This document shows positions 1 through 64,000 of a DNA stretch of 64,000 bases, one piece after another. The stretch comes from Eutreptiella sp. 'Long Island Sound 2002' (lineage: Eukaryota; Euglenozoa; Euglenophyceae; Eutreptiales; Eutreptiaceae). The notes under the pieces are model-generated. The model saw nothing but the letters and a program-made list of their open reading frames with translations, ran no database searches and was not told where the DNA came from. The DNA is taken from NCBI GenBank assembly GCA_964036045.1, contig OZ038392.1, forward strand, positions 36,159,330-36,223,329, given 5' to 3'. Every line of letters begins with the position of its first letter. Position 1 is the stretch's first letter. Both the position numbers and the translations under genes were made by a program.

Positions 1-613
1 GTCACAGGCTAAGTGACCAAGCTGAAACCTGTTCACTTGTGTTACACAACAAAGATGTGGCGGGCTGAGACCAATGCCGGCTCCTGTAAGCGGACACTGA
101 CTGTCGACACGAGGGAGATGACTTAGAAATTGGCTCGTAGGCCACAATTTGATGGATGTGGTACTACAGCAATTCCTCAGAGTGTGATATCCCAAGAGAA
201 CAAATGGAATAATCAAATGACTCATGGTATGTGTTTGTGTGTGTGTTTTATGTGTAGTGTGATGAGGGAGGGAATGTGTCAAAAATCCAAGTAAGTGTGT
301 CATGCTGATGGTCTGGTCGGGGGGATAGAGAATGTGATGTTGTAGGCTGTGGACACTCAATTGAGCACTCTCAAACCCAGTAATTGAGGCTTTACCAGGC
401 GATCTAGCGAAAGTTAACGAAGCGGAACGGACCCGTAGTGGTTTGGTAGCAAATTTGAGGATAAACTAGCTCTTTCGACCAAACGACCTAGGTCAATGAT
501 CGCGAGGATTGGAAAAGAGATTCATTCCTCACAACTTGCAATTAATCAACAAAAGTTGAGTGGATACGAATTGATTGTTGGTCGCTGCGATCCAAAACTC
601 GGGGTCTATTGAG
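1..613. repeat. Left copy of a long direct repeat flanking the minus-strand LINE
   Basis: This stretch is repeated in the same orientation at 16676-17288 with the same length (613 bp) and only a handful of substitutions. The left copy runs off the window start, so its true length is unknown. It ends at CTATTGAG, where the (AGGT)n end of the LINE begins; the right copy continues into unrelated host sequence. No coding region was seen. The arrangement fits an unusually long target-site duplication. Confidence 0.85.
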
Positions 614-1179
614 GTAGGTAGGTAGGTATCTTCGGGAGCTCGGGATGCCTCCTTTGACATTGCAGGAAGGAGGTCTTACCAAGGGGACGTCCTGTCCCTC
701 CCACTGCCCTATGTCAGGTGCCTCTTGAGCCGCTCCCGCATGTGCTTGGGAAGGCATTGTCGCGGCCACCCGGTCCATGTGTCCCAGGTGGGAGGGTGTC
801 CCCACATGTGTCCGTGGGTAGGGCCACATGCCCCCTCCCTTGGGCGGCAGCTCTGGGGGGCTGCCCAGCCGTGTGGAGTATCTCTCACCACAAGGGGTAT
901 TGCTCCCGCTTGTCTACGGTACGACCGCCTCACCCTTGTGGCTTGAGTTGCGGGGCCACTCTGCTTGGCAGGTGACCCCCTCCTGGACTGTGTACCGGCT
1001 CGCCTGTCACCGGTTGCTTCCATGGCTCCGGGTGACGTTTGCCATGGTCCCCGATGCAGCCTGGCCGGGCTCGGACCAGTGGCCTTGGAGTACCGCTCCT
1101 GCCACTGGCCCGGTGGGTCGGCTGGGTCGCCCCAGTGCGTCCGACCCATGGGGTATTGGTTCTTTCCTGTCCCTCGGCC

Positions 1180-1375
1180 TCCCTACGTGTGTGCAGTGTC
1201 CTGGGCCGTTGGGCTCCTGTTCACCGGTGTGCCCGCGCTGTTTGCTGTGGTGCGTCTGCGGTGTCCTGGGCCAGCTGGCTCCTGTTCACCGGTGTGCTCG
1301 CTCGGTGTGTTGTGTTGCATGTGCGGTGTCCTGGGCCATTGGGCTCCTGTTCACCGGTGTGCGTGCTGTGTGCGG
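1180..1375 (-). repeat. Three 65-bp monomers in the LINE 3' region
   Basis: Three diverged copies of the same 65-bp unit that forms the large array at 4440-11530, in the opposite orientation. Each carries the TTCACCGGTG core (CACCGGTGAA on the minus strand). The duplicate of this segment is at 12570-12765. Confidence 0.85.
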
Positions 1376-1424
1376 TGCGCGTGTGCCATGGGTGGTTGTG
1401 TCCCTCTTCCTCCCCCCCCAATTT

Positions 1425-1495
1425 TCGTTTTTTTTTTACTTGTTTTTTTTTTTTTTTTTTTCGGAAAAAAGAAAAAGAAAAAACAAAAAAGAGGA
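1425..1495. repeat. Poly-T / poly-A low-complexity tract
   Basis: Runs of T interrupted by an AC are followed by an A-rich run. The duplicate at 12805-12890 has different run lengths, as expected from slippage after duplication. Confidence 0.8.
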
Positions 1496-1814
1496 AAACA
1501 GGGGCCCGCGTACACTGCAGGCACAGGCACGGGCAGCTGGTGCGGCGGTGCTATAGCGTTGTGTCCTCTGGCGTGTGTCGTCGGTGCTGTGGCGGCGGTC
1601 GCGCCCCAGGGGTGCGGCTCGCGTGTCCTGATGTACACGGGTATGGGTCAGGGTGGGTTTGGTTAGGTGTCTCTTCGCTTCTGGTGCTGGCTGGTTAGGC
1701 GGCTGTGTGGGCTGTGGCTGTGGGCTGTGTCTACGTATTTCCCTCTGCGGGCCTGGTTTGGAGTCAAGGTTTGACGGTTTCGGGGTGTGGCTCGGGTTTG
1801 ATTTGTGTTGGGGC

Positions 1815-2460
1815 CCTGTCCCAGAACGAAATAAAAAGATGAGTAAAACACGACGAAAAATTTTTCTGAATAGCTGAAAACAATGCTAATTAGCATAAAA
1901 AACGCTTAGGCCAAAAAGCGCGCTGCGAAACGCGTAAAAACGCGACCAAAAATTTTTCGGCGTGAAATAGGTGAATAGTTAACGCCGTAAGCACCGTAAC
2001 GCTCGTGGGACCCCAACGCCGTCCTTGCCGTCGTCTAACTCGCTATAGGCGCAAAGAAAAACGCGTCGTGAGCAGCTTGTTAAACTCGAAAATTTTTCAT
2101 AACTCGCCACGACCCCTCACGTCGCGCCCTGCCGCCTTTTCCTTCTTATTCTTCATGCACCTCCCTCCCCACCCTCGTGCCCATCACTCCCCTTGCCCTG
2201 CAGCTCAGGCGGCCGCCCTGGGGGAACGCGGTTAACCCTTAGCAATGGACACCAACACGCTCCACGACGCCACGCACAAGAACAAGGCCGAGAACATCAA
2301 GAACGACGGGTAGCACGTAAGGCACAGCAGCGAACATGGTCTTGCTGCACGCGAGTGTGTTGGGTCGTGTATAATTTTATTTTATTTTCAAAAGCCAAAA
2401 AAAAAAAAAAAAGAGGAAAAAAATATTTTACGAAATTTTGCAGCGGTTTTTCAAGTAGGT
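1815..2460. other. AT-rich and mixed segment, no gene seen
   Basis: The first 320 bases are AT-rich with several AAAAATTTTT-like runs, unlike the GC-rich sequence on both sides. The rest is C-rich, then A-rich near 2395-2415. Short open frames exist but none has recognisable sequence. Its origin within the inserted element is unclear. Confidence 0.5.
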
Positions 2461-2469
2461 ACAACCACA

Positions 2470-3820
2470 CCCACGCAAGAAACACATTCAGCAAGGCGGC
2501 AGGACAGGACACCACGGCACCGGGCGGCAGCACAGCACCACGGGGCACAGCACAGGGAAGCAGGGCACCGCAGCGCACAGAGCGGAGAAGACAGGGAACG
2601 CACAGCTCGAGGAAAAGAGCACCACAGCACGCAGACACCACCACCGGGCAAAAAACAGCACAGCCAACCAACAGCACTACACAGCGCAGCACGACAGCCC
2701 ACAGCCCACAGCCCACACAAACAGCACCGCAAAACGACAGCAGAGCACGACAGCACAGCACCACACGGCAGCACAGCGCCACAGCACACGACACAGGGAA
2801 GCAGGGCACCACAGCCAGCACAACAAGGCACCGCAGCGCACAGAACGGAGAAGACAGGGAACGCACAGCACGAGGAAAAGAGCACCACAGCACGCAGACA
2901 CCACCACCGGGCAAAAAACAGCACAGCCAACCAACAGCACAACACAGCACAGCACGACAGCCCACAGGAGCGCAAAGCAAGCCCCAACAGCACCGCAACA
3001 CGACAGCAGAGCACAACAGCACAGCGGCACGCGACAGCACAGCACCACAGAACACGACACAGGAAAGCGGGGCACCACAGCAAACCACACCAACCACAAG
3101 GGAAACAGACCACGCGGCCAGACAGGGACACCGACACCGAAACACGCCACCAGCAGAAAACCACGGGCCACCAGACCCAGCACCGCACCACGGCACACCA
3201 CAGCACCAGGCGCCAGCAACAGCACGCACCACACGAACAGCACAACGCGAGCCACCAGCACAGCGAAGCACAGCACCGCACAGAGCGGAGAGGACAGGGT
3301 ACGCACAGCACAGCACCCCGGGACACACACAGCACAAAGCAGAGCAGCGAACAACAGCACGCACCACCGCGCCACGACAAAACACACACAGCACGGGGGA
3401 ACACCGCAAAACACAGCGCCGCAGAGCACAGGGCCCCAGGGCAACGGGCAGCGCCAGAGGGCACGGCGCAACAAGCAGCGGCACCCAACGAGCACAACAC
3501 AGCACAGGACAGCACAACACCGGAGGACACAGCGCGGCGCAGCACCGCACCCAGGGAGGCACAGCACAAAGCAGCACACGGCACACAGCACCGAGCGGCA
3601 GCCACGAAAACCGCGAGAAAAAAAAGGGGGGGGGGGGCAGCAACCACCGGGGAGCAACCACCAGCCAGGCGGAAAGCACGAAAGAGGGACAAGCGCACGG
3701 AGAGCCGAGAGGCGGAAGGCCAACAAAGCAAACAACGCAAAGCGCCGAGGCCCAGGGCACCCGGGGCCGGAAACCAGAGAAAGCCAGAGACAACGGGGGC
3801 GCAAAGGGGAAGAAGGGAAG

Positions 3821-3853
<33 letters not shown>

Positions 3854-4140
3854 ACAACAAAAAAAAACAAAACACCAAGGCACCAAGCAGGAGCGACGAA
3901 AACCGCGAGACACAAAAAGGGGGGGGGAGAAACCACCAAAGAGCAGCCAACGGCCAAGCGGGAGACACAAACGAGGCGCCAGCGCACGAAGAGCCAGGCA
4001 GCGGGAGGCCGAGAAAAACAACGAAAGCACAGCGCCAAGGCAACGAGGAACGGCAAGGGCAGCGATCGAGAGGGGGGCAACCCCAGCCCGGAGGGGGCCA
4101 AGCAAAGCAGAAGGACAAGGCGGCCAAAGGAAAGGGTGAG
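2470..4140. repeat. CA/CAG-rich low-complexity region with internal ~285-bp duplication
   Basis: The plus strand is almost devoid of T and dominated by CAGCAC, CCAC and AAAG words. A ~150-bp block near 2550-2700 recurs near 2830-2985, and a purine-rich block at 3600-3760 recurs loosely at 3895-4040, so a ~285 to 295-bp repeat is present. Long open frames on both strands follow from the biased composition and are not genes. Similar low-complexity sequence forms the 3' untranslated region of the large LINE at 52500-53400. Confidence 0.75.
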
Positions 4141-4205
4141 GCGCACCACAACGCGCCCGGGAGGCCAGCCCGCCCGACCCGGCCACAAAGAGCAAGCACA
4201 CGCAC

Positions 4206-4425
4206 GCCAGCCGCCGTCCGGATGGAGGAGTGCGCGCCCGGAGGGTACCCAGCCCCTACCGGCTACGAACAGCCGCCGTCCGGATGGATGAGTGCGCGCC
4301 CGGAGGGTACCCAGCCCCTGCCGGCTACGAACAGCCGCCGTCCGGATGGACGTGTGTGCGCCCGGAGGGTACCCAACCCCTGCCGGCTACGATAGCCGCC
4401 GTCCGGATGGACGAGTGAGCGCCCC
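4206..4425 (+). repeat. 62-bp tandem repeat, about 3.5 copies
   Basis: The unit starting CAGCCGCCGTCCGGATGG recurs at 4208, 4270, 4332 and about 4393, a period of 62 bp. It carries GGAGGGTACCCA. It abuts the 65-bp array but has an unrelated sequence. Confidence 0.9.
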
Positions 4426-4439
4426 GCAGCGACGCCCCG

Positions 4440-7400
4440 CACAGCAACACAACACACCGAGCGGGCACACCGGTGAACAGGAGCCGGGAGGCCCAGGACA
4501 CCGCACACGCAACACAACACAGAGAGCGGGCACACCGGTGAACAGGAGCCGGGGGGGCCAGGACACCGCACACGCAACACAACATACCGAGCGGGCACAC
4601 CGGTGAACAGGAGCCGGGAGGCCCAGGACACCGCACACGCCACACAACACACCGAGCGGGCACACCGGTGAACAGGAGCCGGGGGGCCCAGGACACCGCA
4701 CACGCCACACAACACACCGAGCGGGCGCACCGTTGAACAGGAGCCGGGAGGCCCAGGACACCGCACGCGCAACACAACACACCGAGCGGGCGCACCGGTG
4801 AACAGGAGCCAGGGGGCCCAGGACACCGCACACGCAACACAACACACCGAGCGCGCACACCGGTGAACAGGAGCCGGGGGGCCCAGGACACCGCACACGC
4901 AACACAACACACCGAGCAGGCACACCGGTGAACAGGAGCCGGGAGGCTCAGGACACCGCACACGCCACACAACACACCGAGCGGGCACACCGGTGAACAG
5001 GAGCCGGGAGGCCCAGGACACCGCACACGCCACACAACACACCGAGCGGGCACACCGGTGAACAGGAGCCGGGAGGCCCAGGACACCGCACACGCAACAC
5101 AACACACCGAGCGGGCACACCGGTGAACAGAAGCCGGGAGGCCCAGGACACCGCACACGCAACACAACACACCGAGCGGGCGCACCGGTGAACAGGAGCC
5201 GGGGGGCCCAGGACACCGCACACGCAACACAACACACCGAGCAGGCACACCGGTGAACAGGAGCCAGGGGGCCCAGGACACCGCACACGCAACACAACAC
5301 ACCGAGCGGGCACACCGGTGAACAGGAGCCGGGAGGCCCAGGACACCGCACACGCCACACAACACACCGAGCGGGCACACCGGTGAACAGGAGCCGGGAG
5401 GCCCAGGACACCGCACACGCCACACAACACACCGAGCGGGCACACCGGTGAACAGGAGCCGGGAGGCCCAGGACACCGCACACGCAACACAACACACCGA
5501 GCGGGCACACCGGTGAACAGGAGCCGGGAGGCCCAGGACACCGCACACGCAACACAACACACCGAGCGGGCGCACCGGTGAACAGGAGCCGGGGGGCCCA
5601 GGACACCGCACACGCAACACAACACACCGAGCGGGCACACCGGTGAACAGGAGCCGGAAGGCCCAGGACACCGCACACGCAACACAACACACCGAGCGGG
5701 CGCACCGGTGAACAGGAGCCGGGAGGCCCAGGACACCGCACACGCGAAACAACACACCGAGCAGGCACGACGGCGAACAGGAGCCGGGAGGCCCAGGACA
5801 CCGCACGCGCAACACAACACACCGAGCGGGCACACCGGTGAACAGGAGCCGGGGGGCCCAGGACACCGCACGCGCAACAAAACACACCGAGCGGGCGCAC
5901 CGGTGAACAGGAGCCAGGGGGCCCAGGACACCGCACACGCAACACAACACACCGAGCGGGCGCACCGGTGAACAGGAGCCGGGGGGCCCAGGACACCGCA
6001 CACGCAACACAACACAGCGAGCGGGCACACCGGTGAACAGGAGCCGGGAGGCCCAGGACACCGCACACGCCACACAACGCACCGAGCGGGCACACGGATG
6101 AACAGGAGCCGGGAGGCCCAGGACACCGCACACGCAACACAACACACCGAGCGGGCACACCGGTGAACAGGAGCCGGGAGGCCCAGGACACCGCACACGC
6201 CACACAACACACCGAGCGGGCACACCGGTGAACAGGAGCCGGGAGGCCCAGGACACCGCACACGCCACACAACACACCGAGCGGGCACACCGGTGAACAG
6301 GAGCCGGGAGGCCCAGGACACCGCACACGCAACACAACACACCGAGCGGGCACACCGGTGAACAGGAGCCGGGAGGCCCAGGACACCGCACACACAACAC
6401 AACACACCGAGCGGGCACACCGGTGAACAGGAGCCGGGAGGCCCAGGACACCGCACACGCAACACAACACACCGAGCGGGCGCACCGGTGAACAGGAGCC
6501 AGGGGGCCCAGGACACCGCACATGCAACACAACACACCGAGCGGGCACACCGGTGAACAGGAGCCGGGAGGCCCAGGACACCGCACAAGCCACACAACAC
6601 ACCGAGCAGGCACACCGGTGAACAGGAGCCGGGAGGCCCAGGACACCGCACACGCCACACAACACACCGAGCGGGCACACCGGTGAACAGGAGCCGGGGG
6701 GCCCAGGACACCGCACACGCAACACAACACACCGAGCGGGCACACCGGTGAACAGGAGCCAGGGGGCCCAGGACACCGCACACGCAACACAACACACCGA
6801 GCGCGCACACCGGTGAACAGGAGCCGGGGGGCCCAGGACACCGCACACGCAACACAACACACCGAGCAGGCACACCGGTGAACAGGAGCCGGGAGGCTCA
6901 GGACACCGCACACGCCACACAACACACCGAGCGGGCACACCGGTGAACAGGAGCCGGGAGGCCCAGGACACCGCACACGCCACACAACACACCGAGCGGG
7001 CACACCGGTGAACAGGAGCCGGGAGGCCCAGGACACCGCACACGCAACACAACACACCGAGCGGGCACACCGGTGAACAGAAGCCGGGAGGCCCAGGACA
7101 CCGCACACGCAACACAACACACCGAGCGGGCGCACCGGTGAACAGGAGCCGGGGGGCCCAGGACACCGCACACGCAACACAACACACCGAGCAGGCACAC
7201 CGGTGAACAGGAGCCAGGGGGCCCAGGACACCGCACACGCAACACAACACACCGAGCGGGCACACCGGTGAACAGGAGCCGGGAGGCCCAGGACACCGCA
7301 CACGCCACACAACACACCGAGCGGGCACACCGGTGAACAGGAGCCGGGAGGCCCAGGACACCGCACACGCCACACAACACACCGAGCGGGCACACCGGTG

Positions 7401-10400
7401 AACAGGAGCCGGGAGGCCCAGGACACCGCACACGCAACACAACACACCGAGCGGGCACACCGGTGAACAGGAGCCGGGAGGCCCAGGACACCGCACACGC
7501 AACACAACACACCGAGCGGGCGCACCGGTGAACAGGAGCCGGGGGGCCCAGGACACCGCACACGCAACACAACACACCGAGCGGGCACACCGGTGAACAG
7601 GAGCCGGAAGGCCCAGGACACCGCACACGCAACACAACACACCGAGCGGGCGCACCGGTGAACAGGAGCCGGGAGGCCCAGGACACCGCACACGCGAAAC
7701 AACACACCGAGCAGGCACGACGGCGAACAGGAGCCGGGAGGCCCAGGACACCGCACGCGCAACACAACACACCGAGCGGGCACACCGGTGAACAGGAGCC
7801 GGGGGGCCCAGGACACCGCACGCGCAACAAAACACACCGAGCGGGCGCACCGGTGAACAGGAGCCAGGGGGCCCAGGACACCGCACACGCAACACAACAC
7901 ACCGAGCGGGCGCACCGGTGAACAGGAGCCGGGGGGCCCAGGACACCGCACACGCAACACAACACAGCGAGCGGGCACACCGGTGAACAGGAGCCGGGAG
8001 GCCCAGGACACCGCACACGCCACACAACGCACCGAGCGGGCACACGGATGAACAGGAGCCGGGAGGCCCAGGACACCGCACACGCAACACAACACACCGA
8101 GCGGGCACACCGGTGAACAGGAGCCGGGAGGCCCAGGACACCGCACACGCCACACAACACACCGAGCGGGCACACCGGTGAACAGGAGCCGGGAGGCCCA
8201 GGACACCGCACACGCCACACAACACACCGAGCGGGCACACCGGTGAACAGGAGCCGGGAGGCCCAGGACACCGCACACGCAACACAACACACCGAGCGGG
8301 CACACCGGTGAACAGGAGCCGGGAGGCCCAGGACACCGCACACACAACACAACACACCGAGCGGGCACACCGGTGAACAGGAGCCGGGAGGCCCAGGACA
8401 CCGCACACGCAACACAACACACCGAGCGGGCGCACCGGTGAACAGGAGCCGGGGGGCCCAGGACACCGCACATGCAACACAACACACCGAGCGGGCACAC
8501 CGGTGAACAGGAGCCGGGAGGCCCAGGACACCGCACAAGCCACACAACACACCGAGCAGGCACACCGGTGAACAGGAGCCGGGAGGCCCAGGACACCGCA
8601 CACGCCACACAACACACCGAGCGGGCACACCGGTGAACAGGAGCCGGGGGGCCCAGGACACCGCACACGCAACACAACACACCGAGCGGGCACACCGGTG
8701 AACAGGAGCCAGGGGGCCCAGGACACCGCACACGCAACACAACACACCGAGCGCGCACACCGGTGAACAGGAGCCGGGGGGCCCAGGACACCGCACACGC
8801 AACACAACACACCGAGCAGGCACACCGGTGAACAGGAGCCGGGAGGCTCAGGACACCGCACACGCCACAAAACACACCGAGCGGGCACACCGGTGAACAG
8901 GAGCCGGGAGGCCCAGGACACCGCACACGCCACACAACACACCGAGCGGGCACACCGGTGAACAGGAGCCGGGAGGCCCAGGACACCGCACACGCAACAC
9001 AACACACCGAGCGGGCACACCGGTGAACAGAAGCCGGGAGGCCCAGGACACCGCACACGCAACACAACACACCGAGCGGGCGCACCGGTGAACAGGAGCC
9101 GGGGGGCCCAGGACACCGCACACGCAACACAACACACCGAGCAGGCACACCGGTGAACAGGAGCCAGGGGGCCCAGGACACCGCACACGCAACACAACAC
9201 ACCGAGCGGGCACACCGGTGAACAGGAGCCGGGAGGCCCAGGACACCGCACACGCCACACAACACACCGAGCGGGCACACCGGTGAACAGGAGCCGGGAG
9301 GCCCAGGACACCGCACACGCCACACAACACACCAAGCGGGCACACCGGTGAACAGGAGCCGGGAGGCCCAGGACACCGCACACGCAACACAACACACCGA
9401 GCGGGCACACCGGTGAACAGGAGCCGGGAGGCCCAGGACACCGCACACGCAACACAACACACCGAGCGGGCGCACCGGTTAACAGGAGCCGGGGGGCCCA
9501 GGACACCGCACACGCAACACAACACACCGAGCGGGCACACCGGTGAACAGGAGCCGGAAGGCCCAGGACACCGCACACGCAACACAACACACCGAGCGGG
9601 CGCACCGGTGAACAGGAGCCGGGAGGCCCAGGACACCGCACACGCGAAACAACACACCGAGCAGGCACGACGGCGAACAGGAGCCGGGAGGCCCAGGACA
9701 CCGCACGCGCAACACAACACACCGAGCGGGCACACCGGTGAACAGGAGCCGGGGGGCCCAGGACACCGCACGCGCAACAAAACACACCGAGCGGGCGCAC
9801 CGGTGAACAGGAGCCAGGGGGCCCAGGACACCGCACACGCAACACAACACACCGAGCAGGCACACCGGTGAACAGGAGCCGGGGGGCCCAGGACACCGCA
9901 CACGCAACACAACACAGCGAGCGGGCACACCGGTGAACAGGAGCCGGGAGGCCCAGGACACCGCACACGCCACACAACGCACCGAGCGGGCACACGGATG
10001 AACAGGAGCCGGGAGGCCCAGGACACCGCACACGCAACACAACACACCGAGCGGGCACACCGGTGAACAGGAGCCGGGAGGCCCAGGACACCGCACACGC
10101 CACACAACACACCGAGCGGGCACACCGGTGAACAGGAGCCGGGAGGCCCAGGACACCGCACACGCCACACAACACACCGAGCGGGCACACCGGTGAACAG
10201 GAGCCGGGAGGCCCAGGACACCGCACACGCAACACAACACACCGAGCGGGCACACCGGTGAACAGGAGCCGGGAGGCCCAGGACACCGCACACACAACAC
10301 AACACACCGAGCGGGCACACCGGTGAACAGGAGCCGGGAGGCCCAGGACACCGCACACGCAACACAACACACCGAGCGGGCGCACCGGTGAACAGGAGCC

Positions 10401-11530
10401 GGGGGGCCCAGGACACCGCACATGCAACACAACACACCGAGCGGGCACACCGGTGAACAGGAGCCGGGAGGCCCAGGACACCGCACAAGCCACACAACAC
10501 ACCGAGCAGGCACACCGGTGAACAGGAGCCGGGAGGCCCAGGACACCGCACACGCCACACAACACACCGAGCGGGCACACCGGTGAACAGGAGCCGGGGG
10601 GCCCAGGACACCGCACACGCAACACAACACACCGAGCGGGCACACCGGTGAACAGGAGCCAGGGGGCCCAGGACACCGCACACGCAACACAACACACCGA
10701 GCGCGCACACCGGTGAACAGGAGCCGGGGGGCCCAGGACACCGCACACGCAACACAACACACCGAGCAGGCACACCGGTGAACAGGAGCCGGGAGGCTCA
10801 GGACACCGCACACGCCACACAACACACCGAGCGGGCACACCGGTGAACAGGAGCCGGGAGGCCCAGGACACCGCACACGCCACACAACACACCGAGCGGG
10901 CACACCGGTGAACAGGAGCCGGGAGGCCCAGGACACCGCACACGCAACACAACACACCGAGCGGGCACACCGGTGAACAGGAGCCGGGGGGCCCAGGACA
11001 CCGCACACGCAACACAACACACCGAGCGGGCACACCGGTGAACAGGAGCCGGGAGGCCCAGGACACCGCACACGCAACACAACACACCGAGCGGGCACAC
11101 CGGTGAACAGGAGCCGGGGTCCCAGGACACCGCACACACAACACAACACACCGAGCGGGCACACCGGTGAACGGGAGCCGGGTGGCCCAGGACACCGCAC
11201 ACGCAACACAACACACCGAGCAGGCACACCGGTGAACAGGAGCCGGGAGGCCCAGGACACCGCACACGCAACACAACACACCGAGCGGGCACACCGGTAA
11301 ACAGGAGCTGGGAGGCCCAGGACACCGCACGCGCAACACAACACACCGAGCGGGCACACCGGTGAACAGGAGCCGGGAGGCCCAGGACACCGCACACGCC
11401 ACACAACACACCGAGCGGGCACACCGGTGAACAGGAGCCGGGAGGCCCAGGACACCGCACACGCAACACAACACACCGAGCGGGCACACCGGTGAACAGG
11501 AGCCGGGAGGCCCAGGACACCGCACACACG
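4440..11530 (+). repeat. 65-bp satellite array (~109 monomers) with 1950-bp higher-order repeat
   Basis: The monomer contains CACCGGTGAACAGGAGCC, GGCCCAGGACACCGCACAC and AACACAACACACCGAGC. Monomer variants recur with a period of exactly 1950 bp (30 monomers). The same variant junctions occur at 4923, 6873, 8823 and 10773, and the same deviant monomer cluster at about 5708, 7658 and 9608. Higher-order copies are nearly identical while monomers within one copy differ at several positions. The very long Cys/Pro-rich open frames on the minus strand exist only because a stop-free 65-bp unit cycles through all frames. The array lies inside the 3' region of a LINE-type insertion. Confidence 0.97.
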
Positions 11531-12099
11531 TAGGGCGGCCGGGGCACAGGAAAGAACCAACACCCCATGGGTCGGACGCACTGGGGCGACCCAGCCGACC
11601 CACCGGGCCAGTGGCAGGAGCGGTACACCAAGGCTGCTGGTCCGAGCCCGGCCAGGCTGCATCGGGGACCATGGCAAACGTCACCCGGAGCCATGGATGC
11701 AACCGGTGACAGGCGAGCCGGTACACAGTCCAGGAGGGGGTCGCCTGCCAAGCGGAGCGGCCCCGCAACTCAAGCCACAAGGGTGAGGCGGTCGTACGGT
11801 AGACAAGCGGGAGCAATACCCCTTGTGGTGAGAGATACTCCACACGGCTGGGCAGCCCCCAGACCTGCCGCCCGAAGGAGGGGGCATGTGGCCCTACTCA
11901 TGGACCCATGTGGGGACACCCTCCCACCTGGGACACATGGACCGGGTGGCCGCGACAATGCCTTCCCAAGCACATGCGGGAGCGGCTCAAGAGGCACCTA
12001 ACATAGGGCAGTGGGAGGGACAGGACGTCCCCTTGGTAAGACCTTCTTCCTGCACCGTCAAAGGAGGCATCCCGAGCTCCCGAAGATACCTACCTACCT
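11531..12099 (+). repeat. 3' terminal region and (ACCT)n tail of the plus-strand LINE insertion
   Basis: About 550 bp of unique sequence ends in GCTCCCGAAGATACC and (ACCT)n. It is inverted relative to 12100-12563 and to 614-1150, because the host element lies in the opposite orientation. The adjacent inverted arms (11534-11997 and 12100-12563) are separated by only about 100 bp. Confidence 0.8.
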
Positions 12100-13210
12100 G
12101 CCTCTTGAGCCGCTCCCGCATGTGCTTGGGAAGGCATTGTCGCGGCCACCCGGTCCCTGTGTCCCAGGTGGGAGAGTGTCCCCACATGTGTCCGTGGGTA
12201 GGGCCACATGCCCCCTCCTTTGGGCGGCAGCTCTGGGGGGCTGCCCAGCCGTGTGGAGTATCTCTCACCACAAGGGGTATTGCTCTCGCTTGTCTACGGT
12301 ACGACCGCCTCACTCTTGTGGCTTGAGTTGCGGGGCCACTCTGCTTGGCAGGTGACCCCCTCCTGGACTGTGTACCGGCTCGCCTGTCACTGGTTGCTTC
12401 CATGGCTCCGGGTGACGTTTGCCATGGTCCCCGATGCAGCCTGGCCGGGCTCGGACCAGTGGCCTTGGAGTACCGCTGCTGCCACTGGCCCGGTGGGTCG
12501 GCTGGGTCGCCCCAGTGCGTCCGACCCATGGGGTATTGGTTCTTTCCTGTCCCTCGGCCTCCCTACGTGTGTGCAGTGTCCTGGGCCGTTGGGCTCCTGT
12601 TCACCGGTGTGCCCGCGCGGTTTGCTGTGGTGCGTCTGCGGTGTCCTGGGCCAGCTGGCTCCTGTTCACCGGTGTGCTCGCTCGGTGTGTTGTGTTGCAT
12701 GTGCGGTGTCCTGGGCCACTGGGCTCCTGTTCACCGGTGTGCGTGCTGTGTGCGGTGCGCGTGTGCCATGGGTGGTTGTGTCCCTCTTCCTCCCCCCCTA
12801 ATTTTCTTTTTTTTTTTTTTTTTTACTTGTTTTTTTTTTTCTTTTTTTTTTTTTTTTGGGAAGAAAGAAAAAGAAAAAACAAAAAAGAGGAAAACAGGGG
12901 CGCGCGTACACTGCAGGCACAGGCACGGGCAGCTGGTGCGGCGGTGCTATAGCGTTGTGTCCTCTGGCGTGTGTCGTCGGTGCTGTGGCGGCGGTCGCGC
13001 CCCAGGGGTGCGGCTCGCGTGTCCTGATGTACACGGGTATGGGTCAGGGTGGGTTTGGTTAGGTGTCTGTTCGCTTCTGGTGCTGGCTGGTTAGGCGGCT
13101 GTGTGGGCTGTGGCTGTGGGCTGTGTCTACGTATTTCCCTCTGCGGGCCTGGTTTGGAGTCAAGGGTTGACGGTCTCGGGGTGTGGCTCGGGTTTGATTT
13201 GTGTTGGGGC
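12100..13210. repeat. Right copy of ~1.1-kb direct repeat flanking the plus-strand LINE fragment
   Basis: Direct repeat of 720-1814. It starts immediately after the (ACCT)n tail and continues at its right end into the intact part of the minus-strand LINE (CTTCGGCTCGG), whereas the left copy ends at the foreign AT-rich segment. Confidence 0.85.
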
Positions 13211-13400
13211 TTCGGCTCGGTTAGGCTTGGGTCAGGGTGGGTCTGGTGAGGTGTCTCTTTGCTTCTGGAGCTGGCTGGTTAGGCGGCTGTGTGGGCTGTG
13301 GGTGTGGGCTGTGGTTACGTTGTTCCCTCGGCGGGTTTGGTTAGGAGTCAAGGGTTCGCGGTTTCGGGGTGTGGCTCGGGTTTGATTTGTGCTTGAGTGC
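13036..13400. repeat. ~187-bp tandem duplication, two copies
   Basis: The block from GGGTCAGGGTGGGT through GGGTTTGATTTGTG occurs twice in tandem with moderate divergence (second copy from about 13223). It belongs to the 3' region of the minus-strand LINE. Confidence 0.8.
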
Positions 13401-13514
13401 TGGCTCGGTTTGGCGGTGGCGCGGGGCCGGGCGTGTGGGTAGCGGCGTCCACGGGGTCGTGCGCCCGAGGCGAGTGCGGGGTGGTGCGTGCGGGCCGGCC
13501 GGTGGCCGGTGGCC

Positions 13515-14140
13515 TCACTGGGAGTCCCACACGGAGGGGTCGACGGGTGTGCCGGGGGCGTACGCAGCGTGCAGGTTGGGCAGCAGCGGGCGCACGTGCA
13601 GGGCGTCGGCGTGCCCGATGAGGACCTCACTGAGTACCGAGGGGTTGGCGGCAAGCAGTATGCGATGCCCGGGAGGGGTGGCGGCGAGGAGCGGGAGGAT
13701 GTCCGCGGCCCGCGACGTGGGGGCGAACACGACGTGGGCCGGGTGCGGCCCCGGGAGCGGTGCTGGGGGGAGCGGGACCACAGGATGGCGGTCTACTGTG
13801 AGGTGCCAAGTGGCGCGATGGTGGAGGAGCCGGACTAGGGCGATGCTGTGGCGCAGTGTGTGGGGCTGGGTGCTGGGCGGCGTGGGGACGTGCGGCGGGA
13901 GGGGGGGGGGGGCGGGGCGGTGGCGTGGGATGGGGCACGGCGGAGGAGTGACGTCAGTGACGTGTGTGCCGTGCTGAGGGTGGAGAGGAGCCCACGGTAT
14001 CGGGCCTGGGTTCGGCGCCTTTGGGCGTAGTGGTGCTCGTTGTCGTGTGCGTTGGTGTCCTTCGGCGTCCGGTTCGTTTGGTGACTTCTGGGCGGGGCCT
14101 GGCGTGGCGCCCCGTGGTGTTGGTGTGCTGGGTAACGGGG
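13515..14140 (-). CDS. LINE-associated ORF fragment downstream of the conserved-domain ORF
   Basis: This open frame follows the upstream ORF (ending at 14141) in a different frame and has no methionine of its own before its folded-looking part. The last ~115 residues are not low complexity: they contain RHSIALVRLLHHRATWHLTV, HVVFAPTSRAADILPLL and VLIGHADALHVRPLLP, ending in VWDSQ. I do not recognise the domain. It may be reached by a frameshift from the upstream ORF, or be a displaced piece of a longer ORF. Codon use is strongly C-ending on the coding strand, like the rest of the element. Confidence 0.4.
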
Positions 14141-15469
14141 TTAGATGGCGGTGCCGCTGGCCGGGGGGTCGGGCGCGTCGTGTTGTGTGGCGCGCAGGGC
14201 TCCTGGGGTGCTGTGGGTGTCGCCGGTGTCGGTGCGCCGACGCTTGTGGGGTGGCGAGGGGGTGTGTGCGTGCGGGGCTGGGCTTTGGGTGATGTCCCAC
14301 AGGCGGATGCCGTCTCGCCGCGTTTCCTGGAGGGTCTCCCGCAGGCGCCTGAGGACATACGGGTGGTCCTGGGGCGCGGGGAGGTTGCGGGGGTGGACTC
14401 CCAGGGGGTGGAGCGCATCGGCCAGCATGGCTTCCCATGCGGCCTGCGGCATCCACCCCCCCGCCGGCCGGAGGCGGCAGTTCTCCACCGACCCCTTGCG
14501 GGGCCGATGGACCAGGCCCTCGAGGGAGGGCTCTCCCCGGGCCCACTTCCGCAGCTCCCAGAGCTGCGTGTGGGTCCAGCGCTGCCACCACTGTTCCTGG
14601 GCGGGCCTGCGGTCTTGGGCGGAGGAGTGGGCGTGGGTGGGTGTGACGGGGTCGTGGGGACCGGCGGCGGTGGCGGGCCTGGGGGATTCCTCGTAGTCCT
14701 GTTCCGTGGGGGTGCGTGGGGAGTGGGGGTGCACGCGGATGTGGACCCGCGGGTGTGCGCGTACGGTCTCCGCCTCGGGGTTGGGCGGGGAGTCGCGGCG
14801 GCGGCGGTAGTGGGGCATGCGTTGCATGTGGGCTGTCATCGGGGGCCGGTAGGGGGGCGGGGGCGCTGCTGGTGGACCCTGGAGCGGTCCGTGGGCCTGG
14901 GGTGCGGGCTTTGGCAGGTGGTGGGACGAGGCGCGTCGCGCTTCGGCCGCGGCGCGCTCCGCCATGAAGGTGGTGGCGGTGGCGTCGGTGACGGTGGGGG
15001 GGCGCCGCGCTGGGCGCTGCTGCCTTCGGGCCTGGGACGGCTGGGGCCGGATGTTGTAGAGGACATCCTCGGGGGGCCGGGCTCGCGCTGCCGTCGTGGC
15101 GCCGGATTTGGGCTTGGGTTTTGGCTTGGCTGCGGGTCGCCGTTTGGCGGCGGTCTTGGGCTTCGGCTGGGTCGTGGGCGTGGGCTTCGCCGGGGCGTGG
15201 GCTTTGGCGGCGGCGGGGCTTCTCGCGGTGGGGGCGGGTTTGGAGGCCCGTTTGGGAGGTGTCCCCCGCGGCCCGGGAGGTGGAGTGCTGGATGAGGACG
15301 TGGTGGTGGTGGTGGATGAGGTGGTCGTGGTGGTGGAGGTTGTGGAGTCGGAGGCGGAGGAGAGGGCTGTGGGAGACGGCGAAGGGTCCCGGGCCTCGGG
15401 GGCGGGCGTATGATGCTGGGTCCCGCTGGGTTGGCCTTGGCCGGTCGGTTGGTCTTGGCGGTCTGACAT
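14141..15469 (-). CDS. LINE accessory ORF with a C-terminal domain shared with the large LINE
   Basis: A 442-residue ORF. The N-terminal half is low complexity: Ser/Thr runs, then Ala/Lys/Pro-rich basic sequence. The middle contains HMQRMPHYRRRRDSPP. The C-terminal part has WWQRWTHTQLWELRKWARG, then GGWMPQAAWEAMLADAL and YVLRRLRETL. The same motif order (WW..PALQELRRWVKW, IMPQAAWEALLRDAV, ALRQWL) ends the SR-rich ORF of the large LINE at 50705-51841, so the two are homologous and this region is under protein-level constraint. Function is unknown; a basic protein with a small helical domain could be a nucleic-acid-binding accessory of the retroelement. It starts 70-230 bp downstream of the 65-bp monomers at the element's 5' end. 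Confidence 0.65.
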   Translation of the reverse strand: MSDRQDQPTGQGQPSGTQHHTPAPEARDPSPSPTALSSASDSTTSTTTTTSSTTTTTSSSSTPPPGPRGTPPKRASKPAPTARSPAAAKAHAPAKPTPTTQPKPKTAAKRRPAAKPKPKPKSGATTAARARPPEDVLYNIRPQPSQARRQQRPARRPPTVTDATATTFMAERAAAEARRASSHHLPKPAPQAHGPLQGPPAAPPPPYRPPMTAHMQRMPHYRRRRDSPPNPEAETVRAHPRVHIRVHPHSPRTPTEQDYEESPRPATAAGPHDPVTPTHAHSSAQDRRPAQEQWWQRWTHTQLWELRKWARGEPSLEGLVHRPRKGSVENCRLRPAGGWMPQAAWEAMLADALHPLGVHPRNLPAPQDHPYVLRRLRETLQETRRDGIRLWDITQSPAPHAHTPSPPHKRRRTDTGDTHSTPGALRATQHDAPDPPASGTAI

Positions 15470-15539
15470 GGTGTTTCTTTCCTGCAGGGCGGCGTGGGCT
15501 GGGTTCGTTTTGGGGGTGCGTTGCTCGTGTGGTGTGCCG

Positions 15540-15700
15540 CGCCGCTTGGCTCCTGTTCACCGGTGTGCACGCTCCGTGTGTGGTGTTGTGTGTACGGTGT
15601 CCTGGGCCCCCCGGCTCCTGTTCACCGGTGTGCACGCCCTGCGTGTGGTGTCGCGTGTACCGCGTCCTGGGCCCCCCGGCTCCTGTTCACCGGTGTGCAC
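15540..15700 (-). repeat. 65-bp monomers at the 5' end of the minus-strand LINE
   Basis: Between two and three diverged 65-bp monomers with TTCACCGGTGTGCAC, the same family as the large array. They lie upstream of the ORF, while other copies lie downstream (12570-12765). The element's 5' junction with host sequence is the end of the last monomer. Confidence 0.85.
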
Positions 15701-17288
15701 TTTCTGGCTATCCCTAAACATCAGAAACCTATCATGGCTAGAAATCATGTACCAAAGAATCAATATTCCATCACGGCAGCATAAAGCAATATGCATCGCA
15801 ATCCTATTGGGTTACATACAGCATTATGTACCAAAATCCTCAGAAGGACATAGTCCACAGGAATCTAATGAGATTTGAAGCTAGAAGAAATTCTGATTTG
15901 TGTAGACATGTCCCAAATGACTGAAATTACCAAAGCAAATAATTTGCACGAAGAAGTGAAAATGTAGAAGTGTGTTCATCATGCAAATTCAGAGAAAGAA
16001 GATGTATGGGTTGTGACAAGTGCTAAAGATAACAAAAACCGATGAATTGTATGTGCGAATGTAGGGGTTGGGTTCACGGGTGGGGTGGGTTGGTCCCCTG
16101 GGGTTGGTTGGAAACAAAGTTGGTAAGTAATAAGTAAAAAAAGTTGAAAGGTCGGATCTTTCATGGAACGCCGTTCAGCTCTAGTGCGAGCCAACGGATA
16201 TCCTACACGACTGGAGGGTCGCCACTGCCTCATACGCGAGATGTATCATTGTCAAGTTGTCTCAGACAAGTAGAAGTAGTAAATCTCCGAAAAATGCTAT
16301 CGTAGTTAAAGTGTGTTCTGTACCTTACCGGAAGACCAATTACGGCGAGCCCCTTGCCCAGCAGATGGTTGTACAAAGCCATCCGTGCGGGGGCCTATCT
16401 TCTTACATGAAGAGTGAATTCCGCTCAACTGATCTCCAGGATTCAGGCTATCCTCGTGGAGCTTAACTCCGTCATCTATCTCTACCGCAAGAGAAGGGGT
16501 CTATCCCACTGCAGGGAAAGTACTTATCTACCCGCGCGAGGGTAGAAGCCCATTACTATAGGCTTTCGATACCTTTCGATAATCCTTTTCCATAAGCCTA
16601 CCGTAGTGCACCGCTGGTCTCCTTGGCTACCGGCGTAGGGCTCTTCAGTAACACATCGCGGAATGCATTAGCCAAGTCACAGGCTAAGTGACCAAGCTGA
16701 AACCTGTTCACTTGTGTTACACAACAAAGATGTGGCGGGCTGAGACCAATGCCGGCTCCTGTAAGCGGACACTGACTGTCGACACGAAGGAGATGACTTA
16801 GAAATTGGCTCGTAGGCAAAAATTTGATGGATGTGGTACTACAGCAATTCCTCAGAGTGTGATATCCCAAGAGAACAAATGGAATAATCAAATGACTCAT
16901 GGTATGTGTTTGTGTGTGTGTTTTATGTGTAGTGTGATGAGGGAGGGAATGTGTCAAAAATCCAAGTAAGTGTGTCATGCTGATGGTCTGGTCGGGGGGA
17001 TAGAGAATGTGATGTTGTAGGCTGTGGACACTCAATTGAGCACTCTCAAACCCAGTAATTGAGGCTTTACCAGGCGATCTAGCGAAAGTTAACGAAGCGG
17101 AACGGACCCGTAGTGGTTTGGTAGCAAATTTGAGGATAAACTAGCTCTTTGGACCAAATGACCTAGGTCAATGATCGCGAGGATTGGAAAAGAGATTCAT
17201 TCCTCACAACTTGCAATTAATCAACAAAAGTTGAGTGGATACGAATTGATTGTAGGTCGCTGCGATCCAAAACTCGGGGTCTATTGAG
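15701..17288. repeat. Right flanking copy of the long direct repeat
   Basis: 16676-17288 duplicates 1-613. If the duplication was made by insertion of the minus-strand LINE, the repeat should begin at the 5' junction near 15701 and be about 1.59 kb long, with the matching part of the left copy outside the window. No gene is seen. A short open frame at 16257-16466 has no recognisable features. Confidence 0.7.
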
Positions 17289-20200
17289 CAAAGGTGCTCA
17301 TAGAACTACGTTGGGCAGATCAATTACGGACCATATTGCATGTTGAGCGGTATGGGCAAGCCCTTGCAATAAGGAAGTAATGCAATAAGTATGAAATGTA
17401 GGTTTGCAAAGTGAAATGCAATGAATGAGTGACCTTTCTGAACGAAATGAATGAAATGCCATCTGAATGGAGAGTAGAATACATCACTAGTCAAACGCCT
17501 GCCTTGACAGCCATGCAGTGAAGGATGAGATGCATGGTAGAGTGAAATGAGGACAAATCACTTCCTAGCTCAAATGCAATTGTGCTGAAATGAAACAATG
17601 AATGACACACAGCTCACATCAAATAACTTGACAAATTCAGGCTGCCGGAAAGGGTCTCAGCACACGCATGACTGGCGGACCGTGACCAGAAGTCATGCAG
17701 TCTATGCAGAGTCTCAGCAACCCATGAGAGGGCACGGACCGTGCTCAGAACTACATCGAACTGTGTCAGGTAGTTTAGTAAAGAGATGAAAATCAGTTAA
17801 ATGGCATTGCACGCTGACATTTCGGCCTGCACCTACTGGAATGGTTACCTCTATTACAGTACCAGCGCCTTGCGGCACTTCTCCTCACCAGCCTGCCCTA
17901 CAGGGGGAGGACCGGAGACATTAAGTCGCATACGCAACCGTTAGCATTAGGGTAATACCCATAAAAGCGAATGCATCTTCTACACTAGCTAGTTAGCTAG
18001 CTAGCTAGCTGGAGTAAGTAAGTAGGAGTAAGTAAATTTTGCAAGCCTCTTCCGCGACCAGTTACCACCAATAACCTCTCTCATCGGAGAACGGTCACAA
18101 GGACCCCGAGAGAGGTCAATGCCAATGGTTTGGTCGCGTGCGGTCTTTTAGTGTTCCACTTGGGTGCTCCTGCATTCAGTCTTCTTTCCGCCTTCCGCTC
18201 ACACCCATCAATCGCCTCCCTACTCCCTGGTGGCAACAAGCCCCACGCCTTCTTTGTCCCCATGACAACGGGCCAGCCAAACTGAGCCACTCAGCCTGGG
18301 GAGTTGAAGGGAAAGCTTAGACGGTGAATGTGGCGGATGCAAGCGGTCCGCTAATGGTTGTGGCCAAAGTTTGTTTTGTGGCCAAAAAAGACAACAAAAT
18401 GTTTCACTATTGACTGTGTGTCTAAGTAATTCCAAGGTATCTACCTTTCTACCTAGGCTAAGCCTAGTTAGACTGAATCAAAACTGATGCAAACATTCAC
18501 AAACTGCAATATCATACAATGATTCAGGGTTAGAAAACCAAAGATTCGCGAATGGTTTGGCAAACATTGATGTCAAAAAACCTCTTTTTTGTTGAAAATG
18601 CCCAACTTCTGCACCACTTTTCTGTACTATGTTGCTGAGATGTCAGAAAGAAAAAATCTGCACTATGTAGGGCTTGTCCTCGGGTTTCTGAAACATATTT
18701 GATGTTGCCCCAACTCATCATAGGCTCAGAGAAATAGAAGTTGGGGGGAGACACATGAATCCCACATGACACATATGCTGAAAAGCCATCAGAAAAACAT
18801 AAGGAAATCGAACTTTTTCACTGTCATTTCATTTTCAATAAAATCCAATGATTGAATATCTGCAAACTAGACACCATTACCCTTCCAAAACAGCTTTGAT
18901 GACTTTGCAACTCACCATAGGCTCTGAGAAAGGTCCCAACCTTGTAGCATCATGACCATAAAAATTGAAAACATGCTTTCATGCACTAAGTTGACCACCA
19001 TGAGAAATATCCATTCTTGACCACAGAAATTCAAAGTAAACATTTGTTGTAGACTTCATACTCCAGTGTTCACAAAACACATTGGTTCAGGTTCAAACTC
19101 ACCAGGGTCTCAGAGAAATGAATAAACCTCCAAAACCATTTTGCATGATTTTTCACCAAGTGGTTTGTGTGGTAACTTGTTGCATTTTTACCATAGTCAT
19201 TCCCATTTTCTGAAAATAAAAGTGACTCAGGATTCGAAAGCATGTACTTCAGTGTTGTTTGGAAAAATAATGTCGAACCTCAAACCTTTTTTCTCTGGGA
19301 GATATGAAGAAAGCACAAAAGGCACTTTGAGGGGTATTTGGGGTGTGTTTCATAAGGGACTTTGTTCGAGATAAGGGAAATAGTAGAAAAATTGATTTTA
19401 AGGAAATGAAGTATAGTAAAGAAGCGTACCACTGTCTAGTTTCGAAAAATGCTTGGTTCGGATTTTTTCAGCGCACTGGCGCGAAGATATGCGTAAAACT
19501 GCATATGTCATTTTGGGATGTTTTAGAGGGTTGGACAACAAGTGATTCATGGGTCATCTTGGAAAAATCACAGCAAATAGCCCTTGACGAGTTGAAACAA
19601 AGTGAAAAACGTATTTCGAAGCTGACGCTCTGTAGTTTACGACAACGCTTTAGTTGACGCGATTCAACGCACTGGCGCGAAGATACGCGTGAAATGGTGT
19701 AGGCCATTTTCGACATTTTTGGACTTTTGGTACATCAATGACGTGAAAGAAAAGTGAAAGAATTCAAAGCTTTTGGACTCGCAAGAGGGTCAACAGTGGC
19801 TGGGGTGGGGATTTATAGTCACGGATCGTCTCTTTAGTCCCTTCCCTTGACATAGGGTCTCTTGAAGGACCGTAAGCAAGGAGAAGATAAGCCTTGAAAA
19901 TGCACCACAAGAAGTATGCAAAAAGGAGCAAACAAAGGGCAACAAAATCAATGGCTCTAGTCCGCAAAGAGCCTCAAGAGAGCCTCTGGAAGCTCGCTCT
20001 GAGCGCTCCTGCAGCACATCGTCGTCATAGAAGTCGTCGTCGTCGTCACTGAAGCGCTGGGAAGGCGCCTTGAGTTGTCCAAGTTCACCACATATTTAAA
20101 ACTTCTTGTTAACTTAAAATCCTTCAAAATCTTCACTCAACTCAATGAAATAAACCCACTGGACGCCTTTTCGAACTCTTCTGAAGCCTCTGGCGTCGTC

Positions 20201-20646
20201 GTATTTGCGTAAAGGTCGCTTCACGCTACGCTCTTCCAGCTTTTGAAATTATTTCAAGGTTCTTTGACCATAGGAGGAAGTATACCTGCAAGACTTCAAA
20301 GTTTCTTGAAATTTTTGTCAAATTCAAGCAAGGAACTCACTTTACGTAAACAGCGTACGCTGGCCCAGCTGCTGCTCATCGTCCTCGTCGTCAACGACCT
20401 GCTGGAACTCTGGATTACTGGACTGTATTGTGCTTGTACTTAGTATTGCCAACTTACTTAGGGTGCACAATAACGTCTTTTGTCCTTGTCTTGCACTTCA
20501 AAATCAAATTGTTTTAAATGAATTTCTCCATTCCAATTGATTCCCTTGGCAAGCACAAAGTAGGCAACAGCAAGAAGACGAAGTCGTGAATGAACATTGA
20601 GCTGGACCAACTGGCTGGTCCAGTAATACGGGTTCAAATGCCTAAA
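17289..20646. other. Host DNA without a recognisable gene
   Basis: AT-richer sequence with AATG-rich stretches (17380-17560), a (GCTA)n run near 17985-18008, a GTC-rich patch near 20020-20055 and only short open frames. No splice-connected coding region could be supported. Confidence 0.5.
18690..19735. repeat. Degenerate ~195-bp periodic repeats
   Basis: The word CTCATCATAGGCTCAGAGAAA recurs in diverged form near 18712, 18911 and 19097. A second word, GCGCACTGGCGCGAAGATA, occurs near 19470 and 19668. All spacings are 186-199 bp, suggesting an old tandem repeat or two related ones. Confidence 0.5.
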
Positions 20647-20651
20647 TAAAA

Positions 20652-20674
20652 CTTAGCCCACGCAAACTGCACCC
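20652..20674 (+). repeat. Left terminal inverted repeat of the DNA transposon
   Basis: Begins CTTAGCCCACGC and is an exact inverted match of 27490-27512. It is preceded by TAAAA. Confidence 0.9.
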
Positions 20675-21217
20675 CCCTTTTGGAAGAGAAGGACCTAAAA
20701 AATGACCGCCTGAAAAACTATTTTTTTTGGACATTTGCAACACACATGACCCAGATACCACCGAAAAAATACAATTTTACCCGATTTGCTGCTTTTTTCC
20801 ACTTTTTGTTTTTTAAAATAAACTATTATTTTGTCTGATTTGAAGGGTGTGTTTTACCAATCTTGTCGTTTTTGTATTTCAAAACCCAACTGGTGTGTGC
20901 CTGTTCGGGAGCTCATTTTCAAAAATGACATTCTGCAGGTCTCCAGTTGCACCTATGTTTGTGATGCGAAATAAATTGCTTTTTTATGTCCCTGAGTGCG
21001 CGAGGCCTCGCGCACTCAAGGTCATGGAAACAATTGTGTAAGAAGGGAACAAAAACAAGACATGAAGCACACAACATATGAACACTGAAATAAAAGCTCG
21101 GCAAAAATGTACAAGCCCTTAAGGGCATATAATTGCATTCGCGTCGAAGGCGAGTGCGCGAGGCCTCGCGCACACATGACTGCAAAAACCAGGAGAAACA
21201 CTTGGGTTAATGGTGGA

Positions 21218-21757
21218 TTACTTCTTCTTCGGTCCAGCAACCTTAGACAACCTTGAACCCAGGCTTCTTGCCACCGCACTTGTCCCACTTGGAGAGGCAA
21301 CGGTACCACGAGACGGCTGGGCACCAGAACGCGAGGGCGGCTTGAACTCTGCACTAGCGGTGGCTGCAGTCTTTGCTTTCTTCTTCGGCTGTTCCTTACC
21401 AGATGCGGGGATTGCATCGAAGTGAGCGGCGGCTGCCCGCTTGCGCTTCTGCTGGGTCTCCAGTACTTGCTCCGGATCCTCTTCTTCCTCCTCCTCGTCA
21501 GTATCATCGTCGTCCGATTCCGTGGGCTTGTCCGATTCCTTCTCGTTTCCTTTGGCCTGCTTCTTGCTACTCGAGGGGGTTCCCTTTCCGGCTGCAGTAC
21601 CCTGAGTTGGTATAACTTTGGCAGTCTTCTTCACCTTGGCTTGCATTGGCAAAGTAGGTGCAGGCGCAACAGGCTCAGTGTCGTCAGCGGGGGCCTCAGT
21701 CACGACATCTTCCTGGACGGCCTCTGCAGCGTGCACCTGCTGGTGCCCTTCATGCCC
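21218..21757 (-). CDS. Acidic/basic tail of transposon gene 2, downstream of an in-frame TGA
   Basis: The frame of gene 2 continues open for about 179 codons after a TGA at 21758-21760. It starts GHEGHQ, passes through an acidic run (DDDDTDEEEEEE) and basic stretches (KRKRA, KKKAK) that look like nuclear localisation signals, and ends KVAGPKKK. The truncated second copy at 28164-28658 encodes the same sequence, also directly after a TGA at the same position, so the extension is or was real coding sequence. Whether the TGA is read through, marks a separate ORF, or is a shared disabling mutation is open. The stop is followed by two palindrome copies in the 3' untranslated region. Confidence 0.6.
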   Translation of the reverse strand, partial: GHEGHQQVHAAEAVQEDVVTEAPADDTEPVAPAPTLPMQAKVKKTAKVIPTQGTAAGKGTPSSSKKQAKGNEKESDKPTESDDDDTDEEEEEEDPEQVLETQQKRKRAAAAHFDAIPASGKEQPKKKAKTAATASAEFKPPSRSGAQPSRGTVASPSGTSAVARSLGSRLSKVAGPKKK

Positions 21758-24167
21758 TCAGTTGCTGTCCAAAACCCACAGTGGAATGCCACGCTGAAGC
21801 CACTCTTCTTGAGTATCCCAAGGTGCAGCTGTTGCTCCCTGCTCCGTCTGATCAGCCTCCAACATGTACCGCATGATGATTGCATGCTGCAGAGCACCTC
21901 CAACGGCATTCCCAAGGTCCTTTTGCTTGATCGTTGACACAGCCAAAAACGCCACTTTAGTACGGAGGTCAGACATCGCAATTTTTGCGGCCATGGCAGG
22001 CGTGTCGTCCACAACAACCACTGCATCAGAATACCCACTGCCCAAAAAATATTTGTCCAGGTACCACAGCACGTGAATCAGAGGCATGAAACCGCCAAGG
22101 TTCTTTTTCTGCATCTCTTCAGAATGTCCAGCGGAATACGACACATAGTTCGGCAACTGTAAATGTGATGTATAAAGACGCATAACGGAGGCAGCAGTGC
22201 GCGAGGCCTCGCGCACACAACGGCATCGTAACAGGCGAAAGAAGCAGATATACCTGCTTATCCCAGCGACTCGTTGTTCCCATCCACATACAGTGCTCGT
22301 CGAACTGATACGTACTGCTGGTCACGGGACCCGATAACCAAGAGTATACCGGCAACCGAACATGGTAGAATGGCACTGTGGTTGGATCCTTGTCCTTCTC
22401 CATACGCCAGAGCCTCTGGATGTCGTGGCCAATACGGTGCACAACATCAGCCTCGCCATAGAAAATGAGGTCTTTCCCCAGCATCATCACATCGAACAGC
22501 CACTTCGGAACAAATCCTGCAGTGTCATATTCAACGAAAAGGTCAGCGTTGATGACCCACAATGGGTACTGCAGATCCCGGAAACGGGCTGGCGGTATCT
22601 CTTCAATATCCTCAATACGGCACGCCGTCAAAGAGAATTTGCTCCCTTGCTCGTCCTGCTTGGAGACATTGATCACATCGCCAGTACTCAGCTGTGTCTG
22701 TGACGCTGCCGATGATGGTGCCTCAGTCTTCCTTTGCAGTTGTTTCCGCACGGCCAGCGTCTGTGGTAATGGAGGTGCGCCCTTGTCCCCAGTCCGCCAC
22801 AGAGGTGCATTGAGCAACGTCTTCCATTTTGGCCACGGCGACCGATACCTCGTACTTGTATCCGGCCAGTAACCCCAATTTCCCAGCCCAATTTTCAGTT
22901 GCGGCGTGCCCAGTGCTGCGACTTCTGCTCGGATCTTCGCATCGGCAGCTGTACGGATGTGAAAACGGTGGTTGAGTGCGCGAGCCCTCGCGCACTGAAG
23001 CTGCGACACTGACGCATACCTGCCGTCTGGTTGACATACTGCTTATTGTCCGGATGGTCAAGATGGAAAGTAACCCATTGATCCGTAATCTGCGCGTCAA
23101 TGTAGTTCTGGGTGGTGTGTAAGGTCGAGTCCTTCAGGTTCATGTGCGCACAGACTTTCCGCAATAAGCTCGGTAGGTGCAGCCCCTCCAGCTTCTTGAA
23201 GGCATTCCTTGTAACCTCATCTTTCCTGCTCTTATTCTCGAGGTTCTTCATGCCAGTAACCGCCTCACGACCGCAGTAATACGCCAGGGAGAAGATGTCC
23301 CTCCAGTTCTTGAATGTCGAGTCCTACGAGGGAAAACAATGCCATGGAGTGCGCGAGGCCTCACGCATCATAACCGTGCGATACACGAATACATACTGTG
23401 TGTCCTGCTTCCTCCAAAGCCTCGGGTGCAAGAAACGCAGAGTTGATGGCGGCCTGGGCAACAGCAGTCTTGAACCGCTCGAACTCTTGTGGTTCTTTTT
23501 CCCGCTTCTGGTCCTCAATGTACAACAACATGTTGTCCAGTGCCTCGGACAGCGGAATCCATGTCACAGACTGGCTGCCAGCTTGTTGCAGTCCTGCAAC
23601 CTTGGCCCGGATCCTCCAAGGTGTTTCGTACTTCAGAATGTCAACATAGCAAAACTCCTGCCAGTCCTCCAATTCTTTGCCTTCTGCGAGACGCAGTTCC
23701 TGAATCTTTCTGCATGTTTCTGTGCCATGCTGACCATTCAGAACGTAAAGTGAGCCATCTGCAAAGCAAACCATGTACGGAAGCAAAGAGAAGAAACGTC
23801 TTCGATGGAACGCGAAGCGAGTCATACCACTATCCTCCCACGCCGTTACGCGCAACGGTCCAGCTGGTGGCAGTGCTTGGTATCCCATCACTTTCCTGGC
23901 AACATCGTCATAGTTGATGGATCGGATCTGTCCGCGCTCCTTGGTCTTGTCAACTCTCAAATCAGCAATCTTTACCTTCACGGCTTTACCATTCTCCTGC
24001 GGCAACCACTGTTGCACGTCGACTGTGAGCTTCATCTCCGGTATTGGCTTCTTCTCACCCTTCTTCTTGCGTCCTTTCTTCGGCGTGTCCCCTTGGTCGG
24101 TCCCTGGTGACGACTCCATGGCCTCTGTGTCTGGTGCTGGACGTTCTGGCGACCCTGGTTCACTCAT
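21758..24167 (-). CDS. Transposon gene 2, four exons, unknown protein
   Basis: Exons are complement(23397-24167, 23020-23323, 22254-22948, 21758-22156). All junctions are GT...AG with matching phases 0, 1 and 0: ACA|gtatgt...cgtag|GAC, GCAG|gtatgc...tacag|CT, CAG|gtatat...tacag|TTG. The start MSEPGSPERPAP is chosen as the first Met of an open frame 67 bp after the stop of gene 1. The ~720-residue product has a Lys-rich N-terminal part (KKGRKKKGEKK), then globular sequence with LYVLNGQHGTETCRKIQEL, FKNWRDIFSLAYYCG and PLWVINADLFVEYDTAGF, ending VLDSN before TGA. I do not recognise the family. A DNA-binding or replication-related role is only a guess from the transposon context. Each intron is 71-97 bp and carries one palindrome at its centre. 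Confidence 0.75.
22157..22253 (-). other. Intron 3 of transposon gene 2, palindrome-centred
   Basis: 97 bp, GTATAT donor and TTTACAG acceptor, phase 0. The palindrome at 22196-22217 is centred within about 2 bp of the intron midpoint. Confidence 0.85.
22949..23019 (-). other. Intron 2 of transposon gene 2, palindrome-centred
   Basis: 71 bp, GTATGC donor and CGTACAG acceptor, phase 1 on both sides. The palindrome at 22975-22996 (one mismatch) is centred within about 2 bp of the midpoint. Confidence 0.88.
23324..23396 (-). other. Intron 1 of transposon gene 2, palindrome-centred
   Basis: 73 bp, GTATGT donor and CCTCGTAG acceptor, phase 0. A slightly decayed palindrome at 23348-23369 is centred within about 2 bp of the midpoint. 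Confidence 0.88.
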
Positions 24168-24233
24168 GATGCCAAACGATACCTAAGAAGGGCAAATGGC
24201 ACGACTTGAAACACAGTCATTGGAACTCTGAAA

Positions 24234-25937
24234 TCAGTCGAAACGGTATTTTGCAGGTCGTTTTCGCACATCTGTTCCACAACTATCTCTGTTGTGACTT
24301 AATCTAAGGCACTTAGCGAACTACTCAGTGCGCGAGGCCTCGCGCACTCACATCGCATTACATACCTGTTTTTCGCAACGTTTAGTGTGCGAGGCCTCGC
24401 GCACTGCGGGCGTCTGTTACCGCAAGCGTTGCCGCACGTTGCGTGTTGCTGCTTCCTGTCTGTCGGCATCCATATCTTTTCTCCGCCCCACAACAGCATT
24501 CAGTTTCCGTTTCAGTTGGTTGGTGGGATTTGTTTTCTGGTCAATGAGGGCATCCAGTACGCTGTGACCAAGTGGCCGGTAGTGGTCGTAACCAAGGAGT
24601 TATGTAGGTGAGGTTGGAAATCTTGGTAACCTCCGCAGCCACGAAGTTGCAACGGTGCTGACTCTGGCCGACTCCCACTCCACATACGCCATGCGAATTC
24701 GGTCTGTAGCCAAAAATCTTGTCAGTCGTTGTCGCATGCTGTGTACCAGGTTCTTGGGAACGTTTTGCAACCCCACGTGTTTGCCACCAGGACCAACCTT
24801 TAGTAACAAGTAATGGTTTTCGACCTCCTCAACAGTAACAGAACCCGTGTTTCTCGCCTTGTCCCGCACCAACTTGCTCAACATCCCTTCTCCAAACTCC
24901 TCTGAGTTTGCCTGACCGGGCAGGTCCTGGTGCCACTTGCTGTTGTACAGCAATGTGCACATGATCGTGCGTTCGTACTTCAGTACGGTGTCACACGGTC
25001 CTCGACGCAGCCTCCTCAACAGACACAAACTCAACTGCAACACCTCCTGAGCTCGTGACCCTGTACCGTTGTTTTCGCCTGACCAGTTGCATTCCCGTAC
25101 CACGTGGCCCAAGTACAACAACAACGGGCACCATTCCGACAACAAATGCAAGACTGCGTTTGCCACTGCTGCCCTGTTGGCATGCGCAGTGTCACGACCA
25201 CTGATCGCGGTTGCAGCTTGTGCCTTGCGCCGATACGGGCGTAGTATTCGGGGGGTGGCAAGCATCAGCGCAGCAATAGTTTTTTCCATAACTATCAGTT
25301 TGGGGTATGATAGTATGGTGGAACCAGGTCGTAGCAGACCTTTCCGTAGGTAGGTTAGAATGGGCCAGAACACCCGAAAAGTATGAGTAACAACGAACTT
25401 GTAGGCATGCCAGACACCGTAAACTACAGGCACGTAACGCAGGTACGCACGCATGTTCCATCGTTGGTTCTTGGCACCGTACAACAACTTTAGTATCCTG
25501 CAGTGTATGTTTTCGTCAACCAACAGCGGTAAAACTCTGTTTGTCTGTTGCGCTACGTCCTTTGCAAAGTGTAACAAGTTTAACAGACCAACACCACCAG
25601 TTACCTTTTCTTTTGACAGGGCAAACGGGCGCCACACCGGTGCCTGCACGGTCGTTGCATCCCTCCTCACATCCAACGGTGCTCTCACGTTTCCGGTGTC
25701 TGGTGTACACCCATCTGCATACCCCATGTCACGCAAAGTCTGGGGGATTCTTCGTTCACGTTGTTGCAGAGCCCTTGCCACTGTCGTTATCCGCACTGCC
25801 AGGTCCTCAACGGCTGGATGTCCTGCCCAATACGTGGGCCTCTGCTTCAGTTGAAGTACTGCCATTGCAGTACATTTTTGTGACCGGTCACTTTCGTCTG
25901 GGTGTGTCGTGTATTGTGCCCGGTACCAGTTGTCTAT
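24234..25937 (-). CDS. Transposon gene 1, main part (candidate transposase), with an in-frame TAA
   Basis: After a TAG at 25938-25940 the same frame is open to a TAA at 24600-24602 and continues as coding-like sequence (LLGYDHYRPLGHSVLDALID ... ATRNVRQRLR). It then meets two adjacent palindrome introns (24304-24420); splicing them out joins it to a short C-terminus ending KYRFD with TGA at 24234-24236. Visible motifs include DNWYRAQYTTHPDESDR, PLLVDENIHCRILKLLYG, RYVPVVYGVWHAYKFV and HLLSEWCPLLLYLGHVV. The DEN...YGVWH...HLL..W spacing of acidic residues could be a DDE/D-type catalytic core, but I could not assign the residues. It is the likeliest transposase because the element has only two genes. 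No frameshifts are present, only stops. Confidence 0.6.
24304..24420 (-). other. Two directly adjacent palindrome-centred introns in transposon gene 1
   Basis: Intron a (24366-24420, 55 bp) runs gtaaca...aaacag with the palindrome at 24384-24405. Intron b (24304-24365, 62 bp) runs gtatgt...ccttag with the palindrome at 24327-24348. The acceptor of a touches the donor of b (cag|gtatgt), leaving no exon between them. Removing both keeps an open frame. They could also be spliced as one 117-bp intron. Confidence 0.6.
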
Positions 25938-26414
25938 CTACAGCACGCAACACGACGAAAGCACCAGTGACCACGTTGCTTTAAGTGCTGCTGCTGCCTG
26001 TTCGTCCACTGTATCTGTGGCATCGTCTGCTTGCCCAAGTCGTACTTTTGTTCGTCTTTCTGTTTGTGTTGGGTACCCTGTTTTGTTTCCTGGTTTTTTC
26101 CTGTTTGCTACTGCCCGTTGACGCATCAACAGGTACAGGTTCCAGCCCTCCTGTCGCAAAATGCGCACCCAGCGCTTGTCCTCCTGCCTTTTAGCTGCTG
26201 GTAAACTGTGGCGCGTTCTTTTGTTGAAGCTGAGTCGCTGTGCAAATTGTAACAACAGTTGCGCCGCCAGGTCGTTTCGTTTGAGTCCTTTCCACAGGTC
26301 GTCTGCTGTTTGGTATGCTGGTTCTGCCGCGCATGCCTCTCGTAGTGCTGCTGCTCCTTTGCTTACTTCTGCTATCATCTGATGCGTTACGGATTTTCTG
26401 CCTCGAAGTGGCAT
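25938..26414 (-). CDS. Transposon gene 1, N-terminal segment ending in an in-frame TAG
   Basis: A 158-residue open frame in the same frame as the downstream part. It starts MPLRGRKSVTHQMIAEV and includes AAQLLLQFAQRLSFNKRTRH and a basic segment. It ends SSCCVL before TAG; the codons after the TAG (IDNWYRAQY...) look like continued coding sequence. It may be the N-terminus of the candidate transposase with a nonsense mutation or a read-through stop. The start is the first Met of the frame. Confidence 0.5.
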   Translation of the reverse strand: MPLRGRKSVTHQMIAEVSKGAAALREACAAEPAYQTADDLWKGLKRNDLAAQLLLQFAQRLSFNKRTRHSLPAAKRQEDKRWVRILRQEGWNLYLLMRQRAVANRKKPGNKTGYPTQTERRTKVRLGQADDATDTVDEQAAAALKATWSLVLSSCCVL

Positions 26415-27489
26415 TTTGCGTCTTTCTCTGTGGAATTAGATTTACGCACATATTTTGGTTATCGTTTCGCACAGCGATCTTTAAAAACAATGTGTTTTAA
26501 AACATCTGGCCTTTTCCTGTCGTCATTTCTGGTGCGCGTGTTGCCGCCGCAGATTGTATTTGGTGTCTGCGTGCGCTCCGTTCCCAGTAACCGAAAACCG
26601 TTTTCGCAACCACAATTTCCTATTCTGTTTCCTTTTGTAAACCCAGTTGGAAAAAAAAACCATATCTATCGGGCAGTGAAGGCTACGGCCGCTATTAGAA
26701 CCGGACACGTCTGCCATTGAGTGGCTGTTGGAAAAAAGCAAATCATTCCCCTGATCCCCTGAAAAATATGACGAAGGTTACCGATGTATAATCGACTGTC
26801 ACAGGTGGTAGCCGCGAAAGGGAATGTAAATACCGGCATGCCTCACCTGACCTGCCTGCTTTTTCATTTACTTCCGTCATTTGAGTGCGCGAGGCCTGGC
26901 GCACTGATTGTTTCCGTCGGACAATGTTCTATGCCTTGTTATATCTGACCAACATGGTGTCTACACACACATACACCCGAAAAATCAAATGTGTTTGTTT
27001 GTCTGGTACCGTACCTACAATTGTACGCGTTATTTCCATTCTGCAATATCAATACATAACGTGACCTGAATGCGCGAGGCCTCGCGCGTTCAGGGTGCCT
27101 AAATTTGTATTTTATTTTCACTTTACAGTATATGTGTTTCCCCTAACATGGGAAGTCGGACAGTCCTACACTTCCAATGCTCCGTGGGCAACACAGTCCT
27201 ACTTTTAATACCGTGTACCGAGCTGCGTATTTCCGCAAACGCCAGTCCTTACGGGTGTTTGGGTTTCGTGATAAACTCTACTTTGAACATCTTGAGTGCG
27301 CGACGCCTCGCGCACTCAGAACGCCAGAGAAATGTAAAAAACGTCGCATTGAGGAGCGCGGAGTTGCACAACACTAAAAAAGCAATTTATTTCCCTACGT
27401 CTAAAATCACGTTCATCAAACATCCAAAAAAATGGTTTTTTTGCCCCGTTGCGAACCGGTCGTTTTCTGCGTGTTCGGCGCGCAAAACA
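26415..27489 (-). other. 5' untranslated region of the TIR transposon
   Basis: No substantial ORF. It carries three palindromes (26884-26905, 27069-27090, 27295-27316), each with one mismatch or G-T wobble. Promoter elements could not be pinned down. Confidence 0.55.
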
Positions 27490-27512
27490 GGGTGCAGTTT
27501 GCGTGGGCTAAG
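27490..27512 (-). repeat. Right terminal inverted repeat of the DNA transposon
   Basis: Ends GCGTGGGCTAAG, followed by TAAAA; exact inverted match of 20652-20674. Confidence 0.9.
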
Positions 27513-27517
27513 TAAAA

Positions 27518-27970
27518 GGAAAATTGATATAACAATAAATTCTCATTAAAAAGGCAATAAAACCTATATTTTAGCAACTTTCTGAGTAGTCTATCTTATC
27601 ACAGGTCTTGTCAATATTACGTGAATTGCTGTCGACGGCAAAAGATGGCGACAGTCGCGACAGGCCATCTGAAGCTTCCAAATAGCTTCAAAATAGCTTC
27701 TAATACATTAGAACCTTCTAAAATGCTATAAAACATGATTGAATCACATTATAAGCATATGGGATGTGATTATTCATGTATGGCTAGTAATGTATCCTAG
27801 ATCTGTGCTCTCTGTAGTGTACCTAAGAGCAGTAGAGTCTAGCAGCAAGCTATAGGCTTGGAATATAAGCCAAATATGAGCAAATATCCTAGTGTTCTAG
27901 GATCTTGAAGCTTGGAGAGGTCTAGTACAGATCCTGCAGAAAGCTTCTGAGAGGCCGAAATGCCCTGACT
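27518..27970. other. AT-rich spacer between two TIR-transposon copies
   Basis: About 450 bp without coding potential, containing diverged AAATAGCTTC repeats near 27670-27710. Confidence 0.5.
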
Positions 27971-29262
27971 TATTACAGTGTCAGCGATCAAGCAAAAGGA
28001 CCTTAGCAATGCCGTTGGAGGTGCTCGGCAGCATGCCATCGTCATGTGGTACATGTTGGAAGACGATCAGATGGATCACAAAGTGACAGGTGCAACTAGG
28101 GATACTCAAGAACACTGGCTTTTGCGTGCCATTCCACTCCGGGTTTCTGATAGCGACTGAGGTCACGAAGGGCACCAGAAAGTGCATGTTGCAGAAGCTG
28201 CCCAAGAACAGATCGTGTCTGAGGCACCCGGTGACAAGAATGAGTCTATTGCGCCTAAGCCTGCACCTACCCTGCCCAAGCTGAAGAAGACTGCCCAAGT
28301 TGTACCAACTCAGGGTACTGCAGCAGGAAAAGGAACCCCCTCAGGTAGCAAGAAGCCGGCAAAAGAAAAAGGAAACGAATTTGACAAGGCGGAAGAAACA
28401 GACGATGAGGATGGCGACGAGGAGGAGGAGGAAGAGGATATGGATCAAATAATGGAGACCAAGCAGAAGCGGAAGCGGGCGCCCGCCTCTCACTTTGATG
28501 CAAGTCCCGATGATGCGGGTAGGGACCAGCCAAAGAAGAAAGCGAAGACTGCTGCAAGTGCAAATGCAGAGTTCAAGCCGCCATCGTGTTCTGGTGATCA
28601 GCCATCCGTGGTACGATTGCCTCCCCGATCGGGGGAGGCACAGTGGCAAGAAACCTGAATTCCAGGTTGGCTAAGGTGGCAGAACCGAAGAAGAAGTAAG
28701 TGACGAGTTACAAAGGTGTTTTTTTCTTTTTTTGCAGTCATGTGTGCGCGAGGTCTCGCGCACTCGCCCTTGACGCGAATGCATTTATATACCCTTAAGG
28801 GCTTGTACATTTTTGCAAGCTGTTGTTTCAGTGGTTTCATGTAATGCATTTCGTGTCCTGTTTTTGTTGCCTTATGTCCACAATGGTTTCCACGACCTCG
28901 AGTGCGCGAGGCCTCGCGCACTGAGGGACAGAAAAAAAGGATTTATTTCGCAACTCACACTTTGTTACCACTGGTGTTCTACATAATTACATTTTCGAAA
29001 TTCGTATTTTCAAATGGTAGGTGCTTGCGGGGTTTTGAAATACAAAAACAACAACATTCGCAATACCGACCCTTCAAATCAATCCAAATAACATTTATTT
29101 CTGACAAACAAAATCTTCAAAAAACCACCGAATCGCGTGAAAAACCGTTTTTTTAGTGGTGTCTGATTCATAGGTTTTGTAAATGTCCGAAAAATAGTTT
29201 TTTCGGTTGCCATTTTTTGTGTCCGCCCCTTCCAAAAGGGGGTGCTGTTTGCGCCTGCTAAG
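27971..29262 (+). mobile_element. 5'-truncated relative of the TIR transposon, opposite orientation
   Basis: From GTGTCAGCGATCAAGC onward the sequence is collinear with the last exon, tail, two 3' palindromes and right end of the first element, but on the plus strand. It ends in GTTTGCGCCTGCTAAG at 29262, four mismatches from the 23-bp TIR. No opposite TIR was found, so the left part is missing. The last ~105 bp of this copy are also present downstream of the large LINE (54197-54301). Confidence 0.85.
27978..28658 (+). pseudogene. Truncated copy of transposon gene 2 last exon and tail
   Basis: 27978-28163 encodes KQKDLSNAVGGARQHAIVMW through RVSDSD and stops at TGA. The frame then continues GHEGHQKVHVAEAAQE through the acidic run to about 28600, where a frameshift relative to the other copy changes the end; the expected ending AEPKKK is found in another frame at 28670-28695. 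The TGA between the two parts is at the same position as in the full element (21758-21760). Identity to the other copy is roughly 70 percent in the tail by eye. Confidence 0.8.
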
Positions 29263-30377
29263 TACATCTCTTTGCCCAAAGGCTTTGGGGGATAGTTTTT
29301 TTAAAAAGAAATTAACACTTTTTGCATAATTTGCTTCGGGGATTGATGATTTGAACTACTTATTTAGTTTATTTGCTTCCTGCTGCCGTGTACATTTTTC
29401 TGAAACTTAATCACACAAATTGGACTAGATTTGCAACCCGGTATAACTAGTCATCAAAACAATGAAGCTTTGATGCCAAAAATGGCCATTGTATGGGACG
29501 TCAATCACCTTGATGTTTTTAACTTGTTGTGAATCGATTATTTTTGATTCATTTTCAAAACCGAGAATGTGTACAATTTCTTCTTGTACACTCTTAAACT
29601 AAGTCTTACCCATTGTTAATAACTTTTTTTTCGAACAATTTCTCAAGCATATTGTTCAAGCTTACAACACAGACTCAGTACTGAGAAGCTAAGAAATTCC
29701 TAGCGTGCTTTACTTGAAACCGTTTGTTGCGTTTCACACCTCAATGTACCTATTGTTCAAAAGATCTGCAATGGGGTAAATTTCTAGTTCTTTACATTTG
29801 CTTTAATAGTATAGGTGTTTCTAACTATCAAGTCTGCACTGTCGTGTCACCTTTGTGGGCCACACCTTGGAGCAGCCTCCAACCACTCTCTGTCTAATTT
29901 TCTTCGGTTATCTGCCGAGGCATGCCATTTATGGAACGAACAAAACTTATCACGAAAGAAGCTTAGTGAAAACACTTTGTGCGAAGCACCTAAGACTAGA
30001 GTTAGACTTTGTTCATCCATTCATTTGCTCGATGGTGGCTTAAGCCCATTCCAGCATAATTGATTGCATAATGTACAAAATTGCAATGCGCAGAAATCAT
30101 ACTTTGGTAGGGGGAGCACATATACAAAAGAAACATCAAAAAGAAACGTAAACACATGGCAGTAGCTTATGTTATTGCAAACTAATCAATCATTGCACAT
30201 CCTCTCACTCAAATCACGTTTCGGCGGCGGGTCCATCTATGGGATCCAGTAGGTAGTATGACGGGCTCACCTCCCCTTGGACTTTGGCTCGCCATGACAG
30301 CTTTTTCGTAAATGATACGGGATGGTCCACTAGCATCATAAACACCGTACAAACTTCCACAATCTGCAAAACCTACA
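29158..30377. repeat. Left copy of the 1220-bp direct repeat flanking the large LINE
   Basis: Matches 54197-55416 over exactly 1220 bp with about a dozen substitutions (about 1 percent). It starts inside the 3' end of the truncated TIR element and ends AACCTACA, directly before the LINE. The right copy lacks the rest of the TIR element and continues into host DNA. This is a target-duplication layout of unusual length. The non-TIR part (29263-30377) has no recognisable gene. Confidence 0.92.
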
Positions 30378-31540
30378 CCCTGGACATGCCCCCCCAACAA
30401 CCCGCCATCCACATCCTCAAAGCGGACGCCCAATGGTGGGTCCTCCACATGGCACACGGAGTCCTCATGGCGGCCCAGGCCTATACCCCGGAAATAGACC
30501 CGGAAGACCCCCCACGGGGCCAGCAGCGACTCCTCCAAGCCACCACCCTCACAGGCCGCGAAGGCGCCCCCTGAGAAACCCTGCACACAGCACTATACTG
30601 GGCTCAAGGCTCCCCCAACGGCCCGGACACACCGGAACCCACAGACCCCTGCGTCATGCAGGCCAAGGCCATGAGGAACTACCACCTACACCACCCCTTC
30701 GACGACAGCCCGGCCGCACTGCCATGGCCAACAGATCCCCCGGAGACCGTGCGCAGGCTCGCCGACATCATACGCAGCCACGCGAAAGCGAAAATGCAAA
30801 CACCGGCAGAACCCCCTCTGAGGGATCCGGACCAGCAAGCAACGCACCCCTTCTTCAAACCCCATGCCCCCCCAGCCCCGCTACCTCCAGTCCCACCCAA
30901 GCGAACGAGACGACAAAGGGGCGCACCCGCCCCCAGCCAAGCCGGAAAAGCAGCGACCTCCCGACCCCCCGCATCCCACCCAACCCACCCGGCGAACCCA
31001 GACCAAGCATCCTCGTCATCCTCCCTCCCACCATTACCACCGCCCCACCCGGACCAAGCATCCTCGTCATCCTCCCTCCCATCACTACCACCGCCCCACC
31101 CGGACCAGGCATCCTCATCATCCTCCCTCCCGCCACCAGCACAGCCCCCGCCCAAAGCGTACCCAGGATTCGAAAAAGGCGCGAAGGTCCAACAGCCCTT
31201 CCGCAACGACCACACAGGCGACTGGATCTGGTGTGAGGGCACGATCCAGTACCGCCTCAAGGAACCGGGGGACAACGGGGGGCCACAGATCCGGGTGATC
31301 TGGCACCGCCAAAAGGAGCTAGACCAAGGCAGCAGCGCCCCGGACAAACCAGTCAGCTACACCCTGGAGCTCACCAGCGCCCACCCCATCCGGCTCCGCA
31401 CCGAAGAGAACAAGGCCCACACAGGCACCAAATACACTGGGGAGCTCCCCCCGGAGTGGAGCCAAGGCCTCCCCCCGCCGCGCCTACCCAAACGCCCACA
31501 AACCGGCAAAAAGTCCCCGAGCCCCAGTCCCCCTCCCTGA
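30378..31540 (+). pseudogene. LINE 5' ORF with an in-frame stop, Pro/Ser-rich
   Basis: The frame is open from the 5' junction (LDMPPQQPAIHILKADAQWW), meets TGA at 30572-30574, and continues to a second TGA at 31538-31540. Both stops could be CGA to TGA changes. The middle holds a 17-residue repeat (DQASSSSSLPPLPPPHP) in nearly three copies, encoded by a 51-bp minisatellite at about 31000-31135. Downstream a compact region (YPGFEKGAKVQQPFRND, DWIWCEGTIQYRLKE, IRVIWHR) looks folded and may be a small beta-barrel-like domain. I do not recognise it. The frame continues directly into the endonuclease. Confidence 0.6.
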
Positions 31541-32268
31541 CGGGGCAAGGGCCGAGGGCACAAGCCTCCACAGCCCCGGCCCGCCCCCACCGAGGCCACC
31601 GTCAACCTCCTCGACCTCAACCAGCCGGCCGTCACATACTCCAAGGACGCCACATCCGCCCTCCAAGAGCTCCCGATGGCACAGGGGCCGGGGTGGGTTC
31701 CCCACCTCCTCACCTTCCAGGAACAAGGCCTACAGCGCGACGACCCCCAAGAAACCACCCCCATATATACCCCGGACCAGAAAGCGTACAAATGCTACTG
31801 GCACAAGGGGACCCCCCTATACGCCCAAACCGGCATCCACATCCACCTCGTCCACCACCTCAGCGTCCCAGGGAGGCTAGGTGTCTATGAGGTCGTCGGG
31901 GACGGATGGCAACTCAACGTCATCAACACCCACGTCCCCTTCGGCGAAGCCACGGAAACCTTCCTCCAAGCCCTGGCCGAGGCATACCGCCAGATGGCCA
32001 TGCTCGCCCCCACAATCATCATCGGCGACATGAACGCCGCCCCCACCCCAGCGGACCGAGGGGGACAGGCCACACCCCAGGACCAAGCAGTCCGCGACAC
32101 CATCGAAATGCTGGGGCTCGTGGACCTGACAGCCAACCTCGAAGGCCAACCATCCCACTTCCCCCAACAAACGGATGCCGCCCCATCCCGCATCGACGTA
32201 TGCTATGGCGACCCCACCACCATCATCCGAGCGGAGGCCCGATATGGACCCCTCCCGCTGGGACCCAC
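31541..32268 (+). CDS. LINE AP-type endonuclease domain, 5' part of ORF2 (cut by the gypsy insertion)
   Basis: Apurinic-like endonuclease that would nick the target to prime reverse transcription. Motifs in order: LLTFQEQG (catalytic Glu region), NVINTHVPF, IIIGDMNAAPTP (Asp-x-Asn), SRIDVCYGDP. The final histidine motif lies beyond the insertion, as GHSPLHIRL encoded from 43144. The gypsy element plus one duplicated CCCAC add 10,875 bp, divisible by three, so the frames on both sides agree. There is no start Met before 31676, and the preceding TGA is in frame, so this was probably continuous with the upstream ORF. Confidence 0.82.
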
Positions 32269-32802
32269 TGAAAGTGCTGCCCTAGGTCGTGGATGGTGCC
32301 GGAGGGCTCAGGGCCGGCAAGACCAGGGGGGCAGGCACGCGAGGAGTCGACCTGAACACTGCTGTTGGGGGCAGAACCGGATACACGGACACCAACGGAG
32401 GCAAGAGCGGCGACAACGGAGGCAAGATCCATGCTGATTGTCATCCGGCAAAAAATCCCAGTCTATGAAGAAAATTGATGCGGATATTCCTAAGTACATC
32501 TGAGTGTCCATATCTATCTGGAAAGATTTATAAAAATCCGATTGTGAAAAAATATTTGGCCGATCTGGCTCGCGCACGCGCGTCAGCGGCAATTGGCGAT
32601 TCCGGGTAAATGATCGGAACGCGGCGGATTTACGATGAATGGACCGCGGAATCAGATCCGGCACATCAGAAATATATAGGTCTGATCCTGAGACTGAGCT
32701 GCGGGGCGGCGATTCCGCCGAAGCAGAGAAAATGGCCAAAATGTAGCCAATCTGGGGCAGATCTGCGAAAATCTGAGCAGATGGGGGTTAGCCGCACTTA
32801 CA
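32269..32802 (-). repeat. 3' LTR of the gypsy element
   Basis: 534 bp. Differs from the other LTR at four sites that I could count (near 32443, 32694, 32724 and 32789). Starts TGTAAGTGCGGC and ends GCAGCACTTTCA on the minus strand. Confidence 0.95.
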
Positions 32803-32813
32803 CTCCCCCTCCA
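32803..32813 (-). promoter_or_regulatory. Polypurine tract of the gypsy element
   Basis: On the minus strand GGAGGGGGAG lies directly before the 3' LTR, the expected primer position for plus-strand DNA synthesis. Confidence 0.85.
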
Positions 32814-34551
32814 AAAACACACTGGGGTGTGTCTCTACGTCAACGAAGAACGTAGTGCGGGTAAGTCCCAGAAAAAAATAGAAATGTAGCCTCGATGGGG
32901 CGAAATCTGCTTGATCTGACCTGATTTGGGCTGAATTTGCACTGAATCAGGATGGATGAACCTGAAATGAGACAGAATGAGGAGTGACGAACAGTCCTCC
33001 GGGCAGTAAAACATTAGGTTAAGGGCTAAAAAGCATGTAAACGTATCGAGAATCGATACCAAACCATGCCCAGGTTGAGAATGAGGTAGATTATTGGTGG
33101 ATTGAGTGGGAGAATCAAGAAATGGAGTGACATCTCGGCGCTCTGGCACAGTTTAGCTGTCGCGGGCACGCTACGGTGTCCTCCACGTACTCTACATCGT
33201 GTTACTCCCGCTTTTCTCTTTCTGAAAAGTGCAGCATGTGCGTCAGATTTGGCGCATCTGGTGGATGATCACAAGATTCAGCAAGATTGAGAATCAATTT
33301 GAGCAGAGATGAAGGAGATGAAACAATCACAGAGAGGGAAAACAAATACAAATGTAGTCTGCAGGCCCTAAGTGAACAGAAAAACATCAGCGTCAACGAA
33401 GTTAGGCAAAGCCGTAAACAGATCTTCGAGGAATGAGAGGAGATGACAAGGAAATCAACCTAAATTGTCCTAAAATGAGGGGAATTTGCTCATTTTCGTA
33501 AGATGAAGGTGAAATGAAGCGGAATGTCTAGAACTGAAACTACTAACACCTTCGTTTAGACTAGAGTTAATATATATTGTCGTTTATTCAGCTGAATTGT
33601 GCTTTCCGGCACGTTGGTTGGCGAGCATCCAACAGATTCCATGAAAATGTGGATCATGTGATGATGCATCATGATGGGACATGATAGCCCTGGACCCTTG
33701 GCATGTACCGCGCCGAAGGTTCGCTGGAGGCGCTTTACTGACAGTATATAACCGAGAGACACCGAATAGTCCTTTATTTACAGTGGCACGGTGTCAATCG
33801 ACTTGGACAAGGCCCATCTTTCGATTGAGTCCCACAAGACACTTGGATTCACCATTTTCGACAGTTTCAGGTCGGATTGAGGTCACATTGGCGTGTGCCA
33901 AAAATACACCGAAGCTTACGGAAGCTCTGAGGTCCGAGAGGTTGCTGTTAGAAGTCCCTGGAGCTCCTATATGAAGGTTGTCTGAACAATTGACGTCGGG
34001 GTTTTGCTGCACTGTTGCGCAGAATGATGGACAAACCTGAGGAATTCAAGGTAAATTCAAGGAATCTGGATCTGAATCTGGACTTTGGCTTCAGCCTCAC
34101 GGCAAATGAAGGTAAGATCTGAGTTCCTGGACTAGTTCCAGAACTACAGGGGGTGCCTGTAGGGGTGAATGTCGCTGGCCAGCGTTTTTACTATGTACAT
34201 TTGCTTCCATCTGCACGAGTAGCCAAATTCCAAAGATGCACAGACCAACAGAGACAAGATTACCCCGGATCTGCCTGAATTAAGCCTGAGTTTGGTTTTT
34301 TCTGGACACGGCAGCACACTCCGTGGCTTTCGGCAGCGTATCTACGCCTTGTCTGCCGAACGGAGACCAAAGAAAAGTTGATTGACGTCAAATTATCAAA
34401 CATTCGCAGTTCTCCACATCATGTCGTAATCAGGAAGAATGAACAGTGGATTGAGCAGAATGTGGTTTTTTTCAAGTCGTCAGAACACTCACATTGGAAT
34501 AAGTGGTCGACGGGGCGAGGCGTCGGCGACTCAAGTCACGACGGGTCTCCC
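32814..34551 (-). other. Long 3' non-coding region of the gypsy element
   Basis: About 1.74 kb lie between the pol stop and the polypurine tract. The longest minus-strand frame is 104 codons (32835-33149) and has no transmembrane or envelope features. No antisense gene is evident. Long 3' regions of this kind occur in some chromoviruses. Confidence 0.6.
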
Positions 34552-37500
34552 TCAATTCGGCCAAGCACGAATACATGTGACCACCAACCTGTCTGGTGGG
34601 GCCCTCGTACGGCTTGGGCGCTGCAAATCAGCGGCCGAACTCGAAGCTTGGTCCTCATTTGGCTCCTGGGCTGGCCTGACCGCAGGAGGGGGGATCGACG
34701 GATCAGCCCTGGAAGGTGGCTGCTGAGGGCCGTAAAAGGCTGGATCTCGATTCACCACAGGTCTTTTTCCGTCGCTCTCCACCTGTCTGTCAGGTTTCGA
34801 CAGACAGTCTGTCAGGAGTACGCCAATTTCGGGGTGCTTCTTGAGGAAGTCGATGAACCCCTTGGTGTACCCATGGACAAAAGAATGGACTGGTTCCCAG
34901 TTGTTGTGACTGGAATCAAAGCCCCTCCACTCACATAGAAATTCCCATTCGCCCTTTTCGTCACATCTTGCCTCTAAAATCCTCTTGAGTTCGTACTTCC
35001 CCCCTTCGATGACCCGATCGGACAAAAATTTCGAAGTCCAAAAAAGGGGTTTAACCCGATCCTTGGGGGAGGGGATCTCTCTCTTGAGGCGATCGCCCGA
35101 AACTTCAATTTCCCTGCTGACATCCACACGAATCCTCCACCTGTTCTCACCTAGACGCGCTGTAACAGCGAATGGCCCCTCCCACAAGGGAAGAAGCTTA
35201 TCATCTCCGTCCAGGGTGGTTTCGGATTTTCGAAGCCAAACTCGATCATCGACTTCAAAATTGTGGGGGTTTTTTCGGCCTTGATTCTGGACCCAAAGCC
35301 AGTCAGCTTGATGCTTATCGATTAATTTCGAGACAGTTTTTTCTGCTCGTTCGATTTCGTCCAAAAACAACGAAGCATCTTTACAAGGGCGAGGATTATT
35401 CAACGGCATGTTCCACCAACACTTCTTTCGTCCAAAGACAATTTCATTTGGAGAAAGGCCATGGTACAATGGCGTGTTGTGGTAACGGCGAAGCAATGCG
35501 AAGAGAACTTCAAGCCAATGGAAGTCTTTCTCACTGGCGAGCTCCTTACGAAGCATATTTATAACAGAGCGGCCGGCTCTTTCGCCAGGCAGCGCTCGAT
35601 GTGAGTGGATTTCACATCTCAGGTGGTGGATTCCAAGGCGAGCACATAATTCCTTCCACCATTCGGAGGTGTACTCTTTGCCTGAGTCCGTAACCACCTC
35701 GGATGGGACGTCCCAACCTCCCATCCAGGTCTGCGCGCACCATTTGGCGGCAGCTTTGCCAGTCATTGACTCGACGTTGCAAGGCAACACCTGAATGTAG
35801 CCAGAATGACGGCATTGTATAAGGAGCACTCCATTGACCTTTTTGTTGGTCCAATGGCACTCTTCGTCGTCGAGTTCACCAAGATGGAAAAAATCACTGG
35901 TGACTCTGTTAAAGAGGCGCTCCGGAATAGGATGTGGCCTCAGATGGCCGTGCTTCTTCGCGCTGGGGGGCGTCGAGACAGCACATTGGGCACATCCGGC
36001 GGCTACTTTCATACAATGAGTATATAGCCTTGAGCCGAACAACCTATGTTTAATCATCGACCATAATCTACGGCCATGTGCGTGGGGGGACTCCCATTTG
36101 TGCCACCAGTTTAACACTGGGGGGGCCAGGGCGTCTGGTACGCACAATTTACCCTCCATCCACAGCTTCCCCCCATCCAACGAATATTCAGAATAAATTC
36201 CATCCTTGTGAGCATCTTTGGATTTGAGATTCTCAAAGACCTCTTTAAACATGGAATCATGCAGATAATCATTCGTCCAGTCACGGATGATAAGGGAATC
36301 TTTCGGCAGGGGTGGAGTTTTGGCCGGATCTCGACGCTTAATGCCCTGAATCAACCGAAATCCACTTACAGGTGGGGTATACTCGAACCGTTTCACACTC
36401 CCTGAGGAGGGATCGGTGACTTTCTCCACGACTTTCAGTGATTTGGTGATAATCTCATGGGCATGCGCCGGATCTGAGAAGGCCGTGATATCATTACACG
36501 GTAATGCGTGCTGTTTAACAGAGCATTGCATGCATTCACGTCGAATGAGCTTTTTTTCTTCTTGATCCCACTCGATTACGACGTGGCGGTCCTGCTCCGT
36601 ACCATGGATGTTGGTACTTTGCAGCCCCTCTGAAGCGGGGTAAGCCCATCGGCTCAGAGCATCCGCTACCGTGTTGTGTTTTCCAGGCAAATACGACACA
36701 TGGAGGTCAAACAAACTGAGAAATTCATGCCATCTGGCCCGTCGACCAGCTGGGCTCGCGACAGTATCAATGTGTTCGGTGGCCCAATACTCCAGAGATG
36801 GATGATCCGTTAGGACCTCAACTCGATTGGTGCCAACCCACGATTGGTACTTCTTCAGAGCGCAGATTATGGCATATGTCTCTTGCTCACGCGGTGACCA
36901 TTGCATCTGGCGTGGAGCTAGCTTCCGAGACCAAAATGCAAGAGGGTAATGATCACCTGTGGCTTCATCAACCTGTTCAAGGACAGCTCCGATCGCGTAC
37001 CTAGAAGCGTCGGTTCTTATGTAGAAGGGTCGGTCGAATTTCGGCACATGCAACGTGGCGACTTCGCAGAGGGCCGCCTTCAAGTGATGGAAGGCCTCCT
37101 CGCACTCGTCAGTCCACTTGACACGAACCTTTGAACCTGCCTTGCCCGCATCTCTCCCTACCTTCAATAGTTCAGTGAGGGGGGCAGCAAATTTGGCATA
37201 ATTCGGCACAAAAGTGTGGTAAAAATTGCAACAACCCAGGAATCCTCTGAATTCCGTGATCGTCTCAGGGCGCTTCCACTTCTGAATAGCGACGAGCTTC
37301 CCTGGACTGGGTCGTCGGGTGCCATTATCAAGGAGAGAACCACAAAATTCGACTGATTTTAAAAATAGTTTTCCCTTCTTTGGCCCACAAATCAGCTGAT
37401 TGGCATCAAGAATGTCCAAAACCTGGTTCAGCTGCTTTTCATGTAAGGCCACCAGCTCGGCTTCGGTCAGTCCCTCCCCCTCTGTCGCGATGATTATGTC

Positions 37501-39735
37501 ATCTATGTACACACTCACGAAGGCACGCAGCTCAGGATGAGCTGTAAAAAGCACATCCTCCATCATTCTTTGAAAAAACGAAGGCGCGTTCTTCAGGCCC
37601 ATGGGCATGACCGTCCACTGGACTGGGCCACATGGCGTGCACATACAGGTGAGAGGTCGGCTGTCCTTCCTCAACGGCATTTGGTGAAAGCCGTGACGGA
37701 GATCCAGCACAGAAAACAAACGACCTCTTGCCCTCTTGGCGATTTCCTCCTCAATGAGGGGCAGGGGGTGTGAATCCGCCTTGGTTTCGGCGTTGAGGTT
37801 GCGAAAATCAACAACCATTCGCCAACCATCAATGGTGTTCTGGTCTGCAGGCGGCGGCTTCGGGACTGTGAAGGGTGCACAGCACCACTCGCTGGTCATA
37901 CAACCCTCAAGCCAACCAAATTCCCTGAGATTTCTCTCGATTATTTTTCTGAGTATCTCATGTTTCTGTCCATGGTTCTCATAAGGACGCTGTTTCTTCG
38001 CCTTGTACCCTTCACGAAGCTCGATGAAGGCTTCACCCAACTGCCCACGGACAGGGGGGTTTTTGATCAACTTCCCCGAAAGGGTTGTGTCCTTCCGTTC
38101 CTCAAAAATCTTGTCTCTTTTCTTGGAACACAACTCAGTGTCCACCTGATCGCCAGGAATTACTGTCGAAAAAACTTTGGCGATTTCTTCGGCCTTGGCA
38201 GGAAGAATCTTCTTACGGATGTCCCTAAAAAGGTCCGTATCAACTGCCTCTTGAAGATAGGTGGGTCGAGTGTCGACATTCCAGAGATTCTCTTCGTGAT
38301 CCAGCTCCTCGAAAGGATCTATGAAGGCTTCCACACGGGGTTTTTCATAAAAAACTCTGAATTTGCGGCGCGAAGAAAATTTTTTTGTCGTCCGTGCGCC
38401 GTAGATTTTTTTGGATGTAGATCGTATTGGGGAAGAGGGAGACGAGGCGGATCCATTTGACGTTGGATCACCTTGGGCATCTGACGGACAAAAATCAGAA
38501 AAAATAGATTCATCATCAGGACCACGCTCAACCTCAGATTCAGACCCAACACAGGAATCAGTACTAGAATCAGCAGAATCAGAGTCAGAAAGCTTTCCAT
38601 CCACCAGGAATGCAAGCGAACTCCAGGGCCGCTGTGGCAGGGGACCTGTGTCGTCCCTGGCATACAGCTTAATCTTCCTGGGAAGTTCGATGTAATCTAC
38701 ACAAATGTCTTGCAATTCCTGAAACCAAGGCTTGTCGTCCCACAAGGGCACAACTAAAATCGCCTGGGTTTTATCTTGCTTGATTTTGTGGATGACCTGC
38801 CGGATTAAGTGAAACGGAGGATTAATCCATAACTTCTTGTCCCATTTATGGGTCCAAGCGTCGCGAAAGTGCTTGTCAAAGCGCTTGTTCTCGCGGTTAG
38901 CAAAGGCATCACACTGTGGCCAAAAGGAATGGTGTTCATAAAAATATTCACAAATTGTATCGCGCCATTTGTCGACAACTCTGTAGGATGAAGAGTGCCA
39001 GCGCGAAGGACGTCGTGGCTGGGTGTCCCTACGAAGACATTCTAACTCTCGGGAGTAATCGGCACTCCCATTCACCTCTGCAATGGTGACATCTTCGCCA
39101 AACTTTGGTGAAACCTTTTGCTTCAAAAATTCTTCTGCACTTTTAAACCCTGCGTGCAAAAAACGAAATTCAGGACGCTCCAAGGGACCTGACTCCAGCA
39201 AAAAACAACGCCGATGACCTACGGGCGCCACCCTGTTCTTGCGAAGCCAAGGATGGCCCAAGTAAAGGTCATACTTTATGTCGGCACGATAGAAGTAGTC
39301 ATCCTTAAGGATAACTTCCTCCACATTGCCATCTTCCCAAAGGTCTTGAGCGACCAAATGAGTTGATATATAACAACCGCGTTGCCCACCTGCGAGAGAA
39401 TGTCCAGAAACTCCCTCGAGGGTAACAGGATGAGGCGAATCAAACACGCAGTCGTCAGGCAAAAAAGAATTGGATTGGAGATTTACCTCCGATCCATTGT
39501 CACACAAACAAGTGGCGAGGTGGAAATTGCCCTTGCAATCAGAGACCCACAGCTTTGTGACAAACTGACGGGCCCTGTGCTTGGACTGTACACCAACCTC
39601 GTCCACTACAACAGAAGGATCCGCTGCCGGATCCAGGGGAGAGGAGACAAGCGACCCTACATCAAGTAGTGGTCGAGAAGGAATCTGGGGATCATGCCTG
39701 AAATCGCCTGGGGAGGGGCGATTTTCGTGGCTCCC
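34552..39735 (-). CDS. pol: Gypsy Pol polyprotein: protease, methyltransferase-like, RT, RNase H, integrase, chromodomain
   Basis: Numbering from 39606: protease-like CDNGSEVN at ~35-42 (DNG instead of the usual DSG/DTG) with LGHPWL at ~116; a region at ~225-312 with CDAFANREN, LWINPPF, AILVVPLW and PWFQEL, resembling the adenine-methyltransferase-like domain of DIRS elements; RT ~565-720 with FSVLDLRHGFHQMPL and YIDD; RNase H ~860-985 with RTDASRYAIG and NTVADALSRW; integrase with an H/H/C/C zinc finger (~1169-1208) and D1238, D1307, E1342; chromodomain ~1530-1592 (FLCEWRGFDSSHNNWEP). The frame is open without a stop from the codon after the UAG at 39736-39738, so Pol is in the same frame as Gag. 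No ATG lies near the start, which supports read-through expression. Confidence 0.95.
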   Translation of the reverse strand, partial: GSHENRPSPGDFRHDPQIPSRPLLDVGSLVSSPLDPAADPSVVVDEVGVQSKHRARQFVTKLWVSDCKGNFHLATCLCDNGSEVNLQSNSFLPDDCVFDSPHPVTLEGVSGHSLAGGQRGCYISTHLVAQDLWEDGNVEEVILKDDYFYRADIKYDLYLGHPWLRKNRVAPVGHRRCFLLESGPLERPEFRFLHAGFKSAEEFLKQKVSPKFGEDVTIAEVNGSADYSRELECLRRDTQPRRPSRWHSSSYRVVDKWRDTICEYFYEHHSFWPQCDAFANRENKRFDKHFRDAWTHKWDKKLWINPPFHLIRQVIHKIKQDKTQAILVVPLWDDKPWFQELQDICVDYIELPRKIKLYARDDTGPLPQRPWSSLAFLVDGKLSDSDSADSSTDSCVGSESEVERGPDDESIFSDFCPSDAQGDPTSNGSASSPSSPIRSTSKKIYGARTTKKFSSRRKFRVFYEKPRVEAFIDPFEELDHEENLWNVDTRPTYLQEAVDTDLFRDIRKKILPAKAEEIAKVFSTVIPGDQVDTELCSKKRDKIFEERKDTTLSGKLIKNPPVRGQLGEAFIELREGYKAKKQRPYENHGQKHEILRKIIERNLREFGWLEGCMTSEWCCAPFTVPKPPPADQNTIDGWRMVVDFRNLNAETKADSHPLPLIEEEIAKRARGRLFSVLDLRHGFHQMPLRKDSRPLTCMCTPCGPVQWTVMPMGLKNAPSFFQRMMEDVLFTAHPELRAFVSVYIDDIIIATEGEGLTEAELVALHEKQLNQVLDILDANQLICGPKKGKLFLKSVEFCGSLLDNGTRRPSPGKLVAIQKWKRPETITEFRGFLGCCNFYHTFVPNYAKFAAPLTELLKVGRDAGKAGSKVRVKWTDECEEAFHHLKAALCEVATLHVPKFDRPFYIRTDASRYAIGAVLEQVDEATGDHYPLAFWSRKLAPRQMQWSPREQETYAIICALKKYQSWVGTNRVEVLTDHPSLEYWATEHIDTVASPAGRRARWHEFLSLFDLHVSYLPGKHNTVADALSRWAYPASEGLQSTNIHGTEQDRHVVIEWDQEEKKLIRRECMQCSVKQHALPCNDITAFSDPAHAHEIITKSLKVVEKVTDPSSGSVKRFEYTPPVSGFRLIQGIKRRDPAKTPPLPKDSLIIRDWTNDYLHDSMFKEVFENLKSKDAHKDGIYSEYSLDGGKLWMEGKLCVPDALAPPVLNWWHKWESPHAHGRRLWSMIKHRLFGSRLYTHCMKVAAGCAQCAVSTPPSAKKHGHLRPHPIPERLFNRVTSDFFHLGELDDEECHWTNKKVNGVLLIQCRHSGYIQVLPCNVESMTGKAAAKWCAQTWMGGWDVPSEVVTDSGKEYTSEWWKELCARLGIHHLRCEIHSHRALPGERAGRSVINMLRKELASEKDFHWLEVLFALLRRYHNTPLYHGLSPNEIVFGRKKCWWNMPLNNPRPCKDASLFLDEIERAEKTVSKLIDKHQADWLWVQNQGRKNPHNFEVDDRVWLRKSETTLDGDDKLLPLWEGPFAVTARLGENRWRIRVDVSREIEVSGDRLKREIPSPKDRVKPLFWTSKFLSDRVIEGGKYELKRILEARCDEKGEWEFLCEWRGFDSSHNNWEPVHSFVHGYTKGFIDFLKKHPEIGVLLTDCLSKPDRQVESDGKRPVVNRDPAFYGPQQPPSRADPSIPPPAVRPAQEPNEDQASSSAADLQRPSRTRAPPDRLVVTCIRAWPN

Positions 39736-39738
39736 CTA
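39736..39738 (-). promoter_or_regulatory. Single in-frame UAG between gag and pol (candidate read-through stop)
   Basis: The context is GCC UAG GGG. The next 43 codons to 39607 are open in the same frame and lead into the protease. A UAG followed by G is also the arrangement in retroviruses that use stop-codon suppression. Confidence 0.8.
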
Positions 39739-42700
39739 GGCGTTCTGATCTCCAGTGGCTGCGTTAACATTATGGACACACCCTGATTCGCCGACCCACT
39801 CATCTTGGAGCGGATCATCTGCTGGATTCAAGGCATTTAATTCATAATCTCGATCCTCATCGGACACCTGATCTGCACCTGAGACCTGATCCACACGATG
39901 GTTGCCCTTTCCACGTCCACGGCCACGGCCGCCGGATGATGGACCTCCACCCTCGCCACGCCCTCTGCCCTTACCAGAGGAAGGGGTTCCCGAAGGATTT
40001 CCCTTACCTTTACCCTGGGATCCTAGAGCATTTCCCTTGTTTGCACCGGATTGAGGGGTTTGGCCTGGATTTCGATCCCCGCCTCCGGCGTTGCTATTGG
40101 GATTTTTCTGGCCGTTCGGCTGCCCACCGGAGCCGGATGGAGTCCGATTTCCTGTGCCTTGGGACCCGCCAGGGCCTCCAGGATTTTTGTTTCCACCGGA
40201 GGGGGTCGGATTCCCTTTTCCAGCCTTCCCACCGTGCACCTGTCTGTCATTCCTGTCTGAATTCTGCGAATTACTGATATTTTCACCAATCACTTTGTGA
40301 TCGTAAGGAGACCATCGGTGATTATCAGTAGAATGCGTCTTAGCTCGGTTCGTAGAACCTAAAAGAAGGCAGATGCTACAGTGCTGCTGAACATTCTGGG
40401 TGTCATTCACCTTTTTGTTGCCCTTTTGGGCCCCATTTTGGGTGTTTTGCTGGGTATTCTTGTTTCCCCCAAGACCCTCATGGAAATTCTGGTTGGCGGC
40501 GTCGGCGAGCCGCTCAACCTCCTCCCAGAGTTCCTTCGGGGTGTACGAAAACACCCAGTTTTTGGCCTTCAGGCGATGGCCATGGAAGCTGACTCCCCTG
40601 TTGAGGACTTGGACAAACAAGTCCCGATCCTCGTGTTCATGAAACTTTATTTTCCACGTCTCTTCGGTGAATTTCACCTTAGAAAAGGACGTGGGGGAGC
40701 ACTTTTGAAGTGCCTCCCTGACGGAAAACTTGTTGGCAGAGGCATCCAAGCCTTCCACCTCCGCCCACCAGGTCTTGACCTTTTCTTCGGACTGTTTGTT
40801 CCGAAGGGTGGCGGCAGTTTCTGAGGGGATCTTGTCAAAAATCAGACTTTTCAGCTCGGCACTAGAAAATTTTTCGCCTGAATGTTCAGCTTCTTCCACT
40901 AAATTCCAGAAGCGCTGTTTTTTGTCTTGCACTTCGTGCAAGATTAATCGCGAGAATGAAGGAAAATTCTTCAACATTTGGTGGTAGTGGTCCTCTGGCA
41001 GCCGGGATCCACGTACCTCCAACTGTTCCCACACCTCATCAAAGGTAAGGGAGGAACTTGTATCCTCGCGATCACTCCAAGTCCTGAGCCAAGTGTTGGC
41101 CGGCGGTCCCTCAAGGCAATCCAAGAGGGCCATCAGGAACTGATCATCTTGGAGCTTTTGAGTTTTAACCCACAGTTTAAATTCCCGTTGGAACTGAGGC
41201 CAACGTCGGGGGTTCCCATTATACTTCGGTTGCTTGGCAACCTGACGAAGTCGCAAGGAAGTAGGGTTAAGAAGCGAATCCAGCCCAACACCGGCCGTAA
41301 TGGCAGACACCTTGGCGGCATCATTCGCCACACCAGCTCCGGCGAGGGTCTGGGCGAGCAACAGCTGGGCTAAGGTATTGGAATCAGCAGCAGGAGGGGC
41401 AGTACGGGAGGCAGTTCGCTTGGCATTCTGAGCCTCAGTCCTAGCCTTCGCCGTCCTACTCTCAGAACGAGAGATTTTAACCCTTTCCTTTAGCTTGGTC
41501 CTGCTGATCCTTGCATCGGTGGTCCTGGAGTCCACCGAAGGAGCAATTGAAAAAATTTCTGTCGCCTCCTCCGATGGCTCTGTTGCTTGTTCCACCGATG
41601 AGGCGCCCTCAGACCGCATGTGCGTCTTGAAAAGATTTTTTATTCCCCGCGTTTGAATGATGAGGTGCATTTGATCTTTGAGCTGTTGGAGCTCAGCATC
41701 TCGCTGGAATCTGCAGGAGCAGTCAACAGGACAGTACATGCCGTGTCCTGAAGGGCCTGAGCAGGCTGTCGGACCGCTGATCTCGGTGGTCCGCAGCCAG
41801 GAGTCCACTTGGGGAGCTCCTTCAGCCCTGATTTCCAGGCTTGCCTGCCTGGCCGCCTCTAAAATTCCTTCCTCAACCGCGGCGGCTAGATCGTCGCGGA
41901 TGGAAACAGGGGGATGAGGGGCGGAGGGCCCCGGAAAAGGTGCCCGAACCTTCTCCTCCGGGAAGGGGCTTGCCTCCCAGATCTGCAAAAAAATGGCAAA
42001 AGAGTCATCTTCTTGAGAACGCCACCACATCCTGGTATTAATTTCGTTCTGAAGGAGGAAAAAATATTCCGTTAAAAAATCAGAGGCGATTCTTTCTTGT
42101 TCGATCAGCTTAGACGAGGCTAAGTAACAAAGGGCCTCAAGGGCCTCAAGGTTACGGGTCACTTCTGGGGACAAATGGTCGCCCCAGTGTGCCCAAGAGG
42201 CTGGTCGATTATAGCTAGGTACCTCACCTGGACCGCCCATCTCAATGTCGTTCAGATCGGCGTCAATGGTCTCAAATGTTGGACATGCGTAAGGAATGTT
42301 GGTACCTGTCAGCTCCGTAAGCTCCACCGGAGCATTGCCATCGTCGTAGGCCGGCGGATTCCAGCTGCTCGATGGCCAGTTTCGACTGGGATTATGGTAA
42401 TCTGGGTCCCCACAGCTGCTGATGTGCGCCCTTCTTGGGCAGCTTGGACTTGCGCAAGGCATTCCTCTCAAGGCCTCGTTCGCACAGCACCAAGGCAGTG
42501 TAATCGTTACTTCTCCAGAAGCGGCGGGGTCTACGGGGCCGTACTGGGGAGCTGGCTGTGGATGGGACGCCACTGAAGCAACATTCATGTAGCCTCTGCT
42601 ACCATGAAAGTGCTGCCCTAGGTCGTGGATGGTGCCGGAGGGCTCAGGGCCGGCAAGACCAGGGGGGCAGGCACGCGAGGAGTCGACCTGAACACTGCTG

Positions 42701-42768
42701 TTGGGGGCAGAACCGGATACACGGACACCAACGGAGGCAAGAGCGGCGACAACGGAGGCAAGATCCAT
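39739..42768 (-). CDS. gag: Gypsy Gag polyprotein
   Basis: Up to 1010 residues. The first Met (42768) lies inside the 5' LTR; an in-frame Met at 42588 (MNVASVASHPQ) lies just after the primer site and may be the real start if transcripts begin downstream of 42768. The N-terminal half holds a Cys-rich patch (CPVDCSCRF) and a basic Arg/Ser/Lys segment. The capsid-like core contains YNGNPRRWPQFQREFKLWV. A zinc-knuckle-like CSICLLLGSTNRAKTHSTDNH with non-standard spacing follows, and the tail is Gly/Asn/Pro-rich with RGRGRG motifs. It should form the particle and bind RNA. It ends at UAG, in frame with Pol. Confidence 0.92.
42593..42604 (-). promoter_or_regulatory. Primer-binding site for initiator tRNA-Met
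   Basis: Directly after the 5' LTR the minus strand reads TGGTAGCAGAGG, complementary to the 3' end of initiator tRNA-Met as known from many eukaryotes. Confidence 0.88.
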
Positions 42769-43138
42769 GCTGATTGTTATCCGGCAAAAAATCCCAGTCT
42801 ATGAAGAAAATTGATGCGGATATTCCTAAGTACATCTGAGTGTCCATATCTATCTGGAAAGATTTATAAAAATCCGATTGTGAAAAAATATTTGGCCGAT
42901 CTGGCTCGCGCACGCGCGTCAGCGGCAATTGGCGATTCCGGGTAAATGATCGGAACGCGGCGGATTTACGATGAATGGACCGCGGAATCAGATCCGGCAC
43001 ATCAGAAATATATAGGTCTGAACCTGAGACTGAGCTGCGGGGCGGCGATTCCGCCGAAGCAGAAAAAATGGCCAAAATGTAGCCAATCTGGGGCAGATCT
43101 GCGAAAATCTGAGCAGATGGGGGTGAGCCGCACTTACA
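42605..43138 (-). repeat. 5' LTR of the gypsy element
   Basis: 534 bp, TG...CA ends, with the host duplication CCCAC at 43139-43143. It contains the upstream Gag Met at 42768. Confidence 0.95.
43006..43016 (-). promoter_or_regulatory. Possible TATA box in the LTR
   Basis: The minus strand reads CCTATATATTT within the LTR, about 240 bp upstream of the LTR-internal Gag Met. The second LTR has the same sequence near 32671-32681. Confidence 0.4.
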
Positions 43139-43143
43139 CCCAC

Positions 43144-46100
43144 AGGCCATAGCCCCCTGCACATCCGCCTCACCATCCCCAACCTTCCCCCCAGCCCCCC
43201 AGAGGATGCGGACCAAGGCCTACCACCCCCCCTGAAGATGCCCCCGCTGCATGACAAGTATGCCTGGTCCCAATATCACAGGGCCATAGACCGCGCCCGG
43301 CGCATCCAACCAGACCCCACCGACCTACTCACAGCCATGCGCACGGGCGCCGTCGCCTGCGGCTTCCAACAACACCCCCACACAGACGACGACCAACCAC
43401 CCACAAACCTGGGGGACATGCTCCATGACCTCTGGCATGCGAAGCAACAACTGGCGACCCTCCTCCACACCGACACCCCCCAAACCCGCCGCCAGATACA
43501 CCACTGCAGGACGCGGATAGCCGACATCAGGGCAGACCTGCAGCGGTGGCACATCCACAGGCAACAGCGCATCGCCCAGGAACACGAACGGTATGCGCAA
43601 CATGAACTCCCCTACAAGGCCATCCGCCACCTCAACGACGCCATGACCGACACCGGCCACCGCACCATCACCACGGTCCGGCAGGAGGACGGCTCCCTCA
43701 CCAACGACCCAGCCACAGTGCTCCAAGCCACCCAAGACAGCTTCCTCCGGCAACACACCCCCACCCAAGACACACTGGACCCAGACACCCAGGCCAAAAT
43801 CGACCGCCTCCCTCGAGTCTTCAACCACGCCCAGAGGAGGCAACTGGAAAAACGCCCCTTCACCATCCACGAAGTCCGGAAGGCCATCCACAGTCTCCGG
43901 CAACACAAAACCCCAGGCTACGACGGCCTCCCTGCAGAGGCATACTACCACCTCCCCGCCTGCCTCCTCCGCATCCTCGACCACCGCCTCTGGGACATCG
44001 TCACGGGGCGGACCCCCCTGCCACCAGACTGGGCAAACGTTGTCCGCCCCCTCTACAAAAAAGGGGACTGGGCAAACCCGGACAACTGGCGCCCCATAGT
44101 CTGTGCGGTCACGGAGGTCAAAATCGTCTGGACCATCCTCCTGCGCCGCATCCGCCCCCACCTGGACCCCCACATACCAGCAAGCCTCTGGGGGGCCATC
44201 CCAGGCCAGTCCCCACACGAGGCCATCTTCCTCCAGGACACCATCGCGGACATGGACCCGGTGGACCTCATCATCGCCTCCCTCGACGTCAAAGGAGCCT
44301 TCCCGAACACCCCCTGGCTCCTTCTAGAAGCGGTGTGGAAACGCCTAGGCCTCCCCTTCTACAACTTCACCTCCGGCTACATCCGCACCCGCAAATACAC
44401 GGTCCGCACTGGAGCAGGCCTCACCCCCTTCCTGGAGCCAGGCAGTGGGGTCCCCCAAGGGGGAGCAGAGGGCCCCTTCCTGTACCTTCTAGTGAAACTC
44501 CCCCTGGCCCTCGCGATCGAGCAGGATTACCCGGCCTACGCACCCTACCCCCTCCTCTCCCCCCTGGTGGGCTTCGCGGACGACACCAACCTCACCGTCG
44601 CGCACACCCCACACGAACCCCATGCCCCGGACCCCGGGCCAACGGTCACCAAACAGGCCAACGACTTACTAGACGTGACCGTCTCCTACCTCTCCCACAA
44701 CAACCTCATCGTCCACCCCACAAAGTCAGTGGCCATGATCAAGGGGTCTGCCACACCTCCCACCCTAGGGCCACAAGGGCCCCCCATGCAAGTCGTGACA
44801 ACCACCACCCACCTGGGGGTAGTCCAGGCCGCCAACCCTGAGGACGCCACCCTCCCTCCCAAGTTGCAATCACACCTCGCCCATCTCCCCAGATATGCGT
44901 CCCCGACCACCAAGGCCCTCTCCCTGTCCCACCAGAGCCTGGCGTACTACCTCACCGGGGTCTTGAACGCCTCCATAGGCTTCCAAGCACCCCACCTGAC
45001 ACACCCCACCACCGCCCTCCAGCCGGCCACACGCGCCGTGACCAAGGCATGGGCAGTACACGGGGGCTGGCCCACCTCCATACCCACCCGCGCCATCCGA
45101 GCGGCATGGCCCCACTATGGGGACGCCATAGGGGACGAGGTGAAAGCGGCCTACACCAGACACACCGCCCTCCCCCTTCACCGCATGACCCACAACCACT
45201 CACCGGAGGTCCGCGAGGTCACCGCAATCCGCCTCCAAGCCGCACAACGGGCCCGCAACACATGCCCGCGCTGGGTACTCCACCAGACGGGCATGCCCAC
45301 CAACATGAACACGCGCCTGTGGAACCACCTGCAGCTTCTCCTCCCATCCCCACACCACGCCATACTCACCAACCACACGTGCCCAGAGGAAGGGCCACTA
45401 GCGGTCCTCTGCGGGGACCTCCACCATCACCCCAAGGGCACCATCCACACCATAGACCTTGTCGGGGCCTCCATCACCGTAGTATATGTCACCCTCCCCC
45501 GAATGCGGGTCCTGCACCACAGCGGGGCACACCACACCCCCTTTCTACAGCTTCCCGAATGGCCACAATACCGCCTCTTCCACCAGTACCTCACGCAGAC
45601 GGCACGAGCAGCGGGACACACTCTACCGGGCAGCAAAGACATGCGCACAGCCTACCGAGAATTCACAAAGCAACACCCCCGACCCATCCCAGCGACACCG
45701 CCCTACGCAGCCACCGGATCGAAACACGAACCCGTCCCCCCTGTGACGGGCCCAGTCCCACCACTAACCCTACTACTGGCCCCGAATGAAGCCAAACCCA
45801 CGCAGACCACCGTCATCCACCGCGGGGCAAAATGGCGCATACCGAAACACCACATGACCGCCCGAGACCTACCAAAGGTCTGCCAAGATTCCCAGAGCAT
45901 GCCACGCACATGTTGGGCCTGTGACCCCGAGGCACCAACCACACCATGGCCCGTACTACACCTCATAGCACGCCACCACACCCACCCCACAACCCACCTA
46001 CCACCACAGGCCTACGCATGGATAGCCCCATGGTTCCACCGCACCGACACTAACCCCACGGTAGCATGGAACCCCGACCACGCGCCCAAATGGCCCTTAA

Positions 46101-47764
46101 CCACTACACCCACATGCCCCCGCCCCGACCCGGCGGGGGTCGCCATCCGTTACAGCATGTACGAGCCAGGCAGAACGGGCAAGCACGAGCACCCCTACTA
46201 TCCGCTCCACCACTCCTGCCACACACCGGAGCACCGAACACAAACCCTCACATGCCACGACCTAAACGCCGACACAGCCTACATCCTCCACTACATCTAC
46301 TCCTACCTCACACAAGGACAGCCGGAGCAGGGACTCATAGCCCTGTCCCCCCAAGCGAAACACATCATCTCCAAAGGAATAGGGGTGTACGCCACCCCCA
46401 TCCTGCAGCCCACAACCCCAGTAGCCCACCTCGCCACGGGCCTTGCCATATACGCCTACCTGCCCATGAACCCATGCCGCCTCCCACAACCATCACCGGC
46501 AGACCGGCTCTTCTTCACCGACGCCTCAGGCGAATCCGCCCTCACGCCCATCAACGGGGGGGCCACCCTGCAGCTAACCCACACCGGGGGACACTACGAC
46601 ATGGACCACCACACGGGCCACACCACCTATGGGGCCTCTTCCCACAGGGAGCTAGGGGCCATGGCCGACTCCATCACCGAGATCGCGGCCCACCTACCCA
46701 CCCACTCCCCGCACATCGTCCGGGTCTGGTTCGTGGTAGACGCCACTGTCGACACACACCTGCTCCTCCGCATAGCAAGGCAACCACTTCACAAAGCCAC
46801 CGCGACGAGCCTCGGCACCCAGGCACTGCTGCTCTGGAAAGCCCTTCGCAGCCTTCCCCCCTACGTCCAACTCCACATCGTGAAACAAGAGTCCCACAGA
46901 CACCAATACGGAAATGGTAAGGTCGACAACCAGGCAGTACACCAGCGCACAACACACCTACCAGCCCTCCAGATCCCTGACCTCGGCCGCAACCACACAC
47001 ACCTCCAACACGTGCCCCCTGTACCCAAGCCCCATCAGACCCCGGACTGGGTACCAGGGGACGCCCCCTATTCCTCCCACGACAGAGCATACCACTACCC
47101 CAACCCCATCCAACATCTAGGCCGCGTGCTCGGCGACGCAGACAGCCGGGCGCACATCCAGGAGCTCCAGGACAGACTGCAAGTCCCCCTCTACCACTCA
47201 GCGCTGCGCCCAGCAAACGTCCCAGCCCACCTCCAAAAACGACGCATCCAGCTCCTCAGGGAGCAACTGCAATTCCTCACCAGGGTCGCCAGATGGCTCG
47301 CCCGCAAGCACATCCACGTCCCCGAAGAACACACCCGTTGCCCGTGCGACCACACCACCCCGGAGGCCTGGGAACACTTCAAGAGATGCCCCCTCCATAC
47401 AGACAGGGACACGCTAGTGGGCTGGTCCCCGGCGGAAACCCTGCGACAACACGAAGGATGGCCAACCCACAGCCAGGCACACCAGGCCACCGAACACCTC
47501 TTCCGGGACCCCCTGATCAAAGAAGCCACCATGAGAGGGGCAGTGACACAGGCCCTGCACCGACACCTCACCAAACACACGGAAAGCCCCATGGAGGCAG
47601 CAGCACGCCTCCAGCTAGAAGCAGTCCGCAGAGCAGCGGCCCAAATGGTACACCGCAAACACCTCCTGCTAACACACGCGGAGCAACTGACCGACCCCAC
47701 CGCCAGGGAACACATGCAGCGTCTCATCCATTACCATGCCGTGCATGACCCAGACGTCCACTAA
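43144..47764 (+). CDS. LINE ORF2: endonuclease end, reverse transcriptase, RNase H, zinc-knuckle-like C-terminus
   Basis: Continues the endonuclease frame across the gypsy insertion. Numbering from Met 43238: RT about 205-455 with VVRPLYKKGDWANPDNWRPI (267-286), IIASLDVKGAFPNTPW (345-360), GVPQGGAEGPFLY and FADD at 446-449 (the catalytic motif; the family norm is FxDD). RNase H about 1090-1240 with FFTDAS, SHRELGAM, VVDATVD and NGKVDNQA supplying the acidic residues. CPCDHTTPEAWEHFKRC at about 1366-1382 is a Cys/His knuckle as in other LINE C-termini. The protein copies the element RNA into the nicked target. No stop or frameshift is seen in this part. The last 29 bp overlap the next ORF. Confidence 0.93.
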
Positions 47765-50669
47765 CCCGCTCCGCGCCCCGCACGCGCCCCCCGTCTCCAT
47801 CCACAGGTCTCCAAGGCACCACCACAGCGCCCCGAGACCCGTCTCACACCCAAGAAGCCACCCGGCACCGCCCAGTCCGGCCGAGCCCAACCAGGGCCAA
47901 CCATCGATCGACGTAGACGCGCAAGACCCCGGCAGCCCATCCAGCCCACCCCCCCCGGACCCGGGGCACCCCCCCCTCACACCGGCCACCATCCGCGACC
48001 CCGACCTCCTCCGAGCAACCCTCCAAAACAGGGCCCCGACCACCCCCCTGGGCTGGTACCGCCTACAAGAGGACTGGACCAAGCTCACCGTCAAAGCCCT
48101 CCGTGACCTGACCACCCCAGGCAGCGGCCTCCGCGAGACCATCGTAGACCTCGTGCTCTGGCGAGCTTGCAAACACACCCGGGGCCAGCACATCTGGATC
48201 CCCCCCATCCAGTGGGGCCAGGCCCTGACGCACGACACCGGCATCAACGTCACGCGTCAAGGGACCGTACGCCTACGACGGGCCGCAGCGGAGACGGACC
48301 ACCCAGCAGACCCAAACTGCCCGGAGCAGTGGGAACAGGCGACCGCGCCCAACCGCGACACCGCCCTCCGCGCCCCCGGCCTCTGCACCCCAGACGACAA
48401 CCTCCCCCCCCCACCTACAGACAGTGACCACCCCCCGCCGGAGGTCTGGGTTACAGTCCTCGAGCGTGGCCACTACTACGTGATAGCCGCTACGGCTACG
48501 TCCCCCGGCCCGCAATGGCTCATCCAGGGGACAGACACCATGTTCGCCCCGGAGACCGCCCCACCAGGGGCAGTGGGGGACCCCACCACCCAGCACAGGG
48601 TCCTCAGGGGTGTCCTCCAGCCAGGGGACAAGCCCCCAGCCCGCGCCCTGGCCCAAATCACCTCAGGGAAGGCGGGCTACCACCTGGGATCCGCCATGCT
48701 CTGCCTAACCCACTGGATCCAGCGCCGCTGGCCACCCACGGGGACCGTGCCCTGGGTTAGGGCCATCCCCACCGCCCACACACAAGTCGAGGCAGGCCCG
48801 GACACACGACCAACCCCCCCCCCCAGACCGCAGCAGTCCCTCACCTGCGGATACCACGCCATCCACAGGGTCCTCAACCGCGCGGGTATTAGCCCAAAGC
48901 TAGCATACCCCCTTCCCACCACTGACCAAGAGGTCCACCAGATACGCAAGCTCGTCTGCGAAATCCTTGCCGCGGCAGCAGAAGACGGCAAGCTTCTCCT
49001 CCAAACCGCCCGGCCTACAACTGCCCACGCAAGCGCGCCGCGGCAAGCGGACACATACACCGACACAGCACACCCCGCCACACAATCCCCGCCCATGCCC
49101 CCCCCCTCTCGCTGCTCAACCGGAGACCCACACACGCCCACCATCGCGCGCACCCCCGGGCCCCGCGACACGGGCCTCCCCCACCCGCCCGAACACCAGC
49201 ACACACCCGCCACACACCCACCCGCCGGACACCCTTCACCGCCCCCCACACTCGACAACCCACACACACCCGCCAAGGGGAGCCCCGCGCCGCGCGGCAC
49301 GCCCACCCCTCCCAGTGGCCCGCCCACGCCCCCCACACACACCCCAGAGGACCCAGGCCCACCCCCCCCGGCCCCTGAATGCAGCCCACGCGAACTGCTC
49401 CCCCCCGCGGACGCCAACCCACGCGACCTCGCACATTGCAGGACCCGGGCCCAGCCGAGCCCAGAAGGAGAAGGCCACAGCCCCGCGCCTCCCTCCCCCG
49501 CCGCTGCCGACCAGATCGGCCCGCCGGGCCGCGAGGTCACGACCGGGCCCCCCCAGCCGCCCGCCCCCAACCTACAGCCCGAGGACATGCCCTCCATCCT
49601 CCCCGCCGTGGCCGCAGCAGAAGCCGCCGCCCAGAAGCCCGCCCGCATCACAGCCCAACCCGCGTCCACCACCTCCTCCTCATCCTCAGCCTCGTCCACC
49701 TCCTCCACCTCATCCTCCGACCCCCCCCTCCCCGCCGCCCTCATCCTCAAGGCCACGGCAAAAGCCAAGGCCGGGGCCGCACACACCGACCCCCCAACCC
49801 CCACACAGGCGACTCAGGCACCCCGGCAACGCACCGGGACGACCCCCGACCCGACATTGGCGCCCTCACACCTCCGGACAGAGGTACTGCTCAACCTGGA
49901 ACCGGACCCCAACCCCAAACCCGACCCCAAACCCAAGCCGGCGCCCACGCGAGCACACACAACCCCACAAACGCAACGACACAAACCCGGCCGACACCAC
50001 CCCCGCCCGGACCCTCGCCCAAGCCAGGACCCCCCACCAACCGCAACCCGCGCCTCCCTCCCGCCGGCACCCACCACCACCGCAGAGGCGGCCACCCAGC
50101 ACGACCCCGTCCAAGCCCTCGTCCGCATCCCCGTCACCAAGCGCCCCGTCATCCATCCCCCACAAACCACCACCACCGCCGGCCAAACCGACCCAGGGAC
50201 GTGGGACCCCTCGACCACCATCACCGTCAAGCCGGGCCCCCAACCCGCCCCCCCTGCCCACCACATAGTGCAGCCCCGGGGACTGCCCACGATGCCAAAC
50301 CCCCCACCCCCACAAGGGGGACCGGAAAACCAACAAGGGGTCCATGGGCCATACCCGCAACACCCACCCCACCACTACCCACACCACCACCACCAGCGGC
50401 CCCACCACCACCACTACCAACACCACCCCCACCACTACCACTGCCCACCGCCCTACCCCACCGGGCCACAACCCCCCGTGCACGAACAGCACCAGCGGAT
50501 GGGATGGCAGCCACCGAGCGCTCCACCCGCAGACCCCACCTACCGCCAGGGGCCACCCCCCCCGTACCAGCCACCCCCCCCGTACCAGGAACCGTATCCG
50601 TACCCCCCCGGCCACCACGTCCACGCCGAAGGGGCCCCCCGGGCCCAACCCCGCCAAGGACAACCATAG
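47736..50669 (+). CDS. LINE ORF3, putative Ulp1-like cysteine protease with Pro-rich tail
   Basis: 977 residues, starting inside the end of ORF2 in another frame (MPCMTQTSTNPL). Residues ~75-400 look globular: TPLGWYRLQEDWTKLTVKAL, HTRGQHIWIPPIQWGQAL, RGHYYVIAATATSPGPQW, then PQQSLTCGYHAIHRVLN at ~365-381. The order [H-Y/W] ... [Q-x4-C-G] matches the catalytic layout of Ulp1/C48 cysteine proteases (His ~246, Gln ~366, Cys ~371); the acidic member cannot be fixed by eye. The remainder is Pro/His/Ser-rich low complexity. Cysteine proteases of OTU or Ulp1 type occur in some retroelements and DNA transposons; here the role could be polyprotein or SUMO processing. The assignment rests on motif order only. 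Confidence 0.6.
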   Translation: MPCMTQTSTNPLRAPHAPPVSIHRSPRHHHSAPRPVSHPRSHPAPPSPAEPNQGQPSIDVDAQDPGSPSSPPPPDPGHPPLTPATIRDPDLLRATLQNRAPTTPLGWYRLQEDWTKLTVKALRDLTTPGSGLRETIVDLVLWRACKHTRGQHIWIPPIQWGQALTHDTGINVTRQGTVRLRRAAAETDHPADPNCPEQWEQATAPNRDTALRAPGLCTPDDNLPPPPTDSDHPPPEVWVTVLERGHYYVIAATATSPGPQWLIQGTDTMFAPETAPPGAVGDPTTQHRVLRGVLQPGDKPPARALAQITSGKAGYHLGSAMLCLTHWIQRRWPPTGTVPWVRAIPTAHTQVEAGPDTRPTPPPRPQQSLTCGYHAIHRVLNRAGISPKLAYPLPTTDQEVHQIRKLVCEILAAAAEDGKLLLQTARPTTAHASAPRQADTYTDTAHPATQSPPMPPPSRCSTGDPHTPTIARTPGPRDTGLPHPPEHQHTPATHPPAGHPSPPPTLDNPHTPAKGSPAPRGTPTPPSGPPTPPTHTPEDPGPPPPAPECSPRELLPPADANPRDLAHCRTRAQPSPEGEGHSPAPPSPAAADQIGPPGREVTTGPPQPPAPNLQPEDMPSILPAVAAAEAAAQKPARITAQPASTTSSSSSASSTSSTSSSDPPLPAALILKATAKAKAGAAHTDPPTPTQATQAPRQRTGTTPDPTLAPSHLRTEVLLNLEPDPNPKPDPKPKPAPTRAHTTPQTQRHKPGRHHPRPDPRPSQDPPPTATRASLPPAPTTTAEAATQHDPVQALVRIPVTKRPVIHPPQTTTTAGQTDPGTWDPSTTITVKPGPQPAPPAHHIVQPRGLPTMPNPPPPQGGPENQQGVHGPYPQHPPHHYPHHHHQRPHHHHYQHHPHHYHCPPPYPTGPQPPVHEQHQRMGWQPPSAPPADPTYRQGPPPPYQPPPPYQEPYPYPPGHHVHAEGAPRAQPRQGQP

Positions 50670-50704
50670 CCGCTGCCGCCACCACACCCCTACGTGGCGG
50701 ATCC

Positions 50705-51841
50705 ATGGACGACGGGGGACCTCCCCCCCCCCCCCCCCAGTACCAGGCGACACCGCGCGAGGCCCCCCAGGGGCCGCCAACGCCTCCGGACTGGCCCAAC
50801 TCGAGCGATGAGGCCCGGTCCCGCAGACGGCGGCGCTCCCGCTCCCCCCCCGCACGGCACACTCGCCCACGGCGCCCACACTCCCACCGCGCCTCAACCA
50901 CCCACTCGCGCCGCTCCCGCTCCCCCAGGTACAACCACGACCCCCCGGGACCCCGCTCCCGTCGCTCCCGCTCCCCCGGGCACCACCACGAGCGCCACCG
51001 CCGCCCCATGTCCGCCTCCCCCTCCCCCCACCGCCCAAACAAGACCCCCAGCCCCAGCCCCCGCCACCACCACTCCCGCTCGCCCCGACGCAGCCAGGCA
51101 CACCACTGCCGCCCCACGTCCGCCTCCCCCTCCCCCCACACGCCCCGCCGGGCTCCCCGTTCCCCCCGCCGCCCGTACCCAACCACCACCCCCAGCCCCC
51201 GCCACCACCACTCCCGCTCCCCCGGACGCCACCGAGCGCGCCACCGCCGCCCCATGTCCACCTCCCCCTCCCGCTCCCCCCTCCGCCCGTATCCGTCCTC
51301 CACCCCCAGCCCCCGCCACCGCCGCTCCCGCTCCCCCAGGCACCGCCACCCCCGCCACCACCGCAGGTCCACGGCCTCCCCCCGCCGCTCCAGGACCACG
51401 GGAACGGACCCCTCCCCCCCCCGGGCCCCCGCCCACCTCGCCTGGTGGTCTCCCCCCGCTCTGCAGGAGCTCCGCCGCTGGGTGAAGTGGGCCGGAGGAG
51501 CGGGAAGGCACGAAGGGGTGCACATGGTGCATACCTTCGAGGAGGTGCGCACCCGCACCCCCGCAAACCCCAACGAGGCCGCCCCGGAGGCCATCATGCC
51601 GCAAGCTGCATGGGAGGCCCTCCTCCGTGATGCGGTCCAGGGCCTCCGCCCCCCCTACACCCCCCGGGCCCTCCGCCAGTGGCTCCAGGCCACCCACCCC
51701 CAGGCCTGGGCCGCCGGCGCCCCCTCCCCACCCCGCCCCTCCCGCCACCACCACACCAGAAAGGGGCAGGACAAGGGCAAGGGAAGGGCAAGGGGCACCA
51801 AGGAGCACTCAGGCAAGAGGGCACGGAGGGGCCCCAAGTGA
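50705..51841 (+). CDS. LINE ORF4, SR-rich protein with conserved C-terminal domain
   Basis: 378 residues from MDDGGPPPPPPQYQ (the frame is open further upstream, but only as low complexity opposite ORF3). Residues ~35-240 are an RS-type domain: RSRSPP, RRSRSPRY, RRSRSPGHHH and similar units recur with a loose ~105-bp DNA period. The C-terminus has WWSPPALQELRRWVKWAGG, HMVHTFEEVRTRTP, IMPQAAWEALLRDAVQGL and ALRQWLQATHP, then a basic tail. The C-terminal part is homologous to the ORF at 15469-14141. An RS domain suggests interaction with splicing factors or RNA, and the element may use it for nuclear RNA handling; that is inference. Confidence 0.65.
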   Translation: MDDGGPPPPPPQYQATPREAPQGPPTPPDWPNSSDEARSRRRRRSRSPPARHTRPRRPHSHRASTTHSRRSRSPRYNHDPPGPRSRRSRSPGHHHERHRRPMSASPSPHRPNKTPSPSPRHHHSRSPRRSQAHHCRPTSASPSPHTPRRAPRSPRRPYPTTTPSPRHHHSRSPGRHRARHRRPMSTSPSRSPLRPYPSSTPSPRHRRSRSPRHRHPRHHRRSTASPRRSRTTGTDPSPPRAPAHLAWWSPPALQELRRWVKWAGGAGRHEGVHMVHTFEEVRTRTPANPNEAAPEAIMPQAAWEALLRDAVQGLRPPYTPRALRQWLQATHPQAWAAGAPSPPRPSRHHHTRKGQDKGKGRARGTKEHSGKRARRGPK

Positions 51842-54176
51842 GGGCAGGCACTCGCAGGGACAGTACGCCGGAAGCGACACCACATGGGGGCAGGAAACCA
51901 CCCAAGAACCAGGAAGGGGCGGGAGCGGGGACCAAGACACGGAGGAAAAGGGCACCACGGCAGGCACCACGACCCACACCCAGGAAGGGCACACCACGAC
52001 AGGAGGACCAGCGCCGCCCCACCCCCACCAAACACCCCAACACACACCACCGAAGCAAACATCGGACGCCATGCGGATCACACCAGCGCACGCCCACCGG
52101 CCACCGGAAACCACACGGAGAATGGAGGTCACACCTACACGGGGAGAACGGGCCACACCCACAGAGGAAGCCACAGGGAACGCCGCCGCACGGCGCACCA
52201 CCACGCCCTCACCGCCAGGCGACGACCCCGGCCACCACAAGGGCCACCTCACAGGCACCAGAAGAGGACGAAGACACGGCCGAGGCACCCAGGACTAGGG
52301 ACCGAAACCCCCCGAGGACACGGGACCAAGGCACAGGCCCCCAGGGAGGGCAACCCCACGGACCGTCACGCGAACGACCTACCCGACCCACCAGCCCGAG
52401 CGGCACGCCCAAGCCCCCACAGCACGGACCCAGCGAGACACCCACACCTAACCGCACCCCCCAGCCACCAGCCAGCAACACTCCGGCCCGCACTCCGCAC
52501 CACGACACAGGCCAGGCTGACCTCCACTGACCCACCGCGGCACCACGCGAGACCACGGCACACCGCACCACAGCGCGCCACAGTGCAACGCGCCACAGCA
52601 CGACGCGACGCGACGCCGCACAGAGCGGCACAACACGACACAACTGACCCTAACCTGAAGGACTAACCAAAGCTAGCCACCGCACACCCTGGAAGGCGCC
52701 GCGCCAGCACGCCACACACCAGCACCGCAGGCCACACACGGGGCCACAGCGCGCCTGGCGACAACAGTGGCGGACCACCCAGAAGATTACAGCCAGCACC
52801 GCGGAGGGGAAAGGACACAAACAACCCCAGCCCCCTAACCCAAAACCACAAGCAGCCGCCTGGCGCAGCCGCCCAGCCGGCAGAGCCAGGACCTAACCCG
52901 GCAAGAAGGGGCGCCGAGCCCACCGTGTACATAGCCCACCCGACCCATGGGGCCGGAACGCGGCCACACAGAACGCAACTGAAAACAGCAGCCCGGAAGA
53001 CAACACTGAATGCAGGCCAGTGCGTGCGCCAGCCCAGGGAAGGCAGAGGGAGGAACAGGCAAGCCCCCCCCCCCCCCAAAAAAAAGGAGAGGGGAGGGGG
53101 AAAAGGCACGAAAACAGCCCACAGCCGCCAAACCGCCCGCCAACACCACCAGAGGCGGCCAAACCCCCCCCAGAAGGCACCGAAGACAGGACCTCCACAG
53201 AGGCACAGGGGGACCACTCACCCAAAACCGGCACCACCAAGCCAGTAACAGCGGCCCACGGGGAAAAGGGACACCGAAACGAAAAAAAAAAAAAAAAGAG
53301 AGAGCCACCAGCCCAGCCCGAAAGAATGGGGATGGAGGGACAGGGACCACAAAGCCCGGGACAGGAAAAAAAAAAAAAAGAAAAAACAAAAGCGCAAAAA
53401 ACACACCCCGATCACCCAGCCAAGAAGGGCTGGGCACAGCCGAGACCCGGGCCCGGCACACACGCCCACACCGCACGCCGGAACCGGAAACGGCGGGGAG
53501 CAAGCGGGGCGCCCACGAAACCACACACGTCCCAAAAGCAGGCCGAAACCGAAGCCCAACCACGAACACCACAAACAGCCGACACTAGAGGGACAACACC
53601 ACAAACCGTGCCCAAACACACCCACCCAAGACCCCAGCCAGGACTGGCGGGGTTAACAAAACCCACACCCAACCGCCAACCGGACCCAAACACAAACGCC
53701 GCACAACAGTAGGAAACCCAGTGCCCACAGCCCGGGCACTGAGGCAGCCCGTGCCATGCAGGTGACCCGTCCAAACGAGATCCGGAGACCGGGGGTAAGG
53801 CTGCATCCTAAGGCCTGCGCTGCTTTGGGACTCGAGGGGGAGCGTGCGACACCCAAGCGCCTCGGAACCCTAGTACCAAGAACGTGCATGCATGCCTTGG
53901 GAACGGGATACACCAGGAAGTCCGGTGAACCTCTAGGGTTCCGCCCAAAGGAGGGGACGTGCGCAAGCACGGGGGCACACCCTCCCGGCGAGACAGGCAC
54001 GTCACGCTGGCGGCGATCAGCCCTCCCAGCGTTGCCCGGGGCCGCTTTGTTGGGGGCCAACAGTCAGGTCTAGCGGGAAGTAAGCCGCCTCCCCTCTTCA
54101 CGCGCGGAGCCTCTTCCTGTTCGTCACAGGGGCGACGCCAGGGGGAACCATGGGGCGCCTCTCCACGACCGAGTGC
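51842..54176 (+). other. 3' untranslated region of the large LINE
   Basis: CA-rich low-complexity sequence with poly-C/poly-A junctions near 53066-53090 and A-runs near 53284-53298 and 53368-53380. The last 430 bp are more balanced and resemble the 3' end of the left elements (a CCAAAGGAGGGGACGTG-like segment and CACCCTCCC). Overlapping open frames here reflect composition, not genes. Confidence 0.7.
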
Positions 54177-54196
54177 ACCTACCTACCTACCTACCT
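54177..54196 (+). repeat. (ACCT)n tail of the large LINE
   Basis: About five ACCT units close the element; the right flanking repeat begins with GGTGTCTG. The same tail ends both left-hand LINE insertions (12086-12099, and 628-613 inverted). Confidence 0.9.
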
Positions 54197-55416
54197 GGTG
54201 TCTGATTCATAGGTTTTGTAAATGTCCGAAAAATAGTTTTTTCGGTTGCCATTTTTTGTGTCCGCCCCTTCCGAAAGGGGGTGCTGTTTGCGCCTGCTAA
54301 GTACATCTCTTTGCCCAAAGGCTTTGGGGGATAGTTTTTTTGAAAAGAAATTAACACTTTTTGCATAATTTGCTTCGATGATTGATGATTTGAACTACTT
54401 ATTTAGTTTATTTGCTTCCTGCTGCCGTGTACATTTTTCTGAAACTTAATCACACAAATTGGACTAGATTTGCAACCTGGTATAACTAGTCATCAAAACA
54501 ATGAAGCTTTGATGCCAAAAATGGCCATTGTATGGGACGTCAATCACCTTGATGTTTTTAACTTGTTGTGAATCGATTATTTTTGATTCATTTTCAAAAC
54601 CGAGAATGTGTACAATTTCTTCTTGTACACTCTTAAACTAAGTCTTACCCATTGTTAATAACTTTTTTTTCGGACAATTTCTCAAGCATATTGTTCAAGC
54701 TTACAACACAGACTCAGTACTGAGAAGCTAAGAAATTCCTAGCGTGCTTTACTTGAAACCATTTGTTGCGTTTCACACCTCAATGTACCTATTGTTCAAA
54801 AGATCTGCAATGGGGTAAATTTCTAGTTCTTTACATTTGCTTTCGTAGTATAGGTGTTTCTAACTATCAAGTCTGCACTGTCGTGTCACCTTTGTGGGCC
54901 ACACCTTGGAGCAGCCTCCAACCACTCTCTGTCTAATTTTCTTCGGTTATCTGCCGAGGCATGCCATTTATGGAACGAACAAAACTTATCACGAAAGAAG
55001 CTTAGTGAAAACACTTTGTGCGAAGCACCTAAGACTAGAGTTAGACTTTGTTCATCCCTTCATTTGCTCGATGGTGGCTTAAGCCCATTCTAGCATAATT
55101 GATTGCATAATGTACAAAATTGCAATGCGCAGAAATCATACTTTAGTAGGGGGAGCACATATACAAAAGAAACATCAAAAAGAAACGTAAACACATGGCA
55201 GTAGCTTATGTTATTGCAAACTAATCAATCATTGCACATCCTCTCACTCAAATCACGTTCCGGCGGCGGGTCTATCTATGGGATCCAGTAGGTAGTATGA
55301 CGGGCTCACCTCCCCTTGGACTTTGGCTCGCCATGACAGCTTTTTCGTAAATGATACGGGATGGTCCACTAGCATCATAAACACCGTACAAACTTCCACA
55401 ATCTGCAAAACCTACA
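54197..55416. repeat. Right copy of the 1220-bp direct repeat flanking the large LINE
   Basis: Collinear with 29158-30377. Its first ~105 bp are the 3' end of the truncated TIR transposon, here without the rest of that element, which shows that this copy arose by duplication at the LINE insertion. After CCTACA it continues into host sequence TTTTTGCAAAGG. Confidence 0.92.
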
Positions 55417-58400
55417 TTTTTGCAAAGGCCCCACCTTAGAACTTTATTTTCGCGGCTTTTTTTTTTCGGCTTTTCGCGCAAAAATGTGAAATGGTTAGCC
55501 ACAAACCGCACATCGGGACGCCAAAAAGCGGACGAACAAGCGGTAGCCACCCCCCCCCCCCCCCGCGCGGGAACACCTGACACCCATTCTCGCTGCACAC
55601 TTTGGCTACTCATCCGGGAATGGGGTCATGAGAAATCATCAAGTACATCCAGCGGTCACTCATACCGCTGTTGCTTCCCTCTGTTGCTTTGAACGGCGCT
55701 GTTGCAATTCGGCTACTTTGCATTGCAATAGATTGCATTGCATTGTGCTCTGTGGCGTTGTGTATCGTGATGCATTGTATTAGATTGCACTGTGCACGTT
55801 GCCATATTTTCTTGCAACTTTTGACACGTTGTCTCCGGGGCTGTCGGTTGCTCTGCACCCTCGGCCGAGGGTATGCCTCAATCAAGAGTTTAGTGATCCC
55901 TCCAACAATTTACGGCTAACTTTTTTTGCTCTTGTTTTTGAGACATGCGTTCACGAACAAAAGTAGTGCATCCAATTGACTTGCCCATGCCTATACTTGA
56001 CAGACTGCGGGCCAAAACATGAAGAATTCATCATCATGAACAATAGAATGAAATCCGTACACTGCAATTGACTGGTCCAAATACCACAGGTCCGTGAGAC
56101 CTAAGAACAACGCCCCCGAGGCTGCCAAGCAAAGAACAGGCACGTAGCATAAATGGGGTGGTACGCACGGAGCGTACGGGAAACACAAAGAACAAAAAAG
56201 AGTTGAACCCGCGCGGTGCGTGTGCTGTGCAAAGCCACCACCCCTGGGAGCACGAAAGCAACGCTTACCGAACCCACGATAAGAGCATCCAGGGCACGAA
56301 GTCACGGTACAAAAAAAAGAAAATTCAGAAAAAGGGAGCCAGGAAATGCGTGGTGGCATCCCGAGCAGCAGGTGTAAAACAGCAATAGGCATAACAAAGA
56401 GAGAGGGGGCAGGGGCTGCAAGCAGGGAGCACAGCCAGTAAATAAAGCAGTGGAGGGCTGCCGTGACCGGAAAAATGCGTAGTGGCATCCGTAAAAATTA
56501 ATAATACAAACACAACAACAAAACGGCCAAACAACGGAGACAAGGGTGGGGCGGCAATGGGGGTAGAGTGGAAAATAAAAAGAACGGGAACAGACATAGA
56601 GAACCAATACAGTTCCATGAGATAGGCGAGCCCGTCGATAAACAGGGGTGAACCATGGGCTAGCCATGGGGAGCCTGACCACGGGAAAATACCCTAGACA
56701 CTAGGACAGCCGTGAAGTGTCCGTCAGAGTGAGGGTTGACCTTAAAGCCCCCGGGTCCATGACCTGCAGTACGCGTATGTGCAGGCGTGAGCCGAACCCA
56801 GGGAATGTGAAAGAAGCTCGCCCCCAAGCTTCTAGCTGCGGATGGACGAAAACCAAATGCATCCACGAACTGAGTGGGTACTCCAACCCGTGAAGAATGG
56901 GGAGTGGTGGAATTTGGCCGGAGGAAATGCTTCGTTGTCAGCAAAGCTACCCACAGGAAGCCCGCCTACAGGTGCCCGAAAAGCTGTGCTAAAAATGAGG
57001 GGGGTAGGCCGGAGAAACCTCCGAGAAAAGACTGGATGGGGCGCCCGTGAGGGCCGCACCAAAAAGAAGCCTACCGCTGGTTAGGCCCCAGGGGAACCTG
57101 GGCTAAGGTTTCAGCTCTGAAGGCGGAACCCGCGGGGGAACCAACGGTGCAGAGCTCCCCTTCCCGCCCGAGGCGGCCACCATGTAAAACCAACAAAAAG
57201 ATGCGCGAACAGGCCGCCTATGTGGCTGCCCTGCAAATCAAGCCAAGTGAGTTGCCAAGATATGCATGGTCAGAACTTTGGTGCCTGCCCAATATACCAA
57301 AACCAGAAAACCGGAGCTCACGACTTGATGCGTAGAATTAATTCAACTTTTTTGCGATCAATTTAGAATTTCGGGTCATTCTTTTTGATTGTTGGGCTGG
57401 AACTTTTTTTGCAACAATTTTTTTTGCCTGGGACTAACTTTATATGCACCTACCCAAGAATGAATTAGCTTTAACTTTCCTTAAATTTGACCAGTACATG
57501 AACTGGCCCCGAATATGCAGCTGCTGACCCCTGTTTTCTTGATGCGGTCTTCTACGGCTGCAACTGCTGCATAACAATTTATTGTTTCATCAAAAGCAAA
57601 CGCGGCAAAACCAAACAATAGCAACAGGTGCGCAAGATGAACATGCCACAAACAATTGCCATGAACTGCACGAAATCACAACAAATTGTGAGATTGTGGA
57701 ACATTGAAGTTGACATCTTTTCAAACTTGGCAATATTGTCAATTTTCTTTCTCTAAAAGAAAAAACTGCGAACCAATCGGCGTCAACTTATGTGCACTTT
57801 CTTTGAACTAAATTTGGGAAGAATGCCCGACAAATCATCTACTTCAATTCAAATCAAACCTGAGATGCTGCCAGCAGCAGAAAACTGGATTCCACTGTCC
57901 CATTATTGCCTCACTGCACCATTGACTTCTGCTGATACCACACCCACTGCCTTGGCAACAAATATAGGCACCTCCAACGTAGGAATGTCTGAGACCCTAC
58001 CACCCACTTAATACGCAGAACTGATCAAAACAGAATCACCTATCCTACCCAATCACTAAAAATTACCTAGAACTCCCCAAACCCCCCCCACATCCCCATT
58101 CTGGCAGGGTGACCACCACCCCATTTAGCAGATAAAACCACTGAAAATGGTGGGGGCTGGTGATACCCCCACCCCCCCCTGTGAGGGATAAAACCCATCC
58201 ATGCATTAAACCCCAAACCCAGTTCCCCCTCTCAGGCATTAAACCCCCCCCGCCGTCACACACAAGGCACAAAGGCAAGGCACAGCCAAGGCAGCAGCAG
58301 CCCAGCACATAGCCCACCACATCTCATCAACATCAGCCATAATAATATGATCACTTTTTCTTGGGGGGGAGGTATCACCACGACTAGCAGGGGGCGTTGT

Positions 58401-58772
58401 GGCTGGACATCTCCGCTCAATGACTGGCAATACCCACTACCCTCCCCAACCCTTCACTACCCTTTGCAACCCTGCACAGCCCTCACACCCAGCATACCCA
58501 CACCGACAGGTTGTGAATCGCCATAGACTGGTCCACATAAAGATCAGAAGAAATGCAGACAGAAGGTGCAACCTGGAGGCTGATGGGGACCCCTTTCTTG
58601 TCACAACAGCAAACATTGGAGAAACAACAACAACAACACTCGCTGCATTAGCCTGCACTCATTGCTCAGCAATCCTGATTCTATTTGGACATTTCAAACA
58701 ACCATCTTGAGCACAACACGCAGCATCCTGCACCCAGAAGTTCAGGTCCCTACATCAACCACATCTCCAGGC
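55417..58772. other. Host DNA, mostly without recognisable genes
   Basis: Contains a poly-C run near 55548-55564, a TTGCATTG-rich stretch near 55710-55770, mixed sequence to 57350, an AT-rich part (57340-57790) and a C-rich part (58080-58300). Apart from the candidate exon at 55997-56121 I could not support a gene. Confidence 0.45.
55997..56121 (-). CDS. Candidate exon of an unidentified host gene
   Basis: The minus-strand frame reads GLTDLWYLDQSIAVYGF, then HDDEFFMFWPAVCQ, followed by a possible GTATAG donor at 55996-55991. Upstream there are possible acceptors at CTTGGCAG (56122) or TTCTTAG (56101). The composition is protein-like and hydrophobic, unlike the surrounding frames. I do not recognise a family, and no neighbouring exon could be joined. 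Confidence 0.25.
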
Positions 58773-58898
58773 CTATGTATCTTTGATTTTGTCAACATTA
58801 CCTTGCACTATCAAAAACAAACCCAACACAATCAACCCTGCTCCAATGAACCACGCCCAGTTCAGCTGCTCTTGAAACATCACTGCCCCTGCCAAAGC
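58773..58898 (-). CDS. Last exon of a TMEM42-like (DMT superfamily) membrane protein gene
   Basis: Acceptor TTTCGCAG at 58899 opens a frame of 41 codons: ALAGAVMFQEQLNWAWFIGA, then a hydrophobic segment GLIVLGLFLIVQG, ending with TAG at 58773. It is the C-terminal part of a drug/metabolite-transporter-type repeat (the F-x-E-x-L then last membrane helix), as in TMEM42 and EamA proteins. It joins in phase 0 to the exon at 60900-61043, across an intron of about 2.0 kb. Confidence 0.62.
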   Translation of the reverse strand, partial: ALAGAVMFQEQLNWAWFIGAGLIVLGLFLIVQGNVDKIKDT

Positions 58899-60899
58899 CT
58901 GCGAAACAAGGCAAGTGTGCAGTGGACAAAGCAAGTGCAAGGTTGGGTGGGGGCACGGTGTAAGGTCTGGTATCGACAGGGATTGCCGAACCATTTTGTG
59001 GCGCATGTGCTCATCATCAGATCAGCACACGCCCCACTACTCACAGCTCGACGAGATCCTGCAGAACATAATTTTTTGGGGACGTGTATGAAACCCCCTT
59101 TTCTACTTGCAACTGTAAGGGGTCCCTCTTCACCGAAGGCATTGGCACTGGTGTTGGTGGTGCCACCGCTTTGATAGCCAATGATATGTAGTAAGTCCCT
59201 CCTGCTGCAACACATCCGCCCCCCTTTTCAAAATCCCAGACCACAGCTTAATGAACACTTTCAGCGTCACTGAGCAACTTTGATGCGTTGCACTACAATT
59301 TCTATTGCACTTTCATCATGCCCACAGCACCATCGTTTGGTGGAGTACATAGACTACAACATCTTTTCTAGCAAATTTTATTGAAGCCCTCGCCCCTTCC
59401 TTCACGAGGCCAAACAGTGTCGAACACTAACGCAAAGGGAAACAGTGTTTTAAAACGAGCTCATGTTTTTGCACAATCATCCAATAACCAGCCAATAACC
59501 ATTCAATAACCATTTGCACCCACCACTGGGAGCTTCCATCTCAGGACAAGGCGGATAAGATCTAGACTCCACTCTGGCAAAAAAGACTTCCGAAAAGACG
59601 CGCCACACCTCTGGGTGGCTGCCGCGCCGGGATGTGTATTTTGCGGCAGCCAACACGACTATTGTGCCCATTGCTCCATTGGCGGACAGGCAGGGACCTT
59701 AGCCCCCGGCCGAACGCATCGATCATACACCACATGCCAGCACCGAAGCTACTACTTTCTCGCAGCAGATGAGGTAAAGCACAGCATAATGAGTCGCCCT
59801 CCCTAACAGCATTCATGTCCAACAGAAAATTGCAATTTTTTTGGCTGCCACGCCAACTTAGCGAACGGCTGCAGCGTCAACTTAGCGGACAGCTGCAGCT
59901 CCCAGTGCATTGCCCATGATGCCACAAAATTGTGCGGATTCATTCGTTGAAACAGATTGTTACGTCGGGGGACGTCAGCCCTGGGACAAGTTGCTGCATT
60001 AAGGTATGTGTAGATGCATTTACATTTGTTGAATCGGCAGCTTCCTGCACCGAAGGTCCAACGTTCGGCCTGCACCGGTGCATCATCAAATTGATTGCAT
60101 GTCCACGACAAAAGCCCGCTCATGAGTATTAAACAATACGTGCGGATTCTGGTGGATTAGTGAGATTCGTTTCGTTTGGGCCATAGCTGGCGCAAAATGT
60201 GATGTGGTGTTGTGTGTATAAGTTCTCAGTTTCGCGCACCCACTTGAGTATGCCTGGACGGGATACCGGTGCCATACTCACCACTCACACACTTTATCCC
60301 CCCTTGCCAAGGACGGCGCAGGTTCCTAACGCTGCAACATCATGGGGATGCGCTGGTTTCACAAGGCAGTGCTTGCCCGACTTGCATCGATCAGCCACCG
60401 AAAACCCGGTTTGGGATTGCCTAGGCCCTACAGCAGGGCCTTGGTCGAACACACACCCCACCAACCCCCTCCAAGCCCAGCCCCTCCCTACCCACCCCAC
60501 CCCAGCCCAACCCAGACTCGCCCTTCTCGGCCCCCAACCTTCACTGGTAACGGCAAGCAGAAGCACGCCTGTAGCCCCTCGACCAGTCTCCAGAGGCAGA
60601 CTCCGTTGGGCAGGTGAGGGCTTCGCCACTGAACACGCAGTCAAACCCCTTCACCAGCGGCTACGCCGCCCTGTCCATGCCACTACCAAAAGAATGCTCC
60701 CACAAAGAAAGGGCACTCATGCCGCCCACAGTGCGGACCAAGAACGCGAAACCTGACCATGGTCTGCGCGTAAATCTCTAAGCGTAGGGAATATTTCAAC
60801 CGATTGCATGCAATGCTGCACGTAGTTCCCAGCGACATGACCAGCTCCGGTGCAAAGGTTAGAGGAAACTGGTCAGTTGAGTGTGTAGTGAAGGCACAC
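58899..60899 (-). other. Intron of the TMEM42-like gene (about 2.0 kb)
   Basis: Inferred from the two exons. It holds no supported gene. A short frame near 59134-59190 contains GGTTNTSANAF, which resembles part of the same family and could be a fragment of an old duplicate, but splice phases do not require it. Confidence 0.5.
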
Positions 60900-61043
60900 C
60901 GTGAGGACGAAATTGGTTCCTGTGGAAACCACGCTGGCCTTTGCACTCGTCACAGATGCCATCGCCTGAATGTAGTACCGCCACATCAAAGCCGTGCAGA
61001 TGACGTTCAATCCAAAGCTTACGACCCGGGCACCCATCAGCAC
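60900..61043 (-). CDS. Internal exon of the TMEM42-like membrane protein gene
   Basis: 48 codons in phase 0: VLMGARVVSFGLNVICTALM, then WRYYIQAMASVTSAKASVVS and TGTNFVLT, followed by donor ACG|GTGTGC. The pattern N-x5-LMW-x3-aromatic, then a Ser/Ala-rich segment, then TNF is the core of TMEM42-like proteins: a membrane helix, a short loop and the start of the next helix. Joined to 58773-58898 it gives TNFVLT-ALAGAVMF, a natural continuation. The 5' boundary (AAAAG|GTG at 61044) is less certain. A possible upstream exon ends at donor CTTG|GTGAGT (61195). The substrate of TMEM42 proteins is not known to me. Confidence 0.62.
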
Positions 61044-61310
61044 CTTTTCAAGACGAGAAGGGGTGCAACGAGGATCGCCAGGTCAGAGCTGGGGATGAGA
61101 GTGCGGATGAATTCAAATGCAATTGCACTGGACTGTCAACCAACGCCCCACCTTCTAGTTCGGAGGGGTTTCAAAAGAAAATAAAAGCACTCACCAAGAT
61201 TTGGCTCCTCGATTGAGGCAATGCGGCCGACAAGATACAAATGGCACCCTGAACCTACGAAGCCTGCAGACTCACAGCCCGGCAGACAGTCACAGAATCG
61301 TGCAACGGCC

Positions 61311-61351
61311 AGCCTCTCTCTCTCTCTCTATCTATCTATCTCTCTCTCTCC
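61311..61351. repeat. (CT)n/(CTAT)n microsatellite
   Basis: CT repeats interrupted by TATC units. Confidence 0.95.
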
Positions 61352-61489
61352 GAAGAGGACATGGGAAGTTGTCTCGAGTCTGGGCTCAGTCCCGTTTATA
61401 TTTTTCTCAGCTAAGAGCCCCCCATACTCGTGCAGCGAAGCGAATTAGGGGTATTCAACTGCCCAGGGCTGCTGAGAAAACATGATTTC

Positions 61490-61506
61490 GCACACACACA
61501 CACACA

Positions 61507-61544
<38 letters not shown>
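61490..61544. repeat. (CA)n microsatellite
   Basis: About 27 CA units with one CATA interruption. Confidence 0.97.
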
Positions 61545-61547
<3 letters not shown>

Positions 61548-61949
61548 CCCAGGCGGCTGAACGCTGGTTACGCTGAGGGGGGCCTCTCCCCACCACCCCG
61601 CCCCAGGCCGGTGACCAATGGGCCAGGTGCATAAACCCATGAAAGCCCCTGATCCAAGGACCCCTGCACCACAGGTCCCAGAACGGGTCCTACACCGCCC
61701 CCATCCCCACCTCCTCTCCTCTCAGGTCGCCGAGCAAGCGGAGACCTGGGGCACCGCCCAGATCAGGGCAAACGCCTGCAATGGGCCCCAAGAAAGGGGC
61801 TGAAGGGCGGACTAAAGAGGTGCCGGTGGAGGGGAGGGCAGGACAAGAGGAGGGTCAATGGGTGAAAACACACGAAAAACGACCCCGCCTCCAGCATACA
61901 TGTAAATGCCCAGCAGTGGGGACACAGCAGCACCCGGCCCCCAGGCTGA

Positions 61950-62310
61950 TGAGACTGGCTGACGGACCCTTTGGCAAGACCAGCACTTGGTACCAGCCTG
62001 CCGACCACCGGGTAGAGGGACTGGCTGACACCTTCGCGTGGTCAGCGCCCAAGACCAACCGCAGGGGCCGCTAAGAACAGCTGGTCCTAGCCCTTAGATG
62101 GTCAAGGGCCCCACAGGGGAGACACCGCAGTGCCTGGTACCGCCCCCCAAGCCAACGCGACCAGCTGACGTTGCCCATGACAAAGCAGGGGATGTGGACT
62201 GGCCCACCAGGCAGGGTACTGGCTGAGACCCTGGGGTGGACAGTGTTTAGACCAGCTGAGTGGGCCGCTGCGACCAGCTGGTGCAGCCCCTCAACCGCGG
62301 GCCCGGAAAC
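61950..62310. repeat. Degenerate ~195-bp duplication
   Basis: ACTGGCTGA followed by GGGCCGCT and ACCAGCTGGTCC/GC-like words recurs near 62019-62100 and 62216-62300 with considerable divergence. Confidence 0.4.
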
Positions 62311-62559
62311 CCAACAGAGAGGTGGGTAGCAGCCTTGGGGCCCATCCCCGGGACCCCCACACCCTGCTCTGTTGGGTCGCATTGCAACCCTGCACCCCAG
62401 ACACATGCCCTCACACGTGCAGCACCAAAGCGGAAAAGGATGGGCCCCAGGACTTCATAGACTTTGCGGTGGACGGCTCAAGGAAGAATGCCGCCACATC
62501 GTAGCATCAGAAGCCTCGGCCGCATGGACAAGACCTGTTGCCGCCCAATCCGTCGGCCT

Positions 62560-63725
62560 CCAGCCCCATGCCCCTTCATCCCTCCGCAGCCCGCTTGAGG
62601 ACACCCCGCCGTGGACCTTGAGGGCTCCCTAAACGCGATGCCCGATCAAAGCACGGATGTTGGCACCAAGGACCGGTCCTGAGGGACTGCAACCACCGGC
62701 CACCCTACACCTTGCGCCACACCCCGGGCCCTATACACCCTGAACGCTCAGCCTCTGGGTGGTCACACCGGCGCGTTACTTGATGGCTCAAGGTCCGAGG
62801 GCCCGCGACCCCTCATCTCTCGGTAGCTCATCTGAGGACACCCCACCATGCAAACTAAGGGCTCCCCAGACCTGATGCCCCAACGAACCACCCATGAAGG
62901 CACCAGGGATTGCGGCGCCTACCCACCTCACTCCGAGCGCGGGCCCTGCGTGTCCACAACCCTCAGACTCTAGGTGGTTGAACTACAACACTACTTGACA
63001 GCTCGAAGTCCCGGGGCCCGCGACCAGCAACTCGCCTGACAACACACCGCCGTGCCAAACATGGGATCCCGCAAGCCTAAGCCCCAACCCACAGGACACA
63101 GATGATGGTGCCAAGGACCAATTCTGAGGGACTGCGACGACCGGCCACACCAAGCACCACACCGCGAAACCCATGCACCCTAACCCTCAAGCTCTAGGCG
63201 GTCATGCGGCTGCCCTACTTGGCGGATCCAAATCCCGGGGCCCACCACCCCGCATCCCTTGGTAGCTCGTCTCGGGACACCCTGCCATGCGAACCAAGGG
63301 CTAACTGGCCCCAAGCCCCCACGTGACATGGAGGATGGTGTTACGGACCGGTCTTGAAGGATTACAGTGACCACCCACCACACTTCAAGCACCAAACCCC
63401 TAGGCCCCGCGCACTATGCGCCCTGAGGCTCTCTAGGTGGTCATACCGCCACCCTACTTGACGGCTCTAAGCCCCAGGGCCTGCACCCCTCTCATCCCTC
63501 GCCAACCTGCTTGTGGACACCATACCATATAGGCCGTGGGCTCCCCCAACACCAACTCCGAATAATACACAAATGTTGGCACCAAGAAGGAGTCGCAAGG
63601 GACTGCAACAACCGGCCACCGTACTCAAAGCACCAAACCCCCAAGCCGCATGCACCAATCATCCTCAATCTCTAGGTGATCATACTATGGCCCTACTTGA
63701 CCAAACCCCACCCTTCCTGCGGGCC
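62560..63725. repeat. Degenerate ~220-240-bp tandem repeat, about five copies
   Basis: CTCTAGGTGGTCAT-like starts occur near 62753, 62970, 63190, 63430 and 63670. Each is followed by CTACTTGACGGCTC, GGGGCCCGCGACC, GACACC..CCATGC and GGCACCAAGGACCGGTC-type words in the same order. Copies are strongly diverged, so this is an old array. No coding potential is evident. Confidence 0.75.
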
Positions 63726-63814
63726 TCAAGACCACGGGCCCACACAACCTCCCAAGGCGCTTACCCTTAGTAGCGCTCGTTGCCTGCACTGCCCGCTGCC
63801 CCCTCTCGTGCAGC

Positions 63815-64000
63815 CGTTCACTGAAGAATTTCCCTTGCCCACTAGCCCCTGTAATGAGATAGTACACTGAAGGATTCCCATGGCCCATCACCCCCTGCAG
63901 TGCATCAATGTACCAAAGGATCACAAGATCTCCACCGTCCACTGCGCACTGCTCTTGGGCGGTTTCTTGAAGAATCCCCAATGCCCACTGCCCCGTGCAG
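63815..64000. repeat. Short degenerate ~48-bp repeats at the window end
   Basis: TGAAGAATTTCCCTTGCCCACTAGCC-like units recur near 63822, 63870 and 63968. They continue past the window edge. Confidence 0.4.

Follow-up and report, generated by a model that had tools for sequence, protein, structure and literature searches.

A very abundant DNA transposon with a transposase gene and a second gene, whose product is uncharacterised, was found to carry ten copies of an 18-bp palindrome, TGCGCGAGGCCTCGCGCA, all of them in non-coding DNA. Judging from the sequence, the palindrome is most likely (with a probability of roughly 70%) a dispersed cis-acting DNA site for an element-encoded protein that binds it as a symmetric dimer. 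This reading draws on the observed sequence, placement and conservation of the palindrome, on symmetric edges that differ between transposon families, and on its presence in gene-less copies. A preliminary description of this DNA had offered, among several alternatives, a binding site that is excluded from exons; this is the alternative best supported by the location of the sites (10/10 non-coding) and by the family-specific edges.

The transposon and its genes

The full-length element, assigned to family 1, occupies positions 20652-27512 (6861 bp) of the window, the whole 64,000-nucleotide stretch of DNA that was analysed, and has its genes on the minus strand. Its ends were read directly. 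They consist of a 23-bp terminal inverted repeat (TIR), CTTAGCCCACGCAAACTGCACCC, at 20652-20674 (plus strand; the 3' end in gene orientation) and at 27490-27512 (minus strand; the 5' end), with CTTAG as the termini, and the ends of other copies were alike. The target-site duplication (TSD) TAAAA flanks the element at 20647-20651 and 27513-27517. Ten full-length relatives measured 6847-6863 bp, and reading of their flanks revealed 5-bp duplications in 10/10, as in the window copy; 5-bp duplications also were present at the gene-less copies L034, L013 and L042. The combination of 23-bp TIRs and constant 5-bp duplications is that of a cut-and-paste DNA transposon. A second copy, truncated and diverged, lies on the plus strand at 27978-29262, where it retains the end of gene 2 and the 3' terminus; an alignment of 1310 positions showed 77.6% identity to the first copy. 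Scans of IMG/VR and GTDB yielded no confirmed relatives. One IMG/VR contig had one exact palindrome.

Gene 1 (24417-26414, minus strand) was delimited by tblastn and open reading frames as one exon of 665 codons followed by the stop codon TAA (24419-24417). In tblastn the homologue P0009 aligned over 665/665 residues to 26414-24420 in a single frame; the window copy contains two in-frame stop codons. In contrast to the preliminary description, which placed two introns of 55 and 62 bp in this gene, the alignment with P0009 was uninterrupted. The supposed 55-bp intron (24420-24366) starts on the gene 1 stop codon and the 62-bp one follows it directly, with zero exon between them. Gene 1 was therefore rejected as an intron-bearing gene: its 665-codon frame is unbroken, and the palindromes of both supposed introns (24386-24403, just past the stop codon, and 24329-24346, respectively) fall in the intergenic spacer. 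Conceivably the latter lies within an intron in the 5' leader of gene 2 (GTATGT at 24365). The gene 1 product is predicted from structure modelling to be a transposase with a P/hAT/RAG-like fold. Searches of gene 1 against Pfam, NCBIfam and PHROGs, and against the PDB by sequence, gave nothing significant, and a Foldseek search with its model gave no match at an E value of 0.001.

Gene 2 (21218-24167, minus strand) has exons at 24167-23397, 23323-23020, 22948-22254 and 22156-21218, with an in-frame TGA at 21758-21760 in the window copy. All three introns begin with GT, end with AG and contain one palindrome: intron A (23324-23396, 73 bp, phase 0; palindrome 23350-23367), intron B (22949-23019, 71 bp, phase 1; palindrome 22977-22994, a centre variant) and intron C (22157-22253, 97 bp, phase 0; palindrome 22198-22215). 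These introns, and the location of each palindrome near the midpoint, had been described before and were borne out, with a centre-to-midpoint distance of 1.5 bp; in a post hoc test, 0/100,000 random placements matched this centring. Introns A, B and C are backed by boundaries that were conserved across 11 copies, by proteins predicted across the introns, and by a second family whose introns match them in place and phase, and they appear to be old, ordinary GT-AG introns. A further intron, N, is probable at 23759-23827 (69 bp, in frame, GTATGA...TTTGCAG) and lacks the palindrome. Its place aligns with an intron of family 2, and its removal lifted the alignment score from 389 to 405 bits; if it is spliced, the first exon is split into 24167-23828 and 23758-23397.

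The gene 2 protein has basic and acidic stretches. Profile searches, in part with a 722-residue protein, 23 residues of which may be intronic (intron N), gave no significant match in Pfam, NCBIfam or PHROGs, known DNA-binding families included, and a sequence search of the PDB gave nothing significant. The stretch around LYVLNGQHG may resemble ParB/sulfiredoxin-type domains. A structure model of exon 1 had a mean pLDDT of 37.8 and was unusable.

Distribution and conservation of the palindrome

The window contained 12 palindrome matches with at most three mismatches, compared to 0.02 expected, and all lay within 20997-28920. The ten sites of the full element cover each of its non-coding compartments and are distributed as three upstream of gene 1 (26886-26903, 27071-27088 and 27297-27314, the last being closest to the 5' end, at 198 bp), two in the spacer, three in the introns of gene 2 and two downstream of it (21155-21172 and 20997-21014, 503 and 345 bp from the 3' end, respectively). 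None was found in 4706 bp of exon, a total that counts intron N as exon. The palindromes are single and dispersed, 57 to 2500 bp apart, and each of the 14 perfect half-sites in the element was part of one of the ten (14/14). The core contains four CpG. The motif scan also placed palindromes at 28745 and 28903 in the truncated copy; these two, the five terminal palindromes and the probable intron N were absent from the preliminary description.

Conservation was assessed in 11 copies, comprising the window copy and the ten of 20 fetched loci that had a full-length match, the other ten being dropped. The five terminal palindromes were retained in 11/11 copies, and all ten sites were recognisable (at most three changes per 22 bp) in every copy. 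The pairwise difference was lower inside the sites than outside them in 6/6 non-coding compartments, where the individual values are non-independent since the copies are recently related. The contrast was small in the downstream compartment (0.029 in sites and 0.038 outside) and moderate in intron A (0.040 and 0.059, respectively). Conservation of intron ends and palindromes among aligned genomic copies, which the preliminary description had proposed as a check, was observed in the 11 copies. Among read-through proteins, 7/72 for intron C and 2/27 for intron B were without the palindrome, P0243, the most distant protein (49%), being one of these.

An exact-match search of the 2.28-Gb genome returned 10,135 palindromes, compared to 0 for the reversed control. 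Sampled palindromes were located inside transposons of this group in 26/26 cases and in another gene in 0/26, the sample being 26 of the first 50 listed on contig C1 out of the 10,135; the other 24 formed four clusters. Three gene-less elements carried the site. In L034 one palindrome lay 200 bp from the 5' end, and two others were 346 and 502 bp away from the 3' end, matching the distances in the full element, and the DNA between them showed near chance identity to it. L013 and L042 had four palindromes each.

In a second family, gene 2 was 32% identical to that of family 1 and gene 1 was 41% identical (253 columns). The exact core was present in family 2 introns A and C, and with two mismatches in its intron N; its spacer had two sites with zero and one mismatches. 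Intron B of family 2 retained the outer arms only, with nine mismatches to the core. The offsets from the intron midpoints were 5.5, 9 and 3.5 nt, so that the centring seen in family 1 was lost. The expectation that palindromes would track introns in homologous elements held for introns A, B and C of family 1 and for A, C and the fourth intron of family 2 (6/8 over the two families) and failed for two, family 1 N and family 2 B, where a recognisable site was missing. At family 1 loci the core was adjoined by G on 197/202 half-sites; at family 2 and 3 loci the adjoining base was T or A on 52/52 half-sites. The families therefore have one core in common and symmetric edges that differ by family, and the core persists between families though its surroundings do not align.

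Alternative readings and proposed mechanism

The preliminary description had suggested that the introns might be copies of a small self-propagating, introner-like unit built on the palindrome. The occurrence of the palindrome in most introns of both families agrees with such a unit, which nonetheless is highly improbable: 7/10 of the element's palindromes lie outside protein-coding introns, none of the 26 sampled sites was in another gene, and no TIR or TSD was seen at the borders of the gene 2 introns. Beyond the palindrome the intron arms were unrelated (p > 0.1 in 11/12 arm comparisons, p = 0.02 in one), in contrast to the near-identity along their length that marks introners. Introns A, B and C have the same places and phases in families that are 32% identical in gene 2; since intron places are shared by such distant families, no recent insertion is seen. 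There is a small chance that the palindrome acts as RNA, either through an intron hairpin that helps splicing, as also had been suggested, or through transcript hairpins that steer processing. Predicted folds gave stems of 7-9 bp with a 4-nt loop, the palindromes are at the intron centres in family 1, and the spacer piece 24365-24304 folded better than most of its shuffles (z = -2.49, 5/200). However, introns A-C did not fold better than shuffled sequences (z = -0.81, -0.97 and -0.37). In introns B and C, moreover, the predicted fold paired the first five bases, which form the 5' splice site. A splicing aid is further weakened by the retention of palindromes in gene-less copies, by the absence of centring from family 2 and by the two introns with no recognisable site. 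Hairpins running from end to end of the introns were rejected as a candidate, since the complementarity of the intronic sites stops at or near the palindrome and the folds were no better than shuffles.

That the sites are functionless and alike through mutual conversion within the element (concerted evolution) is scarcely probable. One centre variant was shared by intron B in 11/11 copies and site 21155 in 5/11, consistent with conversion; against it, the sites diverged less than their surroundings in six compartments, the core persisted between families with unalignable surroundings, and L034 retained the distances from its ends. Binding by a host factor (e.g. one for silencing, CpG sensing, replication or transcription), which the element came to use or suffer, is unlikely but has a modest chance of being correct. 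A four-CpG core that is unchanged between families as divergent as these, and that gene-less copies have as well, would suit a host factor. In contrast, the presence of family-specific edges inside one genome argues against it, and it would be unusual for all of the 26 sampled sites to lie in this transposon group, even if an exact-match search would miss looser sites.

For a site bound by an element-encoded protein, we infer protein binding, the identity of the binder and the effect of binding as follows. The gene 2 product would be the first candidate for the binder and the transposase the second. The palindrome would be excluded from exons because coding sequence cannot carry 18-22 fixed bases, and the short introns of gene 2 would be places able to hold a site inside a gene. 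The protein may mark or coat the element along its length, acting in trans both on full copies and on those that lack genes, and the outcome could be either that silenced chromatin is opened, as by VANC21 on VANDAL21, or that the ends are assembled for the transposase. Binding to the palindrome leaves unexplained why three introns of family 1 are centred on it so exactly. It is possible, as a tentative extension, that the element is a self-marking genome parasite that uses a palindromic address code.

Comparison with known systems

Gene 1 had no sequence match in Pfam or the PDB to the transposases of the P element, hAT elements (Hermes) or RAG1, and the present element differs from these systems in its CTTAG termini, its second gene and its internal palindromes. 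Target duplications are 8 bp for the P element and 5 bp for Transib/RAG-type elements. According to the cited excerpts, the KDZ elements (Zisupton, Dileera and Kyakuja) are, like the present element, large DNA transposons of eukaryotes that carry more than one gene (PMC12730594). Zisupton is described there as having 8-bp duplications and KDZ as tied to TET/JBP genes (PMC12730594), in contrast to the 5-bp duplications found here and to the gene content of the present element, in which no such domain was found.

Introners, in the portions of the literature cited, have inverted repeats extending to the ends of the intron and occur as related copies across many genes, and sister introns of Hypoxylon have a central 10-nt palindrome (PMC9860276, PMC7789003, PMC8469720). 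The introns described here likewise are short and internally symmetric; in contrast to those introners, the palindrome alone is shared, the introns are ancestral and most of the palindromes lie outside introns. No description of a transposon with palindromes so placed in its non-coding DNA was found in the portions of the open-licence literature that were available. The element offers a concrete example of introns that may be retained for their capacity to hold a DNA site.

VANDALs are Mutator-like transposons, of another type than the present element. In VANDAL21 of Arabidopsis, as the cited excerpts describe it, a short motif is repeated in introns, intergenic DNA and terminal non-coding DNA and is scarce in coding sequence; it is bound by the anti-silencing protein VANC21, the product of a second element gene, and motif versions differ between relatives (PMC5735166, PMC10398659). 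The motif of the present element is similarly concentrated in non-coding parts, introns included (10/10, three intronic). In contrast to the VANDAL21 motif, given as YAGTATTAY in tandem arrays of one orientation, it is an 18-bp palindrome whose copies are single and dispersed, and binding and anti-silencing, which are proven for VANC21 in those reports (PMC5735166, PMC10398659), are putative here. The element provides a natural, testable address system, in which the gene 2 product is the candidate protein and the palindrome the candidate site, with edges specific to each family inside a single nucleus and with gene-less copies as users of the same sites. If this reading is true, self-protection or mobilisation via dispersed non-coding motifs, as in VANDAL21, extends to an unrelated type of transposon.

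Placement of the palindrome in the full element

The window contained 12 matches to the palindrome TGCGCGAGGCCTCGCGCA at no more than three mismatches, compared with 0.02 expected, and all of them were confined to 20997-28920. Ten belonged to the full family 1 element (20652-27512, genes on the minus strand): three upstream of gene 1, the transposase gene (24417-26414); two in the spacer that separates the two genes; a single one in each of introns A (23324-23396), B (22949-23019) and C (22157-22253) of gene 2, which encodes a second, uncharacterised protein (21218-24167); and two downstream. No palindrome lay in the 4706 bp of sequence treated as exonic (chance 9e-6), and the 14 perfect half-sites in the element were all part of these ten palindromes.

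The gene 2 introns of 73, 71 and 97 bp proposed in the preliminary description were confirmed, with GT-AG ends and phases 0, 1 and 0, and the palindrome was indeed central, its centre lying 1.5 bp from the midpoint in each. In post hoc tests, the chance of exactly one palindrome per intron was 0.01, given non-exonic placement; the observed centring in addition was reached in 0 of 100,000 random placements. Two introns had also been proposed in gene 1; these proved not to be introns, and both of their palindromes fall in the spacer. Since the homologous protein P0009 aligned over its full length (665/665 residues) with 26414-24420 in one frame, gene 1 is a single exon with a TAA stop at 24419-24417, the codon on which the supposed 55-bp intron begins. 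At a fourth place in gene 2 (N, 23759-23827), family 1 had a 69-bp in-frame GT-AG stretch without a palindrome; its omission raised the score of the gene 2 alignment between families 1 and 2 from 389 to 405 bits.

Gene 2 had an in-frame TGA in both window copies, at 21758-21760 and at the matching place near 28158-28160 in the truncated second copy (27978-29262, plus strand). Proteins from other copies (P0002 and P0003) had arginine at this position; a CGA to TGA change at a CpG could account for the stop, beyond which the frame was open for about 180 codons. Elsewhere in the window, a long minus-strand ORF at 34555-39735 matched reverse transcriptase, RNase H, an integrase core and a chromodomain, identifying it as a Ty3-type LTR retrotransposon, and a long plus-strand ORF with a reverse transcriptase match (43127-47761) is probably a non-LTR retrotransposon. 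The region 4951-10797, with three successive 649-codon ORFs spaced exactly 1950 bp and a G+C content of 68-69%, is a tandem array with a long minus-strand frame.

Conservation of the sites within family 1

Each of the 11 full copies compared, comprising the window element and ten others, retained all ten sites in recognisable form, with no more than three changes per 22 bp. Pairwise differences among these copies, inside versus outside the sites, were 0.026 and 0.056 upstream, 0.029 and 0.056 in the spacer, 0.040 and 0.059 in intron A, 0.008 and 0.081 in intron B, 0.000 and 0.036 in intron C, and 0.029 and 0.038 downstream. Conservation was also assessed at the protein level, using predicted proteins that read through the introns and accepting at most two forced mismatches to the palindrome. 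Compatible sequence was present in 65/72 proteins for intron C (one common offset in 62/65) and in 25/27 for intron B (one common offset in 19/25); within an aligned exon, no compatible match was found in any of 122 proteins.

The truncated second copy, identical to the full element at 1016 of 1310 aligned positions, kept both of its palindromes (one with one mismatch), 158 bp apart as in the full element. The sequence following gene 2 that contains GCCCTTAAGGGC and CTTGTACATTTTTG was unusually similar between the two copies (21101-21200 and 28700-28816), the palindrome aside; elsewhere they were 77.6% identical. Site 21155 had two main states among the 11 full copies, 5 of which carried the centre variant otherwise found in intron B, as if palindromic sites convert one another.

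Related families and gene-less copies

The genome contained 10,135 exact palindromes, compared with none for the reversed control. The surroundings of 26 of the first 50 listed places were sampled, and every one of these palindromes lay within an element of this transposon group: copies of families 1 and 2 accounted for 8 and 7, gene-less copies with family 1 or family 2 ends for 1 and 7, respectively, and a third family for the remaining 3. In the family 2 copy L043, identity to family 1 was 41% for gene 1 (253 columns compared) and 32% for gene 2 (829 columns, intron N omitted). Its gene 2 introns A, B and C (72, 74 and 67 bp) had the same places and phases as in family 1; A and C held an exact palindrome, and B had just the outer arms. 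The fourth, intron N (73 bp), contained a palindrome with two mismatches. Together, 6 of the 8 introns of the two families held a site. The family 1 centring was not shared, the offsets from the midpoint in family 2 being 5.5, 9 and 3.5 nt.

The base adjoining the shared 18-bp core was G at 197/202 half-sites in ten family 1 loci and T or A at 52/52 half-sites in seven loci from families 2 and 3, gene-less copies included. The difference affects both half-sites, as would be expected of a symmetric binder with an altered preference.

The gene-less copy L034 (1212 bp), bounded by family 1 TIRs and with AAGGA as its duplication, had three palindromes. One lay 200 bp from its 5' end (198 bp in the full element), and the others 346 and 502 bp from its 3' end (345 and 503 bp in the full element). 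Its ends were 0.73 and 0.69 identical to those of the full element (shuffles averaged 0.63, with maxima of 0.72 and 0.69), and the excess was visibly within the TIRs and palindromes. Two 1709-bp gene-less elements, L013 and L042, had four palindromes each, the duplications TTTGA and ACTTA, respectively, and different TIRs (CTTAGGCGGCTCAAGTTGC...), which also terminate the family 2 copies L035, L037 and L039. There was no frame of more than 173 codons in L034 or L042, so the palindromes there do not serve the splicing of that copy's own gene.

Two element ends at locus L031 lay 6267 bp apart and shared a 12-bp flank, as if an element had been duplicated in tandem together with its flank. Gene 1 relatives with approximately 40% identity (P0106, P0107, P0109, P0110 and P0112) were found on short metagenome contigs, indicating that the transposase family extends beyond this host. 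One exact palindrome, possibly a chance match, was present in an IMG/VR contig (L001:3335-3352).

Putative function of the palindrome

A role as an RNA hairpin, in splicing or in the transcript, was not supported. Introns A, B and C folded no better than shuffles, the predicted folds of B and C hid the 5' splice site, and the sites were kept in gene-less copies, although the spacer piece 24365-24304 did fold unusually well. The proposal that the gene 2 introns are introners was not supported either, since introns A, B and C share little besides the palindrome, the gene 2 introns are old, and none of the 26 sampled palindromes lay in another gene.

These sequence data are best explained if the dispersed palindromes are DNA sites recognised by a dimer of a protein that the element itself encodes. 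This putative protein would act in trans, on gene-less copies as well as full ones. The putative binding may counter silencing or help transposition; the gene-less copies fit both. A role as a DNA site leaves the centring within family 1 introns unexplained. The most similar system described is Arabidopsis VANDAL21, in which VANC21 is reported to bind a motif in introns, intergenic regions and terminal non-coding regions, with a resultant loss of DNA methylation (PMC5735166, PMC10398659); the likeness is at the level of site placement and does not imply membership.
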